DNA of 64,000 nt, taken from assembly GCA_022841375.1 (NCBI GenBank), contig JALHRQ010000008.1, positions 1-64,000 on the forward strand, read 5' to 3'. Positions 1-64,000 of this stretch are shown piece by piece. This DNA comes from Burkholderiales bacterium (lineage in GTDB: Bacteria > Pseudomonadota > Gammaproteobacteria > Burkholderiales > SG8-41). How positions within the stretch are numbered: position 1 is the first letter of the stretch; each line of letters begins with the position of its first letter. The position numbers were made by a program, and so were the translations under genes. A model generated the notes under the pieces. The model searched no databases and was not told the DNA's origin. It was given only the letters and a program-made list of their open reading frames with translations.

Positions 1-105
1 AAGCTAAATGCAGTGGCGAGGAAATTAAATGACCGCCCAAGGAAAACACTACACTACGAAACACCCGCCGAACGATATCGACAATCTGTTGCGTCGATCG
101 GTTGA
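1..105 (+). CDS. IS30-family transposase, C-terminal end only (cut by window edge)
   Basis: Frame 1 is open from the first base and ends at a TGA at 103-105, giving 35 codons. The peptide carries the LNDRPRKTL-xx-ETPAER-type ending typical of IS30-family transposases, the last part of the DDE integrase domain. Only this tail is visible, so whether the element is intact cannot be judged. The bases after the stop (about 106-130) probably hold the element's right end, but the partner terminal repeat lies outside the window and cannot be matched. The next gene is convergent. The family call rests on a short but characteristic motif. Confidence 0.72.
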   Translation, partial: KLNAVARKLNDRPRKTLHYETPAERYRQSVASIG

Positions 106-210
106 ATCCGCAGCCGATAACGGCCGGCTGTAGAGCTCACAAAACATCCTGCCGTGCCCTGCCAAGGCTAATCTCATTCTGACTTCCAGCAAGAAAAGTT
201 TTGCCTGCGC

Positions 211-957
211 TTACATACTGCTGAGTACCTTTCCCCACTTTGAATCCGGTCGGTGTAACAACGGTTTGGGCGCGGCATTGAGCGCTGCCCAGGTCGTCGA
301 CGTAATGTTGAGCAGCACCGGTTTGCCGAACTCCGTTTCGAGCAGCGGCACCGCATGAATCGCGTACCACAGCCCACCCGGCAGCAACAAGGCCTGGGCT
401 TGCGGCGCATCGCGCAGCGCCTGCGCGCCGAGTTCCAGCGCAAGTTCATGGTCGGCTGCGGCGCTGGAAATTTTGTTCTGATCCAGCGTGCGGCCGCGCG
501 AACGCAATGACACCACTTCAATGCCCGCTTCCTTCAGGTAATTCGACAGCGCGGTGTTGACGTTTTCCGGCCAGCGCGTCGCCAGTGCCAGTTGGGTGAC
601 GCCGAAGTGCTGCAGTGTGGCGATATGCGCCTCGAGATCGGTGTCGCAGGGAATGCCCGTGCGCTGTGCGCCTTCGTCGAGGATCTCGCGCATCTTTTTG
701 CGGCCGAGCACGGAGGCGACCGGTACGCCGCTCAGCGAAATGCGATCGACGTTTTTCTTTTTCAGCAGGTCAAAGGCTTTCCACAACGCCGGCAGTTCGG
801 TTTCAACAGCGGCGAGACTGTATTCCTTCAGGTTGAGTCCCGTGGTCACCAGCATCATGCCGTCGGGCGCCACCCGGTAGAACTGGTAGGCGTCCATATC
901 GGTGTAGAGGTGGGGAATGACGTAGCCGAGGTGCAGCCAGGGGCTGACGATGCTCAT
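211..957 (-). CDS. Arylmalonate decarboxylase / Asp-Glu racemase-like protein
   Basis: A 248-residue protein with the two-lobed layout of the Asp/Glu racemase superfamily, closest in motif order to arylmalonate decarboxylases and maleate isomerases: a SLSG loop near residue 80, a TRWPENVN segment and a LLLPGGLW segment near residue 190. Members use one or two cysteines at the lobe interface. Here the position matching the catalytic cysteine of arylmalonate decarboxylase (LSCGG) reads LPGGL, and the only cysteine (IPCDTD) lies elsewhere, so activity is doubtful or different. The ATG at 955-957 was preferred to one 11 codons upstream because the family alignment begins there. It is divergent from ettA with about 145 bp between starts. 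Substrate unknown. Confidence 0.72.
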   Translation of the reverse strand: MSIVSPWLHLGYVIPHLYTDMDAYQFYRVAPDGMMLVTTGLNLKEYSLAAVETELPALWKAFDLLKKKNVDRISLSGVPVASVLGRKKMREILDEGAQRTGIPCDTDLEAHIATLQHFGVTQLALATRWPENVNTALSNYLKEAGIEVVSLRSRGRTLDQNKISSAAADHELALELGAQALRDAPQAQALLLPGGLWYAIHAVPLLETEFGKPVLLNITSTTWAALNAAPKPLLHRPDSKWGKVLSSM

Positions 958-1102
958 GTTGGCGGATCCGTTGGGCCGAAAAGCCGCCATTATCCATGAC
1001 TTGCAGTTCCGTCACCGGCAGTTCCCTGTTTTCGGCTATCCTCGCGCTTTGCTTTTTGTCCCTTTTTTACCTTCCCTCTATTTTTTCCCGGAACTCCGCA
1101 CC

Positions 1103-2767
<1,665 letters not shown>

Positions 2768-2793
2768 TCTTGTAAGTATTTGTTTTAATTAAT

Positions 2794-2822
2794 AAAAATG
2801 GCGCTCCCGGGCGCCATTTTTT
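2794..2822. terminator. Bidirectional intrinsic terminator between ettA and the SDR gene
   Basis: An 11-bp perfect stem, AAAAATGGCGC (2794-2804) paired with GCGCCATTTTT (2811-2821), closes a 6-base loop. The A tract on the left and T tract on the right let it work in both directions. It lies between two convergent genes, which fits a shared terminator. Confidence 0.9.
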
Positions 2823-2845
2823 ATTGCCGCAGATTTATCGCGGTT

Positions 2846-3604
2846 TCAGCCGCGTCCCGCGTACGGCATGTCGGTGGCCATCACCATCAGGTGGTAGATG
2901 TTCACGTTGAGCGGCTGATTCGCCATGAACAGCACGGACTTCGCCACATCGGTGACGTCGATCATCGATTCCGCCTTGATCGAGCCGTCGGCTTGTTTGA
3001 CGCCTTTGGCCATGCGCGAGGCGAGCCCGGTCATCGCGTTGCCGACATCCACCTGACAACAGGCGATATTGTATTTGCGGCCGTCGAGCGAGATTGTCCG
3101 CGTCAGACCGGTGATCGCGTGTTTGGTCGCGGTGTAAGGCGCGGAATCGGGCCGCGGCGCGTGCGCCGAGATCGAACCGTTGTTGATGATGCGGCCGCCC
3201 TGCGGGTCCTGCGCCTTCATCATCCGGAAGGCTGCCTGCGCGCAAAGGAAGGAGCCCGTGAGGTTGGCATCCACCACCGATTGCCATTTTTCATAAGGCA
3301 GATCTTCGAACGGCACGCCTGGGGCGTTTTGTCCGGCATTGTTGAACAGCGCGTCGATGCGACCAAAGCGCTTCTGCACTTGGGCGAACAGCGCAGTGAC
3401 GGCTTGTGGATCGCCGACATCGGTGGCCACGGCAAGGCCGCGCGATGCATCACTGCCGGCTTCCGCGAGCGCAGCGTCCAGTGCGTCCTGGCGGCGGCCG
3501 GCGAAGGCGACGCTCCAGCCGTCTTTGAGGAATGCCAGTGCGGTGGCTTTACCAATGCCGCTGCCGGCACCGGTGATGACGGCAACTTTTTCGGTTTTGC
3601 TCAT
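2846..3604 (-). CDS. Short-chain dehydrogenase/reductase (SDR)
   Basis: A 252-residue classical SDR oxidoreductase. The nucleotide-binding motif TGAGSGIG is at residues 11-18, the NNAG motif near residue 90, a conserved Ser in NNGSIS, and the catalytic YTATK (YxxxK) about 20 residues later, so the catalytic set is complete. The cofactor is NAD(H) or NADP(H). The substrate cannot be inferred from sequence. The ATG at 3602-3604 was chosen because the Rossmann fold starts seven residues later; the frame stays open upstream but without family features. It lies 46 bp downstream of glnS on the same strand. Confidence 0.85.
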
Positions 3605-3650
3605 GGCGTGCCTCCGGGGGTGTCGTAAATTGCGCTGCGCAGGGTGGTGA

Positions 3651-5417
3651 CTATTTGATCCAGGAATCGCGCAGCGTGACGGCGCGGTTGAATACCGGTG
3701 CGTTCGGGCGTGAATCCGCAGTGTCGGCAACAAAATAGCCGTGGCGTTCGAACTGGTAACGCGTGCCGGGTTCGGCTGTGCCAAGCGCCGGTTCGAGTTG
3801 TGCGGTGACGTTTTTCACCGAGTCCGGGTTCAGGTCCAGCAGGAAGTCGCGGCCGCCGGCGCCGGGGTGTGCGACCTTGAACAGCCGGTCGTAGAGCCGC
3901 ACTTCAGTGGCGCTTGCGTGGTTGACGCTGAGCCAGTGGATATTGCCTTTGACCTTGACGGTTTCCGCGCCCGGCGTACCCGACTTGGTGTCGGGCAGGT
4001 ACTCGCAGTGCACGGCAGTGACGTTGCCCGCTGAATCCTTGTCGCAGCCGGTGCATTTGACGACGTAACCGTAACGCAGGCGCACGCTGTTGCCGGGAAA
4101 CAGCCTGAAAAAACCCTTCGGCGGCTGCTCGGCGAAATCCTCGCGTTCGATCCACAGTTCGCGCGACAGCGGCACCATGCGTTTGCCGAGATCGGGTTTT
4201 TGCGGATGGTTGGGCGCAAAGCAGTCTTCCTGCTGACCTGCCGGATAGTTGTCGATGATCAGTTTGACCGGATCAAGCACGGCGATGCGCCGCTCGGCGA
4301 TTTCGTTGAGGTGCTCGCGCATGCAGTCTTCCAGCACCGAGTACTCGATCCACGAATCGGCCTTGGACACGCCGATGCGCTCGGCGAACAGGCGAAAGCC
4401 TTCCGGGGTGTAGCCACGGCGGCGCGCGCCGGCCAGCGTCGGCAGGCGCGGATCGTTCCAGCCATTGACATGTTTTTCTTCGACCAGCTGGATCAGTTTG
4501 CGCTTGGAAAGCACCACGTAGGTCAGGTTAAGCCGCGCGAACTCGATCTGCTGCGGCAGCGGGCGCGCGAGCAGGCCGCCATCAGCGAGTTTGCCGAGCA
4601 GCCAGTCGTAGAACGGCCGCTGGTCTTCGAACTCCAGCGTGCAGATCGAATGAGTGATCTGTTCCAGTGCATCCTCGATCGGATGCGCGTAGGTGTACAG
4701 CGGATAAATGCACCACGCGTCGCCGGTGCGGTGATGCGTGGCTTTGCGGATGCGGTAGATCACGGGATCGCGCAGGTTGATGTTGGGCGAAGCAATGTCG
4801 ATTTTCGCGCGCAGTACCATTGCGCCGTCAGCATATTTGCCTTCGCGCATTTCGCGGAAGCGGGCGAGTGATTCGGCCGTCGGGCGTTCGCGCCACGGTC
4901 CGGGTTTGCCCGGCTCGGTCAGCGTGCCGCGGCTGGCACGCATTTCCTCGGCGCTTTGTTCATCAACATAGGCGTGGCCGGCGCTGATCAGGTATTGCGC
5001 GGCTTCGTACATGTCATCGAAATAATCGCTGGCGAAATAACCGTTCGGTCCCCAGTCGAAACCCAGCCATTGCACGGCGTCGCGGATTGAGTCGACGTAT
5101 TCCTGCTCTTCCTTTTCCGGATTGGTATCGTCGAAACGCAGGTGGCAGGCGCCGGCGTAATGCAACGCGAGGCCGAAGTTCAGGCAGATCGATTTGGCGT
5201 GGCCGAGATGCAGGTAACCGTTGGGTTCCGGCGGAAAACGGGTGCGGATTTTTGCCGCATCGACCGGTGCGCCGGCATGCACGCGCGCCGGACCGGGTTT
5301 ACCGCCCCAGGTGCGGGCAACGTATTTGCCGGCGGCCAGATCGGCTTCAATATGACTGCGGATGAAGTTGGATGTCGATGCAACAGCTTCCGTGCCGGGT
5401 TTCGCGTTTTTTGCCAT
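3651..5417 (-). CDS. glnS: Glutamine--tRNA ligase
   Basis: A 588-residue class I aminoacyl-tRNA synthetase that attaches glutamine to tRNA-Gln in the cytoplasm. The HIGH motif appears as HLGH at residues 70-73 in the family context [15 protein letters not shown], and the KMSKS loop as VLSKRKL at 302-308. The C-terminal half has the beta-barrel anticodon-binding domains. The length is slightly above that of the E. coli enzyme, with an N-terminal extension of about 40 residues. The upstream neighbour on the same strand is the peptidase E-like gene. Confidence 0.96.
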
Positions 5418-5490
5418 GCTGAAGGAGGGAGGTATTGCCGGTTAAAACGGCGAATAAAGCGGCATTTTAACCCGCGCCGCTGCGCCAACC

Positions 5491-6219
5491 TTAGCGTTTT
5501 GCGGGATTTCGGGGCTGTAAAACGCGGGTCGGCAAGGCGCGTTCACTGAAGCTGCGGACCGTGCGGGTCAGCCGCCAGCCGCGCCCGGGTTTGTAGTTGG
5601 ACACCACTTTGGCCAGTTTGCCGTCGATGAAATGCAGCGCGACGCCGTCATCCGCTGCATAGCCTTCGGCAATCGCGCCGCGGGCGACCATTTTTTGAAA
5701 GGTTGGCCGGCGCAAGGGCTCGCTGTTGTAATGCGGGCAATTGCTGCCCGGCAAAAAACCCAGGCAATCGAGCGCAGTCAGTGGTCCGGCGACGGAATCG
5801 GTGATGCCCTGCTCGAACCAGCAGATCGAACCCGCACTCCAGCCGCCGAGCACGACGCCTTTGTGCCAGGCGCTGCGCAGATGAATATCCAGTCCCCAGT
5901 CGCGCCATACCGCGAGCATGCTGCGAGTGTTGCCGCCGCCGACGAAGATGGCATCCTGTTCCAGCACGAACGATTCAAGGTCGCGCGGCGTGCGCGCAAA
6001 CAGCGGCAGGTGCGTCGGTTTGCAGTTGAACTGGCCGAAGCCGGCATAAAAACGCAGCCGGCCGGCGTCGGCGTCGCCATGTGCGGTGCCGATGAAACAG
6101 ACCTTGGGTTTGCGTTTGCCGGTCTGCCGGAGGAAGTAGTCGACGAGCAGCAGGTTGTCGAGTTCAAGCGGCAGCGCGGCGCCGCCAATGGCGATGATCT
6201 GGCGTTTCATGTTCGCCAT
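5491..6219 (-). CDS. Peptidase E-like protein (S51 family)
   Basis: A 242-residue member of the S51 dipeptidase E family, which cleaves Asp-X dipeptides in the cytoplasm. Visible motifs are GGGNT at residues 94-98, the nucleophile elbow GWSAGS at 126-131 with Ser128 as likely nucleophile, and a candidate catalytic His163 in CPHY. An ATG three codons in (6208-6210) is an equally good start. About 130 bp upstream lies a decayed copy of this gene's own first 11 or so codons. Substrate specificity is inferred from the family. Confidence 0.82.
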   Translation of the reverse strand: MANMKRQIIAIGGAALPLELDNLLLVDYFLRQTGKRKPKVCFIGTAHGDADAGRLRFYAGFGQFNCKPTHLPLFARTPRDLESFVLEQDAIFVGGGNTRSMLAVWRDWGLDIHLRSAWHKGVVLGGWSAGSICWFEQGITDSVAGPLTALDCLGFLPGSNCPHYNSEPLRRPTFQKMVARGAIAEGYAADDGVALHFIDGKLAKVVSNYKPGRGWRLTRTVRSFSERALPTRVLQPRNPAKR

Positions 6220-6308
6220 ATTAATGGTGTTGCGTATTCAGTGGTGCGGCGCCGATGCCCGCCTGCGCGGTCGCATCCCGCAAGCGGTGCCCTGCTCAGC
6301 GCTCCGGC

Positions 6309-6397
6309 GGGCGCCACCAATGGCAATGATCGGGCGTTTCATGCCGCCATGCTACCCGCAGCGCGCTTTATAACCACACCGCGTATCCAGCGGTGCG
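6309..6397 (-). repeat. Degenerate partial duplication of the peptidase E gene 5' end
   Basis: Read on the minus strand from 6342, this stretch begins MKRPIIAIGGA, nearly identical to MKRQIIAIGGA at the true gene start (6210). Similarity continues on the upstream side: the 22 bases at 6376-6397 resemble 6227-6248. The copy soon runs into unrelated residues, so it is not functional. Copy one spans about 6177-6248. This accounts for most of the 200-bp space between the peptidase gene and the DUF2892 gene. Confidence 0.72.
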
Positions 6398-6420
6398 ATT
6401 AAAGCCATTCGGCAGGGCGT

Positions 6421-6618
6421 TTATTTTTTTGCCGGACAGGTGTTGAAACCGAACGGCAAATAGACCGGACACCAACCGAGTGAGCCGGTCAGTAGCGGGA
6501 TGATGCCAACCAATCCCCACCACCGTGCATTGCCTTCGAGGATGAATATCAGCGAGAGCAGGGCAAGCCCCGCGACGATGCGTAATGTTTTGTCGATGCC
6601 GCCGACGTTTGATTTCAT
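6421..6618 (-). CDS. DUF2892 (YgaP-like) small membrane protein
   Basis: A 65-residue inner-membrane protein of the DUF2892 family. It starts MKSNVGGIDKTLR and has two hydrophobic helices (about residues 13-30 and 32-48) separated by a short NARWW turn. The C-terminus has two cysteines (GWCPVY and NTCPAKK), as is usual for the family. The function is unknown; relatives are often fused or linked to rhodanese domains. It lies downstream of a Crp/Fnr regulator on the same strand, with two inverted-repeat sites in between, and is a plausible target of that regulator. The ATG at 6616-6618 matches the family start. Confidence 0.85.
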   Translation of the reverse strand: MKSNVGGIDKTLRIVAGLALLSLIFILEGNARWWGLVGIIPLLTGSLGWCPVYLPFGFNTCPAKK

Positions 6619-6639
6619 GGCCCGATCCTTTTGAGTAAG

Positions 6640-6655
6640 CATGGCAATTGCCATG
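6640..6655. promoter_or_regulatory. Perfect 16-bp palindrome upstream of the DUF2892 gene
   Basis: CATGGCAATTGCCATG is its own reverse complement and ends 21 bp upstream of the DUF2892 start codon, a position suited to an operator or to structure around the ribosome binding site. No binding protein is shown by the sequence. Confidence 0.45.
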
Positions 6656-6687
6656 GGTGCATCCTAGGCGCATCGGCAACCGCGGTC

Positions 6688-6703
6688 TGTAACCCCAGTC
6701 ACA
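6688..6703. promoter_or_regulatory. Candidate Crp/Fnr-type binding site
   Basis: TGTAAC-CCCA-GTCACA is an inverted repeat with one mismatch between its six-base arms. It resembles the TGTGA-N6-TCACA sites of Crp/Fnr regulators. Its centre is about 77 bp upstream of the DUF2892 start and 32 bp past the stop codon of the Crp/Fnr-like gene, so that regulator is the obvious candidate to bind it. Confidence 0.5.
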
Positions 6704-6727
6704 AACATAAGCGATTGTTTTTATTGA

Positions 6728-7402
6728 TTATTTATGTTCGCTCGCGATCCGGTGCAAGCCCCCGGTATCGGTGATGTCAATCTGCTCCCGACCCAGCTGC
6801 ACCAATCCGCGATCGGCAAAACTGCCGAGCAGCCGGCTGATCATTTCGCGTACGCTGCCCAGTTCGTCGGCCAATGCCTGATGGGTGACATGCAGCGTCG
6901 GGCCGCGCGCGAGCAACAGCGCCGCGAGCCGCTGGTCCAGCTTGTGAAAGGCGACGGCCTCAACCAGCAGCATCAGATCGGACAACCGCGCGCCGAACAG
7001 TTCGAAGATGTGACGGCGGAACGGCGCGTGTCTTGCCAGCAGTTGTTCGAACAGCGGTAGCGGCACGGCAATCAGGGTGACCGCGGTTTCGGCGATGCCG
7101 GTCGCGGCGTAGTCGATATGGCCCAGCAGACAACCGCTGGTGAGCACACAGCTTTCGCCGGGCGTGACACGATAGAGCAGGATTTCCCGTCCCTGATCGC
7201 TGATTTTTGAGACACGGATCGCACCCTCCAGCACCAACGGGAAAGCGCTGCAGCGTGCTTTTTCATCGAACAGCCGGGTGCCGGCAGGCGCTTGCAGCAA
7301 TTGTGATTCACCACCCAGGCGCTGCAGGCAGTCGGACGGCGCGTCGCGCAGCGGCGGAAACAGTTCCAGGGCGCGCTGGATATGGCGGGTTTGGTTTTGC
7401 AT
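6728..7402 (-). CDS. Crp/Fnr-family transcriptional regulator
   Basis: A 224-residue regulator with an N-terminal cyclic-nucleotide-binding-type beta-barrel (about residues 15-120), a long dimer helix (about 125-155) and a C-terminal winged helix-turn-helix (THQALADELGSVREMISRLL). Cysteines occur at positions 25, 51, 85 and 91 but not in the CX2CX5C pattern of oxygen-sensing FNR, so an iron-sulfur sensor of that type is unlikely. The effector is unknown. The gene is divergent from birA and upstream of the DUF2892 gene, its likely target. Confidence 0.88.
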   Translation of the reverse strand: MQNQTRHIQRALELFPPLRDAPSDCLQRLGGESQLLQAPAGTRLFDEKARCSAFPLVLEGAIRVSKISDQGREILLYRVTPGESCVLTSGCLLGHIDYAATGIAETAVTLIAVPLPLFEQLLARHAPFRRHIFELFGARLSDLMLLVEAVAFHKLDQRLAALLLARGPTLHVTHQALADELGSVREMISRLLGSFADRGLVQLGREQIDITDTGGLHRIASEHK

Positions 7403-7484
7403 GGCAACGACGATTTTAGCGGACGGCCTGCACGGGCGTGCCCTCTCTCGCCTTTGGTGCGCAATCGGCTATGCTACGGGCCGC

Positions 7485-8471
7485 ATGAATACCATGGCAT
7501 TCCAGACCCTGCGCGCACTGGCTGACGGCGCTTTTCACTCCGGCGAGGATATCGCGCGCATGCTCGGCGTGACCCGCAGCGCGGTGTGGTATGGCATTCG
7601 CGACATCAGCGGCGCCGGTTTTATCATCGAAAAAGTGCGCGGCCGAGGTTACCGCCTGTCGCAGCCGGTGTCGCTGCTGGATGCGGCGCAGGTGCGGCTT
7701 GCGCTGGGTGCGGCGGCGCAGACGGTCGACGTCGAGATCTGCGACACCCTCGATTCAACCAATACCCGCTTGATGCAGCTCGCCGCGCAGGGTGCGCGCG
7801 GCGGTCTCGCGCTCGCCGCAGAGGTGCAGACGGCCGGGCGCGGCCGGCGTGGCCGGGTGTGGCATTCGGGGCTGGGCCATACGCTGACGTTTTCGCTGCT
7901 CTGGCATTTTGCCCAGGGCGCGCGTGAACTGGGCGGACTCAGTCTTGCTGTCGGCGTGGCACTGGCGCGTGCGCTGCGCGCGGCCGGTGCGCAGCACGCA
8001 CAACTCAAATGGCCCAACGATGTGGTGCTCCCGGCAGGGAAACTGGCCGGCATCCTGATCGAGATGCAGGGCGACGTGCTGGGGCCGAGCACGGCGGTGA
8101 TCGGCGTCGGCGTCAATGTCCGCGCAGATATGCGGGTGCGCGCGGCGGTGGACCAGCCGGTCGCCGATCTGGAATCGGCCGCCGGCGCCGCGATCGACCG
8201 CAATGCCTTGCTGGCCGGGCTGCTGCGCGAACTGGCTGCGGTGATCGGCGTATTCAGCGAGGACGGATTCCCCGCCCTGCGCGCGGAATGGCAGTCACTG
8301 CATGCCCAGCAGGATCAACCGGTGCAGTTGCTGTTGCCCGACGGCAAAACCATCGACGGCATCGCGCGCGGCGTGGCCGAGGACGGCGCTTTGCTGCTGG
8401 AATCGGCGAACGGCATTTCCCGTCATCACAGCGGCGAAGTCAGCCTGCGTGCGGCAGCGGTTGCGGCATGA
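7485..8471 (+). CDS. birA: Biotin--[acetyl-CoA-carboxylase] ligase / biotin repressor BirA
   Basis: A 328-residue bifunctional protein. It activates biotin with ATP, transfers it to the biotin carboxyl carrier protein, and can repress biotin genes through its N-terminal winged helix (residues 5-60, with GVTRSAVW as recognition segment). The adenylate loop GRGRRGRVW is at 118-126, the catalytic lysine is Lys175 in LKWPND, and a small C-terminal SH3-like domain ends the protein. The ATG at 7485 gives the standard length. It overlaps coaX by four bases (ATGA), so the two are translationally coupled. Confidence 0.95.
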   Translation: MNTMAFQTLRALADGAFHSGEDIARMLGVTRSAVWYGIRDISGAGFIIEKVRGRGYRLSQPVSLLDAAQVRLALGAAAQTVDVEICDTLDSTNTRLMQLAAQGARGGLALAAEVQTAGRGRRGRVWHSGLGHTLTFSLLWHFAQGARELGGLSLAVGVALARALRAAGAQHAQLKWPNDVVLPAGKLAGILIEMQGDVLGPSTAVIGVGVNVRADMRVRAAVDQPVADLESAAGAAIDRNALLAGLLRELAAVIGVFSEDGFPALRAEWQSLHAQQDQPVQLLLPDGKTIDGIARGVAEDGALLLESANGISRHHSGEVSLRAAAVAA

Positions 8472-9199
8472 ACATACTCGCCGTCGACATCGGCAATACC
8501 CGCATCAAATGGGGCCTCGCCCAGGACAGTGGCTGGTTGCGCCAGGGCTGGGTGGCCACTGCCAGGCCCGCTGAACTGCAAAAAGAGTGGGCGGGTTTGC
8601 CGGCGCCGGATCGGGTGGTGATTTCAAATGTCGCCGGCGCTGCGGTGCAGGCGCAGGTGACCGCATGGTTGCCCGCAGCGTCGCGTCCGCCGCACTGGCT
8701 GGTCAGCGCGTCGGTGCAATGCGGGGTACGCAGCAGTTACGCCGACCCCGCGACGCTCGGAGCGGACCGCTGGGCGGCGCTGATCGGCGCCTGGCATCTG
8801 GCCGGTACCGCTTGCGTGGTGGTAAATGTCGGCACCACGATGACCGTGGATGCGCTGAGCGGTGAAGGCGTATTTCTCGGCGGTTGCATCGTGCCCGGTG
8901 CAGCGCTGATGCGCGCGGCGCTGGCGCGGGACACCGCCAATCTGCCACTGCGCGAGGGCGAATTCCGTTTTTTCCCCGACAATACCGGGGATGCCATTTT
9001 CAGCGGCGCAGTCAATGCGCTGTCCGGTGCCGTCGAACAGGTGATGCGCAATCTGCAGAAAAGCGCCGGGTCCACGCCCCGGGTGCTGCTTTCGGGCGGC
9101 GATGCCGGGCTGATCGAGCAACGGCTAAACGGCGCGGTGACCGTTGTGGATAATCTGGTGCTGGAAGGGCTGCTGCAAATCGCGCGGCAGACGGAGTGA
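8468..9199 (+). CDS. coaX: Type III pantothenate kinase
   Basis: A 243-residue cytoplasmic kinase that catalyses the first step of coenzyme A synthesis, pantothenate to 4'-phosphopantothenate. It has the ASKHA-fold phosphate loop DIGNTRIKWG at residues 7-16, the GADRWAAL motif near residue 98 and VNVGTTMTVDA near 120. It starts inside the birA stop codon. CoaE, the last enzyme of the same pathway, is encoded in this window at 55.3-55.9 kb. Confidence 0.95.
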   Translation: MNILAVDIGNTRIKWGLAQDSGWLRQGWVATARPAELQKEWAGLPAPDRVVISNVAGAAVQAQVTAWLPAASRPPHWLVSASVQCGVRSSYADPATLGADRWAALIGAWHLAGTACVVVNVGTTMTVDALSGEGVFLGGCIVPGAALMRAALARDTANLPLREGEFRFFPDNTGDAIFSGAVNALSGAVEQVMRNLQKSAGSTPRVLLSGGDAGLIEQRLNGAVTVVDNLVLEGLLQIARQTE

Positions 9200-9209
9200 T
9201 GGAACGCCG

Positions 9210-9884
9210 ATGAGATTATTGCTGATAATGCTGGTGCTGGTGAACCTCGGATTTTTTGGCTATCACCGTTTTCTCAATGAAACGACGGATACGTCCGCGC
9301 AGATCACCGCGCTGCAGATCAGCCCGGAGAAAATCAGCCCCATAGTTTTATCAGCGTCGTCTGCAGTCGCCGCGACCGCGCCGGCCGTTGCACCTGTAAC
9401 ACCGTTACAGACTGCGTGTGTGGAATGGGGGGCATTTGGCGGGGCCGATGTCGCGCGTGCGGATGGCGCGCTGGCTGCCCTGGCACTGCCGGCCGACGCA
9501 GTGCAGCGACGGGTCACCGACATCGACGGCTATTGGGTACACATGCCGGCGTTCAAAACCAAGGCCGAAGTCGATCGCAAGCTGGGTGAACTGAAAGCGC
9601 TGGGGGTGACCGATTTTTTTGTGGTGCAGGATGCCGGTCTGTGGCGCAACGCGGTATCGCTGGGCCTGTATAAAAGCGAGGATGCGGCCACTGCCGAGCT
9701 GGAGCGATTGCGCAAGATCGGCGTGCGTTCGGCATTGGTTACCCGGCGCGAGAAATTCCTCAAGCAGGTGAGCTATTTTGTGCGCGAGCCCAGTGCGGCG
9801 ACGATTGCCCGCATCACCGAATTGCAGCGTGATTTTCCGATGGCCGAAATAAAAGCCCTCAGTTGTCCGACACCAGGGCTATAA
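9210..9884 (+). CDS. Membrane-anchored SPOR-domain-like protein
   Basis: A 224-residue protein with an N-terminal signal anchor (hydrophobic residues 2-18), an Ala/Pro/Val-rich spacer and a C-terminal SPOR-like region with GYWVHMPAF and a VSLGLYKSEDAA strand-helix pattern. SPOR domains bind denuded glycan at the division septum, which would place the protein at the septal periplasm. It begins 10 bp after coaX, forming a birA-coaX-SPOR operon. The SPOR match is weaker than in classic FtsN-like proteins, and its exact role is unknown. Confidence 0.75.
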   Translation: MRLLLIMLVLVNLGFFGYHRFLNETTDTSAQITALQISPEKISPIVLSASSAVAATAPAVAPVTPLQTACVEWGAFGGADVARADGALAALALPADAVQRRVTDIDGYWVHMPAFKTKAEVDRKLGELKALGVTDFFVVQDAGLWRNAVSLGLYKSEDAATAELERLRKIGVRSALVTRREKFLKQVSYFVREPSAATIARITELQRDFPMAEIKALSCPTPGL

Positions 9885-9938
9885 ATACTGTTTAAAAACA
9901 AACGCTTAACTAATTTTATTCACTTAGTGAGTGCTTGC

Positions 9939-10433
9939 TCAGCGTGGTTCGGTTGCCCGTACTTTTTCCAGCAGCGCGGTGGTTGAGCGCTGGTGGGCAA
10001 ACGCAATCGAGTGCACACGCCCGCCCCAGCCCTGCACTTCACGGGCACCGACAATGGCCCCGGGTTTCCAGTCGCCGCCTTTCACCAGCACATCCGGTTT
10101 GACGGCGAGGATCAGCTCCAGCGGGGTGTCGGCCTCGAACCAGGTGACGCGGTCCACGCAGGCCAGCGCCGCAATCACTGCGGCGCGATCGGCCAGTGTG
10201 TTGACCGGGCGATCAGCGCCTTTGCCCAGGCGTTTTGCTGACGCATCACTGTTCAGCGCAACGATCAGGCTGGCGCCGAGAGCACGGGCCTGCGCCAGGT
10301 AAGTGACATGGCCGCGGTGCAGGATGTCGAAGACGCCGTTGGTGAACACCAGCGGGCGCAGCAGTTGCGCGGCATGGACGGCAATGTCGCCGGGGGCGAC
10401 GATGTGCCGTTCAAAAGCGGGAGTGTCGTGCAT
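9939..10433 (-). CDS. rfaE2: D-glycero-beta-D-manno-heptose 1-phosphate adenylyltransferase
   Basis: A 164-residue nucleotidyltransferase equivalent to the C-terminal half of HldE. It activates heptose-1-phosphate with ATP to make ADP-heptose for the lipopolysaccharide inner core. The family motif FTNGVFDILHRGH (about residues 30-42) includes the nucleotide-binding HxGH, and VKGGDWKP lies near residue 118. The kinase half is absent, so it is the split type. It follows the diiron protein gene by 59 bp on the same strand and may be the last gene of that operon or independent. GmhA, an earlier step of the pathway, is at 22.5 kb. Confidence 0.93.
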   Translation of the reverse strand: MHDTPAFERHIVAPGDIAVHAAQLLRPLVFTNGVFDILHRGHVTYLAQARALGASLIVALNSDASAKRLGKGADRPVNTLADRAAVIAALACVDRVTWFEADTPLELILAVKPDVLVKGGDWKPGAIVGAREVQGWGGRVHSIAFAHQRSTTALLEKVRATEPR

Positions 10434-10492
10434 GGGCTGGCAGTCTACGCGTGCGCGCTGCCGCCGACAAACGCCGGGCCGGACGGGCAGAT

Positions 10493-11404
10493 TCAGTTTG
10501 CCGGAATTTCCTTGCGGAAGCGGTTGAGGTCTTTCACCGACTCAAACTCCCGACCGAACAGCAGCGACAGATTACGAAGAATCACCGCCACCACTTTGTG
10601 CTCCCAGTCACGGTCGAAGCGGATCTGTTGGTCGAGCCAGCGCTCCAGCCACTCGGGGTCGGGCAGGCGGCTCTGCACGGTGTCGTTGGGGAACAGGCTT
10701 TTGTTGACATGCAGATTGGTCGGATGCAGCGGCTTGCCGCTGCGTCCTGAACTGGCCATCAACACGCCGACCTTGGCAAAAGCGGTGCGCGCAGTGTCGC
10801 CGGCGCTGTTCAGTGCGCGTTTCATGTATTGCAGGTAAGCGCCGCCGTGGCGCGCCTCGTCGCGCGAAATCAGGTTGTAGATATGCCGGATGACCGGCTC
10901 GGTATGCCAATCCATCGCGCAGCGATACCAGTGATTGAGGCGGATTTCACCACAGAAATGCATCATCAGCGTTTCCAGTGGCGGGGCCGGGTCGAAGACA
11001 AAGCGCACCGCCTGCAGTTCCTCCTGCGTCGGCACCAGTTCCGGTCGGAAGCGGCGCAGGTATTCCATCAGCACCAGCGAATGTTTCTGCTCTTCATAAA
11101 ACCACACCGACATGAAGGCCGAGAAGTCGCTGTCATGATGGTTGTCGCGCAGGAACATTTCGGTGGCCGGCAGCGCGGCCCACTCGGTGATCGCGTTCAT
11201 CTTGATGGTCAGCGCCTGCTCGTCCGACAGTTTGCTGGCGTCGAAGGTATCCCACGGCACATCGCTGCCCAGGTTCCAGCGGATCTGTTCCAGGGATTTG
11301 AAGATTTCCGGATACAACATCGTTCCGGTGGTGATGAATTCCGGAGTGGCTTGCATGGCGGCTTCAGTGGCTTTCGGTGTGACAGGCATCTGCATTATGT
11401 TCAT
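10493..11404 (-). CDS. Ferritin-like diiron protein (acyl-ACP desaturase-like)
   Basis: A 303-residue helical protein with a complete carboxylate-bridged diiron signature: Glu74 or Glu82 on the first helix, Glu105-x-x-His108 (EEQKH), Glu153 on a third helix and Glu183-x-x-His186 (DEARH). This spacing is like soluble acyl-ACP desaturases and related oxygen-activating enzymes rather than ferritin iron stores. No signal peptide or membrane segment is visible, so it is cytoplasmic. Its start overlaps the photolyase-like stop by four bases. The reaction is unknown; sitting beside a fatty-acid methyltransferase cluster, it could desaturate or oxygenate an acyl chain. That is inference. Confidence 0.72.
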   Translation of the reverse strand: MNIMQMPVTPKATEAAMQATPEFITTGTMLYPEIFKSLEQIRWNLGSDVPWDTFDASKLSDEQALTIKMNAITEWAALPATEMFLRDNHHDSDFSAFMSVWFYEEQKHSLVLMEYLRRFRPELVPTQEELQAVRFVFDPAPPLETLMMHFCGEIRLNHWYRCAMDWHTEPVIRHIYNLISRDEARHGGAYLQYMKRALNSAGDTARTAFAKVGVLMASSGRSGKPLHPTNLHVNKSLFPNDTVQSRLPDPEWLERWLDQQIRFDRDWEHKVVAVILRNLSLLFGREFESVKDLNRFRKEIPAN

Positions 11405-12927
11405 CCTAATGTTTCCAGAATATTGCGGGCGCTGGCGCGAATCGCGTCTCGTTCCGCAGTGCTCAGGCGCGATACATTGCGCGCCATCAGTACGGTGCGT
11501 GGATTGCGCGCCAGCTGCTGTTCATGACGATCCAGAAAATACCAGTACAGCGTGTTGAACGGGCAGGCTTTGGCGCCGGTTTTCAGCTTTACATCATAGC
11601 TGCAACTGCTGCAGTAATTACTCATCCGTTTGATGTAGGCCCCTGAGGCGATGTAGGGTTTGCTGGTGAACCGGCCACCGTTGGCATACAGCGCCATGCC
11701 CGCGGTGTTGGGCAGTTCGACCCATTCGACGGCATCGACGTAAACCGCGAGATACCACTCGTGCACCGCCTGCGGCTTGATGCCGGCGAGCAGCGCGAAA
11801 TTGCCGGTCACCATCAGGCGCTGGATGTGGTGGGCGTAGCCGTGCTTCAGGGTCTGGCCGATGGCTTCGCGCATGCAGGTCATCTGGGTATCCCCGGTCC
11901 AGTACCAGGCCGGCAGCGCGCGGTCGTGGCCGAAATGATTGGCCTCCAGCAGGCCGGGCATGTCCAGCCAGTAGACGCCGCGGATGAATTCGCGCCAGCC
12001 GAGAATTTGCCTTATAAATCCTTCAGTTGCAGCCAGCGGCGCATGCCCTTTGCGCCAGGCGGCGACTGCTGCGGCGATGACTTCGCGCGGATTCAGCAGT
12101 TTCAGGTTCAGCGCCGCCGCCAGCAGCGAGTGCCAGCCGAAAGGCATGCCGGTCCACATCGCATCCTGATGCTGGCCGAAACGCGGCAGGCGATGTTCAA
12201 CAAAATCGTCCAGCGCGCGCAGGGCGTCGGCGCGGGTGACCGGCCAGTGAAAATCGTCCAGTTCCCCCGGGTGTTGCGAAAACCGGCCACTTACCAGTGC
12301 GATAACGTCACGGGTGATGGCATCGGGCGCGAACTGCGGCGGCCGGGGGAGCGGACCGGGCCCGGTTTTCGTAAAACCAGCGCGATTGTCAGTATCGAAG
12401 TTCCAGCGACCACCCGCAGGCTGCCCGTCTTCCATCATTACATCCTGGCGGCGGCGCATTTCCCGGTAGAAAAACTCCATGCGCAGTTCGCGGCGGTCTT
12501 TGGCCCATGCCGCAAAGGCTTCGCGACTGCACAGGAAATGGCTGTCGCCGCGAACCTCCAGCGCAATGGCGGATTCCCGGCAGACCTGTTCAATGTCCTG
12601 CTGCAGCCGGTATTCGCCGGGCTCGCAGACGATCAACTTTTCCGGCCGGCATTGTGCAATGACGCCGCGCAGGCGCGCCGCAAGGGTGGTTTCTGCGGCG
12701 TCGTCGAGCGCAAGATAATGCAGTGGCAGATCGCGTGATCGCAGCGTTTCCGCGTAGTGGCGCATCGCCGACAGGAACAGCACAATGCGCGCCTGATGGT
12801 TCCAGACATGGGTGGATTCTCCAGCGGCCTCGATCATCACGATACCGTCACTGGTGCTGTCGCTGCCGGTCAGCGCCGGATTGTCGGAATCGAGCTGGTC
12901 GCCCAGAATCAGGATCAGGTTACGCAT
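11401..12927 (-). CDS. Iron-sulfur bacterial cryptochrome/photolyase (CryPro/PhrB type)
   Basis: A 508-residue member of the deoxyribodipyrimidine photolyase-related family, whose studied members repair (6-4) photoproducts or act as blue-light proteins. It has an N-terminal Rossmann-like antenna domain (RNLILILGDQLD) and a C-terminal FAD domain with GWREFIRGVYW and YAHHIQRLM. The four cysteines that bind the 4Fe-4S cluster are at 351, 439, 442 and 455, one residue off the set 350/438/441/454 known in Agrobacterium PhrB. Family members use FAD and a lumazine antenna. It is downstream of the LitR-like regulator and DUF2256 gene and overlaps the diiron gene. Confidence 0.93.
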   Translation of the reverse strand: MRNLILILGDQLDSDNPALTGSDSTSDGIVMIEAAGESTHVWNHQARIVLFLSAMRHYAETLRSRDLPLHYLALDDAAETTLAARLRGVIAQCRPEKLIVCEPGEYRLQQDIEQVCRESAIALEVRGDSHFLCSREAFAAWAKDRRELRMEFFYREMRRRQDVMMEDGQPAGGRWNFDTDNRAGFTKTGPGPLPRPPQFAPDAITRDVIALVSGRFSQHPGELDDFHWPVTRADALRALDDFVEHRLPRFGQHQDAMWTGMPFGWHSLLAAALNLKLLNPREVIAAAVAAWRKGHAPLAATEGFIRQILGWREFIRGVYWLDMPGLLEANHFGHDRALPAWYWTGDTQMTCMREAIGQTLKHGYAHHIQRLMVTGNFALLAGIKPQAVHEWYLAVYVDAVEWVELPNTAGMALYANGGRFTSKPYIASGAYIKRMSNYCSSCSYDVKLKTGAKACPFNTLYWYFLDRHEQQLARNPRTVLMARNVSRLSTAERDAIRASARNILETLG

Positions 12928-12931
12928 GGGT

Positions 12932-13060
12932 TCAACGGCTGCGCCGGCAGCGCTCGGAGCAATATTTGACCTCGTCCCAGACTTTTGCCCAGCGTTTACG
13001 CCAGGTCATTGGGCGGCCGCAGGCCGAGCAGGGTTTAACCGGCAGTTCCGATTTGCGCAT
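12932..13060 (-). CDS. DUF2256 zinc-ribbon-like mini-protein
   Basis: A 42-residue protein starting MRKSELPVKPC and ending SERCRRSR. It has the DUF2256 pattern: CxxCGRPMTWR (Cys11, Cys14), then KVWDEVKYCSERC (Cys34, Cys38), four cysteines suited to one zinc. The function is unknown; the family is repeatedly found beside cryptochrome/photolyase genes. Here it sits between the LitR-like gene (20 bp away) and the photolyase-like gene (4 bp away) on the same strand. Its shortness makes it easy to miss, but motif, position and spacing all support it. Confidence 0.88.
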   Translation of the reverse strand: MRKSELPVKPCSACGRPMTWRKRWAKVWDEVKYCSERCRRSR

Positions 13061-13080
13061 GGTGCAGTGCTCTGTGCGGA

Positions 13081-14010
13081 TCAGCGGCGCACGTGTTCGA
13101 CGCGCCAGCGCTCCAGCGCGTAACGCATGTCTTCGAACGAACGCAGCAGCAGGATGCCTTCGGGCGCCTTGCGTGCACGAGCCAGGGCGCCGCCGCCGCC
13201 CCAGATTTCGACGCCTTCGGCCAGCAGGCCACGCAGTTCGGTCAAACCGGCCAGCGCCGCGCTCTGAGTCACCGCGCTGCTGAACGACAGCGCCACCACA
13301 TCGACAGCGTAGGCCGGCACGGCATTCTTGATGTCGATGACCGGGGTTTCGGTGCCGAGCGCAACGCAGGCGGCGCCCTCGGCGGTCAGCACCGCTTCCA
13401 CCATCAGCAGTCCGATGCGGTGTTTTTCTCCAGGCAGTGAAGTCAGCAGCACTCGCGGCACCGAACCGCGGCCAGGCTGGGCAATGATCGCGTTACGCAG
13501 GATGTTCTGAATGTGTTCGGAATACAGGTGCTCGTCGAAAATGGCAACCCGGCCGGTCAGCCAGGCTTCGCCGATCCAGTGATTGAGCGTGGTCACCGTT
13601 TCGGTGACGAAGCGGAGCAGTCCCTGTTTCATCAGCGCCTGCAACAGGGCGTTACGGAAATTCTCGACATCGTGGCGCAGCAGCAACTCGATGATCGCAT
13701 CAATCTCCGGCGGCGGTGTTTGTGCCGGCGAACGCGAGGAAATCAGTTGTGTGAGTTCGGAGACGCTGCGGTTGATGATTTTGCCGGGGCGGTGGCCGTA
13801 GTCGATGAGCAGGCGCAACAGGCGCAGCTTTTCCAGTTGCGGCAGCGAATACAGGCGCTCGTCGTGACGATCGCGCAGTGGTTTAGGGAAGCCGTATCGG
13901 CGTTCCCAAACCCGCAAGGTGTCTTTTGACAAGCCGGTATCCCGCTCGACCGCAGCGATGTTGTAGCTGAGATCCTGCGTTGTCCCCACTATGCTAAGGG
14001 TATTGTTCAT
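13081..14010 (-). CDS. litR: LitR/CarH-type MerR regulator with B12-binding light-sensor domain
   Basis: A 309-residue regulator. Residues 14-75 form a MerR DNA-binding domain (YNIAAVERDTGLSKDTLRVWERRYG). Residues 100-180 are the helical cap and 185-305 the cobalamin-binding Rossmann domain. The light-sensor signature W-x9-EH is exact (Trp150, Glu160, His161), and the lower cobalt ligand is His197 in GEKHRIG, as in CarH. Known homologues bind operators in the dark as adenosylcobalamin tetramers and release on illumination. No cysteine-rich tail is seen. It is the first gene of the leftward operon and is divergent from folE2, so it probably controls both sides. Confidence 0.93.
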   Translation of the reverse strand: MNNTLSIVGTTQDLSYNIAAVERDTGLSKDTLRVWERRYGFPKPLRDRHDERLYSLPQLEKLRLLRLLIDYGHRPGKIINRSVSELTQLISSRSPAQTPPPEIDAIIELLLRHDVENFRNALLQALMKQGLLRFVTETVTTLNHWIGEAWLTGRVAIFDEHLYSEHIQNILRNAIIAQPGRGSVPRVLLTSLPGEKHRIGLLMVEAVLTAEGAACVALGTETPVIDIKNAVPAYAVDVVALSFSSAVTQSAALAGLTELRGLLAEGVEIWGGGGALARARKAPEGILLLRSFEDMRYALERWRVEHVRR

Positions 14011-14023
14011 TTGTCGTGGACAA
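14011..14023. promoter_or_regulatory. Inverted repeat directly upstream of the LitR-like gene
   Basis: TTGTC-GTG-GACAA is a perfect inverted repeat abutting the litR start codon. Its GGACA half matches the repeats at 14089-14107, which makes it a candidate autoregulatory site. Confidence 0.35.
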
Positions 14024-14088
14024 GATCGAGTTTTATCGTTAAAAAATGGGAATTAAGGCATTCGTTAGGTATCTTTGACCAAGACATT

Positions 14089-14107
14089 ATTGGACAGACA
14101 TTGGACA
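14089..14107 (+). promoter_or_regulatory. Candidate LitR operator: direct repeats 11 bp apart
   Basis: ATTGGACA occurs at 14089-14096 and again at 14100-14107, exactly 11 bp apart, with a further GACA at 14083. CarH-type regulators are known to bind tandem 11-bp direct repeats with ACA-containing cores, so the spacing fits. The site is about 110 bp upstream of folE2 and 80 bp from the litR start, in the shared divergent promoter region. TTGACC at 14075-14080 could be a -35 element, but no convincing -10 is seen. Confidence 0.5.
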
Positions 14108-14217
14108 AAGTCAATCCATGCGAGGGTCCTTAAACGCATATTTTGATTTGTTCCCCGTGCCTGATGACAGCAACTGGTCTTGGATCCACCGCGATTTATC
14201 CCCTTACAGGAGTTCCC

Positions 14218-15012
14218 ATGAACGCCCCCGAAAAATGGCTGTTGCCGGATGTCCAGGCCATCGCCGACCGTCGCAACATCTACATCAACCACGTCGGCGT
14301 GAAATCGCTGGTGCATCCGATCCGCATTGCCAGCGCCAAAGGCGGTGTGGTCGCCACTGTCGCCATCGTTGATATGACGGTCGGCCTGCCGCCCGAGGTC
14401 AAGGGCACGCACATGTCGCGTTTTGTCGAGGTGCTGCAACAGCATGAACAGGCGCTGGATGCCGCCGGATTTGCCGCGCTGCTGGAGAAAATGACCCAGC
14501 GCCTGGATGCCGACAGCGGCATGATCGAAATGCGTTTTCCCTATTTCATCAGCAAGCGCGCGCCAGTGTCCGGTGTGGCCAGCCTGCTCGATTACAAGGT
14601 GATGCTGCGCGGCGAACGCAAGGCGGGCAGCAGTGTTTTCACCACTCAGGTGTCGGCGCCGGCAACCAGCCTATGCCCGTGTTCGAAGGAAATTTCCGAA
14701 TACGGTGCACACAACCAGCGCTCGCACATCACCATCACCGTGGAAGCCGCCGCGACCCTGACCATCGAGGAAATTGCCGGCATCGCCGAGCAGGAAGCTT
14801 CCTGTGAAGTCTACGGGCTGCTCAAGCGTCCGGATGAAAAATACGTGACCGAACGCGCCTACGACAACCCGAAATTTGTCGAAGACCTGGTCCGTGACAT
14901 CGCGTTGCGTCTTGACGCAGACACCCGGGTGCGCAGCTACAAGGTCGAAGCGGAGAACTTCGAATCCATCCATAACCACTCGGCCTACGCGCTGGTTGAG
15001 CGCATCAAGTGA
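14218..15012 (+). CDS. folE2: GTP cyclohydrolase FolE2 (type IB)
   Basis: A 264-residue cytoplasmic enzyme that converts GTP to 7,8-dihydroneopterin triphosphate, the first step of folate and pterin synthesis. It has the FolE2 motifs GTHMSRF at residues 63-69 and LCPCSKEIS[10 protein letters not shown] at 152-170, with Cys153 as likely active-site cysteine. Type IB enzymes can use metals other than zinc and elsewhere are often induced by zinc shortage. The ATG at 14218 has a good upstream AGGAG. It is the first gene of the rightward cluster, and its product could feed a pterin or folate cofactor needed by the photolyase branch. Confidence 0.95.
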
Positions 15013-16331
15013 CTTCGGGTATGTACACGCAAGCCCGCGGCAAACGCATTGCCGTCGTCGGTTCCGGGATTGCCGGGCTGTCTGCCGCCTGGCTGCTGTC
15101 GCGCGCGCATGCAGTGACCCTGTTCGAAGCCAACGATTACCTTGGCGGTCACACGCACACGGTCGATGTCACGCTGGACGGCATTACCGCGCCGGTCGAT
15201 ACCGGGTTCCTGGTGTTTAACGAACGCACCTATCCCAACCTGATTGCGTTGTTCGACCATCTCGGCGTGGCATCGACGGCCAGCGACATGTCGTTCTCGG
15301 TGCGGCTCGAGCGCGAAGGTCTCGAATGGGCGGGCAGCAGCCTGGCGACGGTGTTTGCGCAGCGGCGTAACCTGCTGCGTCCGGCGTTCTGGGGCATGCT
15401 CGGCGACATCGTCCGCTTTAACCGGGAAGCAACGGCGCTGGCGCAGTCGCAGAGCTCTTCAGCGCAGTCGTTGGGCGAGTTTCTCGCTACCGGCCGTTAC
15501 GGCCGCGCATTCCGCGATTGGTATCTGCTGCCGATGGCCGGCGCGATCTGGTCTTGTCCGACGGCGACGATGCTGCAATACCCGGCGCGCACTTTTTTCA
15601 TATTCTGCGCCAACCACGGTCTGCTTCAGGTCAGCGACCGTCCGCAATGGCGCAGCGTCAATGGCGGCTCGCGCAGCTATGTCGAGAAGCTCGCGCACGA
15701 CTTGTCCGATATCCGCCTCAACATGCCGGTGCAGCGCATCCTGAGGCATCCGCGTGGTGCCGAACTGCAGTTCGCCGGCCATGCGGCAGAACATTTTGAC
15801 GAGGTGGTGCTGGCCTGTCACAGCGATCAGGCGCTGCAACTGCTGGGAGATGCCGACGCCGCAGAACGCCGGGTGCTCGGTGCGATTCATTACCAGGACA
15901 ACGACGTCGTGCTGCATACCGATGAAGAATTTCTCCCGCGGCGGCGTTCGGCCTGGTCGGCGTGGAATTACCATGCGCATCAAGGTGCCGACCGCGATCA
16001 ACCCGTGGGCGTCAGCTACCTGATCAACAAGCTGCAGCCTTTGCCGTTCAGCCGGCCGGTGGTGGTCACGCTGAATCCTGCGCGAGAGCCGCGCGCCGAA
16101 TGCATCATCGACCGCTATCGATATGCGCATCCCGTTTTCGATCTTGGCAGCATTGCGGCGCAGGTGCGATTGCCGCAGTTGCAGGGCCGGCATCACACCT
16201 GGTTTTGCGGCGCTTGGGCGGGTTACGGTTTTCATGAAGACGGTTTGAAGGCCGGCATGGCGGTTGCCGCAGCGCTGGGCGTCGAAGCGCCATGGCTGGC
16301 ACAGTCCGGGGCGCTGAAGGCTGCGGCATGA
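15009..16331 (+). CDS. FAD-dependent amine-oxidase-like oxidoreductase
   Basis: A 440-residue flavoprotein with an N-terminal dinucleotide-binding fold ([11 protein letters not shown], about residues 19-29) followed by the E[12 protein letters not shown] flavin motif. It belongs to the NAD(P)-binding/amine oxidase group that, in light- or singlet-oxygen-induced clusters of other proteobacteria, sits next to DUF1365 and a CFA-type methyltransferase. GTG at 15009 overlaps the folE2 stop; an ATG at 15021 is an alternative start. The substrate is unknown; a membrane acyl chain is a reasonable guess from context. Confidence 0.85.
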
Positions 16332-17101
16332 GTATCGGCTATCAAAGTGCACGGCTGTATTGCGGCGAAGTTCTGCATCGCCGCCTGGCGCCGGCACGGC
16401 ATGCCTTCCGTTACGGTGTATTTTTCCTGCGCCTGCGCATCGATGGCCCGCCACCCGGATTTCCGGCACTGTGCTCGCGCAATCGCTGGAACCTGTGCAG
16501 TTTTTATGACGCCGATCACGGTCCGCGCGACGGCAGCCCGCTTGAACCGTGGATTCGCAACATTCTGACCCGCCACGGGTTGGATTGCGCAGATGGCGCG
16601 ATCTGGCTGCAGGCTTTTCCACGCGTGCTGGGTTACGTGTTCAACCCGATCAGCTTCTGGCTGTGCCATGACCGTGCCGGCGCCTTGCGTGCGGTACTGG
16701 CTGAAGTCAGCAATACCTTCGGTGAGCGTCACAATTATCTGGTATCACATGCCGATGCGCGGCCGATTGCCGCCGGTGACTGGCTGACGGCGCGCAAGGT
16801 ATTCCATGTGTCGCCGTTTTTCCCGGTGACCGGTGAATACCGCTTTCGTTTTGCCGATCATTCTGAGCGCTGCGCTTTTCGCATCGATTACGACGATGGC
16901 CAGGGCCACAGTCTGCTGACCAGTGTCAGCGGGGCCGCGCGCCCGTTGAGCACCGCGACGATGGCGCGCGCGCTGATCCGTTATCCATGGATGACGCTGG
17001 GTGTGGTCCTGCGCATCCATTATCAGGCGCTGCGGCTGTGGCTGAAGCGCGTACCCTTTTTTCCGAAACCCGTCCCACCTGCAGAAGATACGACTCGATG
17101 A
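16328..17101 (+). CDS. DUF1365 family protein
   Basis: A 257-residue protein of the DUF1365 family, beginning [19 protein letters not shown] and containing the family segments RFGYVFNPISFW-like (GYVFNPISFWLCH), EVSNTFGERHNYL and KVFHVSPFFPVTGEYRF. No catalytic residue is established. The family is nearly always found between an amine-oxidase-like gene and a CFA-type methyltransferase gene, as here, so it probably acts on the same lipid substrate. It overlaps both neighbours by ATGA. Confidence 0.88.
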   Translation: MSIGYQSARLYCGEVLHRRLAPARHAFRYGVFFLRLRIDGPPPGFPALCSRNRWNLCSFYDADHGPRDGSPLEPWIRNILTRHGLDCADGAIWLQAFPRVLGYVFNPISFWLCHDRAGALRAVLAEVSNTFGERHNYLVSHADARPIAAGDWLTARKVFHVSPFFPVTGEYRFRFADHSERCAFRIDYDDGQGHSLLTSVSGAARPLSTATMARALIRYPWMTLGVVLRIHYQALRLWLKRVPFFPKPVPPAEDTTR

Positions 17102-18309
17102 ATCAGACACTGACCGAAAATGCGCCACAGCGCGCAGAACCCGCCGCCGCCCGCTGGATGTTCCGGCTGCTTTCGAAATTGCGCTGCGGCAAAATGACAC
17201 TGCGTTGTCCGGATGGACGCGCGCTTGAGTTTTCGGGCGCGCAGCCCGGCCCCCATGCGACGCTGGCATTGGCTGACTGGCAGGTCTGCGGCGATATCCT
17301 AAGCCGCGGCGATATCGGCCTGGCAGAAGCGTATATTGCCGGCCGCGCCAGGACCGATGACCTGACGCAGCTGATGCTGCTGGCGGCGATGAACGAGCAG
17401 GCGATCGAAGATGCCATTCATGGCCGCTGGTGGGCGACCTTCGCGTACCGCATGCGCCACTGGCTGCGGCCGAACACGCGCGCCGGCAGCCGGAAAAACA
17501 TCCACGCCCACTACGACCTGGGTAATGATTTCTACCGGCTGTGGCTGGATTCGACAATGACCTATTCATCGGCGTTGTTCGAGGGCGATCTCACGCGCAG
17601 CCTGGCTGATGCACAGTCGGCGAAATACGCACGCATTCTGCGAGCGCTCGATGCGCAGCCGGGTCAGCACATTCTTGAGGTCGGCTGCGGCTGGGGTGGT
17701 TTCGCCGAACATGCGGCGCGCGCCGGATGCCGCGTCACCGGCATCACCATCTCCGAGGCCCAGCTGGAATTTGCGCAGCGGCGCATTGTCGCTGCAGGAC
17801 TTCAGAACCGTGTCGAATTGAAACTGCTCGACTATCGCGATCTTGCCGGCCAGTTTGATCATGTCGTGTCGATCGAGATGTTCGAGGCGGTGGGCGAACG
17901 CTATTGGCCCGGCTATTTCAGCCTGCTGCGCAACTGCCTGAAGCCCGGAGGCCGTGCGTTGGTGCAGAGCATCACCATCGCTGAGGCGAAGTTCGAGCGT
18001 TATCGCACCGGTACCGACTTTATCCAGCAATACATATTCCCCGGCGGCATGCTGCCTTCGCCGAGCCGGTTCGGCGAGGTGGCATCGGCTCACGGACTGG
18101 CCGTCACAGACATGCATCATTTCGGACTCGATTACGCCGAGACGCTGCGGCGCTGGCACCAGATGTTCGATTACGCCGCTCCGGAAGTGAAGTCGCAGGG
18201 CTTTGATGATCGATTCATGCGCACCTGGCGTTTTTACCTCGCTTATTGCGAGGCCGGCTTCCGCAGCCGCGCTACGGATGTGGTGCAGGCGGTGCTGGTC
18301 CATGCGTAA
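17098..18309 (+). CDS. Cyclopropane-fatty-acid-synthase-type SAM methyltransferase
   Basis: A 403-residue enzyme with an N-terminal lipid-binding-like domain (about residues 30-110), then HYDLGNDFYRLWL (138-150) and the SAM-binding VGCGWGGF (195-202). True CFA synthases add a methylene across the double bond of phospholipid acyl chains. Close cluster relatives methylate vaccenate to make 11-methyl and furan fatty acids, and the sequence alone cannot separate the two. It acts at the inner face of the cytoplasmic membrane. It overlaps DUF1365 by four bases and the next gene by eight. Confidence 0.88.
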   Translation: MNQTLTENAPQRAEPAAARWMFRLLSKLRCGKMTLRCPDGRALEFSGAQPGPHATLALADWQVCGDILSRGDIGLAEAYIAGRARTDDLTQLMLLAAMNEQAIEDAIHGRWWATFAYRMRHWLRPNTRAGSRKNIHAHYDLGNDFYRLWLDSTMTYSSALFEGDLTRSLADAQSAKYARILRALDAQPGQHILEVGCGWGGFAEHAARAGCRVTGITISEAQLEFAQRRIVAAGLQNRVELKLLDYRDLAGQFDHVVSIEMFEAVGERYWPGYFSLLRNCLKPGGRALVQSITIAEAKFERYRTGTDFIQQYIFPGGMLPSPSRFGEVASAHGLAVTDMHHFGLDYAETLRRWHQMFDYAAPEVKSQGFDDRFMRTWRFYLAYCEAGFRSRATDVVQAVLVHA

Positions 18310-18847
18310 CGCCGCCACATTTGCGTTGGCGCTGTTGCTCGCGCCGCCTGCCGCCGCTGTCAACGTCCCGGCCGAACTGCCGACGGCAGTGTGCAGCGCG
18401 CTGGAAACCTGCCGCATGGTCGGTAAGGGGCGTTTGCGCTGGTGGGGTTTCCATGTTTATGACGCCGCGCTTTGGACGCGCGACGGTCGCTGGCAGGCCG
18501 ATGCGCCGTATGTGCTGGATATTGTTTATGCGCGCCAGGCGACGGCCGCCCAACTGGCGGAAACCAGCATCGACGAAATGCGCCGTCTCGGCGTAAGGGA
18601 TGAGGCCAAGCTGGCGCGCTGGGACGCGGCAATGCGCAGCACTTTTCCCGATGTGCAGTCCGGCAGCCGCCTGATCGGCGTTTACCGGCCGCAGCGCGGC
18701 GCGCAGTTCTACTCAGCCACGAAGCTGCTGGGCACCATTGACGACCCGGAGTTTGCACGCCGCTTTTTCGAAATCTGGCTGGATCCGCGTACCCAGACCC
18801 CCGATCTGCGCGCCGCACTGTTGAGCGGCAATGGCCGCACTGACTAA
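18302..18847 (+). CDS. Chalcone-isomerase-like secreted protein
   Basis: A 181-residue protein with a signal peptide (hydrophobic residues 6-19, Ala-rich cleavage region) followed by a domain resembling the bacterial chalcone isomerase-like family: GKGRLRWWGFHVYDAALW near residue 40 and FARRFFEIWLDPRTQTPDLR near the end. It is expected in the periplasm. Fatty-acid binding is known for some chalcone-isomerase-fold proteins, which would suit this cluster, but no catalytic role can be assigned. It overlaps both neighbours. Confidence 0.78.
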   Translation: MRNAATFALALLLAPPAAAVNVPAELPTAVCSALETCRMVGKGRLRWWGFHVYDAALWTRDGRWQADAPYVLDIVYARQATAAQLAETSIDEMRRLGVRDEAKLARWDAAMRSTFPDVQSGSRLIGVYRPQRGAQFYSATKLLGTIDDPEFARRFFEIWLDPRTQTPDLRAALLSGNGRTD

Positions 18848-20123
18848 GACTGCACTGACGGCTTATGCCGCAGTAGCGCTGCCGCTTGCAGCGGCAGCCT
18901 TGCCGGTGCATGTGCAGGTGCCGAAGTTCTACTCCGGGCTTGGTCTGGATCTCGCGGTTATCGGTGCGGTGCTGCTCGGCGTGCGCCTGCTGGATGCTGT
19001 CAGCGATCCGCTGCTCGGCGCGCTGGCCGATCGCATTCCACGTCGCTTCGGTGGGCACAAGGCGATGATTGCCGGCGCCGTGCCTGCGCTGGCCGCCGGA
19101 CTCTGGCTGCTGTTTAATCCGCCGGCAACACTGACGCTGCTGGTGCCCTGGTTGATGGCTGCATTGGTGCTCGCTTACCTGGGACTGAGCGCGGCCAGCA
19201 TCGGCCACCTCGCGCTGGGCAGCGCACTGTCGCGTGATTACGCCGAGCGCACCCGGATCACCGCGACACGCGGGGTTGCCGCGCTGGCCGGGGTGCTTTG
19301 TGCTGCCGCCATCCCGGAATTGCTGGTCCGCCAATACGGAACCAGCGAAGGACTTGCCTCGTTCGCCCTCGGTTATGCACCCTTGCTGGCGCTGGCTGCT
19401 GCGATTACGGTTTTTGCGGGTCCGGCACCCGCGGTAATCTCGACGGCACGCAACATGACCTGGCGCGGCCTGCTGCAGCCGCTGCGCAACCCGCGGTTCC
19501 GGCGTCTGGCCGCGGTGTTCCTGGTCAATGGCACGGCAGCCGCTGTGCCGGCGACGCTGCTGCTGTTTTTTGCTGCCGATGTATTGCAGCGTGCAGATCT
19601 GACGCCGTTGTTCCTGATCCTCTATTTCGCTGCCGGCGCGGCCGGGATGCCGCTGTGGGTGCGCCTCGCTGATCGGGCCGGCAAAGTCCGCGCCTGGCTG
19701 GTGTCGATGGTGCTGGCGGTTGCGGCGTTTGTCTGGGCATGGTTTCTGGGTGCCGGTGATGCAGCGGCATTTGCTGCAGTGTGCGTGCTATCCGGGATCG
19801 CCTTCGGCGCCGATCTTGCGCTGCCGGCGGCACTGCTCGCCGATTTGATCGATGACGATGAAGACGACCGCGGTCGTCCCGACGGGGCTTATTTCGGGTT
19901 GTGGCATCTGCTGGAGAAGCTGGCGCTGGCGCTGGCGGCGGGCGTCGCGTTGCCGATGCTGCAATGGCTGGGTTATCAGCCGGGATCGGCGGCGGGTTCG
20001 GGTTCTGCCTTGTCGCTGGTTTACGCACTTCTGCCTTGCGCCATCAAACTGGTGGCGGCGGGGATGTTGGCGTTGACCCTGACCGACACGCGCCATGCAG
20101 CGCTATTTTTAAAGGAGCAGTGA
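18831..20123 (+). CDS. MFS transporter (GPH/MelB-like)
   Basis: A 430-residue integral membrane protein with about twelve hydrophobic helices. The first cytoplasmic loop has the MFS-like DAVSDPLLGALADR motif near residue 56, typical of the glycoside-pentoside-hexuronide subgroup, and an acidic DDDEDDRGRPDG loop is near residue 342. Despite the subgroup name, the substrate in these lipid clusters is not known; a lipid or lipid precursor is possible. It overlaps the previous gene by 17 bases and ends one base before DUF3833. Confidence 0.82.
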   Translation: MAALTKTALTAYAAVALPLAAAALPVHVQVPKFYSGLGLDLAVIGAVLLGVRLLDAVSDPLLGALADRIPRRFGGHKAMIAGAVPALAAGLWLLFNPPATLTLLVPWLMAALVLAYLGLSAASIGHLALGSALSRDYAERTRITATRGVAALAGVLCAAAIPELLVRQYGTSEGLASFALGYAPLLALAAAITVFAGPAPAVISTARNMTWRGLLQPLRNPRFRRLAAVFLVNGTAAAVPATLLLFFAADVLQRADLTPLFLILYFAAGAAGMPLWVRLADRAGKVRAWLVSMVLAVAAFVWAWFLGAGDAAAFAAVCVLSGIAFGADLALPAALLADLIDDDEDDRGRPDGAYFGLWHLLEKLALALAAGVALPMLQWLGYQPGSAAGSGSALSLVYALLPCAIKLVAAGMLALTLTDTRHAALFLKEQ

Positions 20124-20124
20124 A

Positions 20125-20655
20125 ATGATTTTATTGCGAAGCGTGCTGTTGATGTTGTTGATGTCACTGGCGGGTTGCGGATCGGTCGCGGTCGACCAGT
20201 ATCGCGCGGAACGGCCGGTGCTCGATCTGCAGCGTTATTTCAACGGCACCATCGATGCATGGGGAATTTTTCAGGATCGCAGCGGCAAAGTGGTTAAACG
20301 GTTTACCGTGCGCATCGATGCCCGCTGGTCCGGCAATACGGGGACTCTCGATGAACATTTCGAGTATTCTGACGGCAGCAAGAGCCGCCGGGTGTGGACG
20401 CTGGAGCGCATCGATGAACACCGGTATCGCGGCACCGCCGACGATGTGATCGGTGAGGCAATTGGCGAACTGCAGGGCAACGCGTTGCGTTGGCAATACG
20501 TGCTGAAGCTCGACGTTGACGGCCGCGTCTGGGAAGTGGATTTTGACGACTGGATGTATCTGATGGACGATCAGGTGATGCTCAACCGTTCGGTGATGAG
20601 CAAGTTCGGGGTGCGCCTCGGCGAAGTGACGTTGAGTTTCCGGCGGCGTCCATGA
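20125..20655 (+). CDS. DUF3833 family lipoprotein
   Basis: A 176-residue protein with a lipoprotein signal peptide: hydrophobic residues 7-15 and lipobox LAGC with Cys18. The mature part has the DUF3833 features DLQRYFNGTIDAWGIFQDRSG and a DDWMYLMDDQVMLNRSVMSKFG block near the end. It should be anchored to the outer or inner membrane in the periplasm. The function is unknown; the family co-occurs with CFA-type methyltransferases in light- or stress-induced clusters. It overlaps the SDR gene by four bases. Confidence 0.88.
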   Translation: MILLRSVLLMLLMSLAGCGSVAVDQYRAERPVLDLQRYFNGTIDAWGIFQDRSGKVVKRFTVRIDARWSGNTGTLDEHFEYSDGSKSRRVWTLERIDEHRYRGTADDVIGEAIGELQGNALRWQYVLKLDVDGRVWEVDFDDWMYLMDDQVMLNRSVMSKFGVRLGEVTLSFRRRP

Positions 20656-21428
20656 GCCTCAACCGTCGCATCCTTGAGTGGCGGGACCAGCGCGTGTGGG
20701 TCGTCGGCGCGTCGAGTGGCATTGGTGAGGGTCTGGCCGCTGCGCTGCTGGCACGGGGCGCCCGTGTCGCGTTGTCGGCAAGGCGTGTGGCGGAGCTGGA
20801 ACGAATGGCAACGGCGCATGGCGCGCGTGCGCTGGCGTTGCCGCTGGACGTAACCGATGCGGCTGCCGTCGCGCCAGCGCTGCAACGCGTGATTTCCGCT
20901 TGGGGCGGCGTGGATCTGGTGGTGCTGTGTTCGGGCAGCCACCAGCCGGTGCGGGCCTGGGAACTCGATGCCGCTGAAGCGCGGCGCCTGGTCGACATCA
21001 ACGTCAACGGTGTGTTCAACTGCCTGCAGCCGGTCATCGGGCAATTGCTGCAGCAGGGGGCTGGCGGCGTCGCTGTGGTGTCGAGCGTCGCCGGCTATGG
21101 CGGATTGCCGACGGCCCTGGTCTACGGCGCGACCAAGGCGGCGCTGATTAATCTTTCCGAGACTCTGTATCTGGATCTTGCGCCGCGCGGCATCGGCGTT
21201 TATGTGATCAACCCCGGGTTCGTCAAAACGCCGCTGACCGACCGCAATACGTTTGCGATGCCGGCGCTGATCAGTGTGGAAGCGGCTGCTGCTGCGATCA
21301 TCGCCGGTTTTGCCAGAGGTGATTTCGAGATTCACTTTCCAAAGCGCTTCACGTTGTGGCTCAAGCTGCTGCGCCTGCTGCCGTATCGCTGGTATTTCGC
21401 GCTGATACACAAGGGGACGGGTTTATGA
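20652..21428 (+). CDS. Short-chain dehydrogenase/reductase of the lipid cluster
   Basis: A 258-residue SDR with cofactor motif GASSGIG (about residues 19-25), CSGS in place of the usual NNAG, catalytic Ser in VVSSVAG and YGATK (YxxxK) near residue 157. The C-terminus has an amphipathic LWLKLLRLLPYRWYF stretch that may contact the membrane. The substrate is unknown but is likely an acyl or oxidised lipid intermediate, given operon position. It overlaps its neighbours at both ends by four bases. Confidence 0.85.
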   Translation: MSLNRRILEWRDQRVWVVGASSGIGEGLAAALLARGARVALSARRVAELERMATAHGARALALPLDVTDAAAVAPALQRVISAWGGVDLVVLCSGSHQPVRAWELDAAEARRLVDINVNGVFNCLQPVIGQLLQQGAGGVAVVSSVAGYGGLPTALVYGATKAALINLSETLYLDLAPRGIGVYVINPGFVKTPLTDRNTFAMPALISVEAAAAAIIAGFARGDFEIHFPKRFTLWLKLLRLLPYRWYFALIHKGTGL

Positions 21429-21868
21429 CGCCGCAACGGGTGGATGCGCTGGTACATTACTTTGAAACACTGACTCGGCAGTCAGTTGCCGAACTGGCGA
21501 ACTACTATGCTGCGGACTGCCGTTTCCGCGATCCCTTCAACGACGTACAGGGGATTCCCGCGATGACGGCCATTTTTCAGCACATGTTCGATCGTCTGGA
21601 TGCGCCGCGATTTCTGGTGCGTGAGCGGGTGGCTGACGGAGCGCGAGTGCTGCTGACCTGGGATTTCGAATTTCGTTTTCGGAGTTGGCGGCCGCAAGTA
21701 ACGCAGAACATCCATGGCGCCAGCCTGATCACGTTTAATGCGGCAGGCCTGGTGGCGGTACATCGCGATTACTGGGATGCGGCGGAAGAGCTGTATGAAA
21801 AACTGCCGCTGGTCGGCGCGGTGCTGCGCCTGCTGAAACAACAAGGGCGCCCCAAGGCGCCCTTGTAA
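21425..21868 (+). CDS. NTF2-like (SnoaL-type) protein, last gene of the lipid operon
   Basis: A 147-residue protein with the cone-shaped NTF2-like fold pattern: YFETLTRQSVAELANYYAADCRF at the start, then FRDPFNDVQG, and HRDYWDAAEELYEKLPLVG near the end. NTF2-like proteins range from isomerases to binding proteins, so no reaction is assigned. A similar family member closes related light-induced clusters. Its last codons lie inside the operon's terminator hairpin. It starts within the SDR stop codon. Confidence 0.82.
   Translation: MTPQRVDALVHYFETLTRQSVAELANYYAADCRFRDPFNDVQGIPAMTAIFQHMFDRLDAPRFLVRERVADGARVLLTWDFEFRFRSWRPQVTQNIHGASLITFNAAGLVAVHRDYWDAAEELYEKLPLVGAVLRLLKQQGRPKAPL
21841..21866. 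terminator. Terminator hairpin overlapping the last codons of the NTF2-like gene
   Basis: ACAAGGGCGCC (21841-21851) pairs perfectly with GGCGCCCTTGT (21856-21866) around a CCAA loop. The stem ends inside the stop codon and is followed by an AT-rich but interrupted T stretch. The dolP-like gene converges on it from the right. Confidence 0.75.
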
Positions 21869-21887
21869 GTCATTGTTTATTTATATT

Positions 21888-22454
21888 TTAATCAAGGTAT
21901 TCGAATAACCGGACAACCTTGCTGACGCCGCCGGTGGTACGCGCGATCTCTGTGGCATCGGTGGCTTCCTGTTTCTTGACCATGCCCAACAGATAAACAA
22001 CGCTGGCTTCGGTGACGACTTTGACATGCACCGCGCTGAACTTGTTGGCATCGACGAAGCGGCCTTTGACCTTTGAAGTGATCACCGAATCGTTGGTGCG
22101 GGCCTGCAGTGAAGTATTGCCGCCAACCTTGAGTTCATTGAATACGTTACGCACGTTTTCGACGGCGCGGGTGATGCGTTCGGCGTCGGATTTCGCGGCT
22201 TCGGTCGGGACCTCGCCGGTCAACAGCACTACGCGGTTGAAGCTGGTGACGTTGATGTGGGCATCTTTGACCTTTTCCTCGATCCGTGAAGACGCTTTGA
22301 GTTCAATTCCCTGATCCTCGGTGATGGTGCCGACGGTGCGGCGATCCTCCGCCATGATGATGCCGGTTGCTGCCGCGCCTCCGAGGGCAACCGCGGCACA
22401 GCCGGATACCACGGGCAACAGCGCGATGCAGGTTAACGTGAGCAAATTACGCAT
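21888..22454 (-). CDS. dolP: BON-domain lipoprotein (DolP/YraP-like)
   Basis: A 188-residue outer-membrane lipoprotein. The signal peptide ends in lipobox VSGC (Cys19) and is followed by two BON domains (about residues 48-115 and 118-188), which bind anionic phospholipids. In E. coli DolP supports outer-membrane integrity and the BAM complex. The gene order rsmI, lpoA, yraN, SIS protein, BON lipoprotein is the same as in E. coli, which strengthens the call. Its start codon directly abuts the upstream gmhA stop. Confidence 0.9.
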   Translation of the reverse strand: MRNLLTLTCIALLPVVSGCAAVALGGAAATGIIMAEDRRTVGTITEDQGIELKASSRIEEKVKDAHINVTSFNRVVLLTGEVPTEAAKSDAERITRAVENVRNVFNELKVGGNTSLQARTNDSVITSKVKGRFVDANKFSAVHVKVVTEASVVYLLGMVKKQEATDATEIARTTGGVSKVVRLFEYLD

Positions 22455-23408
<954 letters not shown>

Positions 23409-23425
<17 letters not shown>

Positions 23426-24503
23426 GCGCGCCGGGTTCCGCGAGTCGTGCCTTGCCGTCGATGAAGCGGCCTGCTCGCAATGCGCGATCAATGATGCCGC
23501 CCGGCCCCAGAGTCAATTCGCCGCTGACCCCGTCGAGTTTCAGGCTGCGCGAGTCCAGCAGCAGTTGGGCGATGCGCCAGGCATCAATGCCGAGCGCATA
23601 CAAACGTTCGAATTCGGCGGCGCCAGGTTCGGGACGCGGGTAGCTCATCACCGCCGGATGATCGGGTTCAAGCAGCCAGGGCATGTCGACGAAAGTTACG
23701 TTGGCGAGATCAAACGCCGCCAGCGGTCCGCGTTCTCCTGCATAGATGCTGGAGGTCGCATAGGCCGCAATTGCGCCGAGGTAGGCGCGGATGGTGCGGG
23801 CTTCATCATGATTCAGCGCCAGGAACACCATGTCCGCCTCGGGACGCATCGCGGATTTCAAACGGGCGGGGTCGGGCGGGATGGCTTCCGCAAGAATGGC
23901 GCCCCCCAGGCGCGAAAATTCAGCGGAAAAGGCGGATTGCATGCGCCGCTGTATTGCGTTGGCGCCGGCGATGATCAGCGCATTACGCCGGTTGTCACGG
24001 TAAGCCAGTTGCGCCGCCTGCCGCGCCTCGCTTTCAACCTGCAGACCCAGCATGTACAGGTTTTCAGGGGCACGTCCGGTCTGGTCCGGGATGTTGAGAG
24101 CCAGTGTCGGCACCGGCACCGGCTCGCCGAACGCCAGTGCAGTGACAGCGTCGCGGGTCAGCGGGCCGACGATGACTTTGGCTCCGGCACTGACCGCGGC
24201 TCGATAATTGACCAGCGCATCGCTGACATCCTCGTTTACCGGGTACTCGCGAACCGGCAGCATGGACTTGCCCTGGGCTTTGGCCGCAGCCAGAAAACCC
24301 TCGCGCAGCGCATGGGCATGGCGGGAAAAGACTTTGGAGCGAGTCGGCAGCAATAGTGCAATGTGCGGCGTCTGCGCAGCCGGAGCAGGCGCCGCCTCTG
24401 CTTCGCTGGCCAATGCAGCGGGTGCTCCGTATAGTACGGGCGCCAGCGCAGCTAAAACAAAGCTGCGGGCGGCAATACGGTGCAACAGGCGTGAATTGAT
24501 CAT
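23409..24503 (-). CDS. LpoA-like penicillin-binding protein activator (short form)
   Basis: A 364-residue exported protein with the type I periplasmic-binding fold of the LpoA C-terminal domain (HIALLLPTRSKVFSRHAHALREG, VIVGPLTRDAV). E. coli LpoA is an outer-membrane lipoprotein of about 680 residues that activates PBP1a. Here the N-terminal TPR half is missing. The signal region (FVLAALAPVLYGAPAALAS) shows no lipobox cysteine, so the protein may be soluble in the periplasm. Synteny with rsmI and yraN supports the family. The ATG at 24501-24503 leaves 24 bp to the divergent rsmI. Confidence 0.82.
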
Positions 24504-24527
24504 CGGAATCCGGCAACAGGACACGGC

Positions 24528-25388
24528 GTGGGCACTGAAATCAGAGCTGGCACCGCGACATTATATGTAGTCGCAACCCCGATCGGGAATCTCTCCGATA
24601 TCACGTTGCGCGCGCTGGAGGTGCTGCGCGCGGTGGATGTCATTGCCGCGGAAGATACGCGGATGACGGCGCGTTTGCTCGACCGCCACGGCATTGCCGG
24701 CAAGATGGTTGCGGTCCATGAGCACAATGAGCGCGCTTCCGCGGAACGCATTGCCGGCCTGCTGGCGGAAGGCAAATCGGTGGCGCTGGTCAGTGACGCG
24801 GGCACGCCTGCAATCTCGGATCCCGGTGCCTGTGTCGTTGCCGCCGTGCGCGCGGCGGGTTACCCGGTGGTTCCGGTGCCGGGACCCAGCGCAGTCGTCG
24901 CGGCGTTGTCGGCCAGCGGTTTTGAAAACAGCCGCTTTCTGTTTTGCGGATTCCTGCCCGCCCGCGCTGCCGAGCGTCGCGGCGTGTTGGCGGATCTTGT
25001 CGCCCAGACGGCAACCCTGGTGTTTTACGAGGCGCCGCATCGCGTGGTCGAATGCGTGGCCGATCTGTGCGTAATCCTCGGTGGCGAACGTGACATTGTA
25101 TTCGCCAGGGAATTGACCAAAATCCACGAAACCATCCACCGCTGCCAGCTTGCTGAAGCGGTATCGTGGCTCGAAGCCGACGACAATCACAGGCGCGGCG
25201 AATTCGTGCTGTTGGTCGCCGGAGCGCCGGATGTCCCTAACACTGATGCGGTCGACTTCGACAACACGCTGAAAATCCTGCTCGCGGAGTTGCCGCTGAA
25301 ACAGGCGGTCGCGCTGGCCGTAAAACTCACCGGCGGCAGCCGCAACGTGATTTATGAGCGTGCGTTGGCGCTCAAGGCTGAGGCGTGA
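24528..25388 (+). CDS. rsmI: 16S rRNA (cytidine(1402)-2'-O)-methyltransferase
   Basis: A 286-residue SAM-dependent enzyme of the tetrapyrrole-methylase fold that 2'-O-methylates C1402 in the decoding centre of 16S rRNA. Family motifs are TLYVVATPIGNLSDIT (about residues 11-26), the AEDTRMT loop near 42, and SDAGTPAISDPG near 88. The start is a GTG at 24528. It is divergent from lpoA with a very short spacer, an arrangement conserved across many proteobacteria. Confidence 0.95.
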   Translation: MGTEIRAGTATLYVVATPIGNLSDITLRALEVLRAVDVIAAEDTRMTARLLDRHGIAGKMVAVHEHNERASAERIAGLLAEGKSVALVSDAGTPAISDPGACVVAAVRAAGYPVVPVPGPSAVVAALSASGFENSRFLFCGFLPARAAERRGVLADLVAQTATLVFYEAPHRVVECVADLCVILGGERDIVFARELTKIHETIHRCQLAEAVSWLEADDNHRRGEFVLLVAGAPDVPNTDAVDFDNTLKILLAELPLKQAVALAVKLTGGSRNVIYERALALKAEA

Positions 25389-25451
25389 GCGGTTGCGGGC
25401 GGGCATACGAGAATTTACGGCAGGCTGCGCAGCGTTTACCATCGGGTTGAT

Positions 25452-26516
25452 ATGAATACCAACGCATCGATTACCTCCAGCACTTCCATCACGATTACCC
25501 TGCCCGACGACTGGCATCTGCATCTGCGTGACGGCGCCGCGATGCGCGATGTGCTGCCTCACACCGCAGCACGGTTTGGCCGTGCCATCGTCATGCCCAA
25601 CCTCAAGCCGCCGGTGACCACGACCGCGCTGGCGCTGGCCTATCGCGAGCGCATTCGCGCGGCACTGCCGTCCGGTAGCCGGTTTGATCCGCTGATGACG
25701 CTGTATCTGACCGACAACACGCAGCCCGGCGAAATCGTCAAGGCGACGCAGAGCGGTGCGGTGCATGCGGTCAAGTATTACCCGGCGGGTGCAACCACCA
25801 ATTCGGATTCCGGTGTTACCGCGATCGAGAAATGTTTTCCGGTGCTGGAGGCGATGGCGCAGGCGGGATTGCCGCTGCTGGTGCATGGCGAAGTCACCGA
25901 TGCGACAGTCGATGTGTTTGACCGCGAACGCGTGTTCATCGACCGCACGCTGGCACCGCTGGTTGAACGCTTCCCGGGATTGAAGGTGGTGATGGAGCAC
26001 ATCACTACGCGCGAGGCCGCGCAGTTCGTGATCGCGGCGCCGCCGCGGGTTGCGGCAACGATTACCGCACATCACCTGCTGATGAGCCGCAATGCGATGT
26101 TCGCCGGCGGTGTGCGTCCGCATCTCTATTGCCTGCCGATCCTCAAGCGCGAGATTCATCGCGAAGCGCTGATGGCGGCGGCGACCAGCGGCAATCCGAA
26201 GTTTTTTCTCGGCACCGACAGCGCGCCGCATGCACGGCACACCAAGGAAACCGACTGCGGCTGCGCCGGCATGTACACCGCGCACGCCGGGATCGAGTTG
26301 TATGCCGAGGCGTTTGCAGCGGCGAACGCACTGGACCGGCTGGAAGGTTTTGCCAGTTTTTTCGGTGCTGATTATTACGGTCTGCCGCGCAACAGCGAAA
26401 AAATGACGTTGATCAAAGAGTCATGGCCGGTTCCAGTCAGCGTGCCCTTCGGTCCCGACACGCTGGTGCCGCTGCGCGCCGGCGCGACCGTGGACTGGCA
26501 GATCGCCGGCACTTGA
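25452..26516 (+). CDS. pyrC: Dihydroorotase (class II)
   Basis: A 354-residue cytoplasmic zinc enzyme of pyrimidine synthesis that cyclises carbamoyl-aspartate to dihydroorotate. Zinc ligands are visible: HLH in [10 protein letters not shown] (about residues 23-25), a carboxylated Lys in AVKYYPAG (near 107), His in LLVHGE (near 144), His in MEHIT (near 182) and the catalytic Asp in GTDSAPH (near 256). The length is standard. An N-terminal run of about 15 Ser/Thr residues precedes the domain. The next gene probably starts inside its stop codon. Confidence 0.96.
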
Positions 26517-27139
26517 GGCCGCGCCAGCCGCAGCGCAGTCGTCGAGCCGCGGCAGCAGCGGCGGATTCCGATCCGGTTCATTACCGCAGCGTTGATTTTC
26601 CGCGCGGCGATCTGTGGGTATTTACCTATGGCTCACTGATGTGGGATCCCGGCTTCGCGCACATCGCCGCCGAACCGGGATTGCTGCGCGGGTATCACCG
26701 TACGTTTTGCATTTATTCCAGCCGGTATCGCGGCACCGTCGCTGAACCGGGTCTGGTGCTGGGCCTCGATCCCGGCGGTGCCTGCAAGGGTATCGTTTAC
26801 CGGATTTCCGCAGCGGAAAAAGCCGCGGCCCTGGAGGCGCTGTGGCAGCGCGAGATGCGCCGCGGGGTGTATCTGCCGCGGCTTCTGCCGGTGGCCACGC
26901 CAAATGGACGGCGCATCGCACTGGCATTTGTCGCCAACCGCATTCACAAAGGTTATGCCGGACGCGTGGCGGTCGATGATGCTGCGCGCATCATCGCGAT
27001 GTGTTGCGGCGAGCGCGGGCCGAATGTCGATTACCTGGTGCACACCTTGCGCCATCTCGATGCGCTGGGTGTCCATGATCATCACCTGCATCAGCTGTTG
27101 GCGCGTGTTCGCGCATGCGCGAAGGGTGCCGGGCACTGA
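26513..27139 (+). CDS. ChaC-like gamma-glutamylcyclotransferase
   Basis: A 208-residue protein of the ChaC family, which cleaves glutathione or gamma-glutamyl peptides to 5-oxoproline. The glycine loop is [13 protein letters not shown] (about residues 36-48), and the family segment [12 protein letters not shown] holds the likely catalytic Glu. No ATG lies in a good position: one at 26423 would overlap pyrC by 94 bp, so a TTG at 26513 coupled to the pyrC stop (TTGA) was chosen, with low certainty. The first 25 residues are Arg/Ala-rich and unlike the family. It precedes rnpB. Confidence 0.82.
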
Positions 27140-27182
27140 TCGTTTCAGCAGGGAAATTGAGGGGTGCGTGATACCATCAACG

Positions 27183-27553
27183 GTGAAGCTGGCCAGGCAG
27201 CCGCTGTGCGCGGAACAAACCGGACAAGGCAACTTGTCCGTGCCGCGCATAGAGGAAAGTCCGGGCTCCACAGGGTAGGGTGACGGGTAACGCCCGTCCG
27301 CCGTGAGGCGAGGAATAGGGCCACAGAGACGAGTCCGCTGATCAGGTCGAAGTGTGAGCGCGGCAACGCGCCCATTGCTCCGGTCCGTTCAACGGGGTGA
27401 AACGCGGTAACCTCCACCCGGAGCAACACCGAATAGGCAAGCGTTGACGCGTCCCGCCGAGCTTGCGGGTAGGTGGCTAGAGCCGCGCAGCAATGTGCGG
27501 CCCAGAGGAATGGCTGTCCACGACAGAACCCGGCTTAACGGCCAGCTTCACTT
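27183..27553 (+). ncRNA. rnpB: RNase P RNA (bacterial type A)
   Basis: The catalytic RNA of RNase P, which trims tRNA 5' leaders. The terminal P1 helix is formed by GTGAAGCTGGCC (27183-27194) and GGCCAGCTTCAC (27540-27551). The universally conserved GAGGAAAGTCCGGGCTCCAC block is at about 27251-27270, and the 3' conserved ACAGAACCCGGCTTA block is near 27522-27536. A T-rich tail follows. About 370 nt is normal for type A. It lies upstream of the mraZ promoter. Confidence 0.96.
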
Positions 27554-27767
27554 TTCCTGCGTATTTTTCGGCCATGTCGGGGTCTGGCGACGGCCGATTC
27601 GCGTAATTGCCTGATTTTTAAGCATAATTACTTAATGCGCTACTTTCAGTACGCGTAATATCCCGTTGTTTTAATTGAATTATTTCGGCATCAAAAAATG
27701 GTTAATCCAGACCTCAACAAATGCGCGTAAGTCGTTGTCGTAAAAAAGGAATTTGCTAAATCGATAC
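27554..27767. other. AT-rich spacer between rnpB and the mraZ promoter, no gene seen
   Basis: About 210 bp that is clearly more AT-rich than its surroundings. I see no convincing coding frame on either strand, no tRNA and no strong hairpin. It leads into the dcw promoter and may hold upstream promoter elements. Confidence 0.6.
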
Positions 27768-27796
27768 TTGACCTTGCTGCCCTGCTTATTTATAGT
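27768..27796 (+). promoter_or_regulatory. Sigma-70 promoter of the dcw (mra) cluster
   Basis: TTGACC (27768-27773), a 17-bp spacer, then TATAGT (27791-27796): near-consensus. The start of transcription is expected near 27803, leaving a leader of about 74 nt to mraZ. The -10 overlaps the first MraZ box by two bases. Confidence 0.82.
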
Positions 27797-27819
27797 GGGA
27801 CGAAGTGGTAAAAAGTGGG
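27795..27819 (+). promoter_or_regulatory. MraZ-binding repeats (three boxes, 10-bp period)
   Basis: GTGGG at 27795, GTGGT at 27805 and GTGGG at 27815 lie exactly 10 bp apart and cover the -10 element and start site. MraZ is known to repress its own operon by binding such repeated GTGGG boxes, so autoregulation of the whole division cluster is likely. Confidence 0.88.
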
Positions 27820-27876
27820 AAAAAAGCCGCCGGAAGGGTCCGGCAGTGCTGTTTTTCCGCCGGCAAGGGGGCGCAA

Positions 27877-28323
27877 GTGTTCCGCGGGGTCGCACAACTC
27901 AATCTCGACAGTAAAAGCAGGCTTGCCGTACCGGCACGCCATCGCGATTCGCTGCTCGAACGTTGCGCCGGCCATCTGGTCATTACCGCGGATGCCGATC
28001 GTTGCCTGCTGATCTACCCGCTTCCCGACTGGGAACTGATCCAGCAAAAACTCGAAGGCCTGTCGAATCTGGATCCGCGCGTGCGCGAACTGCAGCGGCG
28101 GTTGATCGGATTTGCCGTTGACGTCGACATGGACGGCGCGGGCCGCGTGCTGATCACCCCGGAACTTCGCCGCTACGCGCAGCTCGAGAAAAACGTGGTG
28201 CTGGTCGGGCAAGGCAAAAAATTCGAACTGTGGAATGACGAGCGCTGGACGCAGCTCATCGACAACGCCGGCGGTTTCGGCGCCGGTGGCCTGCCGACGG
28301 AGCTGGAGGATTTCTCCTTGTGA
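27877..28323 (+). CDS. mraZ: Transcriptional regulator MraZ
   Basis: A 148-residue ring-forming DNA-binding protein with two AbrB-like MraZ domains. The start is a GTG at 27877, where the product begins [20 protein letters not shown] as in the family; in-frame starts further upstream lie in the operator and were rejected. The second domain repeats the motif as [15 protein letters not shown] near residue 88. It binds the GTGGG boxes just upstream and represses the dcw cluster. Its stop overlaps the rsmH start (GTGA). Confidence 0.95.
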
Positions 28324-29258
28324 CCAGCAGCGCGCATGTCGCGGTGCTCGCGCAGGAAGCCATAGAGGCATTGAACATCAGGTCCGACGGCACTTATGTC
28401 GATTGCACCTACGGCCGTGGCGGTCACAGCCGTTTGATACTGGAAAAGTTGGGTGCGGGAGGGAGGCTGATTGCACTCGATCGCGATCCCGAGGCGGTTG
28501 AGGCGGGCAAGGCGCTGGGCGATCCGCGATTCATGATCGTGCGCAGTCCGTTCAGCCGGGTGCGTGAAGTGCTGAATGAAATGGGAGTGGCGGGCGTGGA
28601 CGGCATGCTGCTCGATCTCGGTGTTTCGTCGCCGCAACTCGACGACGGCCGCCGCGGATTCAGTTTTCGCAGCGATGCGCCGCTCGACATGCGCATGGAT
28701 CCGGACCACGGCCTCAGCGCGGCCGGGTGGCTGGCGATGGCGGAAGAATCAGAAATCAGGGAGGTCATCAGGGACCATGGCGAAGAACGGTTTGCTAAAC
28801 AGATTGCAGCAGCGATTGTTGAGGCTCGGACGCGGGGACCTGTTGACACCACACGAAAACTTGCCGCGCTCGTGGCAGATGCCGTTCCCACGCGCGAGCC
28901 ACGCCAGGATCCGGCGACGCGCACGTTTCAAGCTCTACGGATTCACGTCAATCAGGAGCTTGAGGAGCTTGCGGTAGTGCTGCCACAGTGCGTAGCCCTG
29001 CTCGGTGCGGGCGGGCGGCTGGTGGTGATCAGTTTTCATTCGCTCGAAGACCGCATCGTCAAAAGGTTCATGCGCACGCAATCTCGGGCTGATGCGCTGC
29101 CGGCACGCCTGCCGGTGCGCGCCCGCGACCTGCCGCAGCCGCGGATGCGGCTGATCGGCCGCGCGGTGCGCGCCAGCGATCGTGAAACGGCGGCAAATCC
29201 GCGTGCGCGCAGCGCCGTGATGCGGGTGGCCGAACGCACGGAGGCGCTCGCGGCATGA
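28320..29258 (+). CDS. rsmH: 16S rRNA (cytosine(1402)-N4)-methyltransferase
   Basis: A 312-residue SAM enzyme that N4-methylates C1402 of 16S rRNA, the same nucleotide modified by RsmI elsewhere in this window. Motifs are the SAM loop [10 protein letters not shown] (about residues 28-37), [12 protein letters not shown] near 98 and the C-terminal [17 protein letters not shown] near 235. It starts at a GTG that overlaps the mraZ stop and is followed by ftsL with a four-base overlap. Confidence 0.96.
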
Positions 29259-29539
29259 CTGCACGCATCACCTTCCTGCTGCTCGCCGCCCTGGTGCTCT
29301 GCGCCATGGCGGTGGTCGCATCGCAGCACAAGGCGCGCAAGCTTTATGTCGAGTTGCAAAAGGAGCAGTCGATCGCCAAGCAGCTGGATGTCGAATGGGG
29401 TCAGCTGCAGCTCGAGCAGGGCACGTGGTCGACGCATGCGCGCGTCGAACGCATCGCGACGCGCGAATTGAACATGCGGTTGCCGGTGGCCGGACGTGTT
29501 GAAGTGGTGCAGCCGCCGCGCCCGGAGGGGTTGCAGTGA
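29255..29539 (+). CDS. ftsL: Cell division protein FtsL
   Basis: A 94-residue bitopic inner-membrane protein: one membrane helix (about residues 5-22) followed by a periplasmic leucine-zipper-like coiled coil ([22 protein letters not shown]). FtsL joins FtsB and FtsQ to activate septal peptidoglycan synthesis by FtsWI. Sequence identity in this family is low; size, topology and the fixed place between rsmH and ftsI make the call. Both gene boundaries overlap by four bases. Confidence 0.9.
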
Positions 29540-31269
29540 AGTCCGCACTGAAACGCGATCCGGCGCCCAGTCTGCCGACCTGGCGCGCCAACCTGCTGCT
29601 GATTGTCATCGGCGCATGGTTCATCGCCCTCACCGGACGGGCGCTGTGGCTGCAGGCGCTGAACAACGATTTCCTGCAGCGCAAGGGTGAATCGCGCTAT
29701 TCACGGGTGATCGAAATCGGCGCCAGCCGCGGCATGATCGTCGATCGCAACAACGAGCCGCTGGCAATTTCCACGCCGGTCGAGTCCGTGGCCGCCAGCC
29801 CCGCCGATCTCGAAGCAGAGCCCGCCGACCTGCGTCGTCTGTCGCAATTGCTCGGCGTGACCGCCGAAGACCTGCGCGGAAAGTTGGCCGATACCAAACG
29901 CGAATTCGTCTACCTGAAGCGCCAGTTACCGCCCGAACAGGCGGAACGTGTGGTGCAGCTCGGCATTCCGGGCGTATTCCTGCAGCGCGAGCACCGCCGT
30001 TACTACCCGGCGGGCGACGTGATGGCGCACATCATCGGCTTTACCGGCGTCGATGAAAAAGGTCAGGAGGCGCTGGAGCTGGCATTCGAAGACCGGTTGG
30101 CCGGCAAGCCGGGCAGCCGTCGCGTGATCCGCGACCGGCTGGGGCGCATTGTCGAGGACGTTGAAAGCATCCGCGTGCCGCAGAACGGCGAACGCCTCAA
30201 GCTGTCAATCGATGCGCGTATCCAGTATCTGGCGTTCCGTGAATTAAAGGAAGCGGTGGCCGCGCATCGCGCGAAAGCCGGCGGCATCGTCGTGCTCGAT
30301 GCGCAGAGCGGCGAAGTGCTGGCGATGGCCAACCTGCCGACTTATAACCCGAACAGCCGCGGCAAGGTGGATGCGCAGCGCACCCGCAACCGAGTGGTCA
30401 CCGATCTGTTCGAACCGGGGTCCACGTTGAAGCCGTTCACTGCGGCGGCGGCGCTGGAGGCAGGCTTGTTCGAAGCCAGTACGGTGATTCAGACTGCCCC
30501 GGGCAGCATGACCATCGGCAAACGCACCATTCATGACGCGCATCCGCAAGGCGCATTGACGGTCGCGCAGGTCATCCAGAAATCCTCCAACGTCGGCACC
30601 GCAAAAATGGGTTTGACGATGCCGTCGGAAATGCTGTGGAACATGTTCAGCCGCGCCGGCTTCGGCGCGCCCCCGCGATCGGGATTTCCCGGCGAAGTGT
30701 CGGGCCGGTTGCGCGCACACGGCACCTGGAAGCCGATCGAACAGGCGACGATGTCTTACGGCTACGGCATCTCGGTGTCGCTGATGCAGTTGGCGCGTGC
30801 CTATACGATATTTGCGTCCGACGGCGTGTTGTATCCGGTGACGCTGCTCAAGCGCGACGGTCCCCCGGAAGGTACGCAGGTGGTGTCGGCAAAAACGGCA
30901 CAGGCGGTGCGGCGCATGCTGGAGATGGCCGCGCAGCCCGGCGGTACCGCCCCCGGCGCTCAGGTCGCCGGATTCACGGTGGCGGGCAAGACCGGCACTG
31001 CGCACAAACTGGAGGGCAAGGGCTACGCCACCAATCGTTACGTGTCGTCATTTGTCGGCATGGCCCCGGCATCAAAGCCGCGCATCATCATCGCGGTGAT
31101 GATCGACGAGCCGTCGGCCGGTCAGCATTACGGCGGCGCAGTGGCCGCGCCGGTGTTCAGCCTGGTGGCAGCCGGCACGCTGCGCCTGCTCTCGGTGCCG
31201 CCTGACGCACCGGGCAAAACCACGGTGCTGGCGCCGGAAGAAGCGCCGGTCGTGCGGGAGGATGTATGA
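29536..31269 (+). CDS. ftsI: Peptidoglycan D,D-transpeptidase FtsI (PBP3)
   Basis: A 577-residue septal transpeptidase. It has a short cytoplasmic tail, one membrane anchor (about residues 18-35), a periplasmic dimerisation domain and the penicillin-binding domain with Ser296-Thr-Leu-Lys299 as nucleophile motif, SSN at 350-352 and KTG at 485-487, so all three catalytic motifs are intact. It works with FtsW at the division site and is a beta-lactam target. The start is a GTG overlapping the ftsL stop. Confidence 0.96.
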   Translation: MKSALKRDPAPSLPTWRANLLLIVIGAWFIALTGRALWLQALNNDFLQRKGESRYSRVIEIGASRGMIVDRNNEPLAISTPVESVAASPADLEAEPADLRRLSQLLGVTAEDLRGKLADTKREFVYLKRQLPPEQAERVVQLGIPGVFLQREHRRYYPAGDVMAHIIGFTGVDEKGQEALELAFEDRLAGKPGSRRVIRDRLGRIVEDVESIRVPQNGERLKLSIDARIQYLAFRELKEAVAAHRAKAGGIVVLDAQSGEVLAMANLPTYNPNSRGKVDAQRTRNRVVTDLFEPGSTLKPFTAAAALEAGLFEASTVIQTAPGSMTIGKRTIHDAHPQGALTVAQVIQKSSNVGTAKMGLTMPSEMLWNMFSRAGFGAPPRSGFPGEVSGRLRAHGTWKPIEQATMSYGYGISVSLMQLARAYTIFASDGVLYPVTLLKRDGPPEGTQVVSAKTAQAVRRMLEMAAQPGGTAPGAQVAGFTVAGKTGTAHKLEGKGYATNRYVSSFVGMAPASKPRIIIAVMIDEPSAGQHYGGAVAAPVFSLVAAGTLRLLSVPPDAPGKTTVLAPEEAPVVREDV

Positions 31270-32735
31270 CAACCCGCGGACCCGACATGCTGGCGGTACG
31301 CGCACTCGGTGTGCGCCGGATGACGGTGGACAGCCGCGCGGTAAGGCCGGGCGATACCTTCATTGCTTATCCCGGTGAATCGCGCGACGGGCGGGATTAC
31401 ATTGCGCAGGCGGTGCATAACGGCGCCGGCTCGGTGCTGTGGGATACGGACGGTTATGCGTGGAACCGCCGCGTGAAAGTTCCAAACCTCGGTATCGCAC
31501 AATTGCGCACCCATGCCGGTGCGATTGCCAGCGAGATTTACGGCAAGCCCAGCGCACGGCTGTGGACCATCGGCATCACCGGTACCAACGGCAAGACGTC
31601 CTGCAGTCAGTGGATTGCGCAGGCACTGGGCCGCGCACGACGCAAGTGCGCGGTGATCGGCACGCTGGGCAGCGGCTTCCCTGGCCGCCTTGACGCGCAA
31701 GCCAATACCACGCCCGATGCGGTGTCGCTGCATGCGCGCATGCGTTCGTTCGTGCGTGCGGGCGCGCAGGCCGTGTGCATGGAGGCTTCATCGCACGGTC
31801 TCGCACAGGGCCGTCTGTCCGGTGTTGAGTTTGACGTGGCGATGCTGACCAATCTGACACGTGATCATCTTGACTATCACGGCACGATGCGGCGGTACAA
31901 GGCGGCTAAAACGCGGTTGTTCCGCTGGCCGACGCTGAGCCATGCCGTGGTCAACATTGACGACGCATTCGGCCGTGAGCTGGCGCAATGCTGGAAACAC
32001 CGTCGCAGCGCGCTGCTCGGCTACGGCTTTGCGCGGCGGAGCGCAAGGCTCCGCGGTCATTGCGTCCAAGGCAGCAACCTGCGTTTGGGACTGGACGGCA
32101 TTTCATTCGATATCGCTTCGCCCTGGGGGCGTGCGACGCTGGAAAGCCCGCTGATCGGCGGCTTCAATGCAATGAACCTGCTGGGTTCGCTGGCGACGCT
32201 GCTGGTCAGTGATATCGGACTCGAGCAATCCGTTGCCGCGTTGCAGAAGGTCGCGCCGGTGCCGGGCCGTACCGAACGTTACGGTGGCGGCCGCGCGCCG
32301 CTGGTCATTGTCGATTACGCGCATACCCCAGACGCTTTGGAAAAAGTGCTCGACAGCCTGCGTGCGGCAGCGGGCGGCAAGGCCCGCCTGTTCTGCGTGT
32401 TCGGCTGCGGCGGCGACCGCGATCGCGGCAAGCGGCCGTTGATGGGCGAAGTGGCTTCGCGCCATGCCGACCACCTGATCATCACCAGCGACAATCCGCG
32501 CAGTGAAGATCCGGCGTCGATCATCGCGCAGATCGCCAAAGGCGTTCGCGGCAGACATGAACAGATCATCGACCGGCGGCTGGCCATACGCCGCGCGTTG
32601 GCCGAAGCGCGGCGCGGCGACATCGTGCTGGTGGCCGGCAAAGGACATGAGCAATATCAGGAAATCAGCGGTGTGCGCCGGCGTTACAGCGACGCTGCCG
32701 TGGTGCGCGCCGTGCTGGCGGGGAGGGTGCGGTGA
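31266..32735 (+). CDS. murE: UDP-MurNAc-tripeptide synthetase MurE (meso-DAP type)
   Basis: A 489-residue cytoplasmic ligase that adds the third stem residue to UDP-MurNAc-Ala-Glu. The ATP loop is GTNGKT (106-111). DNPR at 409-412 followed by SEDP is the signature of enzymes using meso-diaminopimelate rather than lysine, as expected in a Gram-negative. The carbamylated-lysine region (about residue 215, RRYKAAKTRLF) is present. It overlaps ftsI and murF by four bases each. Confidence 0.96.
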   Translation: MTTRGPDMLAVRALGVRRMTVDSRAVRPGDTFIAYPGESRDGRDYIAQAVHNGAGSVLWDTDGYAWNRRVKVPNLGIAQLRTHAGAIASEIYGKPSARLWTIGITGTNGKTSCSQWIAQALGRARRKCAVIGTLGSGFPGRLDAQANTTPDAVSLHARMRSFVRAGAQAVCMEASSHGLAQGRLSGVEFDVAMLTNLTRDHLDYHGTMRRYKAAKTRLFRWPTLSHAVVNIDDAFGRELAQCWKHRRSALLGYGFARRSARLRGHCVQGSNLRLGLDGISFDIASPWGRATLESPLIGGFNAMNLLGSLATLLVSDIGLEQSVAALQKVAPVPGRTERYGGGRAPLVIVDYAHTPDALEKVLDSLRAAAGGKARLFCVFGCGGDRDRGKRPLMGEVASRHADHLIITSDNPRSEDPASIIAQIAKGVRGRHEQIIDRRLAIRRALAEARRGDIVLVAGKGHEQYQEISGVRRRYSDAAVVRAVLAGRVR

Positions 32736-34093
32736 TGACGCTGGCCCAGGCCGCGACCGTGCTCGGCGGCGAATTACGCGGCAGCGACGTGCGGTTCTCG
32801 GATGTCTGCACCGACAGCCGCACGCTGAAAACCGGAGATTTGTTTGTCGCATTGCGCGGCGAACGTTACGACGGCCATGATTTTGTCGCCAAGGCTGCGG
32901 CTGCCGGTGCCGTCGCGGCGCTGATTGACCGTGGCCATATGCAGGAAGCGCCGCTGCCCGTCGCCGCTGTTGGAGACACCACCGTTGCGTTGGGTGCCCT
33001 TGCCGCGCACTGGCGCCGGCAGTTCGACATTCCGCTGGTTGCGGTGGCCGGTTCCAACGGCAAGACCACCGTCAAGGAAATGATCGCGGCCTGTCTGCGC
33101 GCGCACTACGGTGATGCGGCGGTGCTGGCGACGCGCGGCAATCTCAACAATCACATCGGTCTGCCGCTGACGTTGCTGACACTGCGTGCGGCGCATCGCG
33201 TGGGCGTGGTCGAGGTCGGCATGAATCATCCCGGCGAAACCGCGGAACTGGCGCAGATCGCCGCGCCGACCGTCGCTGTCATCAACAACGCGCAGCGCGA
33301 GCATCAGGAATTCATGCGCTCCGTCGCCGATGTGGCCGACGAACACGCCAGCCTGATCAAGGCGCTGCCCGCCGACGGCATCGCGGTCATCAATGCCGAT
33401 GATGCGCATGCCGCGGTCTGGCGCGCGGCTGCCGGCCGTCGCGAGGTGCGCGATTTTGGTCTTGACCCGAAAGCAGCTGTCAGCGCGACTTGCGAGTTGC
33501 AGGCGGCTTCCGCCCGACTCACGGTCCGCACGCCGGAAGCTCTCGCAACGTTAAATTTGCCGGTTGCAGGTGAACACAACGCGCGCAACGCGCTGGCCGC
33601 CATTGCCGCAGCCACCGCGGCAGGCGCCACGCTGGAATCCTGCGTCCGCGCACTGTGCGTATTTGCCGCGGTAAAGGGGCGGTTGCAGATCAAGCGCAAC
33701 CGGCAGGGCGTGATTGTGATCGACGATACCTACAACGCCAATCCCGATTCGGTGCGTGCCGCCATTGACGTGCTCGCACGCGCACCGGGACGCAAGCTGC
33801 TGGTGCTGGGCGACATGGGTGAAGTCGGCGACCAGGGCAGGGATTTTCACGCCGAGATCGGCAAGTATGCGCAGGAACGCGGCATTGATGCGCTGTTTGC
33901 GCTCGGTGAACTGGCTGCCCATGCCGTTCGCGCATTTGGTCAGGGCGCGCGGCATTACGCAGCCATTGAAACGCTGCTGGTCGATGTCGGGGCCGCACTC
34001 GGGCCGCAGACAACGGTGCTGGTGAAGGGTTCGCGTTTCATGCAGATGGAACGCGTAGTGCGCAGTTTCGAAGATTCAACGGCGGGAGCCTAG
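32732..34093 (+). CDS. murF: UDP-MurNAc-pentapeptide synthetase MurF
   Basis: A 453-residue ligase that adds D-Ala-D-Ala to the UDP-MurNAc tripeptide, completing the soluble precursor. It has N-terminal VCTDSRTLKTGDLFVAL, the ATP loop GSNGKTT (107-113), and the DDTYNANPDSV motif near residue 333 in the C-terminal domain. The start is either the GTG at 32732, overlapping the murE stop, or the ATG immediately after. The D-Ala-D-Ala substrate comes from Ddl in the same cluster. Confidence 0.96.
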   Translation: MMTLAQAATVLGGELRGSDVRFSDVCTDSRTLKTGDLFVALRGERYDGHDFVAKAAAAGAVAALIDRGHMQEAPLPVAAVGDTTVALGALAAHWRRQFDIPLVAVAGSNGKTTVKEMIAACLRAHYGDAAVLATRGNLNNHIGLPLTLLTLRAAHRVGVVEVGMNHPGETAELAQIAAPTVAVINNAQREHQEFMRSVADVADEHASLIKALPADGIAVINADDAHAAVWRAAAGRREVRDFGLDPKAAVSATCELQAASARLTVRTPEALATLNLPVAGEHNARNALAAIAAATAAGATLESCVRALCVFAAVKGRLQIKRNRQGVIVIDDTYNANPDSVRAAIDVLARAPGRKLLVLGDMGEVGDQGRDFHAEIGKYAQERGIDALFALGELAAHAVRAFGQGARHYAAIETLLVDVGAALGPQTTVLVKGSRFMQMERVVRSFEDSTAGA

Positions 34094-34096
34094 GCG

Positions 34097-35182
34097 ATGC
34101 TGCTCGAACTGGCGCAATGGATGGAACAGTATGTCCGCGCGTTCAACGTCTTCAGTTACCTGACGTTGCGCGCGGTGCTGGCCTGCCTGACTTCGCTGCT
34201 GATCTCGTTCATGATCGGACCGACGCTGATCCGCAAGCTGACGGCTTACAAGATCGGCCAGGCGGTGCGTGATGACGGTCCGCAGACCCATCTGGTCAAA
34301 GCCGGAACGCCGACCATGGGCGGTGCGCTGATTCTGGTGTCGATCATTGTTACAACCCTGCTGTGGGCCGACCTGCAGAACCGCTTTGTCTGGGTGGTGC
34401 TCGTCGTCACCGTCGGTTTCGGCGCTATCGGCTGGGTGGATGATTACCGCAAGGTGGTGCACCGCAATCCGAAAGGTCTTTCCGCAAAAACCAAATTTTT
34501 CTGGCAGTCGGTGCTCGGTCTGGGCGCCGCCTTTTTCATCGCCTATTCGACCAACCTGCCGGCGCAGACGGCGTTTATCGTGCCCTTCGTCAAGCAGGTC
34601 GCTTACCCGCTGGGCATGGTCGGCTTCATCGTGATGACCTATTTCGTCATTGTCGGCACCAGCAATGCGGTGAATCTCACCGACGGCCTGGATGGGCTGG
34701 CGATCATGCCGACGGTGATGGTCGGCAGCGCGCTCGGCGTGTTTGCCTACGTTGCCGGCAATGCGGTGTTCGCCAAATACCTGGTGTTCCCTTACATCCC
34801 CGGCGCCGGCGAGCTGACGGTGATCTGCGGTGCGATCGCCGGCGCCGGACTCGCGTTTCTCTGGTTCAACGCCTATCCCGCCGAAGTGTTCATGGGCGAT
34901 GTCGGTGCGCTGGCGCTGGGCGCCGCGCTGGGCACCATCGCGGTAATCGTGCGACAGGAAATCGTGCTGTTCATCATGGGCGGCGTGTTTGTCGTCGAAA
35001 CGCTGTCGGTAATGCTGCAGGTGGCGTCGTTCAAGCTGACCGGAAAACGGATATTCCGAATGGCGCCGCTGCACCACCACTACGAACTGAAGGGCTGGAA
35101 AGAAAACCAGGTCGTCGTTCGCTTCTGGATTATCACGATGATGCTGGTGCTCGTAGGGCTTTCGACATTGAAGCTGCGATGA
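34097..35182 (+). CDS. mraY: Phospho-MurNAc-pentapeptide transferase MraY
   Basis: A 361-residue polytopic inner-membrane enzyme that moves phospho-MurNAc-pentapeptide onto undecaprenyl phosphate, forming lipid I. About ten membrane helices are visible. Catalytic acidic residues lie in WVDDYRKV (about residues 114-121) and [10 protein letters not shown] (about 193-202), and the final loop has the [13 protein letters not shown] motif that includes the conserved histidines. It begins 3 bp after murF. Confidence 0.97.
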
Positions 35183-35183
35183 A

Positions 35184-36653
35184 ATGCGTGAAACCACCGC
35201 AATATCTGCCCTGTCGTATGCCGCAGCCCTGCCGGGTATGGTGGCCGGTGCATCCGCATTGGAGGGCATGCTGATGCGCGCTCTCAAAAGCGCAAAGGTG
35301 GTGGTGGTCGGTATCGGCGACACCGGTCTGTCGCTCGCGCGCTGGTTGCAGCGTCACGGCGCTAGCGTTCGCGCCACTGACACCCGCCAGACCCCACCGC
35401 AGGCCGCCGCGCTGCGCCGCGAATTGCCCGACGTGCAACTGATGCTGGGTGCTGCGCCGGATCAGGCGATTGCCGGAGTCGACATCATTGCAGTGAGTCC
35501 GGGCGTGGATCGGCGCACCGGCGCAATCGCACAGGCGGCAAAACGCGGCGTGCCGGTGGTCGGCGACGTTGAGTTGTTTGCGCAAGCGCTGGCGCAGCGC
35601 AGTGATGCGCCGCCGGTGATTGCGATTACCGGTTCCAACGGCAAAAGCACAGTGACGGCGATGGCCGGGGAGATCTGTGCGGCGGGCGGCTTGCGTCCGG
35701 TGGTCGCCGGAAACATCGGCCTGCCGGTGCTGGACGCGCTGACCGAGATTGAGGATGGCGCAGCGATGCCCGGCGCCTTTGTGCTCGAACTGTCGAGTTT
35801 TCAGCTGGAGAGTACGATTTCGCTGCTGCCGCGGGCGGCAACGGTGCTGAATATTTCCGAAGACCATCTCGACCGTTACGATGGCCTGCAGGAATACGCC
35901 GCGGCCAAGGCGCGGATTTTTGCCGGGGACGGCGTGCAGGTGCTCAACCGCGAAGACCTGCGTAGCGCCGGAATGAAGCGTCAGGGCCGCTCCGTGGTCA
36001 CCTTCGGTCTTGATGTGCCGCGTGCCGAAGAAGACTGGGGTTTGTCCGGCCGGGATACTGCAGCGGTTCTGCAGCGCGGATCGCAGATCGTGGCGCCGGT
36101 TTCGGCTTTGCGTATTGCCGGTTTGCACAACGCCGCGAATGCGCTGGCCGCAGGCGCGCTGTGCCGTGCGCTGGGGGTGTCCGACGCGGTGATTGCGCGA
36201 GCCTGGCAGGATTTTCAGGGACTGCCGCACCGTGTAAAAAATATCAATAAAATCAACAATATACGTTTTTACGATGATTCCAAAGGCACCAATGTTGGCG
36301 CCTCAGTTGCAGCGCTGACGGGGATGCGAGAGCCGGTGGTGCTGATTGCCGGCGGTGACGGCAAGGGTCAGGACTTTGCGCCGCTGGCCGCGGCCGCGCG
36401 CGGACGCGCCCGGGCCGTGGTATTGATCGGTCGCGATGCAGCGCTGATTGCCGCGGCGATCGGCGATGCCGTTCCGGTGCTCAACGCTGCGGACATGGCA
36501 CAGGCGGTGGCAATGGCATTTGATGCCGCGCAGTCAGGCGATGCCGTGCTGCTGTCACCGGCCTGCGCCAGTTACGACATGTTCCGCAATTACGTACATC
36601 GTGCCGAAGTATTTGCTGCGGCAGTCGATGAACTCAGGCGGAGGCACGCGTGA
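35184..36653 (+). CDS. murD: UDP-MurNAc-L-alanine--D-glutamate ligase MurD
   Basis: A 489-residue ligase that adds D-glutamate to UDP-MurNAc-L-Ala. The N-terminal Rossmann-like domain begins at [13 protein letters not shown] (about residue 37), the ATP loop is GSNGKST (150-156) and the C-terminal domain has [11 protein letters not shown]. The start is uncertain: the ATG at 35184 lies one base after mraY but adds about 30 atypical residues, while ATGs at 35268 and 35274 follow a clear GGAGG and match the family start better. A short, unusually AT-rich patch at about 36234-36275 encodes NINKINNI just before YDDSK. Confidence 0.95.
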
Positions 36654-37816
36654 GCCAGTATTTCGCCACGATCAACCAGCGCAGCGTCGGCGAGGAATAC
36701 GATCACAGCGTGATATGGGTGACGGGATTGCTGCTCGCGCTGGGCCTGGTGATGGTGTATTCAGCGTCGATTGCCAGCGCTGAGGCCAGTCGCGCGGCCG
36801 GAAACAATACGATGTATTATCTGATTCGCCATGCGATCTTCGTGGTGATCAGCCTGATCGCGGCGGCCATGGTATTCCAGGTGCCCGTCCGCATCTGGCA
36901 GCAGGCTGCGCCGTTCCTGTTTCTCGGTGGTTTGGCCCTGCTGGCGCTGGTGCTGGTGCCGGGCATCGGTCGCGAGGTCAATGGCAGCCGGCGCTGGCTG
37001 TCCCTGTATGTGTTCAACCTGCAGCCCTCGGAGTTGATGAAAATCGCTGCCGTGCTCTACGCGGCAGATTACACCGTGCGCAAAGCAGCGTTCATGCACA
37101 GTCTGCGCAAGGGATTCATGCCGATGTTCGGCGTGATGCTGCTCACCGGCGGGCTGTTGCTGCGCGAGCCCGACTTCGGCGCCTTTGCGGTAATTACCGT
37201 GATCGCCATGGGCATCCTGTTTCTCGGCGGCATGAACTGGCGGCTGTTCGCCGGACTGATCGTGATGTTGTTGATCGGCTTTCTGCTGCTGATCTGGACC
37301 AGCCCGTACCGCATGCAGCGCGTGATCGGTTTCATGGATCCGTGGGCTGATCCGTACGGCAAGGGTTACCAACTGTCGCATGCGCTGATCGCCTTTGGCC
37401 GCGGCGAATGGTTCGGCGTCGGCCTTGGGGCGAGCGTAGAAAAGCTGTTCTACCTGCCCGAAGCGCATACCGATTTTCTGCTCGCAGTGATTGCCGAAGA
37501 GCTTGGATTCGTCGGCGTGCTGACCATTGTGCTGTTGTTCTCATGGCTGGTGTGGCGGGCATTTGCCATCGGTCGGCGCGCAACTGAACTCGAGCGGCCG
37601 TTTGCGGCGCTGGTAGCCCAGGGCATCGGTCTGTGGATCGGCGTGCAGGCAATCATCAACATGGGCGTCAACATGGGTGTACTGCCGACCAAGGGACTGA
37701 CCCTGCCGCTGCTGTCGTTCGGCGGCAGCGCGATCCTTGCCACCTGCTGTGCACTCGCGATACTGATGCGTATCGACTGGGAGAATCGTCAGTTGAGCCG
37801 GGGGTTCACTGTATGA
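36650..37816 (+). CDS. ftsW: Septal peptidoglycan glycosyltransferase FtsW
   Basis: A 388-residue SEDS-family inner-membrane protein with about ten helices that polymerises lipid II at the division septum together with FtsI. Characteristic segments are the periplasmic loop after [19 protein letters not shown] (near residues 95-115), REPDFGAF near residue 170 and the C-terminal [20 protein letters not shown]. The start is a GTG overlapping the murD stop, and its end overlaps murG by four bases. Confidence 0.96.
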
Positions 37817-38886
37817 GCCAGACCCTGCTGGTGATGGCCGGCGGCACCGGCGGCCATATTTTCCCCGGGCTCGATGTCGCCGACGTTATGCGTGCGCGCG
37901 GCTGGAACGTGGTCTGGCTGGGCGCCAAAGGTGGCATGGAACAACGTCTGGTGCCGCCGCGCGGATATGCGGCAACCTGGATCAGTTTTGGCGGTGTCCG
38001 CGGCAAAGGCCTGATGCGCAAGCTGGTGTTGCCCTTGGCTTTGCTGATTGCCTTCTGGCAGAGCGCCGCGGCGATTTTCCGTCACCGTCCCGATGTCGTG
38101 CTGGGCATGGGCGGCTATGCCGCGTTTCCCGGCGGCATGATGGCGGTGCTGTTCGGCAAGCCGCTGGTGATTCATGAGCAGAATGCCGTGCCGGGACTCG
38201 CCAATCGGGTGCTCGCCGGTGTCGCCGACCGCGTATTGTCGGCATTTCCCGATGCTTTTGAAGGACGGGTTGACGTGATCTGGTCGGGTAACCCGATACG
38301 CGCCGAGATCGTCAAACTCGCGCCGCCGGAAGCACGCTTTGCCAACCGCAGCGGGTCGCTGCGCTTGTTGATCCTTGGCGGCAGTCTGGGGGCGAGGGGT
38401 CTGAATGAAATCGTTCCGCAAGCGCTGGCATTGCTGTCCGCTGCCGAACGTCCGATCGTTGTGCATCAGGCCGGCGCTGCTCATGCCGATAAGGTGCGGC
38501 AGAGTTACCGGCAGTCCGGTGTTGATGCGGAAGTGCTGGCGTTTGTCGAAGACATGGCGTCGCGTTACGGCGAAGCGGATCTGATCATCTGCCGCGCCGG
38601 CGCGACAACGGTGACCGAGCTTGCTGTTGCCGGCGTCGGCAGCATTCTGGTGCCTTTCCCGCATGCGGTTGATGACCACCAGACCCGAAACGCCTGTTAT
38701 CTGGCCGACCGCGGCGCCGCGCTGCTGTTGCCGCAGCCGACGCTGACGCCGCAAGCGCTGGCTGAAGAGTTGCGTGGCATGACGCGAGCAAAATTGCTGG
38801 AAATGGCACGCGCAGCACGCGCGGTGGGCAAACCGGATGCAGCGCAGAAGGTTGCTGACATTTGTATGGAGCTGGCGCCGGCATGA
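37813..38886 (+). CDS. murG: UDP-GlcNAc--lipid I N-acetylglucosaminyltransferase MurG
   Basis: A 357-residue GT28 enzyme that adds GlcNAc to lipid I, giving lipid II on the cytoplasmic face of the membrane. It has the N-terminal glycine loop GGTGGH (10-15), the acceptor-site loop [12 protein letters not shown] near residue 120, and the donor-site GATTVTE near 265 followed by PHAVDDHQT. The ATG at 37813 overlaps the ftsW stop. A 14-bp tandem repeat lies between its stop and murC. Confidence 0.96.
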
Positions 38887-38896
38887 GGCCTAATCC

Positions 38897-38928
38897 ATGA
38901 GAGTCAGTCGATGAGAGTGAATCGATGA
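38897..38928 (+). repeat. 14-bp tandem repeat forming ATGA-linked mini-ORFs before murC
   Basis: ATGAGAGTCAGTCG (38897-38910) is followed by ATGAGAGTGAATCG (38911-38924) and then by ATGAGA, the murC start at 38925. Each unit encodes a five-codon frame (MRVSR, MRVNR) whose TGA stop overlaps the next ATG. The chain could carry ribosomes from murG to murC or modulate murC translation. Whether it is used is not known. Confidence 0.7.
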
Positions 38929-40316
38929 GACATAAGGTCCGCAACGTGCATTTCGTGGGCATCGGCGGCGCCGGGATGAGCGGCATCGCCGAGGTGCTGC
39001 TGAATCTCGGTTATGCGGTGAGCGGTTCCGATCTGAGCGAGGGCAACGTCACGCGCCGGCTTGCCGGGCTGGGCGCAAGGGTAAGCATCGGCCATGCCGC
39101 TGAAAACGTCAGCGCTGCCGATGTCGTGGTGATTTCAAGCGCGGTCAAGGCGGACAACCCCGAAGTGCTCGCAGCCCGCGGCCGCCTGGTTCCGGTAGTG
39201 CCGAGGGCGATGATGCTCGCCGAATTGATGCGCCTCAAACAGGGCATTGCAGTTGCCGGTACGCATGGCAAGACCACGACCACCAGCCTCGTCGCCAGCG
39301 TGCTGGCCGAAGGCGGCATGGACCCGACGTTTGTGATCGGCGGCCGGCTGGAAAGCGCGGGCGCCAATGCCCGGCTCGGTGGCGGCGAATTCATCGTTGC
39401 CGAAGCGGATGAATCCGATGCTTCGTTTCTGCATCTGCAGCCGGTGATCTCGGTGGTGACCAATATCGACGCCGATCACATGGAAACCTACGACCACTCG
39501 CTCGACAAGCTGAAGCAGGCATTTGTCGATTTTGTCGAGCGCCTGCCGTTCTACGGTGTAGTCGTGCTGTGCAACGATGACGTGAATGTGCGTTCGATCA
39601 TGCCGCGCCTGACCAAAACCGTGGTCACCTACGGGCTGGAGGAGGGCGCGCAGATTCGCGCGCATGCGGTGACCGCGGTCGCCGGACAGATGCGTTTCCG
39701 GGTACAGCGCAAAAACGGCCGGCGCCTGCCCGACCTCGACATCACGCTGAATCTGGCCGGCGTGCATAACGTTTTGAACGCGCTGGCGGCGATTGCGATC
39801 GGCATGGAAGTCGGAGTATCCGACGAAAAAATTGTCCGTGCGCTGGGCGAATTCAAGGGTGTCGGACGGCGTTTCCAGCGTTACGGCGCGGTGGATGCGG
39901 CAACGGGTGGTACTTTCGAATTGATCGACGACTACGGTCATCACCCGGTCGAGATGGCGGCAACCATTGCCGCCGCGCGCGGCGCCTTCCCGGGACGACG
40001 CTTGGTATTGGTATTCCAGCCGCATCGTTACACGCGTACGCGTGACTGTTTTGAGGACTTTGCGCGTGTGCTGTCGAGCGTTGATGCGCTGCTGCTGACC
40101 GAGGTTTATGCCGCCGGCGAGTCGCCGATCGTTGCCGCCGACGGCCGGGCGCTGGCGCGCGCGGTGCGGGTGCTGGGCAAAGTGGAGCCGGTATTCGTCG
40201 AGCAAGTGGCTGAGTTGCCGGTGGCGATCCGCAGTGCGGTTCGCGACGGCGATGTGGTGCTGGCGATGGGTGCGGGCTCAATCGGTACCGTGGCCGGCAG
40301 GCTGGTGCAGGGCTGA
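38925..40316 (+). CDS. murC: UDP-MurNAc--L-alanine ligase MurC
   Basis: A 463-residue cytoplasmic ligase that adds L-alanine to UDP-MurNAc, the first stem-peptide step. It has the N-terminal UDP-binding loop [18 protein letters not shown] (about residues 7-24), the ATP loop GTHGKTT (112-118), [10 protein letters not shown] near residue 160 and [10 protein letters not shown] near 332 in the C-terminal domain. The third of three tandem ATGs is the true start because the family sequence begins immediately after it. Confidence 0.96.
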
Positions 40317-40317
40317 C

Positions 40318-41286
40318 ATGAATATGAGCGACCAACAACAGATATCAGCTCACGGATTGCGCGGGGAACTGCGCAACGACGAACCGATGTCCCGGCATGT
40401 CAGCTGGCGCGCCGGCGGACGGGTGCGCTGCGCCTACACCCCGGCTGATCTCGACGACATGGCGCTGTTTCTGCGCGGACTGTCTGACGGCGAGCCGGTG
40501 CATGTGGTGGGGTTGGGCAGCAATCTGCTGGTGCGCGACGGCGGTCTGGACGGCACGGTGATTTTTACGCACTGGGCTTTGCGCGGCCTGCGGGTTGTGC
40601 GTAGCGATGATAACGGCGGCGAAATCTGGGTTGAGGCGGGTGTGGCCTGCCCGAAAGTGGCACGCACAGCAGCCCTCAACAATCTGGCCGGTGCCGAGTT
40701 TCTCGCCGGCATCCCCGGTACCATCGGCGGCGCGCTGGCGATGAACGCCGGTTGTTATGGCGGTGAAACCTGGAATCTGGTGACCCAGGTGGAAACGCTG
40801 GACCGTACGGGGATGCGGCATGTGCGCACCCCGCAGCAATACACCATCGGCTATCGCAGCGTCGAAAGGCGTTCCCATCAGATGTCAAATCTGATGGCGG
40901 GCTCTGTTTACGACGGCGTCGAGGAATGGTTTGTGGCGGCAACTTTCCGCATGCTCCATGGCGATGGCGAACAGGCGCGCGCAACCATCAAGACCTTGCT
41001 GGCGCAGCGCATTGCCGCGCAGCCGCTGGGTATGCCCAATGCGGGCTCGGTGTTCCGCAACCCACCGGGGGATCATGCGGCACGGATGATCGAGGCCTGC
41101 GGATTGAAGGGGCGCCGCATCGGCGGCGCATCGATTTCGGCGAAACACGCCAACTTCATCGTCAACAACGGCGGTGCCAGTGCCGCAGACATCGAAGCCC
41201 TGATTGAACTGGCACAGCAGAGCGTGCAGCGGCAGTTCGGTGTGCATCTGGAACGCGAAGTGCGCGTGGTAGGGGAACGTGCATGA
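40318..41286 (+). CDS. murB: UDP-N-acetylenolpyruvoylglucosamine reductase MurB
   Basis: A 322-residue FAD enzyme that reduces UDP-GlcNAc-enolpyruvate with NADPH to UDP-MurNAc. The FAD-binding stretch is [17 protein letters not shown] (about residues 62-78), [20 protein letters not shown] lies near 131, GYRS near 178, and the proton donor Ser is in NAGSVFRNP near 243. The Tyr loop is of the type I pattern as in E. coli. It begins two bases after the murC stop and overlaps ddl by four bases. Confidence 0.96.
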
Positions 41287-42194
41287 GCGCCCTCGGGAAA
41301 ATCGCAGTGCTATTTGGCGGACGCAGCGCGGAGCGCGAGGTGTCGCTGATGAGCGGCAGCAACGTGCTCAAAGCGTTGCAGCAGGCCGGTCTGGATGCTC
41401 ACGCTTTCGATCCCGCCGAACGCGAAATTTTCGAGCTTAAGCGCGACGGGTTTACCCGCGTGTTCATCGCGCTGCACGGCCGTTACGGTGAAGACGGCAC
41501 GGTGCAGGGGGCGCTGGAACTGATGGGAATCCCGTATACCGGCAGCGGCGTGATGGGCTCGGCGCTGGCGATGGACAAGGTCCGCACGAAAATGGTGTGG
41601 ACCGCCGCCGGTATCCCGACGCCGCAATGCGAAGTGGTTGATGCGGGAAGCGACTGGGACGGCGTTGCCCGGCGTCTCGGCCTGCCGCTGATCATCAAAC
41701 CGGCGCGCGAAGGGTCAACCATCGGACTGACCAAGGTCACCGCTGCAGTGCAACTGCCGGACGCCTATGAATTGGCGGCGCGTCACGACCCGTTTGTGAT
41801 GGCGGAAGCGTTCATCGCCGGCGAGGAGCTGACGGCCGGTTTCCTCGGCGACCAGGCCTTGCCGCTGATCCGCATCGAGGCGCCGCAGGGCAATTACGAC
41901 TATCAGAACAAGTATTTCAGCGACGAGACCAAGTATCACTGCCCCTGCGGCCTGCCGGAGGCGGAAGAACTGCGTATCCGCGCGCTGGTGATGAAAAGCG
42001 CGCAGGCGCTGGGCTGCGCCGGCTGGGGCCGCGCCGACCTGATCCGGCGCGCGGACGGCAGCGTGCAGTTCCTGGAAATGAACACGTCGCCCGGCATGAC
42101 CGGGCACAGCCTGGTGCCGATGGCGGCGCGTCAGGCCGGTTTGTCGTTCGACGATCTCGTGCTGCGCATCCTGGAACTGGCTCATGTGGGATAA
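41283..42194 (+). CDS. ddl: D-alanine--D-alanine ligase
   Basis: A 303-residue ATP-grasp enzyme that makes the D-Ala-D-Ala used by MurF. It has the N-terminal [14 protein letters not shown] with its catalytic Glu (about residues 12-25), the omega-loop region [17 protein letters not shown] near 202-218, and the magnesium-binding [16 protein letters not shown] near 262-276. The length and class match E. coli DdlB. It overlaps murB by four bases and ftsQ by eleven. Confidence 0.96.
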
Positions 42195-42918
42195 GCCCGC
42201 CGTGCTCAATCGTTTGTCCGACCTGCTGGTCGTAGCGGCGCTGCTTGGCCTGTTGTATGGCGGCGTTGTGTGGATCGTGCGCTTGCCGGTGTTTCCGATT
42301 ACCGAGGTCCGCGTGGTCTCGCCGTTGACGCATGTCACCCCGCAGCAGGTTGAGAACATCGTGCGCCGCGAAGTACGCGGCAACTTTTTTACGCTGCAAC
42401 TGGCCTCGACACGCGCGTCCTTCCAGAAGTTGCCGTGGGTGCGCCGCGCCGATGTGCGCCGTCAGTGGCCTGGCGCGCTGGAAGTGGTGCTAACCGAGCA
42501 TGTGCCGCTGGCGCGCTGGGGAAAAGCAGGGCTGGTGAATGTGCATGGCGAAGTTTTTGAAGCGGCATTCGACGGCGCGCTGCCGTTGTTCAACGGGCCT
42601 GAAGGCGCGGCGAAGGAAATGGCCATTCAGTTCGAGTTGTTCCGGCGCAGCCTTGCGGCGATTGGCAGGACGCCGAGTGAAGTCAATGTATCGCCGCGCC
42701 GCGCCTGGCAGGTCCGTCTCGACGACGGCATGACCGTGGATTTCGGTCGCGAACATGTCGAGGAGCGTCTGCGGCGTTTTGTGGTGACGTATCCGCGCAC
42801 GATTGCGCGCATGACCAAACCGGTAGACCGGGTCGATCTGCGTTATGCCAACGGGTTTGCCGCACGGGTGCCGGGATTGCCGCCGGTGGCGGAAACCAAG
42901 CCGAAGCGCGGCGTTTAG
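42184..42918 (+). CDS. ftsQ: Cell division protein FtsQ
   Basis: A 244-residue bitopic membrane protein: a short cytoplasmic tail, one helix (about residues 13-32), then a POTRA domain ([20 protein letters not shown]) and a beta domain with [10 protein letters not shown]. FtsQ recruits FtsL and FtsB to the divisome. The start lies inside the end of ddl. The basic C-terminus (ETKPKRGV) is ordinary for the family. Confidence 0.95.
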
Positions 42919-42949
42919 GCGCCCGGGGAAACAGGTCAGGGAAAAACGG

Positions 42950-44191
42950 ATGATGAGCAAAAACAGGGAAAGCAAAAAACTGGTGGTGGGCCTGGATATC
43001 GGCACATCGAAGATTGTCGCGATCGTCGCCGAGATCAAGCCGGAGGGCGGTTTCGAGATCATCGGCATGGGCAGCCATCCTTCGCGCGGACTTAAAAAGG
43101 GCGTAGTGGTCAATATAGAGACCACCGTCAATGCCATTCAGCGCGCGCTGGAAGAAGCGGAACTGATGGCCGACTGCAAGATCCGCGAGGTCTACACCGG
43201 CATCGCCGGCAATCACATCAAAAGTTTCAATTCGCAGGGCATGGTGGCGATCAAGGACAAGGAAGTCACGCAGATGGACATCGATCGCGTGATTGAGACC
43301 GCCAAGGCGGTGCAGATCCCCAACGACCAGCAGATCCTGCATGTGCTTAACCAGGAATTCATCATCGACGGCCAGGAGGATGTGCGCGAGCCTCTGGGCA
43401 TGTCCGGCGTGAGGCTTGAGGTCAAGGTGCATATGGTTACCGGCGCGGTGTCGGCGGCGCAGAACATCATCAAATGCGTGCGCCGTTGTGGCCTCGAGGT
43501 CAACGACCTGATCCTGCAGCCGCTCGCCTCATCGGTTGCGGTGCTGTCGGAGGACGAGAAGGAACTCGGCGTGTGTCTGGTTGACATCGGCGGGGGTACC
43601 ACCGACATGGCGGTGTTCACCAATGGCGCGATCCGCCACACCGCGGTGATCCCGATTGCAGGCGACCAGATCACCAACGACATTGCGATGGCGCTGCGCA
43701 CGCCGACCAAGGACGCCGAAGACATCAAGCAGCGGTTCGGCTGCGCGCTGTCGCAGCTCGCCGACCCGCAGGAGATGGTCGATGTTCCGGGGGTCGGTGA
43801 CCGCAGTTCACGCCAGTTGTCGCGGAAGACCCTGGCCGAGGTCATCGAGCCCCGCGTCGAAGAGCTTTATTCGCTGGTGCAGGCAGAACTGCGCCGCAGC
43901 GGCTATGAGGAACTGCTGTCATCGGGCGTGGTGCTGACCGGAGGCTCCAGTTCGATGCAGGGCATGGTCGAACTGGGCGAGGAGATTTTCCACATGCCGG
44001 TGCGCATCGGTATGCCCCAGTACGCCGGCGGCCTGGCCGAAGTCGTGCGCAGCACGCGGTATGCAACCGGGGTCGGACTGCTGATGGCCGGCGCAGACGA
44101 GTATCGCCAGCGCGATGTTGCGCGCATGCATGTCAGCAGCTTCCAGCAGGTGGTGGATCGGATGAAAACGTGGTTCACGGGAAATTTTTAG
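42950..44191 (+). CDS. ftsA: Cell division protein FtsA
   Basis: A 413-residue actin-like ATPase that tethers FtsZ to the membrane. It has the first phosphate loop VGLDIGTSKIVAIVAE (about residues 13-28), the FtsA-specific 1C domain, the second phosphate loop VDIGGGTTDMAVF near residue 207, and a C-terminal amphipathic membrane-targeting helix (QVVDRMKTWFTGNF). ATGs at 42950 and 42953 are both possible. It begins 31 bp after ftsQ, and about 115 bp separate it from ftsZ. Confidence 0.96.
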   Translation: MMSKNRESKKLVVGLDIGTSKIVAIVAEIKPEGGFEIIGMGSHPSRGLKKGVVVNIETTVNAIQRALEEAELMADCKIREVYTGIAGNHIKSFNSQGMVAIKDKEVTQMDIDRVIETAKAVQIPNDQQILHVLNQEFIIDGQEDVREPLGMSGVRLEVKVHMVTGAVSAAQNIIKCVRRCGLEVNDLILQPLASSVAVLSEDEKELGVCLVDIGGGTTDMAVFTNGAIRHTAVIPIAGDQITNDIAMALRTPTKDAEDIKQRFGCALSQLADPQEMVDVPGVGDRSSRQLSRKTLAEVIEPRVEELYSLVQAELRRSGYEELLSSGVVLTGGSSSMQGMVELGEEIFHMPVRIGMPQYAGGLAEVVRSTRYATGVGLLMAGADEYRQRDVARMHVSSFQQVVDRMKTWFTGNF

Positions 44192-44305
44192 GAAAAGCGT
44201 TGACGACAGGAATTTGCGGTTTGAGGGATTGTAGAACTGAGGGATTTTGTTTTTTGATTGCGGGATTTTTCAACATTACTTTGCTTGCAGAAAAAGGAGA
44301 TTCAC

Positions 44306-45472
44306 ATGATTGAACTGATTGATGCACAAGCGCAGGAAGCGGTAATCAAGGTGATCGGTGTCGGCGGTTGCGGCGGCAATGCGGTGGATCACATGATCGT
44401 TCAGGGCGTGGAAGGCGTGGAGTTCATCTGCGCCAACACCGACGCCCAGGCGCTCAAGCGCAATCAGGCCAAGACCCAGATCCAGCTCGGCACCGGTATT
44501 ACCAAGGGGCTGGGCGCAGGCGCCAATCCCGAGATCGGTCGCCAGGCTGCGCTTGAGGATCGGGAGCGTATCGCCGAGATGATCTCCGGCGCTGACATGC
44601 TGTTCCTCACAGCCGGCATGGGCGGCGGCACCGGAACCGGTGCTGCGCCGGTGGTGGCGGAAATCGCCAAGGAGCTCGGCATCCTGACCGTGGCCGTGGT
44701 GACCAAGCCCTTTGCCTTCGAGGGCAAACGGCAGAAATTGGCGCAGGATGGTCTGGATGCCCTGGCGCAGCATGTCGATTCGCTGATCGTTATTCCCAAC
44801 GACAAGTTGATGCAGGTGCTCGGCAACTCGATCACGCTCGACGAGGCTTTCCGCGCCGCCAACGACGTGCTGCACGGGGCAGTGGCCGGAATTGCGGAAA
44901 TCATCAGTTGCCCCGGCATGATCAACGTCGACTTTGCCGACGTGCGCACGGTGATGGGCGAGATGGGCATGGCGATGATGGGTTCGGCGAAGGCGGCCGG
45001 CACCGGACGCGCTCGCGAGGCGGCCGAACAGGCGGTAGCCTGCCCGCTGCTCGAGGACATCAATATTTCCGATGCGCGCGGCGTGCTGGTCAATATTTCA
45101 GCGAGCAAGGCGACGTTCCAGTTGCAGGAAATGTACGACGTCATGGAAACCATCAAGGCGTTTGCCGCGGACTCGGCGACGGTGATTGTCGGTACGGTGT
45201 ACGACGAGAGCCTGGAAGACGGTCTGCGCGTGACCATCGTGGCCACGGGCCTGGGCAAGCCGCTGGCGCGCCAGGTTTCCAAGCCGATGATCGTGGTGTC
45301 GCAGAAGACCGGCACCGACAACATGGCAATTTCCCCGGATGTTGACTACGGAGCGCTGGAGCAGCCGGCGGTGATCCGTCGCCGCAATCGGGATGCAACG
45401 ATTGAAGCGATGCGCCAGTCCGGGGTCGAAATGCTCGACATTCCGGCATTTCTGCGCAAGCAGGCGGACTGA
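44306..45472 (+). CDS. ftsZ: Cell division protein FtsZ
   Basis: A 388-residue tubulin-like GTPase that forms the division ring. The N-terminal IKVIGVGGCGGNAVDHM, the tubulin signature GGGTGTG (106-112) and the T7 loop NVDFADVRTVM (about residues 206-216) are present. The C-terminal conserved peptide DIPAFLRKQAD binds FtsA and ZapD; zapD itself is encoded at 54.4 kb. A strong AAGGAGA precedes the ATG. The upstream gap carries repeated TGAGGGATT units and may hold a separate promoter. Confidence 0.97.
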   Translation: MIELIDAQAQEAVIKVIGVGGCGGNAVDHMIVQGVEGVEFICANTDAQALKRNQAKTQIQLGTGITKGLGAGANPEIGRQAALEDRERIAEMISGADMLFLTAGMGGGTGTGAAPVVAEIAKELGILTVAVVTKPFAFEGKRQKLAQDGLDALAQHVDSLIVIPNDKLMQVLGNSITLDEAFRAANDVLHGAVAGIAEIISCPGMINVDFADVRTVMGEMGMAMMGSAKAAGTGRAREAAEQAVACPLLEDINISDARGVLVNISASKATFQLQEMYDVMETIKAFAADSATVIVGTVYDESLEDGLRVTIVATGLGKPLARQVSKPMIVVSQKTGTDNMAISPDVDYGALEQPAVIRRRNRDATIEAMRQSGVEMLDIPAFLRKQAD

Positions 45473-45624
45473 CCGGGCGGTTGAACCATGGTGGTGCGAG
45501 CCGGTTGAAGCGGGCCGGGCGGGTGTTGCGGTGCGGCATCGTGGTAAAATCTGCGATCCCGCCGCAATCGGGTAGTCGGCAATCGCTCTGCCCTTCCGGG
45601 TAATTATCGCTAGCTAAATTGAAC

Positions 45625-46536
45625 GTGATCAAGCAACGCACATTGAAGAACGTGATCCGCGCCACCGGCGTGGGTCTGCACACGGGCGAAAAGGTCCATC
45701 TGACCCTTCGCCCGGCGCAGCCGGATACCGGAATCGTGTTCCGGCGGACGGATCTTGCGGAGCCGGTCGATATCAAGGCTGATCCGTATGCGGTGCATGA
45801 CACAAGACTGTCGTCGTGTCTGGAAAAGGACGGTGCGCGGGTGCAGACGGTCGAGCATTTGATGTCGGCGCTGGCCGGTCTGGGTATCGACAACGTCTGG
45901 ATCGATGTCACCGCGCCGGAAGTTCCGATCATGGATGGCAGCGCCGGTCCGTTCGTGTTTTTGCTGCAGTCCGCCGGTATCGTGGAACAGGATGTTCCGA
46001 AAAAATTCATTCGCATCCTGAAACCGGTCGAGGTGCGTGACGGCGACAAGTGGGTGCGTTTCGAGCCCTACAACGGGTTCCGGCTGGAACTTGCCATCGA
46101 CTACGCGCATCCTGTGTTTGATGCCAGTGCGCAGACGGTGGTGGTCGACTTCGCTTCCACGTCCTACGTCAAGGAGGTGGCGCGGGCGCGCACCTTCGGC
46201 TTCATGCAGGATGTTGAGAGTATGCGCTCGCAGGGTCTGGCCCTCGGCGGCAGCCTCGACAATGCCATTGTCATGGACGAGTACCGGGTGCTGAACAACG
46301 ACGGCCTGCGTTATGACAACGAGTTCGTCAAACACAAGGTGCTGGATGCCATCGGCGACCTTTATCTCCTGGGTCATCCTCTGATTGGGGCTTTCAGTGG
46401 TCACAAGTCCGGCCATGCGATGAATAACCGGCTGCTGCGGCACCTGCTGGAACAGCCACAGGCCTGGGAATACGTAAGTTTCGACCGCATCGAGGACGCG
46501 CCTGCGTTCCTCGCCTGGCAGCCCCAGGCGGCCTGA
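45625..46536 (+). CDS. lpxC: UDP-3-O-acyl-N-acetylglucosamine deacetylase LpxC
   Basis: A 303-residue zinc deacetylase that catalyses the committed step of lipid A synthesis. Zinc ligands are His78 (VEHLMSA), His237 and Asp241 (HKVLDAIGD), matching the E. coli set shifted by one. The GTG at 45625 gives the usual MIKQRTLKN start; a TTG two codons earlier is possible. A TAAAAT at about 45545-45550 could be the -10 of its own promoter. It follows ftsZ as in most proteobacteria. Confidence 0.96.
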
Positions 46537-46566
46537 GGACCAGGCGCGTCCGCCCCTCCCTGGTTT

Positions 46567-46752
46567 ATGTTGCTGCTCCGCCTGTTCGGACTTCTCGCGC
46601 TGATCACCATCGGGGTTTCGCTGGGACTTTATGCCTGGTATCGGGATCCTCGCTACCTGCGGTTTGCGTGGCGGGTATTCCTGGCCATGCTGGCCTTTGC
46701 GCTGGTGCTGGTGGCGTTTTATGCCGTGGAGCGGCTGCTGATGGTGGTTTAG
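46567..46752 (+). CDS. Small two-helix membrane protein
   Basis: A 61-residue protein, almost wholly hydrophobic, with two predicted membrane helices (about residues 3-24 and 38-58) separated by a basic YRDPRYLRFAWR loop. I do not recognise a named family. It begins 30 bp after lpxC on the same strand and converges on dciA with a 24-bp gap, so it probably shares the lpxC transcript. Codon pattern, start context and position support a real gene; the function is unknown. Confidence 0.65.
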   Translation: MLLLRLFGLLALITIGVSLGLYAWYRDPRYLRFAWRVFLAMLAFALVLVAFYAVERLLMVV

Positions 46753-46776
46753 GGCTGATCTAACGCCGCGGCCTGT

Positions 46777-47217
46777 TCAGGCCCTGGCACGCCGCCTGGC
46801 GGCAAATCTGGATAGCGCAGACCGTAAACCCGGATCCTTGACGCGCTGCGACAATTCCTCAATATATTCAATAGAATCAATGCTTAACGGCGATTTTTTC
46901 GACGCCGGTACCGGCCGTCCGGCGGGTTGTAAAACTTGAACTTGGATGTGAATTCCAGTAACCTCCGCCCTCTGCTTTTGCAGATTCTTGAGCAGTCGGG
47001 GCGCCAGTTGGCGCAGCTTTGCCGCGATTGCGCCGTTGTCTGCCGCTATCATCAGTATGCCGCCGCGGTCTCCGACCACACGGCTTGCCGGGAGCAGTTC
47101 AGGGGGTGTGCAGGCTTCATACAACCTTTGCAGCGCCGTAATGCGCTGCATGGTCCGATTGAGAGCTGACAAGCCCGAATTACTGCCAATCAAGGCACTT
47201 AGTTTGCGGTTGGACAT
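46777..47217 (-). CDS. dciA: DciA (DUF721) replicative helicase loader
   Basis: A 146-residue protein of the DUF721/DciA family, which loads or recruits the DnaB helicase in bacteria that lack DnaC. The family core is the LIGSNSGLSALNRTMQRITALQ region followed by PPELLPASRVVGDRGGILMIAADNGAIAAKLRQLAPRLL, split here only for reading. The C-terminal 50 residues are basic and disordered-looking. The ATG at 47215-47217 starts the family match. It is divergent from the M23 peptidase gene with 21 bp between starts. The family is weakly conserved, but position between lpxC and secA supports it. Confidence 0.82.
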   Translation of the reverse strand: MSNRKLSALIGSNSGLSALNRTMQRITALQRLYEACTPPELLPASRVVGDRGGILMIAADNGAIAAKLRQLAPRLLKNLQKQRAEVTGIHIQVQVLQPAGRPVPASKKSPLSIDSIEYIEELSQRVKDPGLRSALSRFAARRRARA

Positions 47218-47238
47218 GGCGAAAAAGGGATGTTGACC

Positions 47239-48156
47239 ATGAATATTATTCTGGTTTCCGAGATGCTGCCAAAGGCGCGGACCATTACTTTGGGCTGGCC
47301 GCATCTGATTGTTTCAGTCATAGCCATGTTCGGGCTGGTAATTTTGCTGGCCGGCGCGCTCAATTACGGCATCCTGCGGTTTGCCGCCGAATTGAATATT
47401 CCCTATGTGCGCGATGTGCTGGTATCCATCCAGCGCCAGCAGCATGAAAAAAACCAGACTTACCTGCAGGATAACCTGAACGCGATGGCCGTCCGGCTGG
47501 GGCAGATGCAGGCGCAATTGCTGCGTCTCGAAACCTTGGGCGAGCGCCTGGCCAAACTAGCCGGATTCAAACCCCAGGACTTGATGTTCAATGAGGTGCC
47601 CGGACGCGGCGGTGCCCCCTCGTCCATTCCCAGCCAGAACCTTTCGCTGAGTGACTTCACGCAGCAGATCGACCAGTTGACCCGCCAGTTGGAAGACCGC
47701 GGCGACAAGCTCGGCCTGCTGGAGTCAATGTATACGCAGGAAAGCGCTCGCAAAAAACTGATTCCGACCAAGTTGCCGGTTGAAGGCGGCTGGTATTCCT
47801 CGAACTTTGGCTGGCGCATTGATCCTTTCACCGGACAGCGCGCTTTTCACGAGGGAATCGACTTCATGGCGGAGGAGGGTACCCCGGTGTTTTCCGCCGC
47901 TGCAGGGGTGGTCGTCTACGCCGAGTTTCACCCTCAATATGGTAATATGATCGAGATTGATCACGGCAACGATCTGATCTCGCGTTACGCGCATGCATCG
48001 AAGAAATATGTGAAAGTCGGTGATGTGGTCTTGCGCGGATCCCGGATCGCCGATGTTGGCCGGACCGGTCGCGCGACAGGCTCACATCTGCACTTTGAAG
48101 TGCGCCAGCGCGGTACCGCTTTGAACCCCGCGCGGTTTCTGCAGTTGCCCGGCTGA
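47239..48156 (+). CDS. Membrane-anchored M23 peptidoglycan endopeptidase
   Basis: A 305-residue protein with one N-terminal membrane helix (about residues 22-42), a coiled-coil region (about 55-105 and 140-175) and a C-terminal LytM/M23 domain. The zinc residues are His204 and Asp208 in FHEGIDF, and His285 with His283 in SHLHFEV, so the site looks active. It would cut peptide cross-links in the periplasm. The ATG at 47239 has a GGG ribosome site at proper distance; the ATG at 47230 lies too close. M23 genes upstream of secA are common in betaproteobacteria. Confidence 0.9.
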   Translation: MNIILVSEMLPKARTITLGWPHLIVSVIAMFGLVILLAGALNYGILRFAAELNIPYVRDVLVSIQRQQHEKNQTYLQDNLNAMAVRLGQMQAQLLRLETLGERLAKLAGFKPQDLMFNEVPGRGGAPSSIPSQNLSLSDFTQQIDQLTRQLEDRGDKLGLLESMYTQESARKKLIPTKLPVEGGWYSSNFGWRIDPFTGQRAFHEGIDFMAEEGTPVFSAAAGVVVYAEFHPQYGNMIEIDHGNDLISRYAHASKKYVKVGDVVLRGSRIADVGRTGRATGSHLHFEVRQRGTALNPARFLQLPG

Positions 48157-48184
48157 CCGGCTGTACCAAACGCAAGAATTGCAG

Positions 48185-48212
48185 GGGGGTGGGGTTATCC
48201 CACCCCCTTTTT
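48185..48212 (+). terminator. Intrinsic terminator or attenuator between the M23 gene and secA
   Basis: GGGGGTGGG (48185-48193) pairs with CCCACCCCC (48199-48207) around a five-base loop and is followed by TTTTT. It lies only 14 bp before the secA start, so it either ends the M23 transcript or regulates read-through into secA. Confidence 0.82.
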
Positions 48213-48225
48213 ATTCGGGAAGTCC

Positions 48226-51033
48226 ATGATTACCGGTTTATTGAAGAAAGTGTTCGGCAGCCGCAATGAACGGCTGCTCAAGCAATATCGGCGAACAGTA
48301 CGCACCATCAACGCGCTGGAGCCGCAGATCTCGGCCCTGTCCGACGATCAATTGCGCGCCAAGACAGAAGAATTCCGCGAGCGCATCCGCAAGTCGGTAG
48401 CAGCTCCTGAGTCGGCTGCCGAGGCGGCTGCGCAGTCAGCCGATATCGACCGTCGTCGACGTGCCGCTTTGGATGCGCTGCTGCCGGAAGCTTTTGCCGT
48501 GGTGCGTGAGGCCGGCAAACGCGTGATGGGCATGCGTCATTTCGATGTGCAACTGGTCGGCGGCCTTGCGCTGCATAACGGCAAGATTGCGGAAATGCGC
48601 ACCGGTGAAGGCAAGACGCTGATGGCGACATTGCCGGCTTACCTCAATGCGCTCGGCGGGACCGGCGTGCACATCGTCACCGTCAACGACTATCTGGCGC
48701 AGCGCGATTCCGACTGGATGGGCCGCATTTACCGGTTCCTCGGTCTTACCGTGGGTGTCAACCTGTCGCAGATGGAGCATACGCTCAAGCAGGAGGCTTA
48801 TCGCGCTGACATTACCTACGGCACCAATAACGAATTCGGCTTCGATTACCTGCGTGACAACATGGTCTACGAGTTGTCCGAAAAGGTGCAGCGCGGGCTG
48901 GCCTACGCCATCGTCGATGAGGTCGATTCGATCCTGATCGACGAGGCACGCACGCCGCTGATCATTTCCGGGCAGGCGGAGGACACCACCGATCTCTACG
49001 TGCGCATGAATGTAGTTGCGCCGAAGCTGGTGCGGCAGAAGGACGAAAAAGAGCCGGGAGATTACTGGGTCGACGAAAAGGGCCATCAGGTTGTGCTATC
49101 CGAGGAAGGACACGAGCACGCCGAAGCGCTTCTGGCGCAGGCGGGCATGCTGCCCGAGGGCGGCAGCCTTTACGACGCTGTCAACATCTCGCTGATGCAT
49201 CACCTGAATGCGGCATTGCGGGCGCACAGCCTGTTTCATCGCGACCAGCAGTATGTCGTGCAGGACAACGAGATCATCATTGTCGACGAGTTTACCGGGC
49301 GGTTGATGCCGGGCCGGCGCTGGTCCGAAGGCCTGCACCAGGCGATCGAAGCCAAGGAAGGCGTGGAGATCCAGAAGGAAAACCAGACGCTCGCCACAAT
49401 CACTTTCCAGAACTATTTCCGCATGTACGGCAAGCTCGCCGGGATGACCGGCACGGCGGATACAGAGGCTTACGAGTTCCAGCAGATCTACGGTCTGGAG
49501 ACGGTGGTCATCCCGACGCACCACCCGATGATCCGCGATGACCGCATGGATCAGGTGTTCCGCACGTCGCGGGAGAAGTATCAGGCGATCGTCAACGACA
49601 TCCGGGCCTGTCACGAACGCGGCCAGCCCGTACTGGTCGGCACCACCTCGATCGAGAATTCCGAATACATTTCCGGCATGCTGCAGAAAGAGAAGCTGCC
49701 GCACAACGTGCTCAATGCCAAGCAGCATGCGCGCGAAGCCGAGATCATCACCCAGGCCGGCCGGCCGCAGGTCATCACCATTGCCACCAACATGGCGGGC
49801 CGCGGCACGGACATCGTGCTCGGCGGCAACCCCGAACCGGAAATCAACCGCGTGCTGGCCGACGAAAGCCTGGATCCGGCGGCGCGCGAGCAACGTGCTG
49901 CCACATTGCGTGCAGAATGGCAGCTGCGTCACGATCAGGTAGTGAAATCCGGCGGCCTGCATATCGTCGGCACCGAGCGGCACGAATCACGGCGGATTGA
50001 CAACCAGTTGCGCGGCCGCGCCGGCCGCCAGGGTGATCCGGGTTCGAGTCGTTTCTATCTGGCGCTCGACGATTCTCTGCTGCGCATTTTTGCTTCAGAC
50101 CGCGTCTCTGCGATTATGGAGCGGCTGAAAATGCCGGACGGCGAGGCGATCGAACACCCCTGGGTGACGCGGTCGATTGAAAATGCGCAGCGCAAGGTCG
50201 AGGCGCGCAACTTCGACATGCGCAAGCACCTGCTCGAGTATGACGATGTGGCCAACGATCAGCGCAAGGTCATCTATCAGCAGCGCAATGAGTTGCTCGA
50301 CAGTTCCGATATTTCAGCGACGATCGCCGCGATGCGCAGCGATGTGGTCAGCGCACATCTGGCGACGCATGTGCCGCCGGGCAGTCTTGAGGAGCAGTGG
50401 GACATTCCCGGACTGGAAGCCGTGTTGCGCGGTGAACTGGGTCTCGAACTGCCGGTCCAGCAATGGCTGCAGAACAGCCCGGATATGGAAGAGACCGTGC
50501 TGCGCGAGCGCGTGGTCGAGGCAGCGCACGCGCGTTACCTCGAAAAAACCGGTTCGGTCGACCAGCCGGCGATGCGCCAGTACGAACGCGCGATCATGCT
50601 GCAGAGTGTGGATTCGCACTGGCGCGAACATCTCTCGGCGCTTGATCATCTGCGGCAGGGCATCCACCTGCGCGGTTACGCGCAGAAGAATCCGACGCAG
50701 GAATACAAGCGCGAGGCGTTTGAGCTTTTCTCGCTGCTGCTCGACATGATCAAGACCGACGTCTCGCGCACGCTGATGACGGTGCAGATCCGCAGCGCCG
50801 AGGAATTGCGCGCCGCAGAGGAGCGCGAAGCGCTGCAGAATGTGCAGTACCAGCACGCCGATGCGCTGACCGGAACGACCGAGCCGGCCCTTGCCGAGCC
50901 CGAGGCCGCAGCGCAGGAAGAAAGCGAAACTGTGCAGCCCTATGTGCGCGACGGTCAGAAAGTCGGGCGCAACGAGCCCTGCCCCTGCGGTTCGGGCAAA
51001 AAATACAAGCAGTGCCACGGCAAGCTGAGCTGA
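48226..51033 (+). CDS. secA: Preprotein translocase ATPase SecA
   Basis: A 935-residue motor ATPase that pushes unfolded precursors through SecYEG. Motifs are the Walker A loop MRTGEGKT (about residues 125-132), the DEVD box in [16 protein letters not shown], the NMAGRGTDI helicase motif near residue 525, and the C-terminal zinc-binding SEC-C motif [14 protein letters not shown] used for SecB contact. No SecM-like gene precedes it; instead a hairpin terminator stands just upstream. argJ follows 16 bp later. Confidence 0.97.
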
Positions 51034-51049
51034 GCTTGGGGGGACCGTC

Positions 51050-52288
51050 ATGCCCGTCAATCTGAATCCGCCCGATCCGAAATCATTGCTGCCGGTCGCC
51101 GGTGTCAGGCTGGGCATCACGCAGGCCGGCGTGCGCAAGGCGGGGCGCAAGGATCTGCTGCTGATCAGTATTGATGAGGGCGCGCGTGTGGCCGGCGTGT
51201 TTACCCAGAACCGTTTTTGTGCGGCTCCAGTTATCGTTTCGCGCCAGCATCTGTCGATGATCGACCCCGGCAAGGGGGTGCGTGCGCTGGTGGTCAATAC
51301 CGGCGTCGCTAATGCCGGGACCGGCGCTGAAGGCCTTGCCCGGGCGCGGCAGACCTGTACCGATGCGGCACAGCTGCTCGGCTGCAATGCTTCACAAGTG
51401 CTGCCCTTTTCAACCGGCGTGATCATGGAGCCGCTGCCGGTTGACCGCATCGTCGCCGGCCTGCCGCAATGCATTGCCGCGCTGAAGGCGGATGCCTGGG
51501 CCGATGCCGCCGCCGCGATCATGACCACGGATACGGTGCCGAAGGCCGTGTCCCGGCAGTTTGCGGTAGGCGCTGCGACCATCACCGTGACCGGGATTTC
51601 GAAGGGCGCCGGCATGATTCATCCGGGCATGGCGACGATGCTCGGTTTTGTCGCCACCGATGCGAACGTCAGTCAGCCGCTGGTCAAGGCCGCGGTGGCT
51701 TATGCGGCGCAGCACTCATTCAATGCGATTACCGTTGATGGCGACACCTCGACCAACGACAGTTTCATGCTGATTGCCACCGGCAAGGCGGCGATGGCTG
51801 AAATCATCGATGCGAAAAGTCCTGAATATCAGGCATTCCGCGATGCCGTGACGGTGGTGGCGACGACGCTGGCGCAGGCCATTGTGCGCGACGGTGAAGG
51901 TGCGACCAAGTTCATCACCATCAGGGTGGAAGCGGGGCGCGACGAAGACGAGTGCCGCAAGGTGGCATTTGCGATCGCCCATTCACCACTGATCAAGACC
52001 GCATTTTTTGCATCCGATCCCAATCTCGGCCGGATTCTTGCCGCCATCGGTTATGCAGGCATCAATGATCTTGAAGTCGAGGGCGTTGAACTGTATCTCG
52101 ATGACGTGCTGGTCGCCGAGCGCGGCGGACGCAGCCCGTCGTATGACGAAGCGCAGGGCCAGCGCGTGATGAAGCAGGCGGAAATTACCGTGCGTGTCGT
52201 GCTCAACCGCGGCCGTGCCGCGACGACGGTCTGGACCTGTGACCTGTCGCATGACTACGTCAGCATCAACGCGGACTATCGAAGCTGA
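51050..52288 (+). CDS. argJ: Bifunctional ornithine/glutamate acetyltransferase ArgJ
   Basis: A 412-residue enzyme that moves acetyl from N-acetylornithine to glutamate, recycling the acetyl group in arginine synthesis; many also make N-acetylglutamate from acetyl-CoA. The proenzyme cleaves itself before Thr196 within GMATMLGF, which is intact, giving alpha and beta chains. EGATKF near residue 284 and the C-terminal NADYRS are also typical. It is downstream of secA, as in other betaproteobacteria. Confidence 0.96.
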
Positions 52289-52349
52289 CCGTCCCAAGTT
52301 GTGAATATAAAAACAACAGCCTAAATAAACTGTTTAAATACAAATAGTT

Positions 52350-53252
52350 ATGAAGAATTCCAAGGCGACCGGCACTTCCTCCAACCCGACATCGCTGCTT
52401 GATCGCGCGGAATCGGTGCTGGCGCGGCTCGAGCAGATGCTGCCGCCGCCGACTGCATCCGTCGACTGGAAGGCGTCGATCGCGTTTCGCTGGCGGCGCA
52501 AGGGCGAGCGGGCTGCGCTGGAACCCATCCACCATGTGCATCAAATTGATCTGCACGACCTGCACGGCATCGACGAGCAGAAATCGCTGGTTGAGCAGAA
52601 CACCCGTCAGTTTGTCGCAGGATTGCCCGCCAACAATGTGCTGCTGACCGGTGCCCGCGGCACCGGCAAGTCGTCGCTGGTCAAGGCCTTGCTTAACAAA
52701 TACGCGATGCGCGGCTTGCGACTGATCGAAGTCGAAAAGCGCGACCTGACCGACCTGCCGGACATCGTTGAGCTGATTCATGCCCGGCCCGAGCGCTTTG
52801 TGCTGTATTGCGACGACCTGTCGTTCGAGGCGGACGAACACGGTTACAAGGCGCTGAAAGTGGTGCTCGACGGTTCGGTCGCCGCGGCCTCCGAAAACTG
52901 CCTGGTTTATGCGACCTCGAACCGTCGCCACCTGATGCCGGAATTCATGAATGAAAATCTTGAATACCAGCATGTCGGCGACGAGATCCATCCCGGCGAG
53001 ACCAGCGAAGAAAAGGTGTCGTTGTCGGAACGCTTTGGTCTGTGGGTGTCGTTCCATTCCTTCGATCAGGACGAATACCTGAGTATCGTCCGCGTCTGGC
53101 TCGAACACTTCAAGGTGTCCGGTGTGAAAAGCGCCGATGTTGAACACGCTGCGCTGCAATGGGCGCTGACCCGCGGCTCGCGCAGCGGACGCGTGGCGTG
53201 GCAGTTCGCCCGCGACTGGGCCGGCCGCACGCGCCTCGCGCGGCGCAAATAA
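52350..53252 (+). CDS. DUF815 AAA-type ATPase
   Basis: A 300-residue ATP-binding protein of the DUF815 family. Walker A is GARGTGKS (101-108), the Walker B-like segment is VLYCDDLSFE near residue 150, and sensor-type ATSNRRHLMPEF near 190. The family's role is unknown. It begins after a short AT-rich gap (52289-52349) and is followed five bases later by the NUDIX/ThiE gene, so the two probably share a transcript. Confidence 0.88.
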   Translation: MKNSKATGTSSNPTSLLDRAESVLARLEQMLPPPTASVDWKASIAFRWRRKGERAALEPIHHVHQIDLHDLHGIDEQKSLVEQNTRQFVAGLPANNVLLTGARGTGKSSLVKALLNKYAMRGLRLIEVEKRDLTDLPDIVELIHARPERFVLYCDDLSFEADEHGYKALKVVLDGSVAAASENCLVYATSNRRHLMPEFMNENLEYQHVGDEIHPGETSEEKVSLSERFGLWVSFHSFDQDEYLSIVRVWLEHFKVSGVKSADVEHAALQWALTRGSRSGRVAWQFARDWAGRTRLARRK

Positions 53253-53257
53253 ATCCG

Positions 53258-54226
53258 ATGAGTTCGTCCGCGGGACGCCGCCGCATTGCGGTTGTTGCCG
53301 CCGTGCTGCAGCAGCCGGACGGCCGTTTCCTGCTGGCGCAGCGGCCGCAGGGCAAGGTCTACGCCGGTTACTGGGAGTTTCCCGGCGGCAAGGTAGAACC
53401 CGGCGAGACGCCGCTGCAGGCCCTGGTCCGCGAACTGCATGAGGAACTGGGCATTGACGTTACTGCTGCCTATCCCTGGCTGATCCGGGAATTTGACTAT
53501 GAACACGCCGATGTGCGGCTGCATTTTTTCCGCGTGCGCGGCTGGCGCGGCGAGTTGCACGGACGCGAGGCGCAGGCCTTCTCGTGGCAGCGTATCGAAG
53601 CGATTGACGTATCACCACTGTTGCCGGCGAACGGCCCGATCCTCAATGCGTTGGCCATCCCTGAAACTTACGGCATTACCGGATTTGCCGCGTCGGAACA
53701 AACGCGTGCGCTGGCTGCTGTGGATGTCGCGCTTCGCCGCGGGTTGCGGCTGATCCAGGTGCGCGGCAGGGATTGGCCCGCTGATGCATTTGCAGACTAT
53801 GCGCGAGAGATTGTGCGGCGGGCGAAAGCCGTTGGCGCGCGGGTGCTGATCAATGGCGATATTGAACTCGCGCAATGCTGCGGGGCCGACGGCGTGCATC
53901 TGACGTCAGCGCAACTGCACACGCTGGCAGCGCGACCGCAGTTGGCGCTGGTCGGCGCCTCCTGTCACAGCGCGGAAGAATTGCGTCGGGCGGAAGCCCT
54001 TGGGGTGGATTTCGTCGTGCTCGGCCCTGTGCTGCCGACACCGACGCATCCTGACGCGCCGTTGCTGGGCTGGGCGGGATTCAGTGAGTGTGTTTCTGCA
54101 AACCGAATCCCGGTTTTTGCGCTGGGCGGATTGCAGGAAACGGATCGTGCAGAGGCGTTGGTTAACGGCGCGCACGGCCTTGCCATGATCCGTGGGGTCT
54201 GGCTGCCCGGTTCGACATCCGGTTAA
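53258..54226 (+). CDS. NUDIX hydrolase fused to a ThiE-like domain
   Basis: A 322-residue two-domain protein. Residues 8-130 are a MutT-like NUDIX domain with a complete box [12 protein letters not shown]...RELHEELGI (43-65), suited to cleaning oxidised nucleoside triphosphates. Residues 145-318 resemble thiamine-phosphate synthase but lack usual substrate residues: INGD replaces INDR, DGVHLTS replaces DGVHLGQ, and PTPTHP replaces the PTxTK loop. The thiamine step is therefore doubtful; the fusion itself is widespread in beta- and gammaproteobacteria. It overlaps the convergent yacG stop by four bases. Confidence 0.88.
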
Positions 54227-54426
54227 TTCGGCTTGAAGTCCGGGTCTGCCGTCGGCAATTCTTCTGATTCGTCGCTTTCGGACACCGGGACGCGATAACG
54301 TTCGGTGGCCCAGGCGCCAAGATCAATCATCTTGCAACGCTCAGAGCAAAACGGACGAAAACGGTTCTCGGGGTTCCATTCGATGCTAGCGCCGCAGTGC
54401 GGGCAGATGACAATTTTTCCAGCCAT
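54223..54426 (-). CDS. yacG: DNA gyrase inhibitor YacG
   Basis: A 67-residue zinc protein with four cysteines at 8, 11, 27 and 31 (ICPHCG and FCSERC) and an acidic disordered tail. YacG binds the GyrB C-terminal domain and blocks DNA binding by gyrase. The context is the standard yacG-zapD-coaE-pilD-pilC run on the minus strand. It starts three bases after the zapD stop. Confidence 0.94.
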
Positions 54427-54429
54427 CGT

Positions 54430-55185
54430 TCAGAGATTGCAGAAGGTCAGTTCAAATTCGACGTCAGTTTCCGACGCCTTCGGCCGTTGCATGCCTTCCT
54501 GTGTGGTGAAGCGGATGTTCAGCGCATATTTGTTGGCGCTGATTTCGGGAACGCAGACGTAGTCGCCCGACAATCCGATGCGCAGCATCTGTGCCATGCG
54601 CCCCGCCATCATTTGCTGATAGACGCCTTGATGTGCTATCTGCGAGGTAGTCTTGCCGCTTTCACGGAGCAGGCGCAGCACGATGCCGATCGCATCGCGA
54701 GTCGGCAGGAACGGTGCCAGCCATTGCTGCAGATCGTGGCGCCGCACTTCCGTTTCCTGCTGCAGCCAGTAGTGATAGGAAGGCAGGTCAAACTCGCAGA
54801 CGCCGCCCGGTATCGCAGTGCGCTGCTTGATGCTCATCAGCCATTCATTTTCACGCAGTTCCTGGCCAACTTTTCCTGACGCCTGGAACAGCCGCGATGA
54901 ACACTGGTCGATCTGCCAGAGTACGTTTTCGAGGGCTTCCTCGGAAATGTCCGGGTTGTCGCGCAGCGCCTCGAGCACCTGTTTCTGGCGTTCGAGTTCC
55001 TGCAGCAGGTCGGATTTGAGATCGGCGCGGCTGGCGACTTCGAGGATTTCGAAAATCAGCAGCAGCGCGACATGGTGTTCTTCGCCATCGAGTTTGCCGA
55101 CGAAGTAGTCGATACGCTCGAACAGATCCTCGAGGCGCAGCAGGGTCCGCACGCGCTCGCTGAGGGGATGCTCGTAGACAATCAC
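54430..55185 (-). CDS. zapD: Cell division protein ZapD
   Basis: A 251-residue cytoplasmic protein that bundles FtsZ filaments by binding the FtsZ C-terminal peptide. Family features are IVYEHPLSERVRTLLRLEDLF at the start, the helical FELLEV-type region, and LPSYHYWL near residue 155. There are no membrane segments. It lies downstream of coaE with an 88-bp gap (55186-55273) in which no gene is seen. Confidence 0.95.
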   Translation of the reverse strand: MIVYEHPLSERVRTLLRLEDLFERIDYFVGKLDGEEHHVALLLIFEILEVASRADLKSDLLQELERQKQVLEALRDNPDISEEALENVLWQIDQCSSRLFQASGKVGQELRENEWLMSIKQRTAIPGGVCEFDLPSYHYWLQQETEVRRHDLQQWLAPFLPTRDAIGIVLRLLRESGKTTSQIAHQGVYQQMMAGRMAQMLRIGLSGDYVCVPEISANKYALNIRFTTQEGMQRPKASETDVEFELTFCNL

Positions 55186-55273
55186 GTCCGGTGCGCCCGA
55201 TAGATTAGGGTAAGAATGCAGTTGCCGGAGTATCGGCCAAAAACCGCAAAAGATAAAGGCTTAATGCGCTGAT

Positions 55274-55891
55274 TCATTGCGGGTTTTGGGCTGCTACCGC
55301 CAGTTTCAGGTAGCGGTCATGCAACGGCGCAACCTGACTGCGTAACCGGGCAATATCCGCGTCGTTACGCAGCACGTCGTCTGCCCGATCCAGCCTTTGC
55401 TGTCGGGGCAGTTGCGCAACCATGATTGCCCGCACGGCTTCTTCGGTCAGTCCGCTGCGCTGCATGGTGCGTCTGATTTGATCGGATTCGTCGCAGTCAA
55501 TGACCAGCACTCGCCGCACCAGATCTTGGTAGCCGCCGGTTTCCAGCAGCAGCGGCACCACCAGCATGACGTAAGGGGCGGTTGAACGGACCGCACGATC
55601 CCGCGCTTCGGCGCGGATCAAGGGATGGAGGATAGCTTCAAGCACTTTGCGCTGGGCGGGTTCGTTAAATACCCTTTTCCGCATCGCCGCCCGGTCGAGG
55701 CTGCCATCCGCGGCCACGATGCCGGTGCCGAAGGCCGCCGTGATCGCCGGCATCGCGAGTCCGCCAGGTCGGGTCAGTTCATGAGCAATGTCGTCAGTAT
55801 CAATAATGCCGGCGCCCAGTTCGGCAAACAGTGCGGCAGCACTTGATTTACCGGAACCGATGCCACCGGTGACGCCGACGCAGTACGTCAT
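55274..55891 (-). CDS. coaE: Dephospho-CoA kinase
   Basis: A 205-residue kinase that finishes coenzyme A synthesis by phosphorylating dephospho-CoA. The P-loop is GGIGSGKS (9-16), then the DTDDIAHELTRPGG acceptor region near 31, LHPLIR near 92 and VPLLLETGG near 114. The ATG at 55889-55891 overlaps the pilD stop by one base; the frame continues upstream inside pilD but only as a shadow. The pathway is shared with coaX at 8.5 kb. Confidence 0.95.
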   Translation of the reverse strand: MTYCVGVTGGIGSGKSSAAALFAELGAGIIDTDDIAHELTRPGGLAMPAITAAFGTGIVAADGSLDRAAMRKRVFNEPAQRKVLEAILHPLIRAEARDRAVRSTAPYVMLVVPLLLETGGYQDLVRRVLVIDCDESDQIRRTMQRSGLTEEAVRAIMVAQLPRQQRLDRADDVLRNDADIARLRSQVAPLHDRYLKLAVAAQNPQ

Positions 55892-56742
55892 CAGAGCGGG
55901 CCGAGATAGGCGCGGGTCAAGGCCGGTCCGTGCAGCAAAGCAATCATGCCGGCGATGGCGAGGTAGGGGCCAAATGGGATCGGTACGCTGCGTCCTCGGC
56001 CTGCGAAAACGATCAGGCCAATGCCGATGACAGCGCCGACGAGCGATGACAGCAGTATCGTCAGCGGCAGCATGGTCCAGCCCAGCCAGGCGCCGATGGC
56101 CGCGAGCAATTTGAAATCCCCGTATCCCATACCTTCCTTGCCGGTGGCCCACTTGAAGGCCCAGTATACGGACCACAGCGTGAGGTAGCCGGCGGCCGCG
56201 CCGATTACTGCCGCCGGCAGGCTGACGTAGGTGGCGTTGATGTTGAACAGCAGGCCCAGCCACAGCAAGGGCAGTGTGATGCTGTCCGGCAGGTAGAACG
56301 TATCCAGGTCGATGAAAGTCAGCGCGATCATTGCCCAGGTGAAGATGAGTGCACCCGCTGCGGCCATGCCGTAACCGAAATGCCAGGCAATGTAGCCGGA
56401 TAACACGCCGGTTAGTAATTCGACCATGGGATAACGCCGGGAAATGGGCGCTTTGCAAGCAGCGCATTTGCCGCGCAATACCAGCCAGCTCAGCAAGGGA
56501 ACGTTTTCCAGTGCGGTGATGCGGTGACCGCATGACGGGCAGGCGGAGCGCGGCACGACCAGGTTGTAGCGTTCAACGGGCGCTGGTTCCTGCCCGGCGA
56601 GTTCGGCGCATTCCGCTTTCCATTGCCGTTCCATCATCTTGGGCAGGCGGTGGATCACGACATTGAGAAAACTGCCGACGCACAAACCGAGCAGCGCGGC
56701 GCAGATAACGAAAATGGGTGGAGTCGACAATACGGTCATCAT
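55891..56742 (-). CDS. pilD: Type IV prepilin peptidase / N-methyltransferase PilD
   Basis: A 283-residue inner-membrane aspartic peptidase that cleaves and N-methylates type IV prepilins and type II pseudopilins. About eight helices are visible. The cytoplasmic loop has the four zinc cysteines at 68, 71, 93 and 96. The catalytic aspartates are in FIDLDTFYLPD (143-153) and GYGDF (206-210). It lies between pilC and coaE as in many proteobacteria. Confidence 0.95.
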   Translation of the reverse strand: MMTVLSTPPIFVICAALLGLCVGSFLNVVIHRLPKMMERQWKAECAELAGQEPAPVERYNLVVPRSACPSCGHRITALENVPLLSWLVLRGKCAACKAPISRRYPMVELLTGVLSGYIAWHFGYGMAAAGALIFTWAMIALTFIDLDTFYLPDSITLPLLWLGLLFNINATYVSLPAAVIGAAAGYLTLWSVYWAFKWATGKEGMGYGDFKLLAAIGAWLGWTMLPLTILLSSLVGAVIGIGLIVFAGRGRSVPIPFGPYLAIAGMIALLHGPALTRAYLGPL

Positions 56743-56839
56743 TGCTGGAGCCGGCCTCGGGTATCGGAAATGGACCGGTGCGATGATGCCGAGTGCGCGC
56801 CGGACGGGGGATGGCGTTGTTCGGCGCCGTCCGTCTTTT

Positions 56840-58066
56840 TTATACGGCGGAGCCGAGCTTGAAGATGGGCAGATACATCGCGATCACCATGCCGCCGATC
56901 AGCGTGCCCAGCACCACCATGATCATCGGTTCCATCAGGCTGGCCAGCGCCTCGACCGTGTCATCAACTTCCTGTTCGAAGAAGTCGGCGACTTTGCCGA
57001 GCATCGCGTCGAGCGAGCCGGCTTCCTCGCCGATCATCGCCATCTGGATCACCATATTGGGGAACACTTCGGTGCCCTGCATGGATGACGTCAGACTTGA
57101 ACCTGTCGAAACCTCGGCCTGGATTTTTTTGGTCGCCACGTAATACACATAGTTGCCCGATGCGCCTGCGACTGACCCCAGCGCTTCCACCAGAGGCACA
57201 CCGGCGGCAAACATCGTGGCCAGCGTACGCGTCCAGCGCGCAATTGACGATTTGCGGATGAGGTCACCGAAGACCGGGATTTTCAGAACTACGCGATCCA
57301 TGAACATCTGCATTTTCACTGAACGTTTCCAGGTCCAGAAAAAAGCATAAATGCTGCCGCCGAGGGTGCTGAACAGGATGAACCAGTTGGCAACGACGAA
57401 GTCGGACATGGCCATCACGATCAGCGTCGGGGTCGGAAGATCCGCGCCGAAACTCTTGAACACTTCCTTGAACGCAGGAATCACGAAAATCATGATGATC
57501 GCGGTGATTACAACTGCAACCACGATAATTGCAATCGGGTAGAACAGCGCCGACTTGATCTTGGCCTTGATGCCGAGAATCTTTTCCTTGTAGGTCGCGA
57601 GGCGGTCGAGCAGGCTTTCCAGAATACCCGCCGCTTCACCGGCACCGACCAGATTGCAGAACAGGGCGTCAAAGTGCAGGGGGTGTTTTTCGAACGCCTG
57701 TTTCAGATTCATGCCGGTTTCGACATCGGCCTTGATGGTCATCAGCAGGCGTGCGACCGCAGGATTGGCGTGGCCCTTGCCGACAATGTCAAAGGCCTGC
57801 AGCAACGGTACGCCGGATTTCATCATCGTCGCCAATTGGCGCGTAAACAGCGTGATGTCCTTTTCGGAAACCGAACCGCCCCGGCCGAGACGCTGTTTTT
57901 TTACCTCGGTGACTTTGATGCCCTGGCGGCGCAAGATCGCGTTGACCTGCGCTTCACCGCTGGCCTGCATTTCACCGCGCACCGTTTTTCCGGCGCGATC
58001 CTGCCCGACCCAGCGGAACGTGACTTCTACGATCTCGGGTTTACGTGCGGCAGCGGCTGTGGCCAT
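56840..58066 (-). CDS. pilC: Type IV pilus inner-membrane platform protein PilC
   Basis: A 408-residue GSPII_F family protein: a soluble N-terminal region, two repeats of the F domain (about residues 75-195 and 278-400) and three membrane helices. It forms the platform on which pilin is assembled. Motifs include FTRQLATMMKSGVPLLQAF and its repeat WTRTLATMFAAGVPLVEAL. The usual partner ATPase gene pilB is not upstream; a CorC-like gene is, after a 115-bp gap without a visible gene. Confidence 0.93.
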   Translation of the reverse strand: MATAAAARKPEIVEVTFRWVGQDRAGKTVRGEMQASGEAQVNAILRRQGIKVTEVKKQRLGRGGSVSEKDITLFTRQLATMMKSGVPLLQAFDIVGKGHANPAVARLLMTIKADVETGMNLKQAFEKHPLHFDALFCNLVGAGEAAGILESLLDRLATYKEKILGIKAKIKSALFYPIAIIVVAVVITAIIMIFVIPAFKEVFKSFGADLPTPTLIVMAMSDFVVANWFILFSTLGGSIYAFFWTWKRSVKMQMFMDRVVLKIPVFGDLIRKSSIARWTRTLATMFAAGVPLVEALGSVAGASGNYVYYVATKKIQAEVSTGSSLTSSMQGTEVFPNMVIQMAMIGEEAGSLDAMLGKVADFFEQEVDDTVEALASLMEPMIMVVLGTLIGGMVIAMYLPIFKLGSAV

Positions 58067-58181
58067 GGCGAGCCTCCAAAATCTCTCAAGGAACCAATAA
58101 GTTACGAGCAGTTATTAATCGGAATGATGCCTTTACTCGCCCCCTTTGTAAAGGCGATACGTCACACCCGCGTGCACGCAC

Positions 58182-59477
58182 TCAAGGTTTGGCTGGCGGC
58201 AATACCCTCACACTTTTGATGACCCGATCCTGCGTTTGCACGATTTCCAGCGGATGACCGGCGATGCGCACGCTGGTATTGGGCTCCGGAATGTCCTGTA
58301 AATGTTCCAGAATCAGCCCGTTCAGCGTCTTCGGCCCGTCCAGCGGAAAGTGAAAGCCCAGTTTGCGGTTGAGTTCGCGCAACAGCGTTCCGCCTTCTAT
58401 GACGTAGCTGCCGTCAGACTGCTGATGCAGGCCGCGCGCCATCAGCGGCGACTGCGTGGTGAACTCACCGATGATTTCTTCGAGGATGTCTTCCAGGGTC
58501 ACCAGACCCATGATTTCGCCATATTCATCGACGACAAGGCTGACGCCGCTGGCGTGTTCCTGGAAATTCTGGATCTGCGCCAGCAACGGCGTCGCGGAAG
58601 GCACGAAATGCGCCTCGCGGATCATGTCGCGCAGGGTTTCCGCTGTGAGCTCCTCGCGCTGGATCAGAGTCAATGCATGACGCACGCGCAAGGTGCCCAC
58701 AACGTTGTCAAAGTGGTCCTGGTAAGCCACGACACGGCGGTGGTGCGCCGTAGACAGTTGTGTGGTGATTTCCTCGATCGGCAGATCCAGATTGATGCTC
58801 TCGATCTGGTTGCGCGGGACCATTACGTCGTCGACAGTAATGGCGCCGAGTTCCAGCAGATTGAGCAGCACTGAAGCATGTTTTTTCGGCAGTACGTTGG
58901 ATGATTCGAGGACGATGGTACGGATTTCATCAATGGACAAGGGCTGTGCCCCGGATTCCTGCGGTTGCAGGCGCAGCAGGCGCAAGATCGCGCGCAACAG
59001 CGTGTCGGTCGATGAAGTGAGCAGATGCACAAACGGCCCCGTGACCATAGCCAGAATGCGCATCGGCCAGGCGACGAACCGGGAAATATTTTCGGCGCTA
59101 TGCTGGCCGAGCCGTTTCGGCACGATTTCGCCGACGACGATCGATACATACGTCACTACGATGACTACGATCGCGGTGGATGCGATGTCGGCGGTTTTGT
59201 GTTCGAGGCCCTGCGCCTGCAGCCACAGCGCAAATGGTTCGGCGAGGATGGCTTCACCGACAATGCCGTTGAGCAGGCCGATCGAGGTGATGCCGATCTG
59301 CACCGTTGACAGAAAACGCGTCGGATCCGAACTGAGTTTGATTGCAGCCGCGGCCAATTTATCGCCGCGTTGCGCCAGCGTCGACAGTTTCGACTGGCGC
59401 GCGGTGAGCAGCGCTACCTCCGACATGGCGAAGGCGCCGTTGAGCAGGATCAGGCTGGCAAGAATCAGGAATTCCAT
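58182..59477 (-). CDS. CorC/HlyC-family membrane protein (CNNM transporter-like)
   Basis: A 431-residue protein with an N-terminal DUF21/CNNM membrane domain (four helices in residues 1-150, including NGAFAMSEVAL), two CBS domains (about 200-320) and a C-terminal CorC_HlyC domain (GGTLLRELNRKLGF). Family members are linked to magnesium and cobalt efflux or resistance, though the original haemolysin name is misleading. It is followed on the opposite side by the CcsA-like gene with a 42-bp gap. Confidence 0.9.
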   Translation of the reverse strand: MEFLILASLILLNGAFAMSEVALLTARQSKLSTLAQRGDKLAAAAIKLSSDPTRFLSTVQIGITSIGLLNGIVGEAILAEPFALWLQAQGLEHKTADIASTAIVVIVVTYVSIVVGEIVPKRLGQHSAENISRFVAWPMRILAMVTGPFVHLLTSSTDTLLRAILRLLRLQPQESGAQPLSIDEIRTIVLESSNVLPKKHASVLLNLLELGAITVDDVMVPRNQIESINLDLPIEEITTQLSTAHHRRVVAYQDHFDNVVGTLRVRHALTLIQREELTAETLRDMIREAHFVPSATPLLAQIQNFQEHASGVSLVVDEYGEIMGLVTLEDILEEIIGEFTTQSPLMARGLHQQSDGSYVIEGGTLLRELNRKLGFHFPLDGPKTLNGLILEHLQDIPEPNTSVRIAGHPLEIVQTQDRVIKSVRVLPPAKP

Positions 59478-59519
59478 TTGTGCACCTCGATGTCGAGGCC
59501 GGCATTGACGCCGGCCCGG

Positions 59520-60344
59520 TCAGCTGCGGCCGAGCAGTATTTCCAGAACGAACTTGCTGCCGAGGTAGGCCAGTACCAGCAGCAGGAAACCGGCGAGTGT
59601 CCAGCGCACGGCGACGCGGCCGCGCCAGCCGCGGAAATGGCGACCCAGCAACAGCCAGGCAAATACGATCCACGACACGAATCCGAAAATGGTCTTGTGA
59701 TTGAGCCGTGCAGCCTTGCCGAAAACTTCTTCCGAAAAGAACACGCCGCTGACGAGTGTCAGCGTCAGCATCACAAATCCCGCCCAGATAATGCGGAACA
59801 GCAGCGTTTCCATGGTCAGCAGCGGCGGCAGTCGGCGCAGTCCGGCGGGCAGCGAGCCCAGGTGCAGCCGGCGCTCCAGCATCGCCATCAGCAGCACGTG
59901 CAGGGAGGCGATGGTAAACAGGCTGTAGGCCGCCATCGACATCAGCAGATGCAGTTTGAACGCCAGCAATTCGGTGTTCGGCAACGGTTTTGCGGCGGGC
60001 AGCAGCGCCGGCAGGAAAGCTGCAACGGCGGCGACCGGCAGGATCAGTGCCTGCAGGCCTTCAAGCCGGTAGAACAGGCTGCCCAGCCAGTAAATCAGCA
60101 CGGTAAGCCACAGAATCGCGGAAATGGCGTCGCCGACGCCGATGCGCAAGGTGTTGCCGGAGAACATCACACCAAACAACACCGCGCCATGTACGGTGAG
60201 TGTTGCCAGAACGGCGGCGCGTTCGGCAACGCCGCGCGCAGGCGTCATGGCCGGCGTCGCCGAGGACCAGTGCAACCGCCAGAAATAAGTGGCCATGGCT
60301 GTGTAAAGAAGCGCACTGGCGAGATACGGTAAAATTCCCTGCAT
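59520..60344 (-). CDS. CcsA-like inner-membrane protein (YpjD type)
   Basis: A 274-residue protein with about eight membrane helices belonging to the cytochrome c assembly (CcsA/CcmC) superfamily, YpjD subgroup. A histidine-bearing helix LNHKTIFGFVSWIVF and KLHLLMSMAAYSLF are visible. YpjD itself is of uncertain function, and no heme-handling partner genes are nearby. It is divergent from ffh with 21 bp between starts, the usual arrangement. A TAAAAT at 60330-60335 points toward ffh. Confidence 0.9.
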   Translation of the reverse strand: MQGILPYLASALLYTAMATYFWRLHWSSATPAMTPARGVAERAAVLATLTVHGAVLFGVMFSGNTLRIGVGDAISAILWLTVLIYWLGSLFYRLEGLQALILPVAAVAAFLPALLPAAKPLPNTELLAFKLHLLMSMAAYSLFTIASLHVLLMAMLERRLHLGSLPAGLRRLPPLLTMETLLFRIIWAGFVMLTLTLVSGVFFSEEVFGKAARLNHKTIFGFVSWIVFAWLLLGRHFRGWRGRVAVRWTLAGFLLLVLAYLGSKFVLEILLGRS

Positions 60345-60365
60345 GCAACCAGTTTACCTTAAGCC

Positions 60366-61721
60366 ATGTTCGATAACCTGACCGGCCGTCTGGCGCGCGT
60401 CGTCAAGACGCTGCGCGGCGAAGCGCGGCTGACCGAGGCCAATACCCAGGAAGCGCTGCGCGAAGTGCGCATGGCGCTGCTTGAGGCTGACGTCGCACTG
60501 CCGGTGGTCAAGTTGTTCATCGATAGAGTCCGCGAAAAAGCCGTTGGCGAGGAGGTGGTCGGCAGCCTGACCCCGGGCCAGGCCCTGGTCGGCGTCGTGC
60601 ATCGTGAACTGGTCGCGCTGATGGGCGAGCACAATGAATCGCTCAACCTCGCGGTGCAGCCGCCGGCGGTGATTCTGATGGCAGGGCTGCAGGGCGCCGG
60701 CAAAACGACAACGGCAGGCAAGCTGGCGCGCTGGCTGCGCATCGAACAGAAAAAGAAAGTGCTGCTGGCAAGTTGCGACGTTTACCGTCCTGCGGCGATC
60801 GAGCAACTGAAGGTGTTGGCCGCACAGGTCGAGGTTGATTTTCACCCCGTCGCCGAAGGTGAAAAGCCGGTCGACATCGCCAAACGCGCGCTGCAATACG
60901 CGCGCACCCATTATCACGATGTGCTGATCGTCGACACCGCAGGCCGGCTCGCCATCGACGAGGCGATGATGCAGGAAATCCGCGAACTGCATGCCGCGGT
61001 GCATCCGATTGAAACGCTGTTCGTGGTCGATGCCATGCAGGGCCAGGATGCGGTGAATGTCGCCAAGGCTTTCGGCGAGGCGCTGCCGCTGACCGGCGTT
61101 ATCCTGACCAAGCTCGATGGCGATTCCCGTGGTGGTGCTGCATTGTCGGTGCGCCATGTCACCGGCAAACCGATCAAGTTTGCCGGCACCGGTGAAAAAG
61201 TCACCGGGCTGGAGGCTTTCCACCCGGATCGCCTGGCGTCGCGCATCCTCGGCATGGGCGACGTGCTGTCGCTGATCGAGGATGTGACCAAATCGGTTGA
61301 TCGGGATGAAGCCGAGAAGCTGGCGCGCAAGGTCAAGAGCGGCAAGGGTTTTGATCTTGAGGACTTTAAACAACAGGTCGCGCAGATGCGCAAGATGGGC
61401 GGCGTCAGTGCGCTGATGGACAAGCTGCCCGCGCATCTGGCCCAGGCGGCGGCGCAGGGCGCGCCGCAGATGGATGACAAGGCGACGCGCCGCATCGAGG
61501 GCATTATCAACGCGATGACACGGCTTGAACGCACCAAGCCGGAACTGATCAAGGCTTCGCGCAAGCGGCGCATTGCCGCTGGCGCCGGAGTAACGGTTCA
61601 GGAAGTGAACCGGCTGCTCAGCCAGTTCGAACAGACGCAGAAAATGATGAAAATGGTCGCCAAGGGCGGCATGGCGAAAATGATGCGCTCGATGAAAGGC
61701 ATGTTCCCGGGCATGCGCTGA
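60366..61721 (+). CDS. ffh: Signal recognition particle protein Ffh
   Basis: A 451-residue GTPase that binds signal sequences and 4.5S RNA and delivers ribosomes to FtsY at the membrane. It has an N domain, then the G domain with GLQGAGKTT (107-115), VDTAGR near residue 190 and TKLDGD near 247, and a Met-rich M domain (about 300-451, ending KMMRSMKGMFPGMR). The 4.5S RNA gene is not in this window. The gene converges on the nitroreductase gene. Confidence 0.97.
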   Translation: MFDNLTGRLARVVKTLRGEARLTEANTQEALREVRMALLEADVALPVVKLFIDRVREKAVGEEVVGSLTPGQALVGVVHRELVALMGEHNESLNLAVQPPAVILMAGLQGAGKTTTAGKLARWLRIEQKKKVLLASCDVYRPAAIEQLKVLAAQVEVDFHPVAEGEKPVDIAKRALQYARTHYHDVLIVDTAGRLAIDEAMMQEIRELHAAVHPIETLFVVDAMQGQDAVNVAKAFGEALPLTGVILTKLDGDSRGGAALSVRHVTGKPIKFAGTGEKVTGLEAFHPDRLASRILGMGDVLSLIEDVTKSVDRDEAEKLARKVKSGKGFDLEDFKQQVAQMRKMGGVSALMDKLPAHLAQAAAQGAPQMDDKATRRIEGIINAMTRLERTKPELIKASRKRRIAAGAGVTVQEVNRLLSQFEQTQKMMKMVAKGGMAKMMRSMKGMFPGMR

Positions 61722-61764
61722 GCATTCCCGGGGCTTTCGCTCTTTCTGTTTTGTTCCCCGCCGC

Positions 61765-62616
61765 CTATTTCAGACTGAAGCCCTGACGCCGGATATAGGC
61801 GCCGAAATCCGCGCGCTCCGGCTCGGCATATTGCCGGGCCTTGTCTTCCGACCAGCCGTAAAAATCCGCAGTGCCGAACTGCCGGGTGCGGCGCTGTTTG
61901 CCATACGGGTGATTGGCGTGGCGCCGCTGGTCGTAGCCATCGACGTGCTCGCGCAGACGGTTTTCGTCGTAGCGGTCGGTATGCACCGTGACGTCCAGGG
62001 GCAGCCGCGGGCTGATGTGGCCGGACGTCGCCGGGTAACCTACGCAAAGGCCGGCGACCGGAAACACACCTTCCGGCAGTTCCAGTTCTCGGCTGACGGT
62101 ATCAACGGCGTTGCGGATGGCGCTGATCGGGCAGGTGCCGAGACCGGCGGCTTCGGCGGCGCTGATGAAATTCATCATCACGATGCCGGCATCCACTGCC
62201 GCATTCATGAAGTGATCGAGGTGTTCATTGGCGAAGGGTTTGCCGCGCCATTCCCCAATGTGGCGGATGCGCCGGTTGTTGCCGCAGAACACCAGGAACA
62301 GCGGGGCATCAAGGATCCACGGCATTTCCGGAAGATGCGCGACGATGCGCTGGCGTTTAGCGGCGTCGGCGACATGGATGATGTCGGCCTGCTGCAGATC
62401 GCTTTTGGTTGGTGCCGACAGCGCACAGGCGCAGAGCAGCTGCAGCAGGTCGGGACTGAGCGGATCCGGGCGGTAGCGGCGTAGCGACCGGTGTTCAGCG
62501 ATGCGCGCCAGTTCGACTGCGCCGGGCTGCTCCGGCGGCACCGCGAAGTGGCTACCGAAGCGGGTGTTGAGGGCGCTGGTGATGCGGCTGGCCGGAGTTT
62601 TTTCAAGCTTATTCAT
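61765..62616 (-). CDS. Nitroreductase family protein
   Basis: A 283-residue FMN-dependent oxidoreductase of the nitroreductase family, NfsA-like by domain order: the HRSLRRYRPDPLSPD start motif (about residues 42-56), FMNAAVDAGIVMMNFISAAEAAGLGTCPI near 135-163, and VAGLCVGYP near 186. The long C-terminal tail rich in charged and aromatic residues also fits. The physiological substrate is unknown. It is divergent from rpsP across a 155-bp promoter region. Confidence 0.86.
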   Translation of the reverse strand: MNKLEKTPASRITSALNTRFGSHFAVPPEQPGAVELARIAEHRSLRRYRPDPLSPDLLQLLCACALSAPTKSDLQQADIIHVADAAKRQRIVAHLPEMPWILDAPLFLVFCGNNRRIRHIGEWRGKPFANEHLDHFMNAAVDAGIVMMNFISAAEAAGLGTCPISAIRNAVDTVSRELELPEGVFPVAGLCVGYPATSGHISPRLPLDVTVHTDRYDENRLREHVDGYDQRRHANHPYGKQRRTRQFGTADFYGWSEDKARQYAEPERADFGAYIRRQGFSLK

Positions 62617-62702
62617 AATTTTATTATTAAAAACAATCAGTTATGTTGATTTTCTACAATTTCAGCGGTGTTTCGGGTATTTGCGCTGGACGTCATTAAA
62701 CA

Positions 62703-62732
62703 TTGCTTCGAGGGGTGAAAGTAACGTAAAAT
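62703..62732 (+). promoter_or_regulatory. Candidate sigma-70 promoter of rpsP-rimM-trmD
   Basis: TTGCTT (62703-62708), an 18-bp spacer, then TAAAAT (62727-62732), ending 39 bp before the rpsP start. The same TAAAAT element occurs before lpxC and ffh in this window. Confidence 0.6.
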
Positions 62733-62771
62733 CCGCCCCTTTCGACTTTTTCAGTCACCGGGAAATCCGTC

Positions 62772-63029
62772 ATGGTGGTGGTCCGTTTAGCTCGTGGTGG
62801 CGCCAAGAAGCGCCCGTTTTTCAACCTCGTCGTTGCCGACTCGCGGTTTCCTCGCGACGGCCGCTTTATCGAGCGCCTGGGTTTTTACGATCCCAAAGCG
62901 CCGGAAGGCCGCGAACGTCTGCGTATCAACAGTGAGCGCCTTGCATTCTGGCAAGACAAGGGTGCGCAACTGTCAGACACAGTCACCCGTCTCGTCAAGC
63001 AGGCTGGTGCCCAAAAAGCTGCTGCCTGA
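62772..63029 (+). CDS. rpsP: 30S ribosomal protein S16
   Basis: An 85-residue small-subunit protein. It begins [22 protein letters not shown] and contains [14 protein letters not shown], both diagnostic for S16. It is the first gene of the conserved rpsP-rimM-trmD(-rplS) operon, whose products combine ribosome structure, maturation and tRNA modification. The rimM start lies inside its end. Confidence 0.97.
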
Positions 63030-63552
63030 GCAGTCGGTTGCTGAACGACTGGTAATCATGGGGCGCGTGGTTGCGCCCTACGGTGTCAACGGGTGGATCA
63101 AGATTCAACCGTTTACGCAGGAAAGCCGGGGGTTGCTCGATTATTCGTTGTGGCAGGTCGGTCGCGAAGGCGACTGGCAGCCACGATCCGTGGAGTCTGC
63201 AAAAGTGCATGGCGCCACGGTGGTTGCAAAGTTGGCCGGCATCACCGACCGCGATCAGGCGGCAGTGCTGCAGGGAATGCGGATCGGGATTTCGCGCGAC
63301 GAATTTCCCGAGTCGGCGTCCGGAGAGTTTTACTGGGCTGACCTTGTCGGGCTGCGGGTGATGAATGTGGCCGGGGTTGATCTGGGAACAGTGTCCCGGG
63401 TGTTTGAAACCGGGGCCAATGATGTGCTGGTGGTGGAGGATAAGATGGCCGGTGGTGAGCGCGAACGGCTGCTTCCCTTCATCGAGACGGTGATCCTCAA
63501 TGTTGATCCCGCAGGCGGCAAGATAACCGTCGACTGGGAAGCGGATTACTGA
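63007..63552 (+). CDS. rimM: Ribosome maturation factor RimM
   Basis: A 181-residue protein that helps mature the 30S head through S19. It has an N-terminal RimM barrel ([20 protein letters not shown]) and a C-terminal PRC barrel ([34 protein letters not shown]). The GTG at 63007, overlapping rpsP by 23 bp, gives a normal N-terminus; the ATG at 63058 would cut into the tail before the barrel. Its stop overlaps the trmD start (TGATG). Confidence 0.92.
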
Positions 63553-64000
63553 TGTTGCAGTTTGATGTCGTCACGCTGTTTCCGGCGATGTTCGATGCGG
63601 TAACCGAGCTCGGGATTACCGGTCGCGCCCGGGAGCGTGGTCTGTATCAGTTTGTGGCGTGGAATCCACGGGATTTCACGACGAATGTGCACCGCACGGT
63701 GGACGACCGGCCTTACGGCGGCGGTCCCGGAATGGTGATGATGGCGGAACCGCTGGACCGTGCGTTGGCAGCAGCGCGGCAGCGGCAGGTGAGTGCAGGT
63801 GTGGAACGGCCACGGGTCGTGCATCTGACACCACAGGGAAGATTGCTGGATCATGCGCTGGTGGCGGAGTTGGCGCGTGAGCAGGGGTTGGTGCTTCTGG
63901 CAGGACGCTACGAAGGTGTGGACGAGCGCCTGATCGAGCACCAGGCCATCGAGGAAATCTCGATTGGTGATTATGTGTTGAGCGGCGGCGAACTGGCCGC
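63552..64000 (+). CDS. trmD: tRNA (guanine(37)-N1)-methyltransferase TrmD, N-terminal part (cut by window edge)
   Basis: The first 149 codons of a SPOUT-class enzyme that methylates G37 of tRNAs and prevents frameshifts. It begins [21 protein letters not shown], with [14 protein letters not shown] near residue 52 and the knot region [13 protein letters not shown] and [13 protein letters not shown] near the end. The frame is open to the window edge, so the C-terminal domain is not seen. Confidence 0.96.

Follow-up and report, generated by a model that had tools for sequence, protein, structure and literature searches.

What does a divergent gene cluster built around a LitR-type regulator make, and which signal controls it? 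The question is raised by a 64,000-nucleotide stretch of DNA (hereafter the window) from a freshwater Burkholderiales bacterium. An earlier note on this DNA had described 13 genes around one divergent promoter region with a LitR-type regulator at the centre, and we found all 13 where it had placed them (Table 1). Four genes on the minus strand form the left operon (diiron protein, iron-sulfur photolyase, DUF2256 protein and LitR; spacings of -4, 4 and 20 bp) and nine on the plus strand form the right operon, from folE2 to the NTF2/SnoaL-like gene. The right-hand genes are, as also described before, nearly all overlapping: seven of the eight junctions overlap by 4-17 bp and the remaining one is a 1-bp gap. 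The central place given to LitR was likewise borne out, and so was a single control region that the operons share, an intergenic stretch of 207 bp with 43% GC, surrounded by DNA of 56-67% GC. Pfam assignments were mostly strong, the weak ones being those of the diiron protein and of LitR's two cobalamin domains.

Reading the sequence, we consider it probable that this is a light-induced cluster against photo-oxidative stress: AdoCbl-LitR would keep both operons shut in darkness, and illumination would free DNA repair, the supply of pterins and the making of furan lipids. Without light, LitR carrying adenosylcobalamin would bind two operators, O1 and O2, about six helical turns apart, and repress its own promoter together with the folE2-ufa operon. 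Light would break the cobalt-carbon bond, so that LitR would leave the DNA and both operons would be transcribed.

Table 1. Genes and predicted control elements of the divergent cluster, in window positions.
Feature	Position	Strand	Basis
Diiron carboxylate protein, acyl-ACP-desaturase-like fold (predicted)	10493..11404	-	Pfam FA_desaturase_2 2.6e-8; overlaps phrB by 4 bp
PhrB/CryB-type iron-sulfur photolyase	11401..12927	-	Pfam DPRP 1.4e-76
DUF2256, 42 aa	12932..13060	-	Pfam DUF2256 3.1e-21
LitR/CarH-family MerR regulator, both B12-binding domains; predicted AdoCbl photoreceptor-repressor	13081..14010	-	MerR_1, B12-binding_2 and B12-binding matches
Predicted operator O1, TTTGTCGTGGACAAG	14010..14024		Abuts LitR start codon; 11/12 consensus bases
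Predicted operator O2, TTTGACCAAGACATT	14074..14088		64 bp from O1; 9/12 consensus bases
Predicted leftward (litR) sigma-70-type promoter TTGACT-N17-AATAAT	14086..14114	-	-10 overlaps O2
TGGACA half-sites at 14091 and 14102, spaced by 11 bp	14091..14107	+	Match CarH direct-repeat core TnnACA
FolE2, GTP cyclohydrolase IB	14218..15012	+	Pfam 5e-92; NCBIfam FolE2 over cut-off
UfaD-type FAD/amine-oxidase-family protein	15009..16331	+	Pfam Amino_oxidase 1.1e-21
UfaO-type DUF1365 protein (furan-ring oxygenation, predicted)	16328..17101	+	Pfam DUF1365 3.5e-81
UfaM-type SAM-dependent acyl methyltransferase, CMAS family	17098..18309	+	Pfam CMAS 2.3e-84
Chalcone-isomerase-like (Chalcone_3) protein	18302..18847	+	Pfam 6.3e-9
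MFS_2/GPH-type transporter	18831..20123	+	Pfam MFS_2 9e-64
DUF3833 protein	20125..20655	+	Pfam 2.4e-71
Short-chain dehydrogenase/reductase (SDR)	20652..21428	+	Pfam adh_short 2.6e-44
NTF2/SnoaL-like protein	21425..21868	+	Pfam SnoaL_2 3.6e-15

Predicted products of the two operons

The right operon contains adjacent amine-oxidase-, DUF1365- and CMAS-family genes, which we assigned as a Ufa trio by family and gene order; the first of the three is probably UfaD-type, given its family and the order that it shares with DUF1365 and CFA-type genes. UfaO belongs to the DUF1365 family, and in Rhodobacter sphaeroides the three proteins UfaM, UfaD and UfaO are enough to form the furan fatty acid, which tightens the link to light- and singlet-oxygen-induced furan-fatty-acid sets that the earlier note had drawn. 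Judged by its genes, the right operon contains the furan-fatty-acid set already known from elsewhere (genes of UfaD, UfaO/DUF1365 and UfaM type), accompanied by FolE2, GPH-type MFS, DUF3833 and SDR genes, which resembles the Rhodobacter RpoE-ChrR singlet-oxygen regulon. The UfaM-type methyltransferase scored below all three NCBIfam CFA-synthase cut-offs compared. A cis-vaccenoyl phospholipid would be converted to a methylated furan fatty acid by UfaM, then UfaD, then UfaO, and this product would scavenge singlet oxygen. FolE2 would supply pterins, and the DUF2256, chalcone-isomerase-like, MFS, DUF3833, SDR and NTF2-like proteins would be accessory; within the R. sphaeroides RpoE regulon, RSP_1089 is a GPH symporter and RSP_1087 an SDR. 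No carotenoid desaturase (CrtI) in the genome exceeded the family cut-off, so the furan lipid may take the place of that quencher here. A full-length CrtI-family match did occur at 120 bits, under the cut-off of 238, and some carotenoid route may thus be possible.

In the left operon, the photolyase matched CryB (PDB 3zxs, 2.8e-157) and the (6-4) photolyase PhrB (4dja, 2.2e-149), and it would repair UV lesions. It shares the cysteines of CryB's C-terminal region, which we take to serve the iron-sulfur cluster. The diiron protein reached 33.6 bits against FA_desaturase_2 (cut-off 22.7) over a short stretch and 27.4 bits against AurF, under the cut-off of 29.6. Its AlphaFold model (pLDDT 80.5, pTM 0.82) had acyl-ACP desaturases as best Foldseek matches (E 1.7e-4, TM about 0.5, rmsd 7-14 A). 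Residues E74, E105/H108, E153 and E183/H186 are invariant in 26 sequences and, from the motif, are its likely ligands.

A variant pathway had been proposed, marked by FolE2, a diiron protein and a chalcone-isomerase-like protein, and our results support that role for none of the three. FolE2, the single match in a genome that also encodes a separate FolE, is a member of the R. sphaeroides RpoE regulon and is co-induced with that regulon in R. capsulatus; its place in the Rhodobacter RpoE-ChrR singlet-oxygen regulon means that its presence here is not new. According to a review, folE2 is also one of the light genes in P. putida; in the P. mendocina paper the gene is called folE. Genes for chalcone-isomerase-like proteins are common, with one at 50 of 80 named loci and others in Ufa operons under other regulators. 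Could this protein and the diiron protein nevertheless add steps that lead to a lipid other than the known furan acids? The frequency of the chalcone-isomerase-like gene would fit such a role, as would the conservation of the diiron protein, which has a mean column identity of 73% over 36 sequences, keeps its ligand motif and, among 62 genomes holding both, is encoded no more than 9.3 kb from LitR in 41. We nonetheless regard this as very improbable. The diiron gene occurs without LitR in 63 of 300 genomes, and among 20 such loci that we fetched, 14 lacked Ufa genes and FolE2 in the stretch and 14 had rfaE2 adjoining; the LitR-ufa operon of Azoarcus KH32C has no diiron gene among its annotated neighbours, and in Rhodobacter UfaM, UfaD and UfaO suffice. 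The diiron protein more likely just lies nearby than defines the pathway, and furan fatty acids remain our preferred product.

LitR as a candidate B12-type photoreceptor

The distinctive part of the cluster appears to be its regulator, which retains an AdoCbl photoreceptor signature, unlike class II LitR; the earlier note had not recognized it as a B12-binding type. LitR matched MerR_1 (2e-9), and its B12-binding_2 (22.1 bits, 1.8e-4) and B12-binding (30.6 bits, 3.3e-7) matches fell just below the curated cut-offs of 23 and 32.1. The T. thermophilus CarH-type structure 3whp aligned to residues 12-243 (E 1.5e-26). Against the NCBIfam CarH equivalog NF052513 the score was 133.7 bits (E 7.3e-39; cut-off 400), and on these grounds the protein is a relative of CarH that this model does not class as CarH. 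The light-response signature is complete (G147xxW150, E160-H161, G194xxH197 and G219xxxP223), and its GxxW, EH, GxxH and GxxxP elements are invariant across 17 aligned LitRs. Among the 80 named loci, GxxW-x9-EH and the loose GxxxP pattern were each found in 80; GxxH matched in only 20, the glycine not being found by pattern in the other 60. A BtuR/CobA adenosyltransferase gene is present in the genome.

One residue bears on a different reading, in which LitR is not itself the B12 light sensor and answers another signal or partner, the cluster still being light-controlled through a photoreceptor that is different or encoded elsewhere. TtCarH His132, the second ligand of the bis-His light state, is Leu in the window LitR and His in none of the 80 named LitRs, and a TtCarH H132A mutant does not monomerize. 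CtMerR, however, has Arg at this position and yet monomerizes; judged by this analogue, His132 is not needed by every AdoCbl photoreceptor of the LitR/CarH type. The score far below the CarH equivalog cut-off also fits another signal, and there are precedents: class II LitR, which lacks the second B12 domain and keeps only the four-helix one, answers a short LOV protein that inhibits it when illuminated, and class III LitR has light-dependent spectra with an unidentified chromophore and no similarity to the B12 domain. Unlike class II, the window LitR matches both B12-binding domains and all four signature elements, and we found no LOV protein among the cluster genes scanned. We therefore think this reading unlikely and favour direct sensing through AdoCbl.

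Paired palindromes at the divergent promoter

A 15-bp inverted repeat, TTTGTC-N3-GACAAA, marks the LitR promoter. Its core, TGTC-N3-GACA, occurs in 67 of 79 LitR upstream regions (0.2 expected from shuffles), and sites that match 11 or all 12 of the consensus bases number 74 across 32.6 kb of DNA upstream of LitR, against 7 in 1.21 Mb of other sequence. The palindrome is often doubled at a spacing of 62-64 bp: pairs at 62, 63 and 64 bp were found in 7, 17 and 10 of 80 sequences, and all other spacings between 30 and 119 bp gave 0-2, except for 6 at 74 bp. The pair in the window is the only match to the dual-site pattern in the genome. A set of 19 near loci, 17 of them in the same genus and the rest in two near genera, gave O1 scores of 10-12 of 12 in every case and an O2-type site scoring at least 8 at 62-64 bp from O1 in 17. 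UfaD lies beside LitR in 18 of the 19, the contig of the last ending before the UfaD position, a linkage beyond chance; FolE2 and phrB are each absent from six near loci, none of the six at a contig end beside LitR. Comparison across betaproteobacteria, which had been suggested as a check, showed the association of LitR with this gene set to be widespread: of the 80 closest named loci, 69 have UfaD in the vicinity of LitR. Membership of one regulon, previously argued from gene order alone, is now also indicated by the paired palindromes.

A predicted leftward promoter, TTGACT-N17-AATAAT, has 10 of 12 matches and is the sole promoter-like site in 13950-14260 (0.3 expected), with the same form in 17 of the 19 near loci; no sigma-70 promoter was evident for the rightward operon in that interval. 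By eye, other betaproteobacteria have TTGAC-N17/18-TATNNT between O1 and O2. The published CarH repeat is nnnnTnnACAn, and CarH operators have three or four tandem 11-bp direct repeats; the window shows two TGGACA 11 bp apart, and the palindrome half-site fits TnnACA. The class II LitR operator T(G/A)TACA-N12-TGTACA was rejected as a match, the core kept here being TGTC-N3-GACA.

In 12 near loci, GGGAATT stands upstream of the TATC at O2 in place of a TTGACA box. Such a motif might point to a general singlet-oxygen or peroxide stress operon induced mainly by an ECF sigma factor, with LitR a minor or inactive modulator, and RpoE-ChrR does control similar gene sets in Rhodobacter and Shewanella; on a Burkholderia anthina plasmid such a set adjoins a sigma/anti-sigma pair. 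But GGGAATT is not kept in the other 7 near loci and is unlike the TGATCC ECF promoter of Shewanella, and the genome yielded no ChrR/sigma pair (a Cupin_7 search gave one protein over cut-off, with no sigma-factor-like ORF by eye in 11 kb around it). The palindromes, moreover, seem to track LitR rather than the Ufa genes: none of seven Ufa loci without this LitR has a site of at least 11/12, and Thauera propionica, whose ufa genes share the strand of LitR at a distance of 2.2 kb, has a pair with 63-bp spacing upstream of ufaD. We consider sigma-factor control improbable, and LitR remains our candidate master of both operons.

Relation to known light-response systems

The enzyme set is already known; its pairing with a B12-type LitR and a precisely spaced DNA switch appears new. 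Tentatively, we propose a betaproteobacterial branch of B12 photoreceptors with its own DNA code, in which two 15-bp inverted repeats, separated by about six helical turns or, in the 74-bp class, by seven, would be bridged by an AdoCbl-LitR tetramer holding the intervening promoter in the dark. Its main output would be a furan membrane lipid, not a carotenoid, its light state would lack a His132 ligand, and the enzyme module would have been repeatedly re-mastered, by LitR, ECF sigma/anti-sigma and a TetR-like repressor.

Like the R. sphaeroides RpoE-ChrR regulon (ufaM, phrA, RSP_1091-1087, folE2), the cluster brings together UfaD, UfaO, UfaM, a GPH symporter, an SDR, FolE2 and a photolyase. 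That regulon uses an ECF sigma factor and anti-sigma factor over several loci, whereas here there is LitR at one divergent locus, a PhrB/CryB-type iron-sulfur photolyase, and additional chalcone-isomerase-like, NTF2-like, DUF2256 and diiron genes. The Pseudomonas class II LitR regulon (PplR1-3, PmlR1/2) shares the LitR family, light-induced phrB and ufaM with SDR and FAD genes in the same region, and folE-type genes; in P. mendocina, transcripts of phrB and ufaM increase 25-33-fold in the light, and a promoter of the phrB/ufaM region is repressed by class II LitR in vitro. Its operator is TGTACA-N12-TGTACA, in contrast to the paired TTTGTC-N3-GACAAA here, and its LOV-responsive LitR lacks the second B12 domain matched by ours. 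CarH/CarA of Thermus, Bacillus and Myxococcales have the same MerR and cobalamin domains, signature residues and TnnACA half-site, but control carotenoid genes, whereas the predicted targets here are furan-lipid genes. Characterized CarH operators are tandem 11-bp direct repeats, whereas the sites here are inverted repeats of 15 bp at a spacing of 62-64 bp; an early model of the M. xanthus CarA operator had two inverted repeats, of which one overlapped the -35, and these were later read as direct repeats. Photolyase and CFA-type genes are also co-induced in the Vibrio cholerae MerR (VCA0056)/ChrR blue-light response and the Shewanella RpoE2-ChrR regulon, which includes a periplasmic glutathione peroxidase; however, the Shewanella CFA-type operon lies in the ECF branch, and Vibrio LitRs belong mainly to class IV, which has no B12-binding domain. 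Azoarcus sp. KH32C plasmid pAZKH (AZKH_RS25985-26025) also carries LitR divergent from UfaD-UfaO-UfaM-CHI-MFS-DUF3833-SDR-NTF2, with paired palindromes; that locus differs in being plasmid-borne, in having annotated features without FolE2, photolyase, DUF2256 or the diiron gene, and in its operator spacing of 74 bp.

The divergent LitR cluster and its relatives

Gene families were assigned by Pfam and NCBIfam, and all thirteen genes that the earlier note had described as a divergent cluster at 10493-21868 were found in place, in two tightly packed operons separated by a 207-bp intergenic region (43% GC). Profile matches were mostly strong, and weak for the diiron protein and the LitR cobalamin domains. 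Furan fatty acids scavenge singlet oxygen. Three genes suffice to make one in Rhodobacter sphaeroides, where UfaM methylates cis-vaccenoyl chains, UfaD then desaturates the methylated chain, and the DUF1365 protein UfaO makes the furan ring using O2 (PMC7380195). In the window, the CMAS-family methyltransferase, flavin amine-oxidase-family and DUF1365 genes are adjacent and overlapping, and the methyltransferase scores under the cyclopropane-synthase cut-offs shown by NCBIfam. By family and adjacency, rather than by alignment to the Rhodobacter enzymes, we infer that these are UfaM-, UfaD- and UfaO-type genes. The R. sphaeroides RpoE regulon contains rpoE, chrR, cfaS (RSP_2144, which is ufaM), phrA, folE2 and a few others (PMC7074977 Table 1), with RSP_1091/RSP_1090 as UfaD/UfaO, RSP_1089 as a GPH symporter, RSP_1088 as a hypothetical protein and RSP_1087 as an SDR (PMC7074977). 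Most genes of the right operon have a counterpart in this regulon, which supports the proposed link of these families to furan-fatty-acid and singlet-oxygen gene sets; the enzyme module is therefore already known, FolE2 included. FolE2 had been put forward as one of the marks of a possible variant pathway, and its membership of the R. sphaeroides regulon and its induction in R. capsulatus rule it out as a novelty. The genome also carries a separate FolE, so the FolE2 of the cluster is an additional enzyme.

To follow the spread of the cluster, we scanned a LitR alignment against named genomes, which gave at least 585 relatives. We retained the best 80 by LitR similarity, a set that is not random and whose counts are not independent because of common ancestry. 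Among these best 80 of at least 585, the titles giving a genus or family are all betaproteobacterial, and a few read just Proteobacteria or bacterium. Around LitR in these 80 loci lay UfaD (69), UfaO (67), UfaM (64), the chalcone-isomerase-like protein (50), SDR (47), MFS (46), NTF2-like (45), DUF3833 (44), the diiron protein (31), the iron-sulfur photolyase (17) and DUF2256 (14), all counts being depressed by short contigs. FolE2 is variable, with 33 of these 80 loci and 13 of the 19 near loci (the window's genus and two near genera). These neighbourhoods indicate that the cluster is a widespread photo-oxidative-stress module, of which the window is one form. Of 21 genomes in the window's genus (its own counted), 18 have LitR, and across the family 33 of 74 do (E 1e-30). 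UfaD adjoins LitR in 18 of the 19 near loci, the remaining one being at a contig end; in other genera of the family it lies near LitR in 10 of 16 loci, on the LitR strand, a layout unlike that of the window.

Several variants accompany this pattern. Short ORFs upstream of UfaD at two loci (L074 and L142) resemble the FolE2 N-terminus and look like relics of a lost folE2. Elsewhere in the family (L033, L034, L036-L045 and L067), LitR has a second, more distant CFA-type gene next to it on its own strand; where the contig extends that far, UfaD/O/M lie about 3.5-3.8 kb away. A GSHPx-motif ORF occurs in 29 of the 44 loci whose LitR-to-FolE2/UfaD gap exceeds 330 bp, and one such glutathione-peroxidase ORF that was scanned matched GSHPx at 8e-33; the window lacks such a gene. 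This enzyme, predicted to be secreted, often opens the right-hand operon in other betaproteobacteria (for example, L092, L093, L096, L109, L133 and L138). Next to a sigma/anti-sigma pair, a conjugative Burkholderia anthina plasmid (NZ_CP071828.1, L227) carries Ufa genes, the chalcone-isomerase-like gene, DUF2256 and GTP cyclohydrolase I, and the Ufa module thus travels on plasmids under a different regulator. Another regulator swap is seen at L219, where a TetR-like ORF takes the usual place of LitR between the diiron protein and UfaD. On the Eleftheria terrae plasmid NZ_CP106953.1 (L231), the LitR gene has paired palindromes, faces a gene with a fasciclin domain and adjoins imuA-type mutagenesis genes; a fasciclin gene, RSP_1409, belongs to the Rhodobacter RpoE regulon. 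No Rfam match to a structured RNA was found in 9000-23500, PADLOC returned nothing beyond a weak MerR-domain match, and a terminator scan was uninformative (12 sites vs 13.6 in shuffles).

The earlier note had also counted the diiron protein as part of a possible variant pathway. Its predicted structure, of fair confidence (pLDDT 80.5, pTM 0.82), has acyl-ACP desaturases as the nearest solved folds, and an E...ExxH...E...ExxH motif is kept without change by all 26 sequences compared. The diiron protein has a mean column identity of 73% (alignment A2, 36 sequences) vs 64% for LitR (alignment A1, 17 sequences), the two sets being different. Among 300 genomes of the order, 125 have the diiron protein and 94 have LitR; 62 have both, 63 only the diiron protein, 32 only LitR and 143 neither one (Fisher p 1.7e-8, kinship ignored), and the two lie within 15 kb of each other in 41 of the 62 genomes holding both. 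We fetched 20 diiron loci from the 63 genomes without a LitR hit: rfaE2 adjoins in 14, and Ufa genes are present in 5, FolE2 alone in 1 and neither in 14. Because the protein is common without LitR and often beside rfaE2, the claim is weakened, and we treat the diiron gene as a neighbour, probably co-transcribed with phrB in the window, that does not prove a variant lipid.

Paired palindromes between the operons

The core TGTC-N3-GACA was present in 67 of 79 LitR upstream regions vs 0.2 expected from Markov shuffles (first-order, 10 sets), and its extended consensus is TTTGTC-N3-GACAAA. The DNA upstream of LitR (32.6 kb) held 74 sites matching at least 11 of 12 bases, in 60 of 80 loci, vs 7 such sites in the flanking DNA (1.21 Mb). 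Two of these seven (L081 and L114) fall barely outside the scored interval, and two more form a pair with 63-bp spacing upstream of ufaD in Thauera propionica, whose ufa genes share the strand of LitR at a distance of 2.2 kb. Pairs of palindromes (at least 20 of 24 bases) were spaced by 62 bp in 7 of 80 sequences, by 63 bp in 17 and by 64 bp in 10; the remaining spacings from 30 to 119 bp gave 0-2 each, save 74 bp (6 sequences), which is about one helical turn above 62-64 bp. Plasmid-borne LitR loci also have pairs, at 74 bp in Azoarcus KH32C and at 62 bp in E. terrae. At seven Ufa loci without a B12-type LitR (five genomes, the B. anthina plasmid with sigma/anti-sigma and a Cupriavidus plasmid with another HTH protein), no site of at least 11/12 was found, and three have 10/12 sites. 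A third palindrome (10/12) sits inside the litR coding sequence at a similar position in two lineages (L226:10373 and L231:10364).

Predicted LitR operators in the intergenic region of the window
Site	Position	Description
O1	14010-14024	Palindrome, 11 of 12 consensus bases
O2	14074-14088	Palindrome, 9 of 12 consensus bases; 64 bp from O1

Both sites recur in the near loci, O1 with a score of at least 10 in 19/19 and O2 with at least 8 in 17/19. A TTGAC-N17/18-TATNNT promoter was seen by eye between the paired sites in many of the printed rows of relatives. No rightward sigma-70 promoter was found in the window, and no TTGACA-type promoter between O1 and O2; in this the window's genus departs from the design common in other betaproteobacteria. 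The lone promoter-like site points leftward and would serve litR (TTGACT-N17-AATAAT, with its -10 overlapping O2); 17 of the 19 near loci have it. Beyond O2 come two TGGACA direct repeats spaced by 11 bp. An ECF-like GGGAATT/GTATC promoter reading, present in 12 of 19 near loci, was not adopted.

We also searched the 4.07-Mb genome. The dual-site pattern, relaxed (TGNC) to include O2 and hence a test for further copies and not of the window pair itself, was found nowhere else (control, 0). Exact TTGTC-N3-GACAA occurs at 13 sites, and the reversed control has 5. Of the 13, the window site is one, 11 are within plausible long ORFs and one (L154, C6:15035) has its core 7 bp ahead of a 145-aa ORF and also falls inside an opposite-strand ORF. 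Apart from the window site, L154 alone among these exact matches could be a LitR site outside a clear gene. No genome-wide regulon was found with the exact single-site and the dual-site patterns, and because the dual site is unique and 11 of the 12 other exact sites are inside long ORFs, LitR looks like a mainly local regulator. Within the window, the single-site pattern with up to two mismatches gave 43 matches vs 20 expected, mostly within genes, a surplus that we take as composition and not function.

LitR as a putative B12 photoreceptor

LitR of the window matches both cobalamin-binding domains, weakly by profile, and carries the full light-response signature GxxW, EH, GxxH and GxxxP (PMC11796333) at G147/W150, E160-H161, G194/H197 and G219/P223. 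These residues are invariant in the 17-member LitR alignment (A1) and align with T. thermophilus CarH (plasmid pTT27). Other features point against a simple copy of CarH: LitR reaches 133.7 bits against the NCBIfam CarH model (cut-off 400), the position of TtCarH His132 is Leu in the window and never His in the best 80 of at least 585 relatives, and the Gly of GxxH is matched in just 20 of these 80. CtMerR also has no His132, yet light turns its tetramer into a monomer (PMC11796333). The genome encodes an AdoCbl-forming adenosyltransferase; no ChrR/sigma pair was found in it, nor any CrtI over the family cut-off (a full-length match scored 120 vs 238 bits). A second MerR-type protein (L002, C12:102059; 350-aa ORF) has a LitR-like DNA-binding domain and a divergent C-terminus.

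Proposed switch and known systems

The proposed mechanism builds on the gene content, its conservation, the signature residues and the operator pairs. LitR would bind AdoCbl and repress in the dark, light would free this repression, and the right-hand operon would yield a furan lipid. If B12-type LitR does run ufa across betaproteobacteria, common bacteria of freshwater, soil and sludge would tune their membrane chemistry directly to B12 status and green light. The switch can be looked for simply by sequence, through its operator, and tested in cultured carriers such as Azoarcus sp. KH32C. In the literature searched, outside which most subscription papers lay, we found no report of B12-type LitR control of ufa genes or of a paired TTTGTC-N3-GACAAA operator.

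Characterised CarH operators are described as tandem 11-bp repeats with TnnACA, and a pair of inverted repeats was formerly proposed for M. xanthus CarA, with later work preferring direct repeats (PMC9304148, PMC8156234). The LitR palindromes share their half-site with CarH, and the doubled, inverted arrangement is what sets them apart. The earlier CarA proposal and the CarH model score far under its cut-off slightly lower our confidence in the main reading and in its most novel form. The Shewanella RpoE2-ChrR regulon also holds a periplasmic glutathione peroxidase (PMC4336711). In the accessible literature, control of furan-fatty-acid genes is worked out for ECF sigma/ChrR and for LOV-controlled LitR. 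The closest tested precedent is the class II LitR system of P. mendocina, in which phrB and ufaM transcripts rise about 25-33-fold in light and LitR represses a promoter of the same region in vitro (PMC9758184). Pseudomonas class II LitR is LOV-controlled and has only the first of the two domains (PMC9758184), whereas LitR of the window has both.
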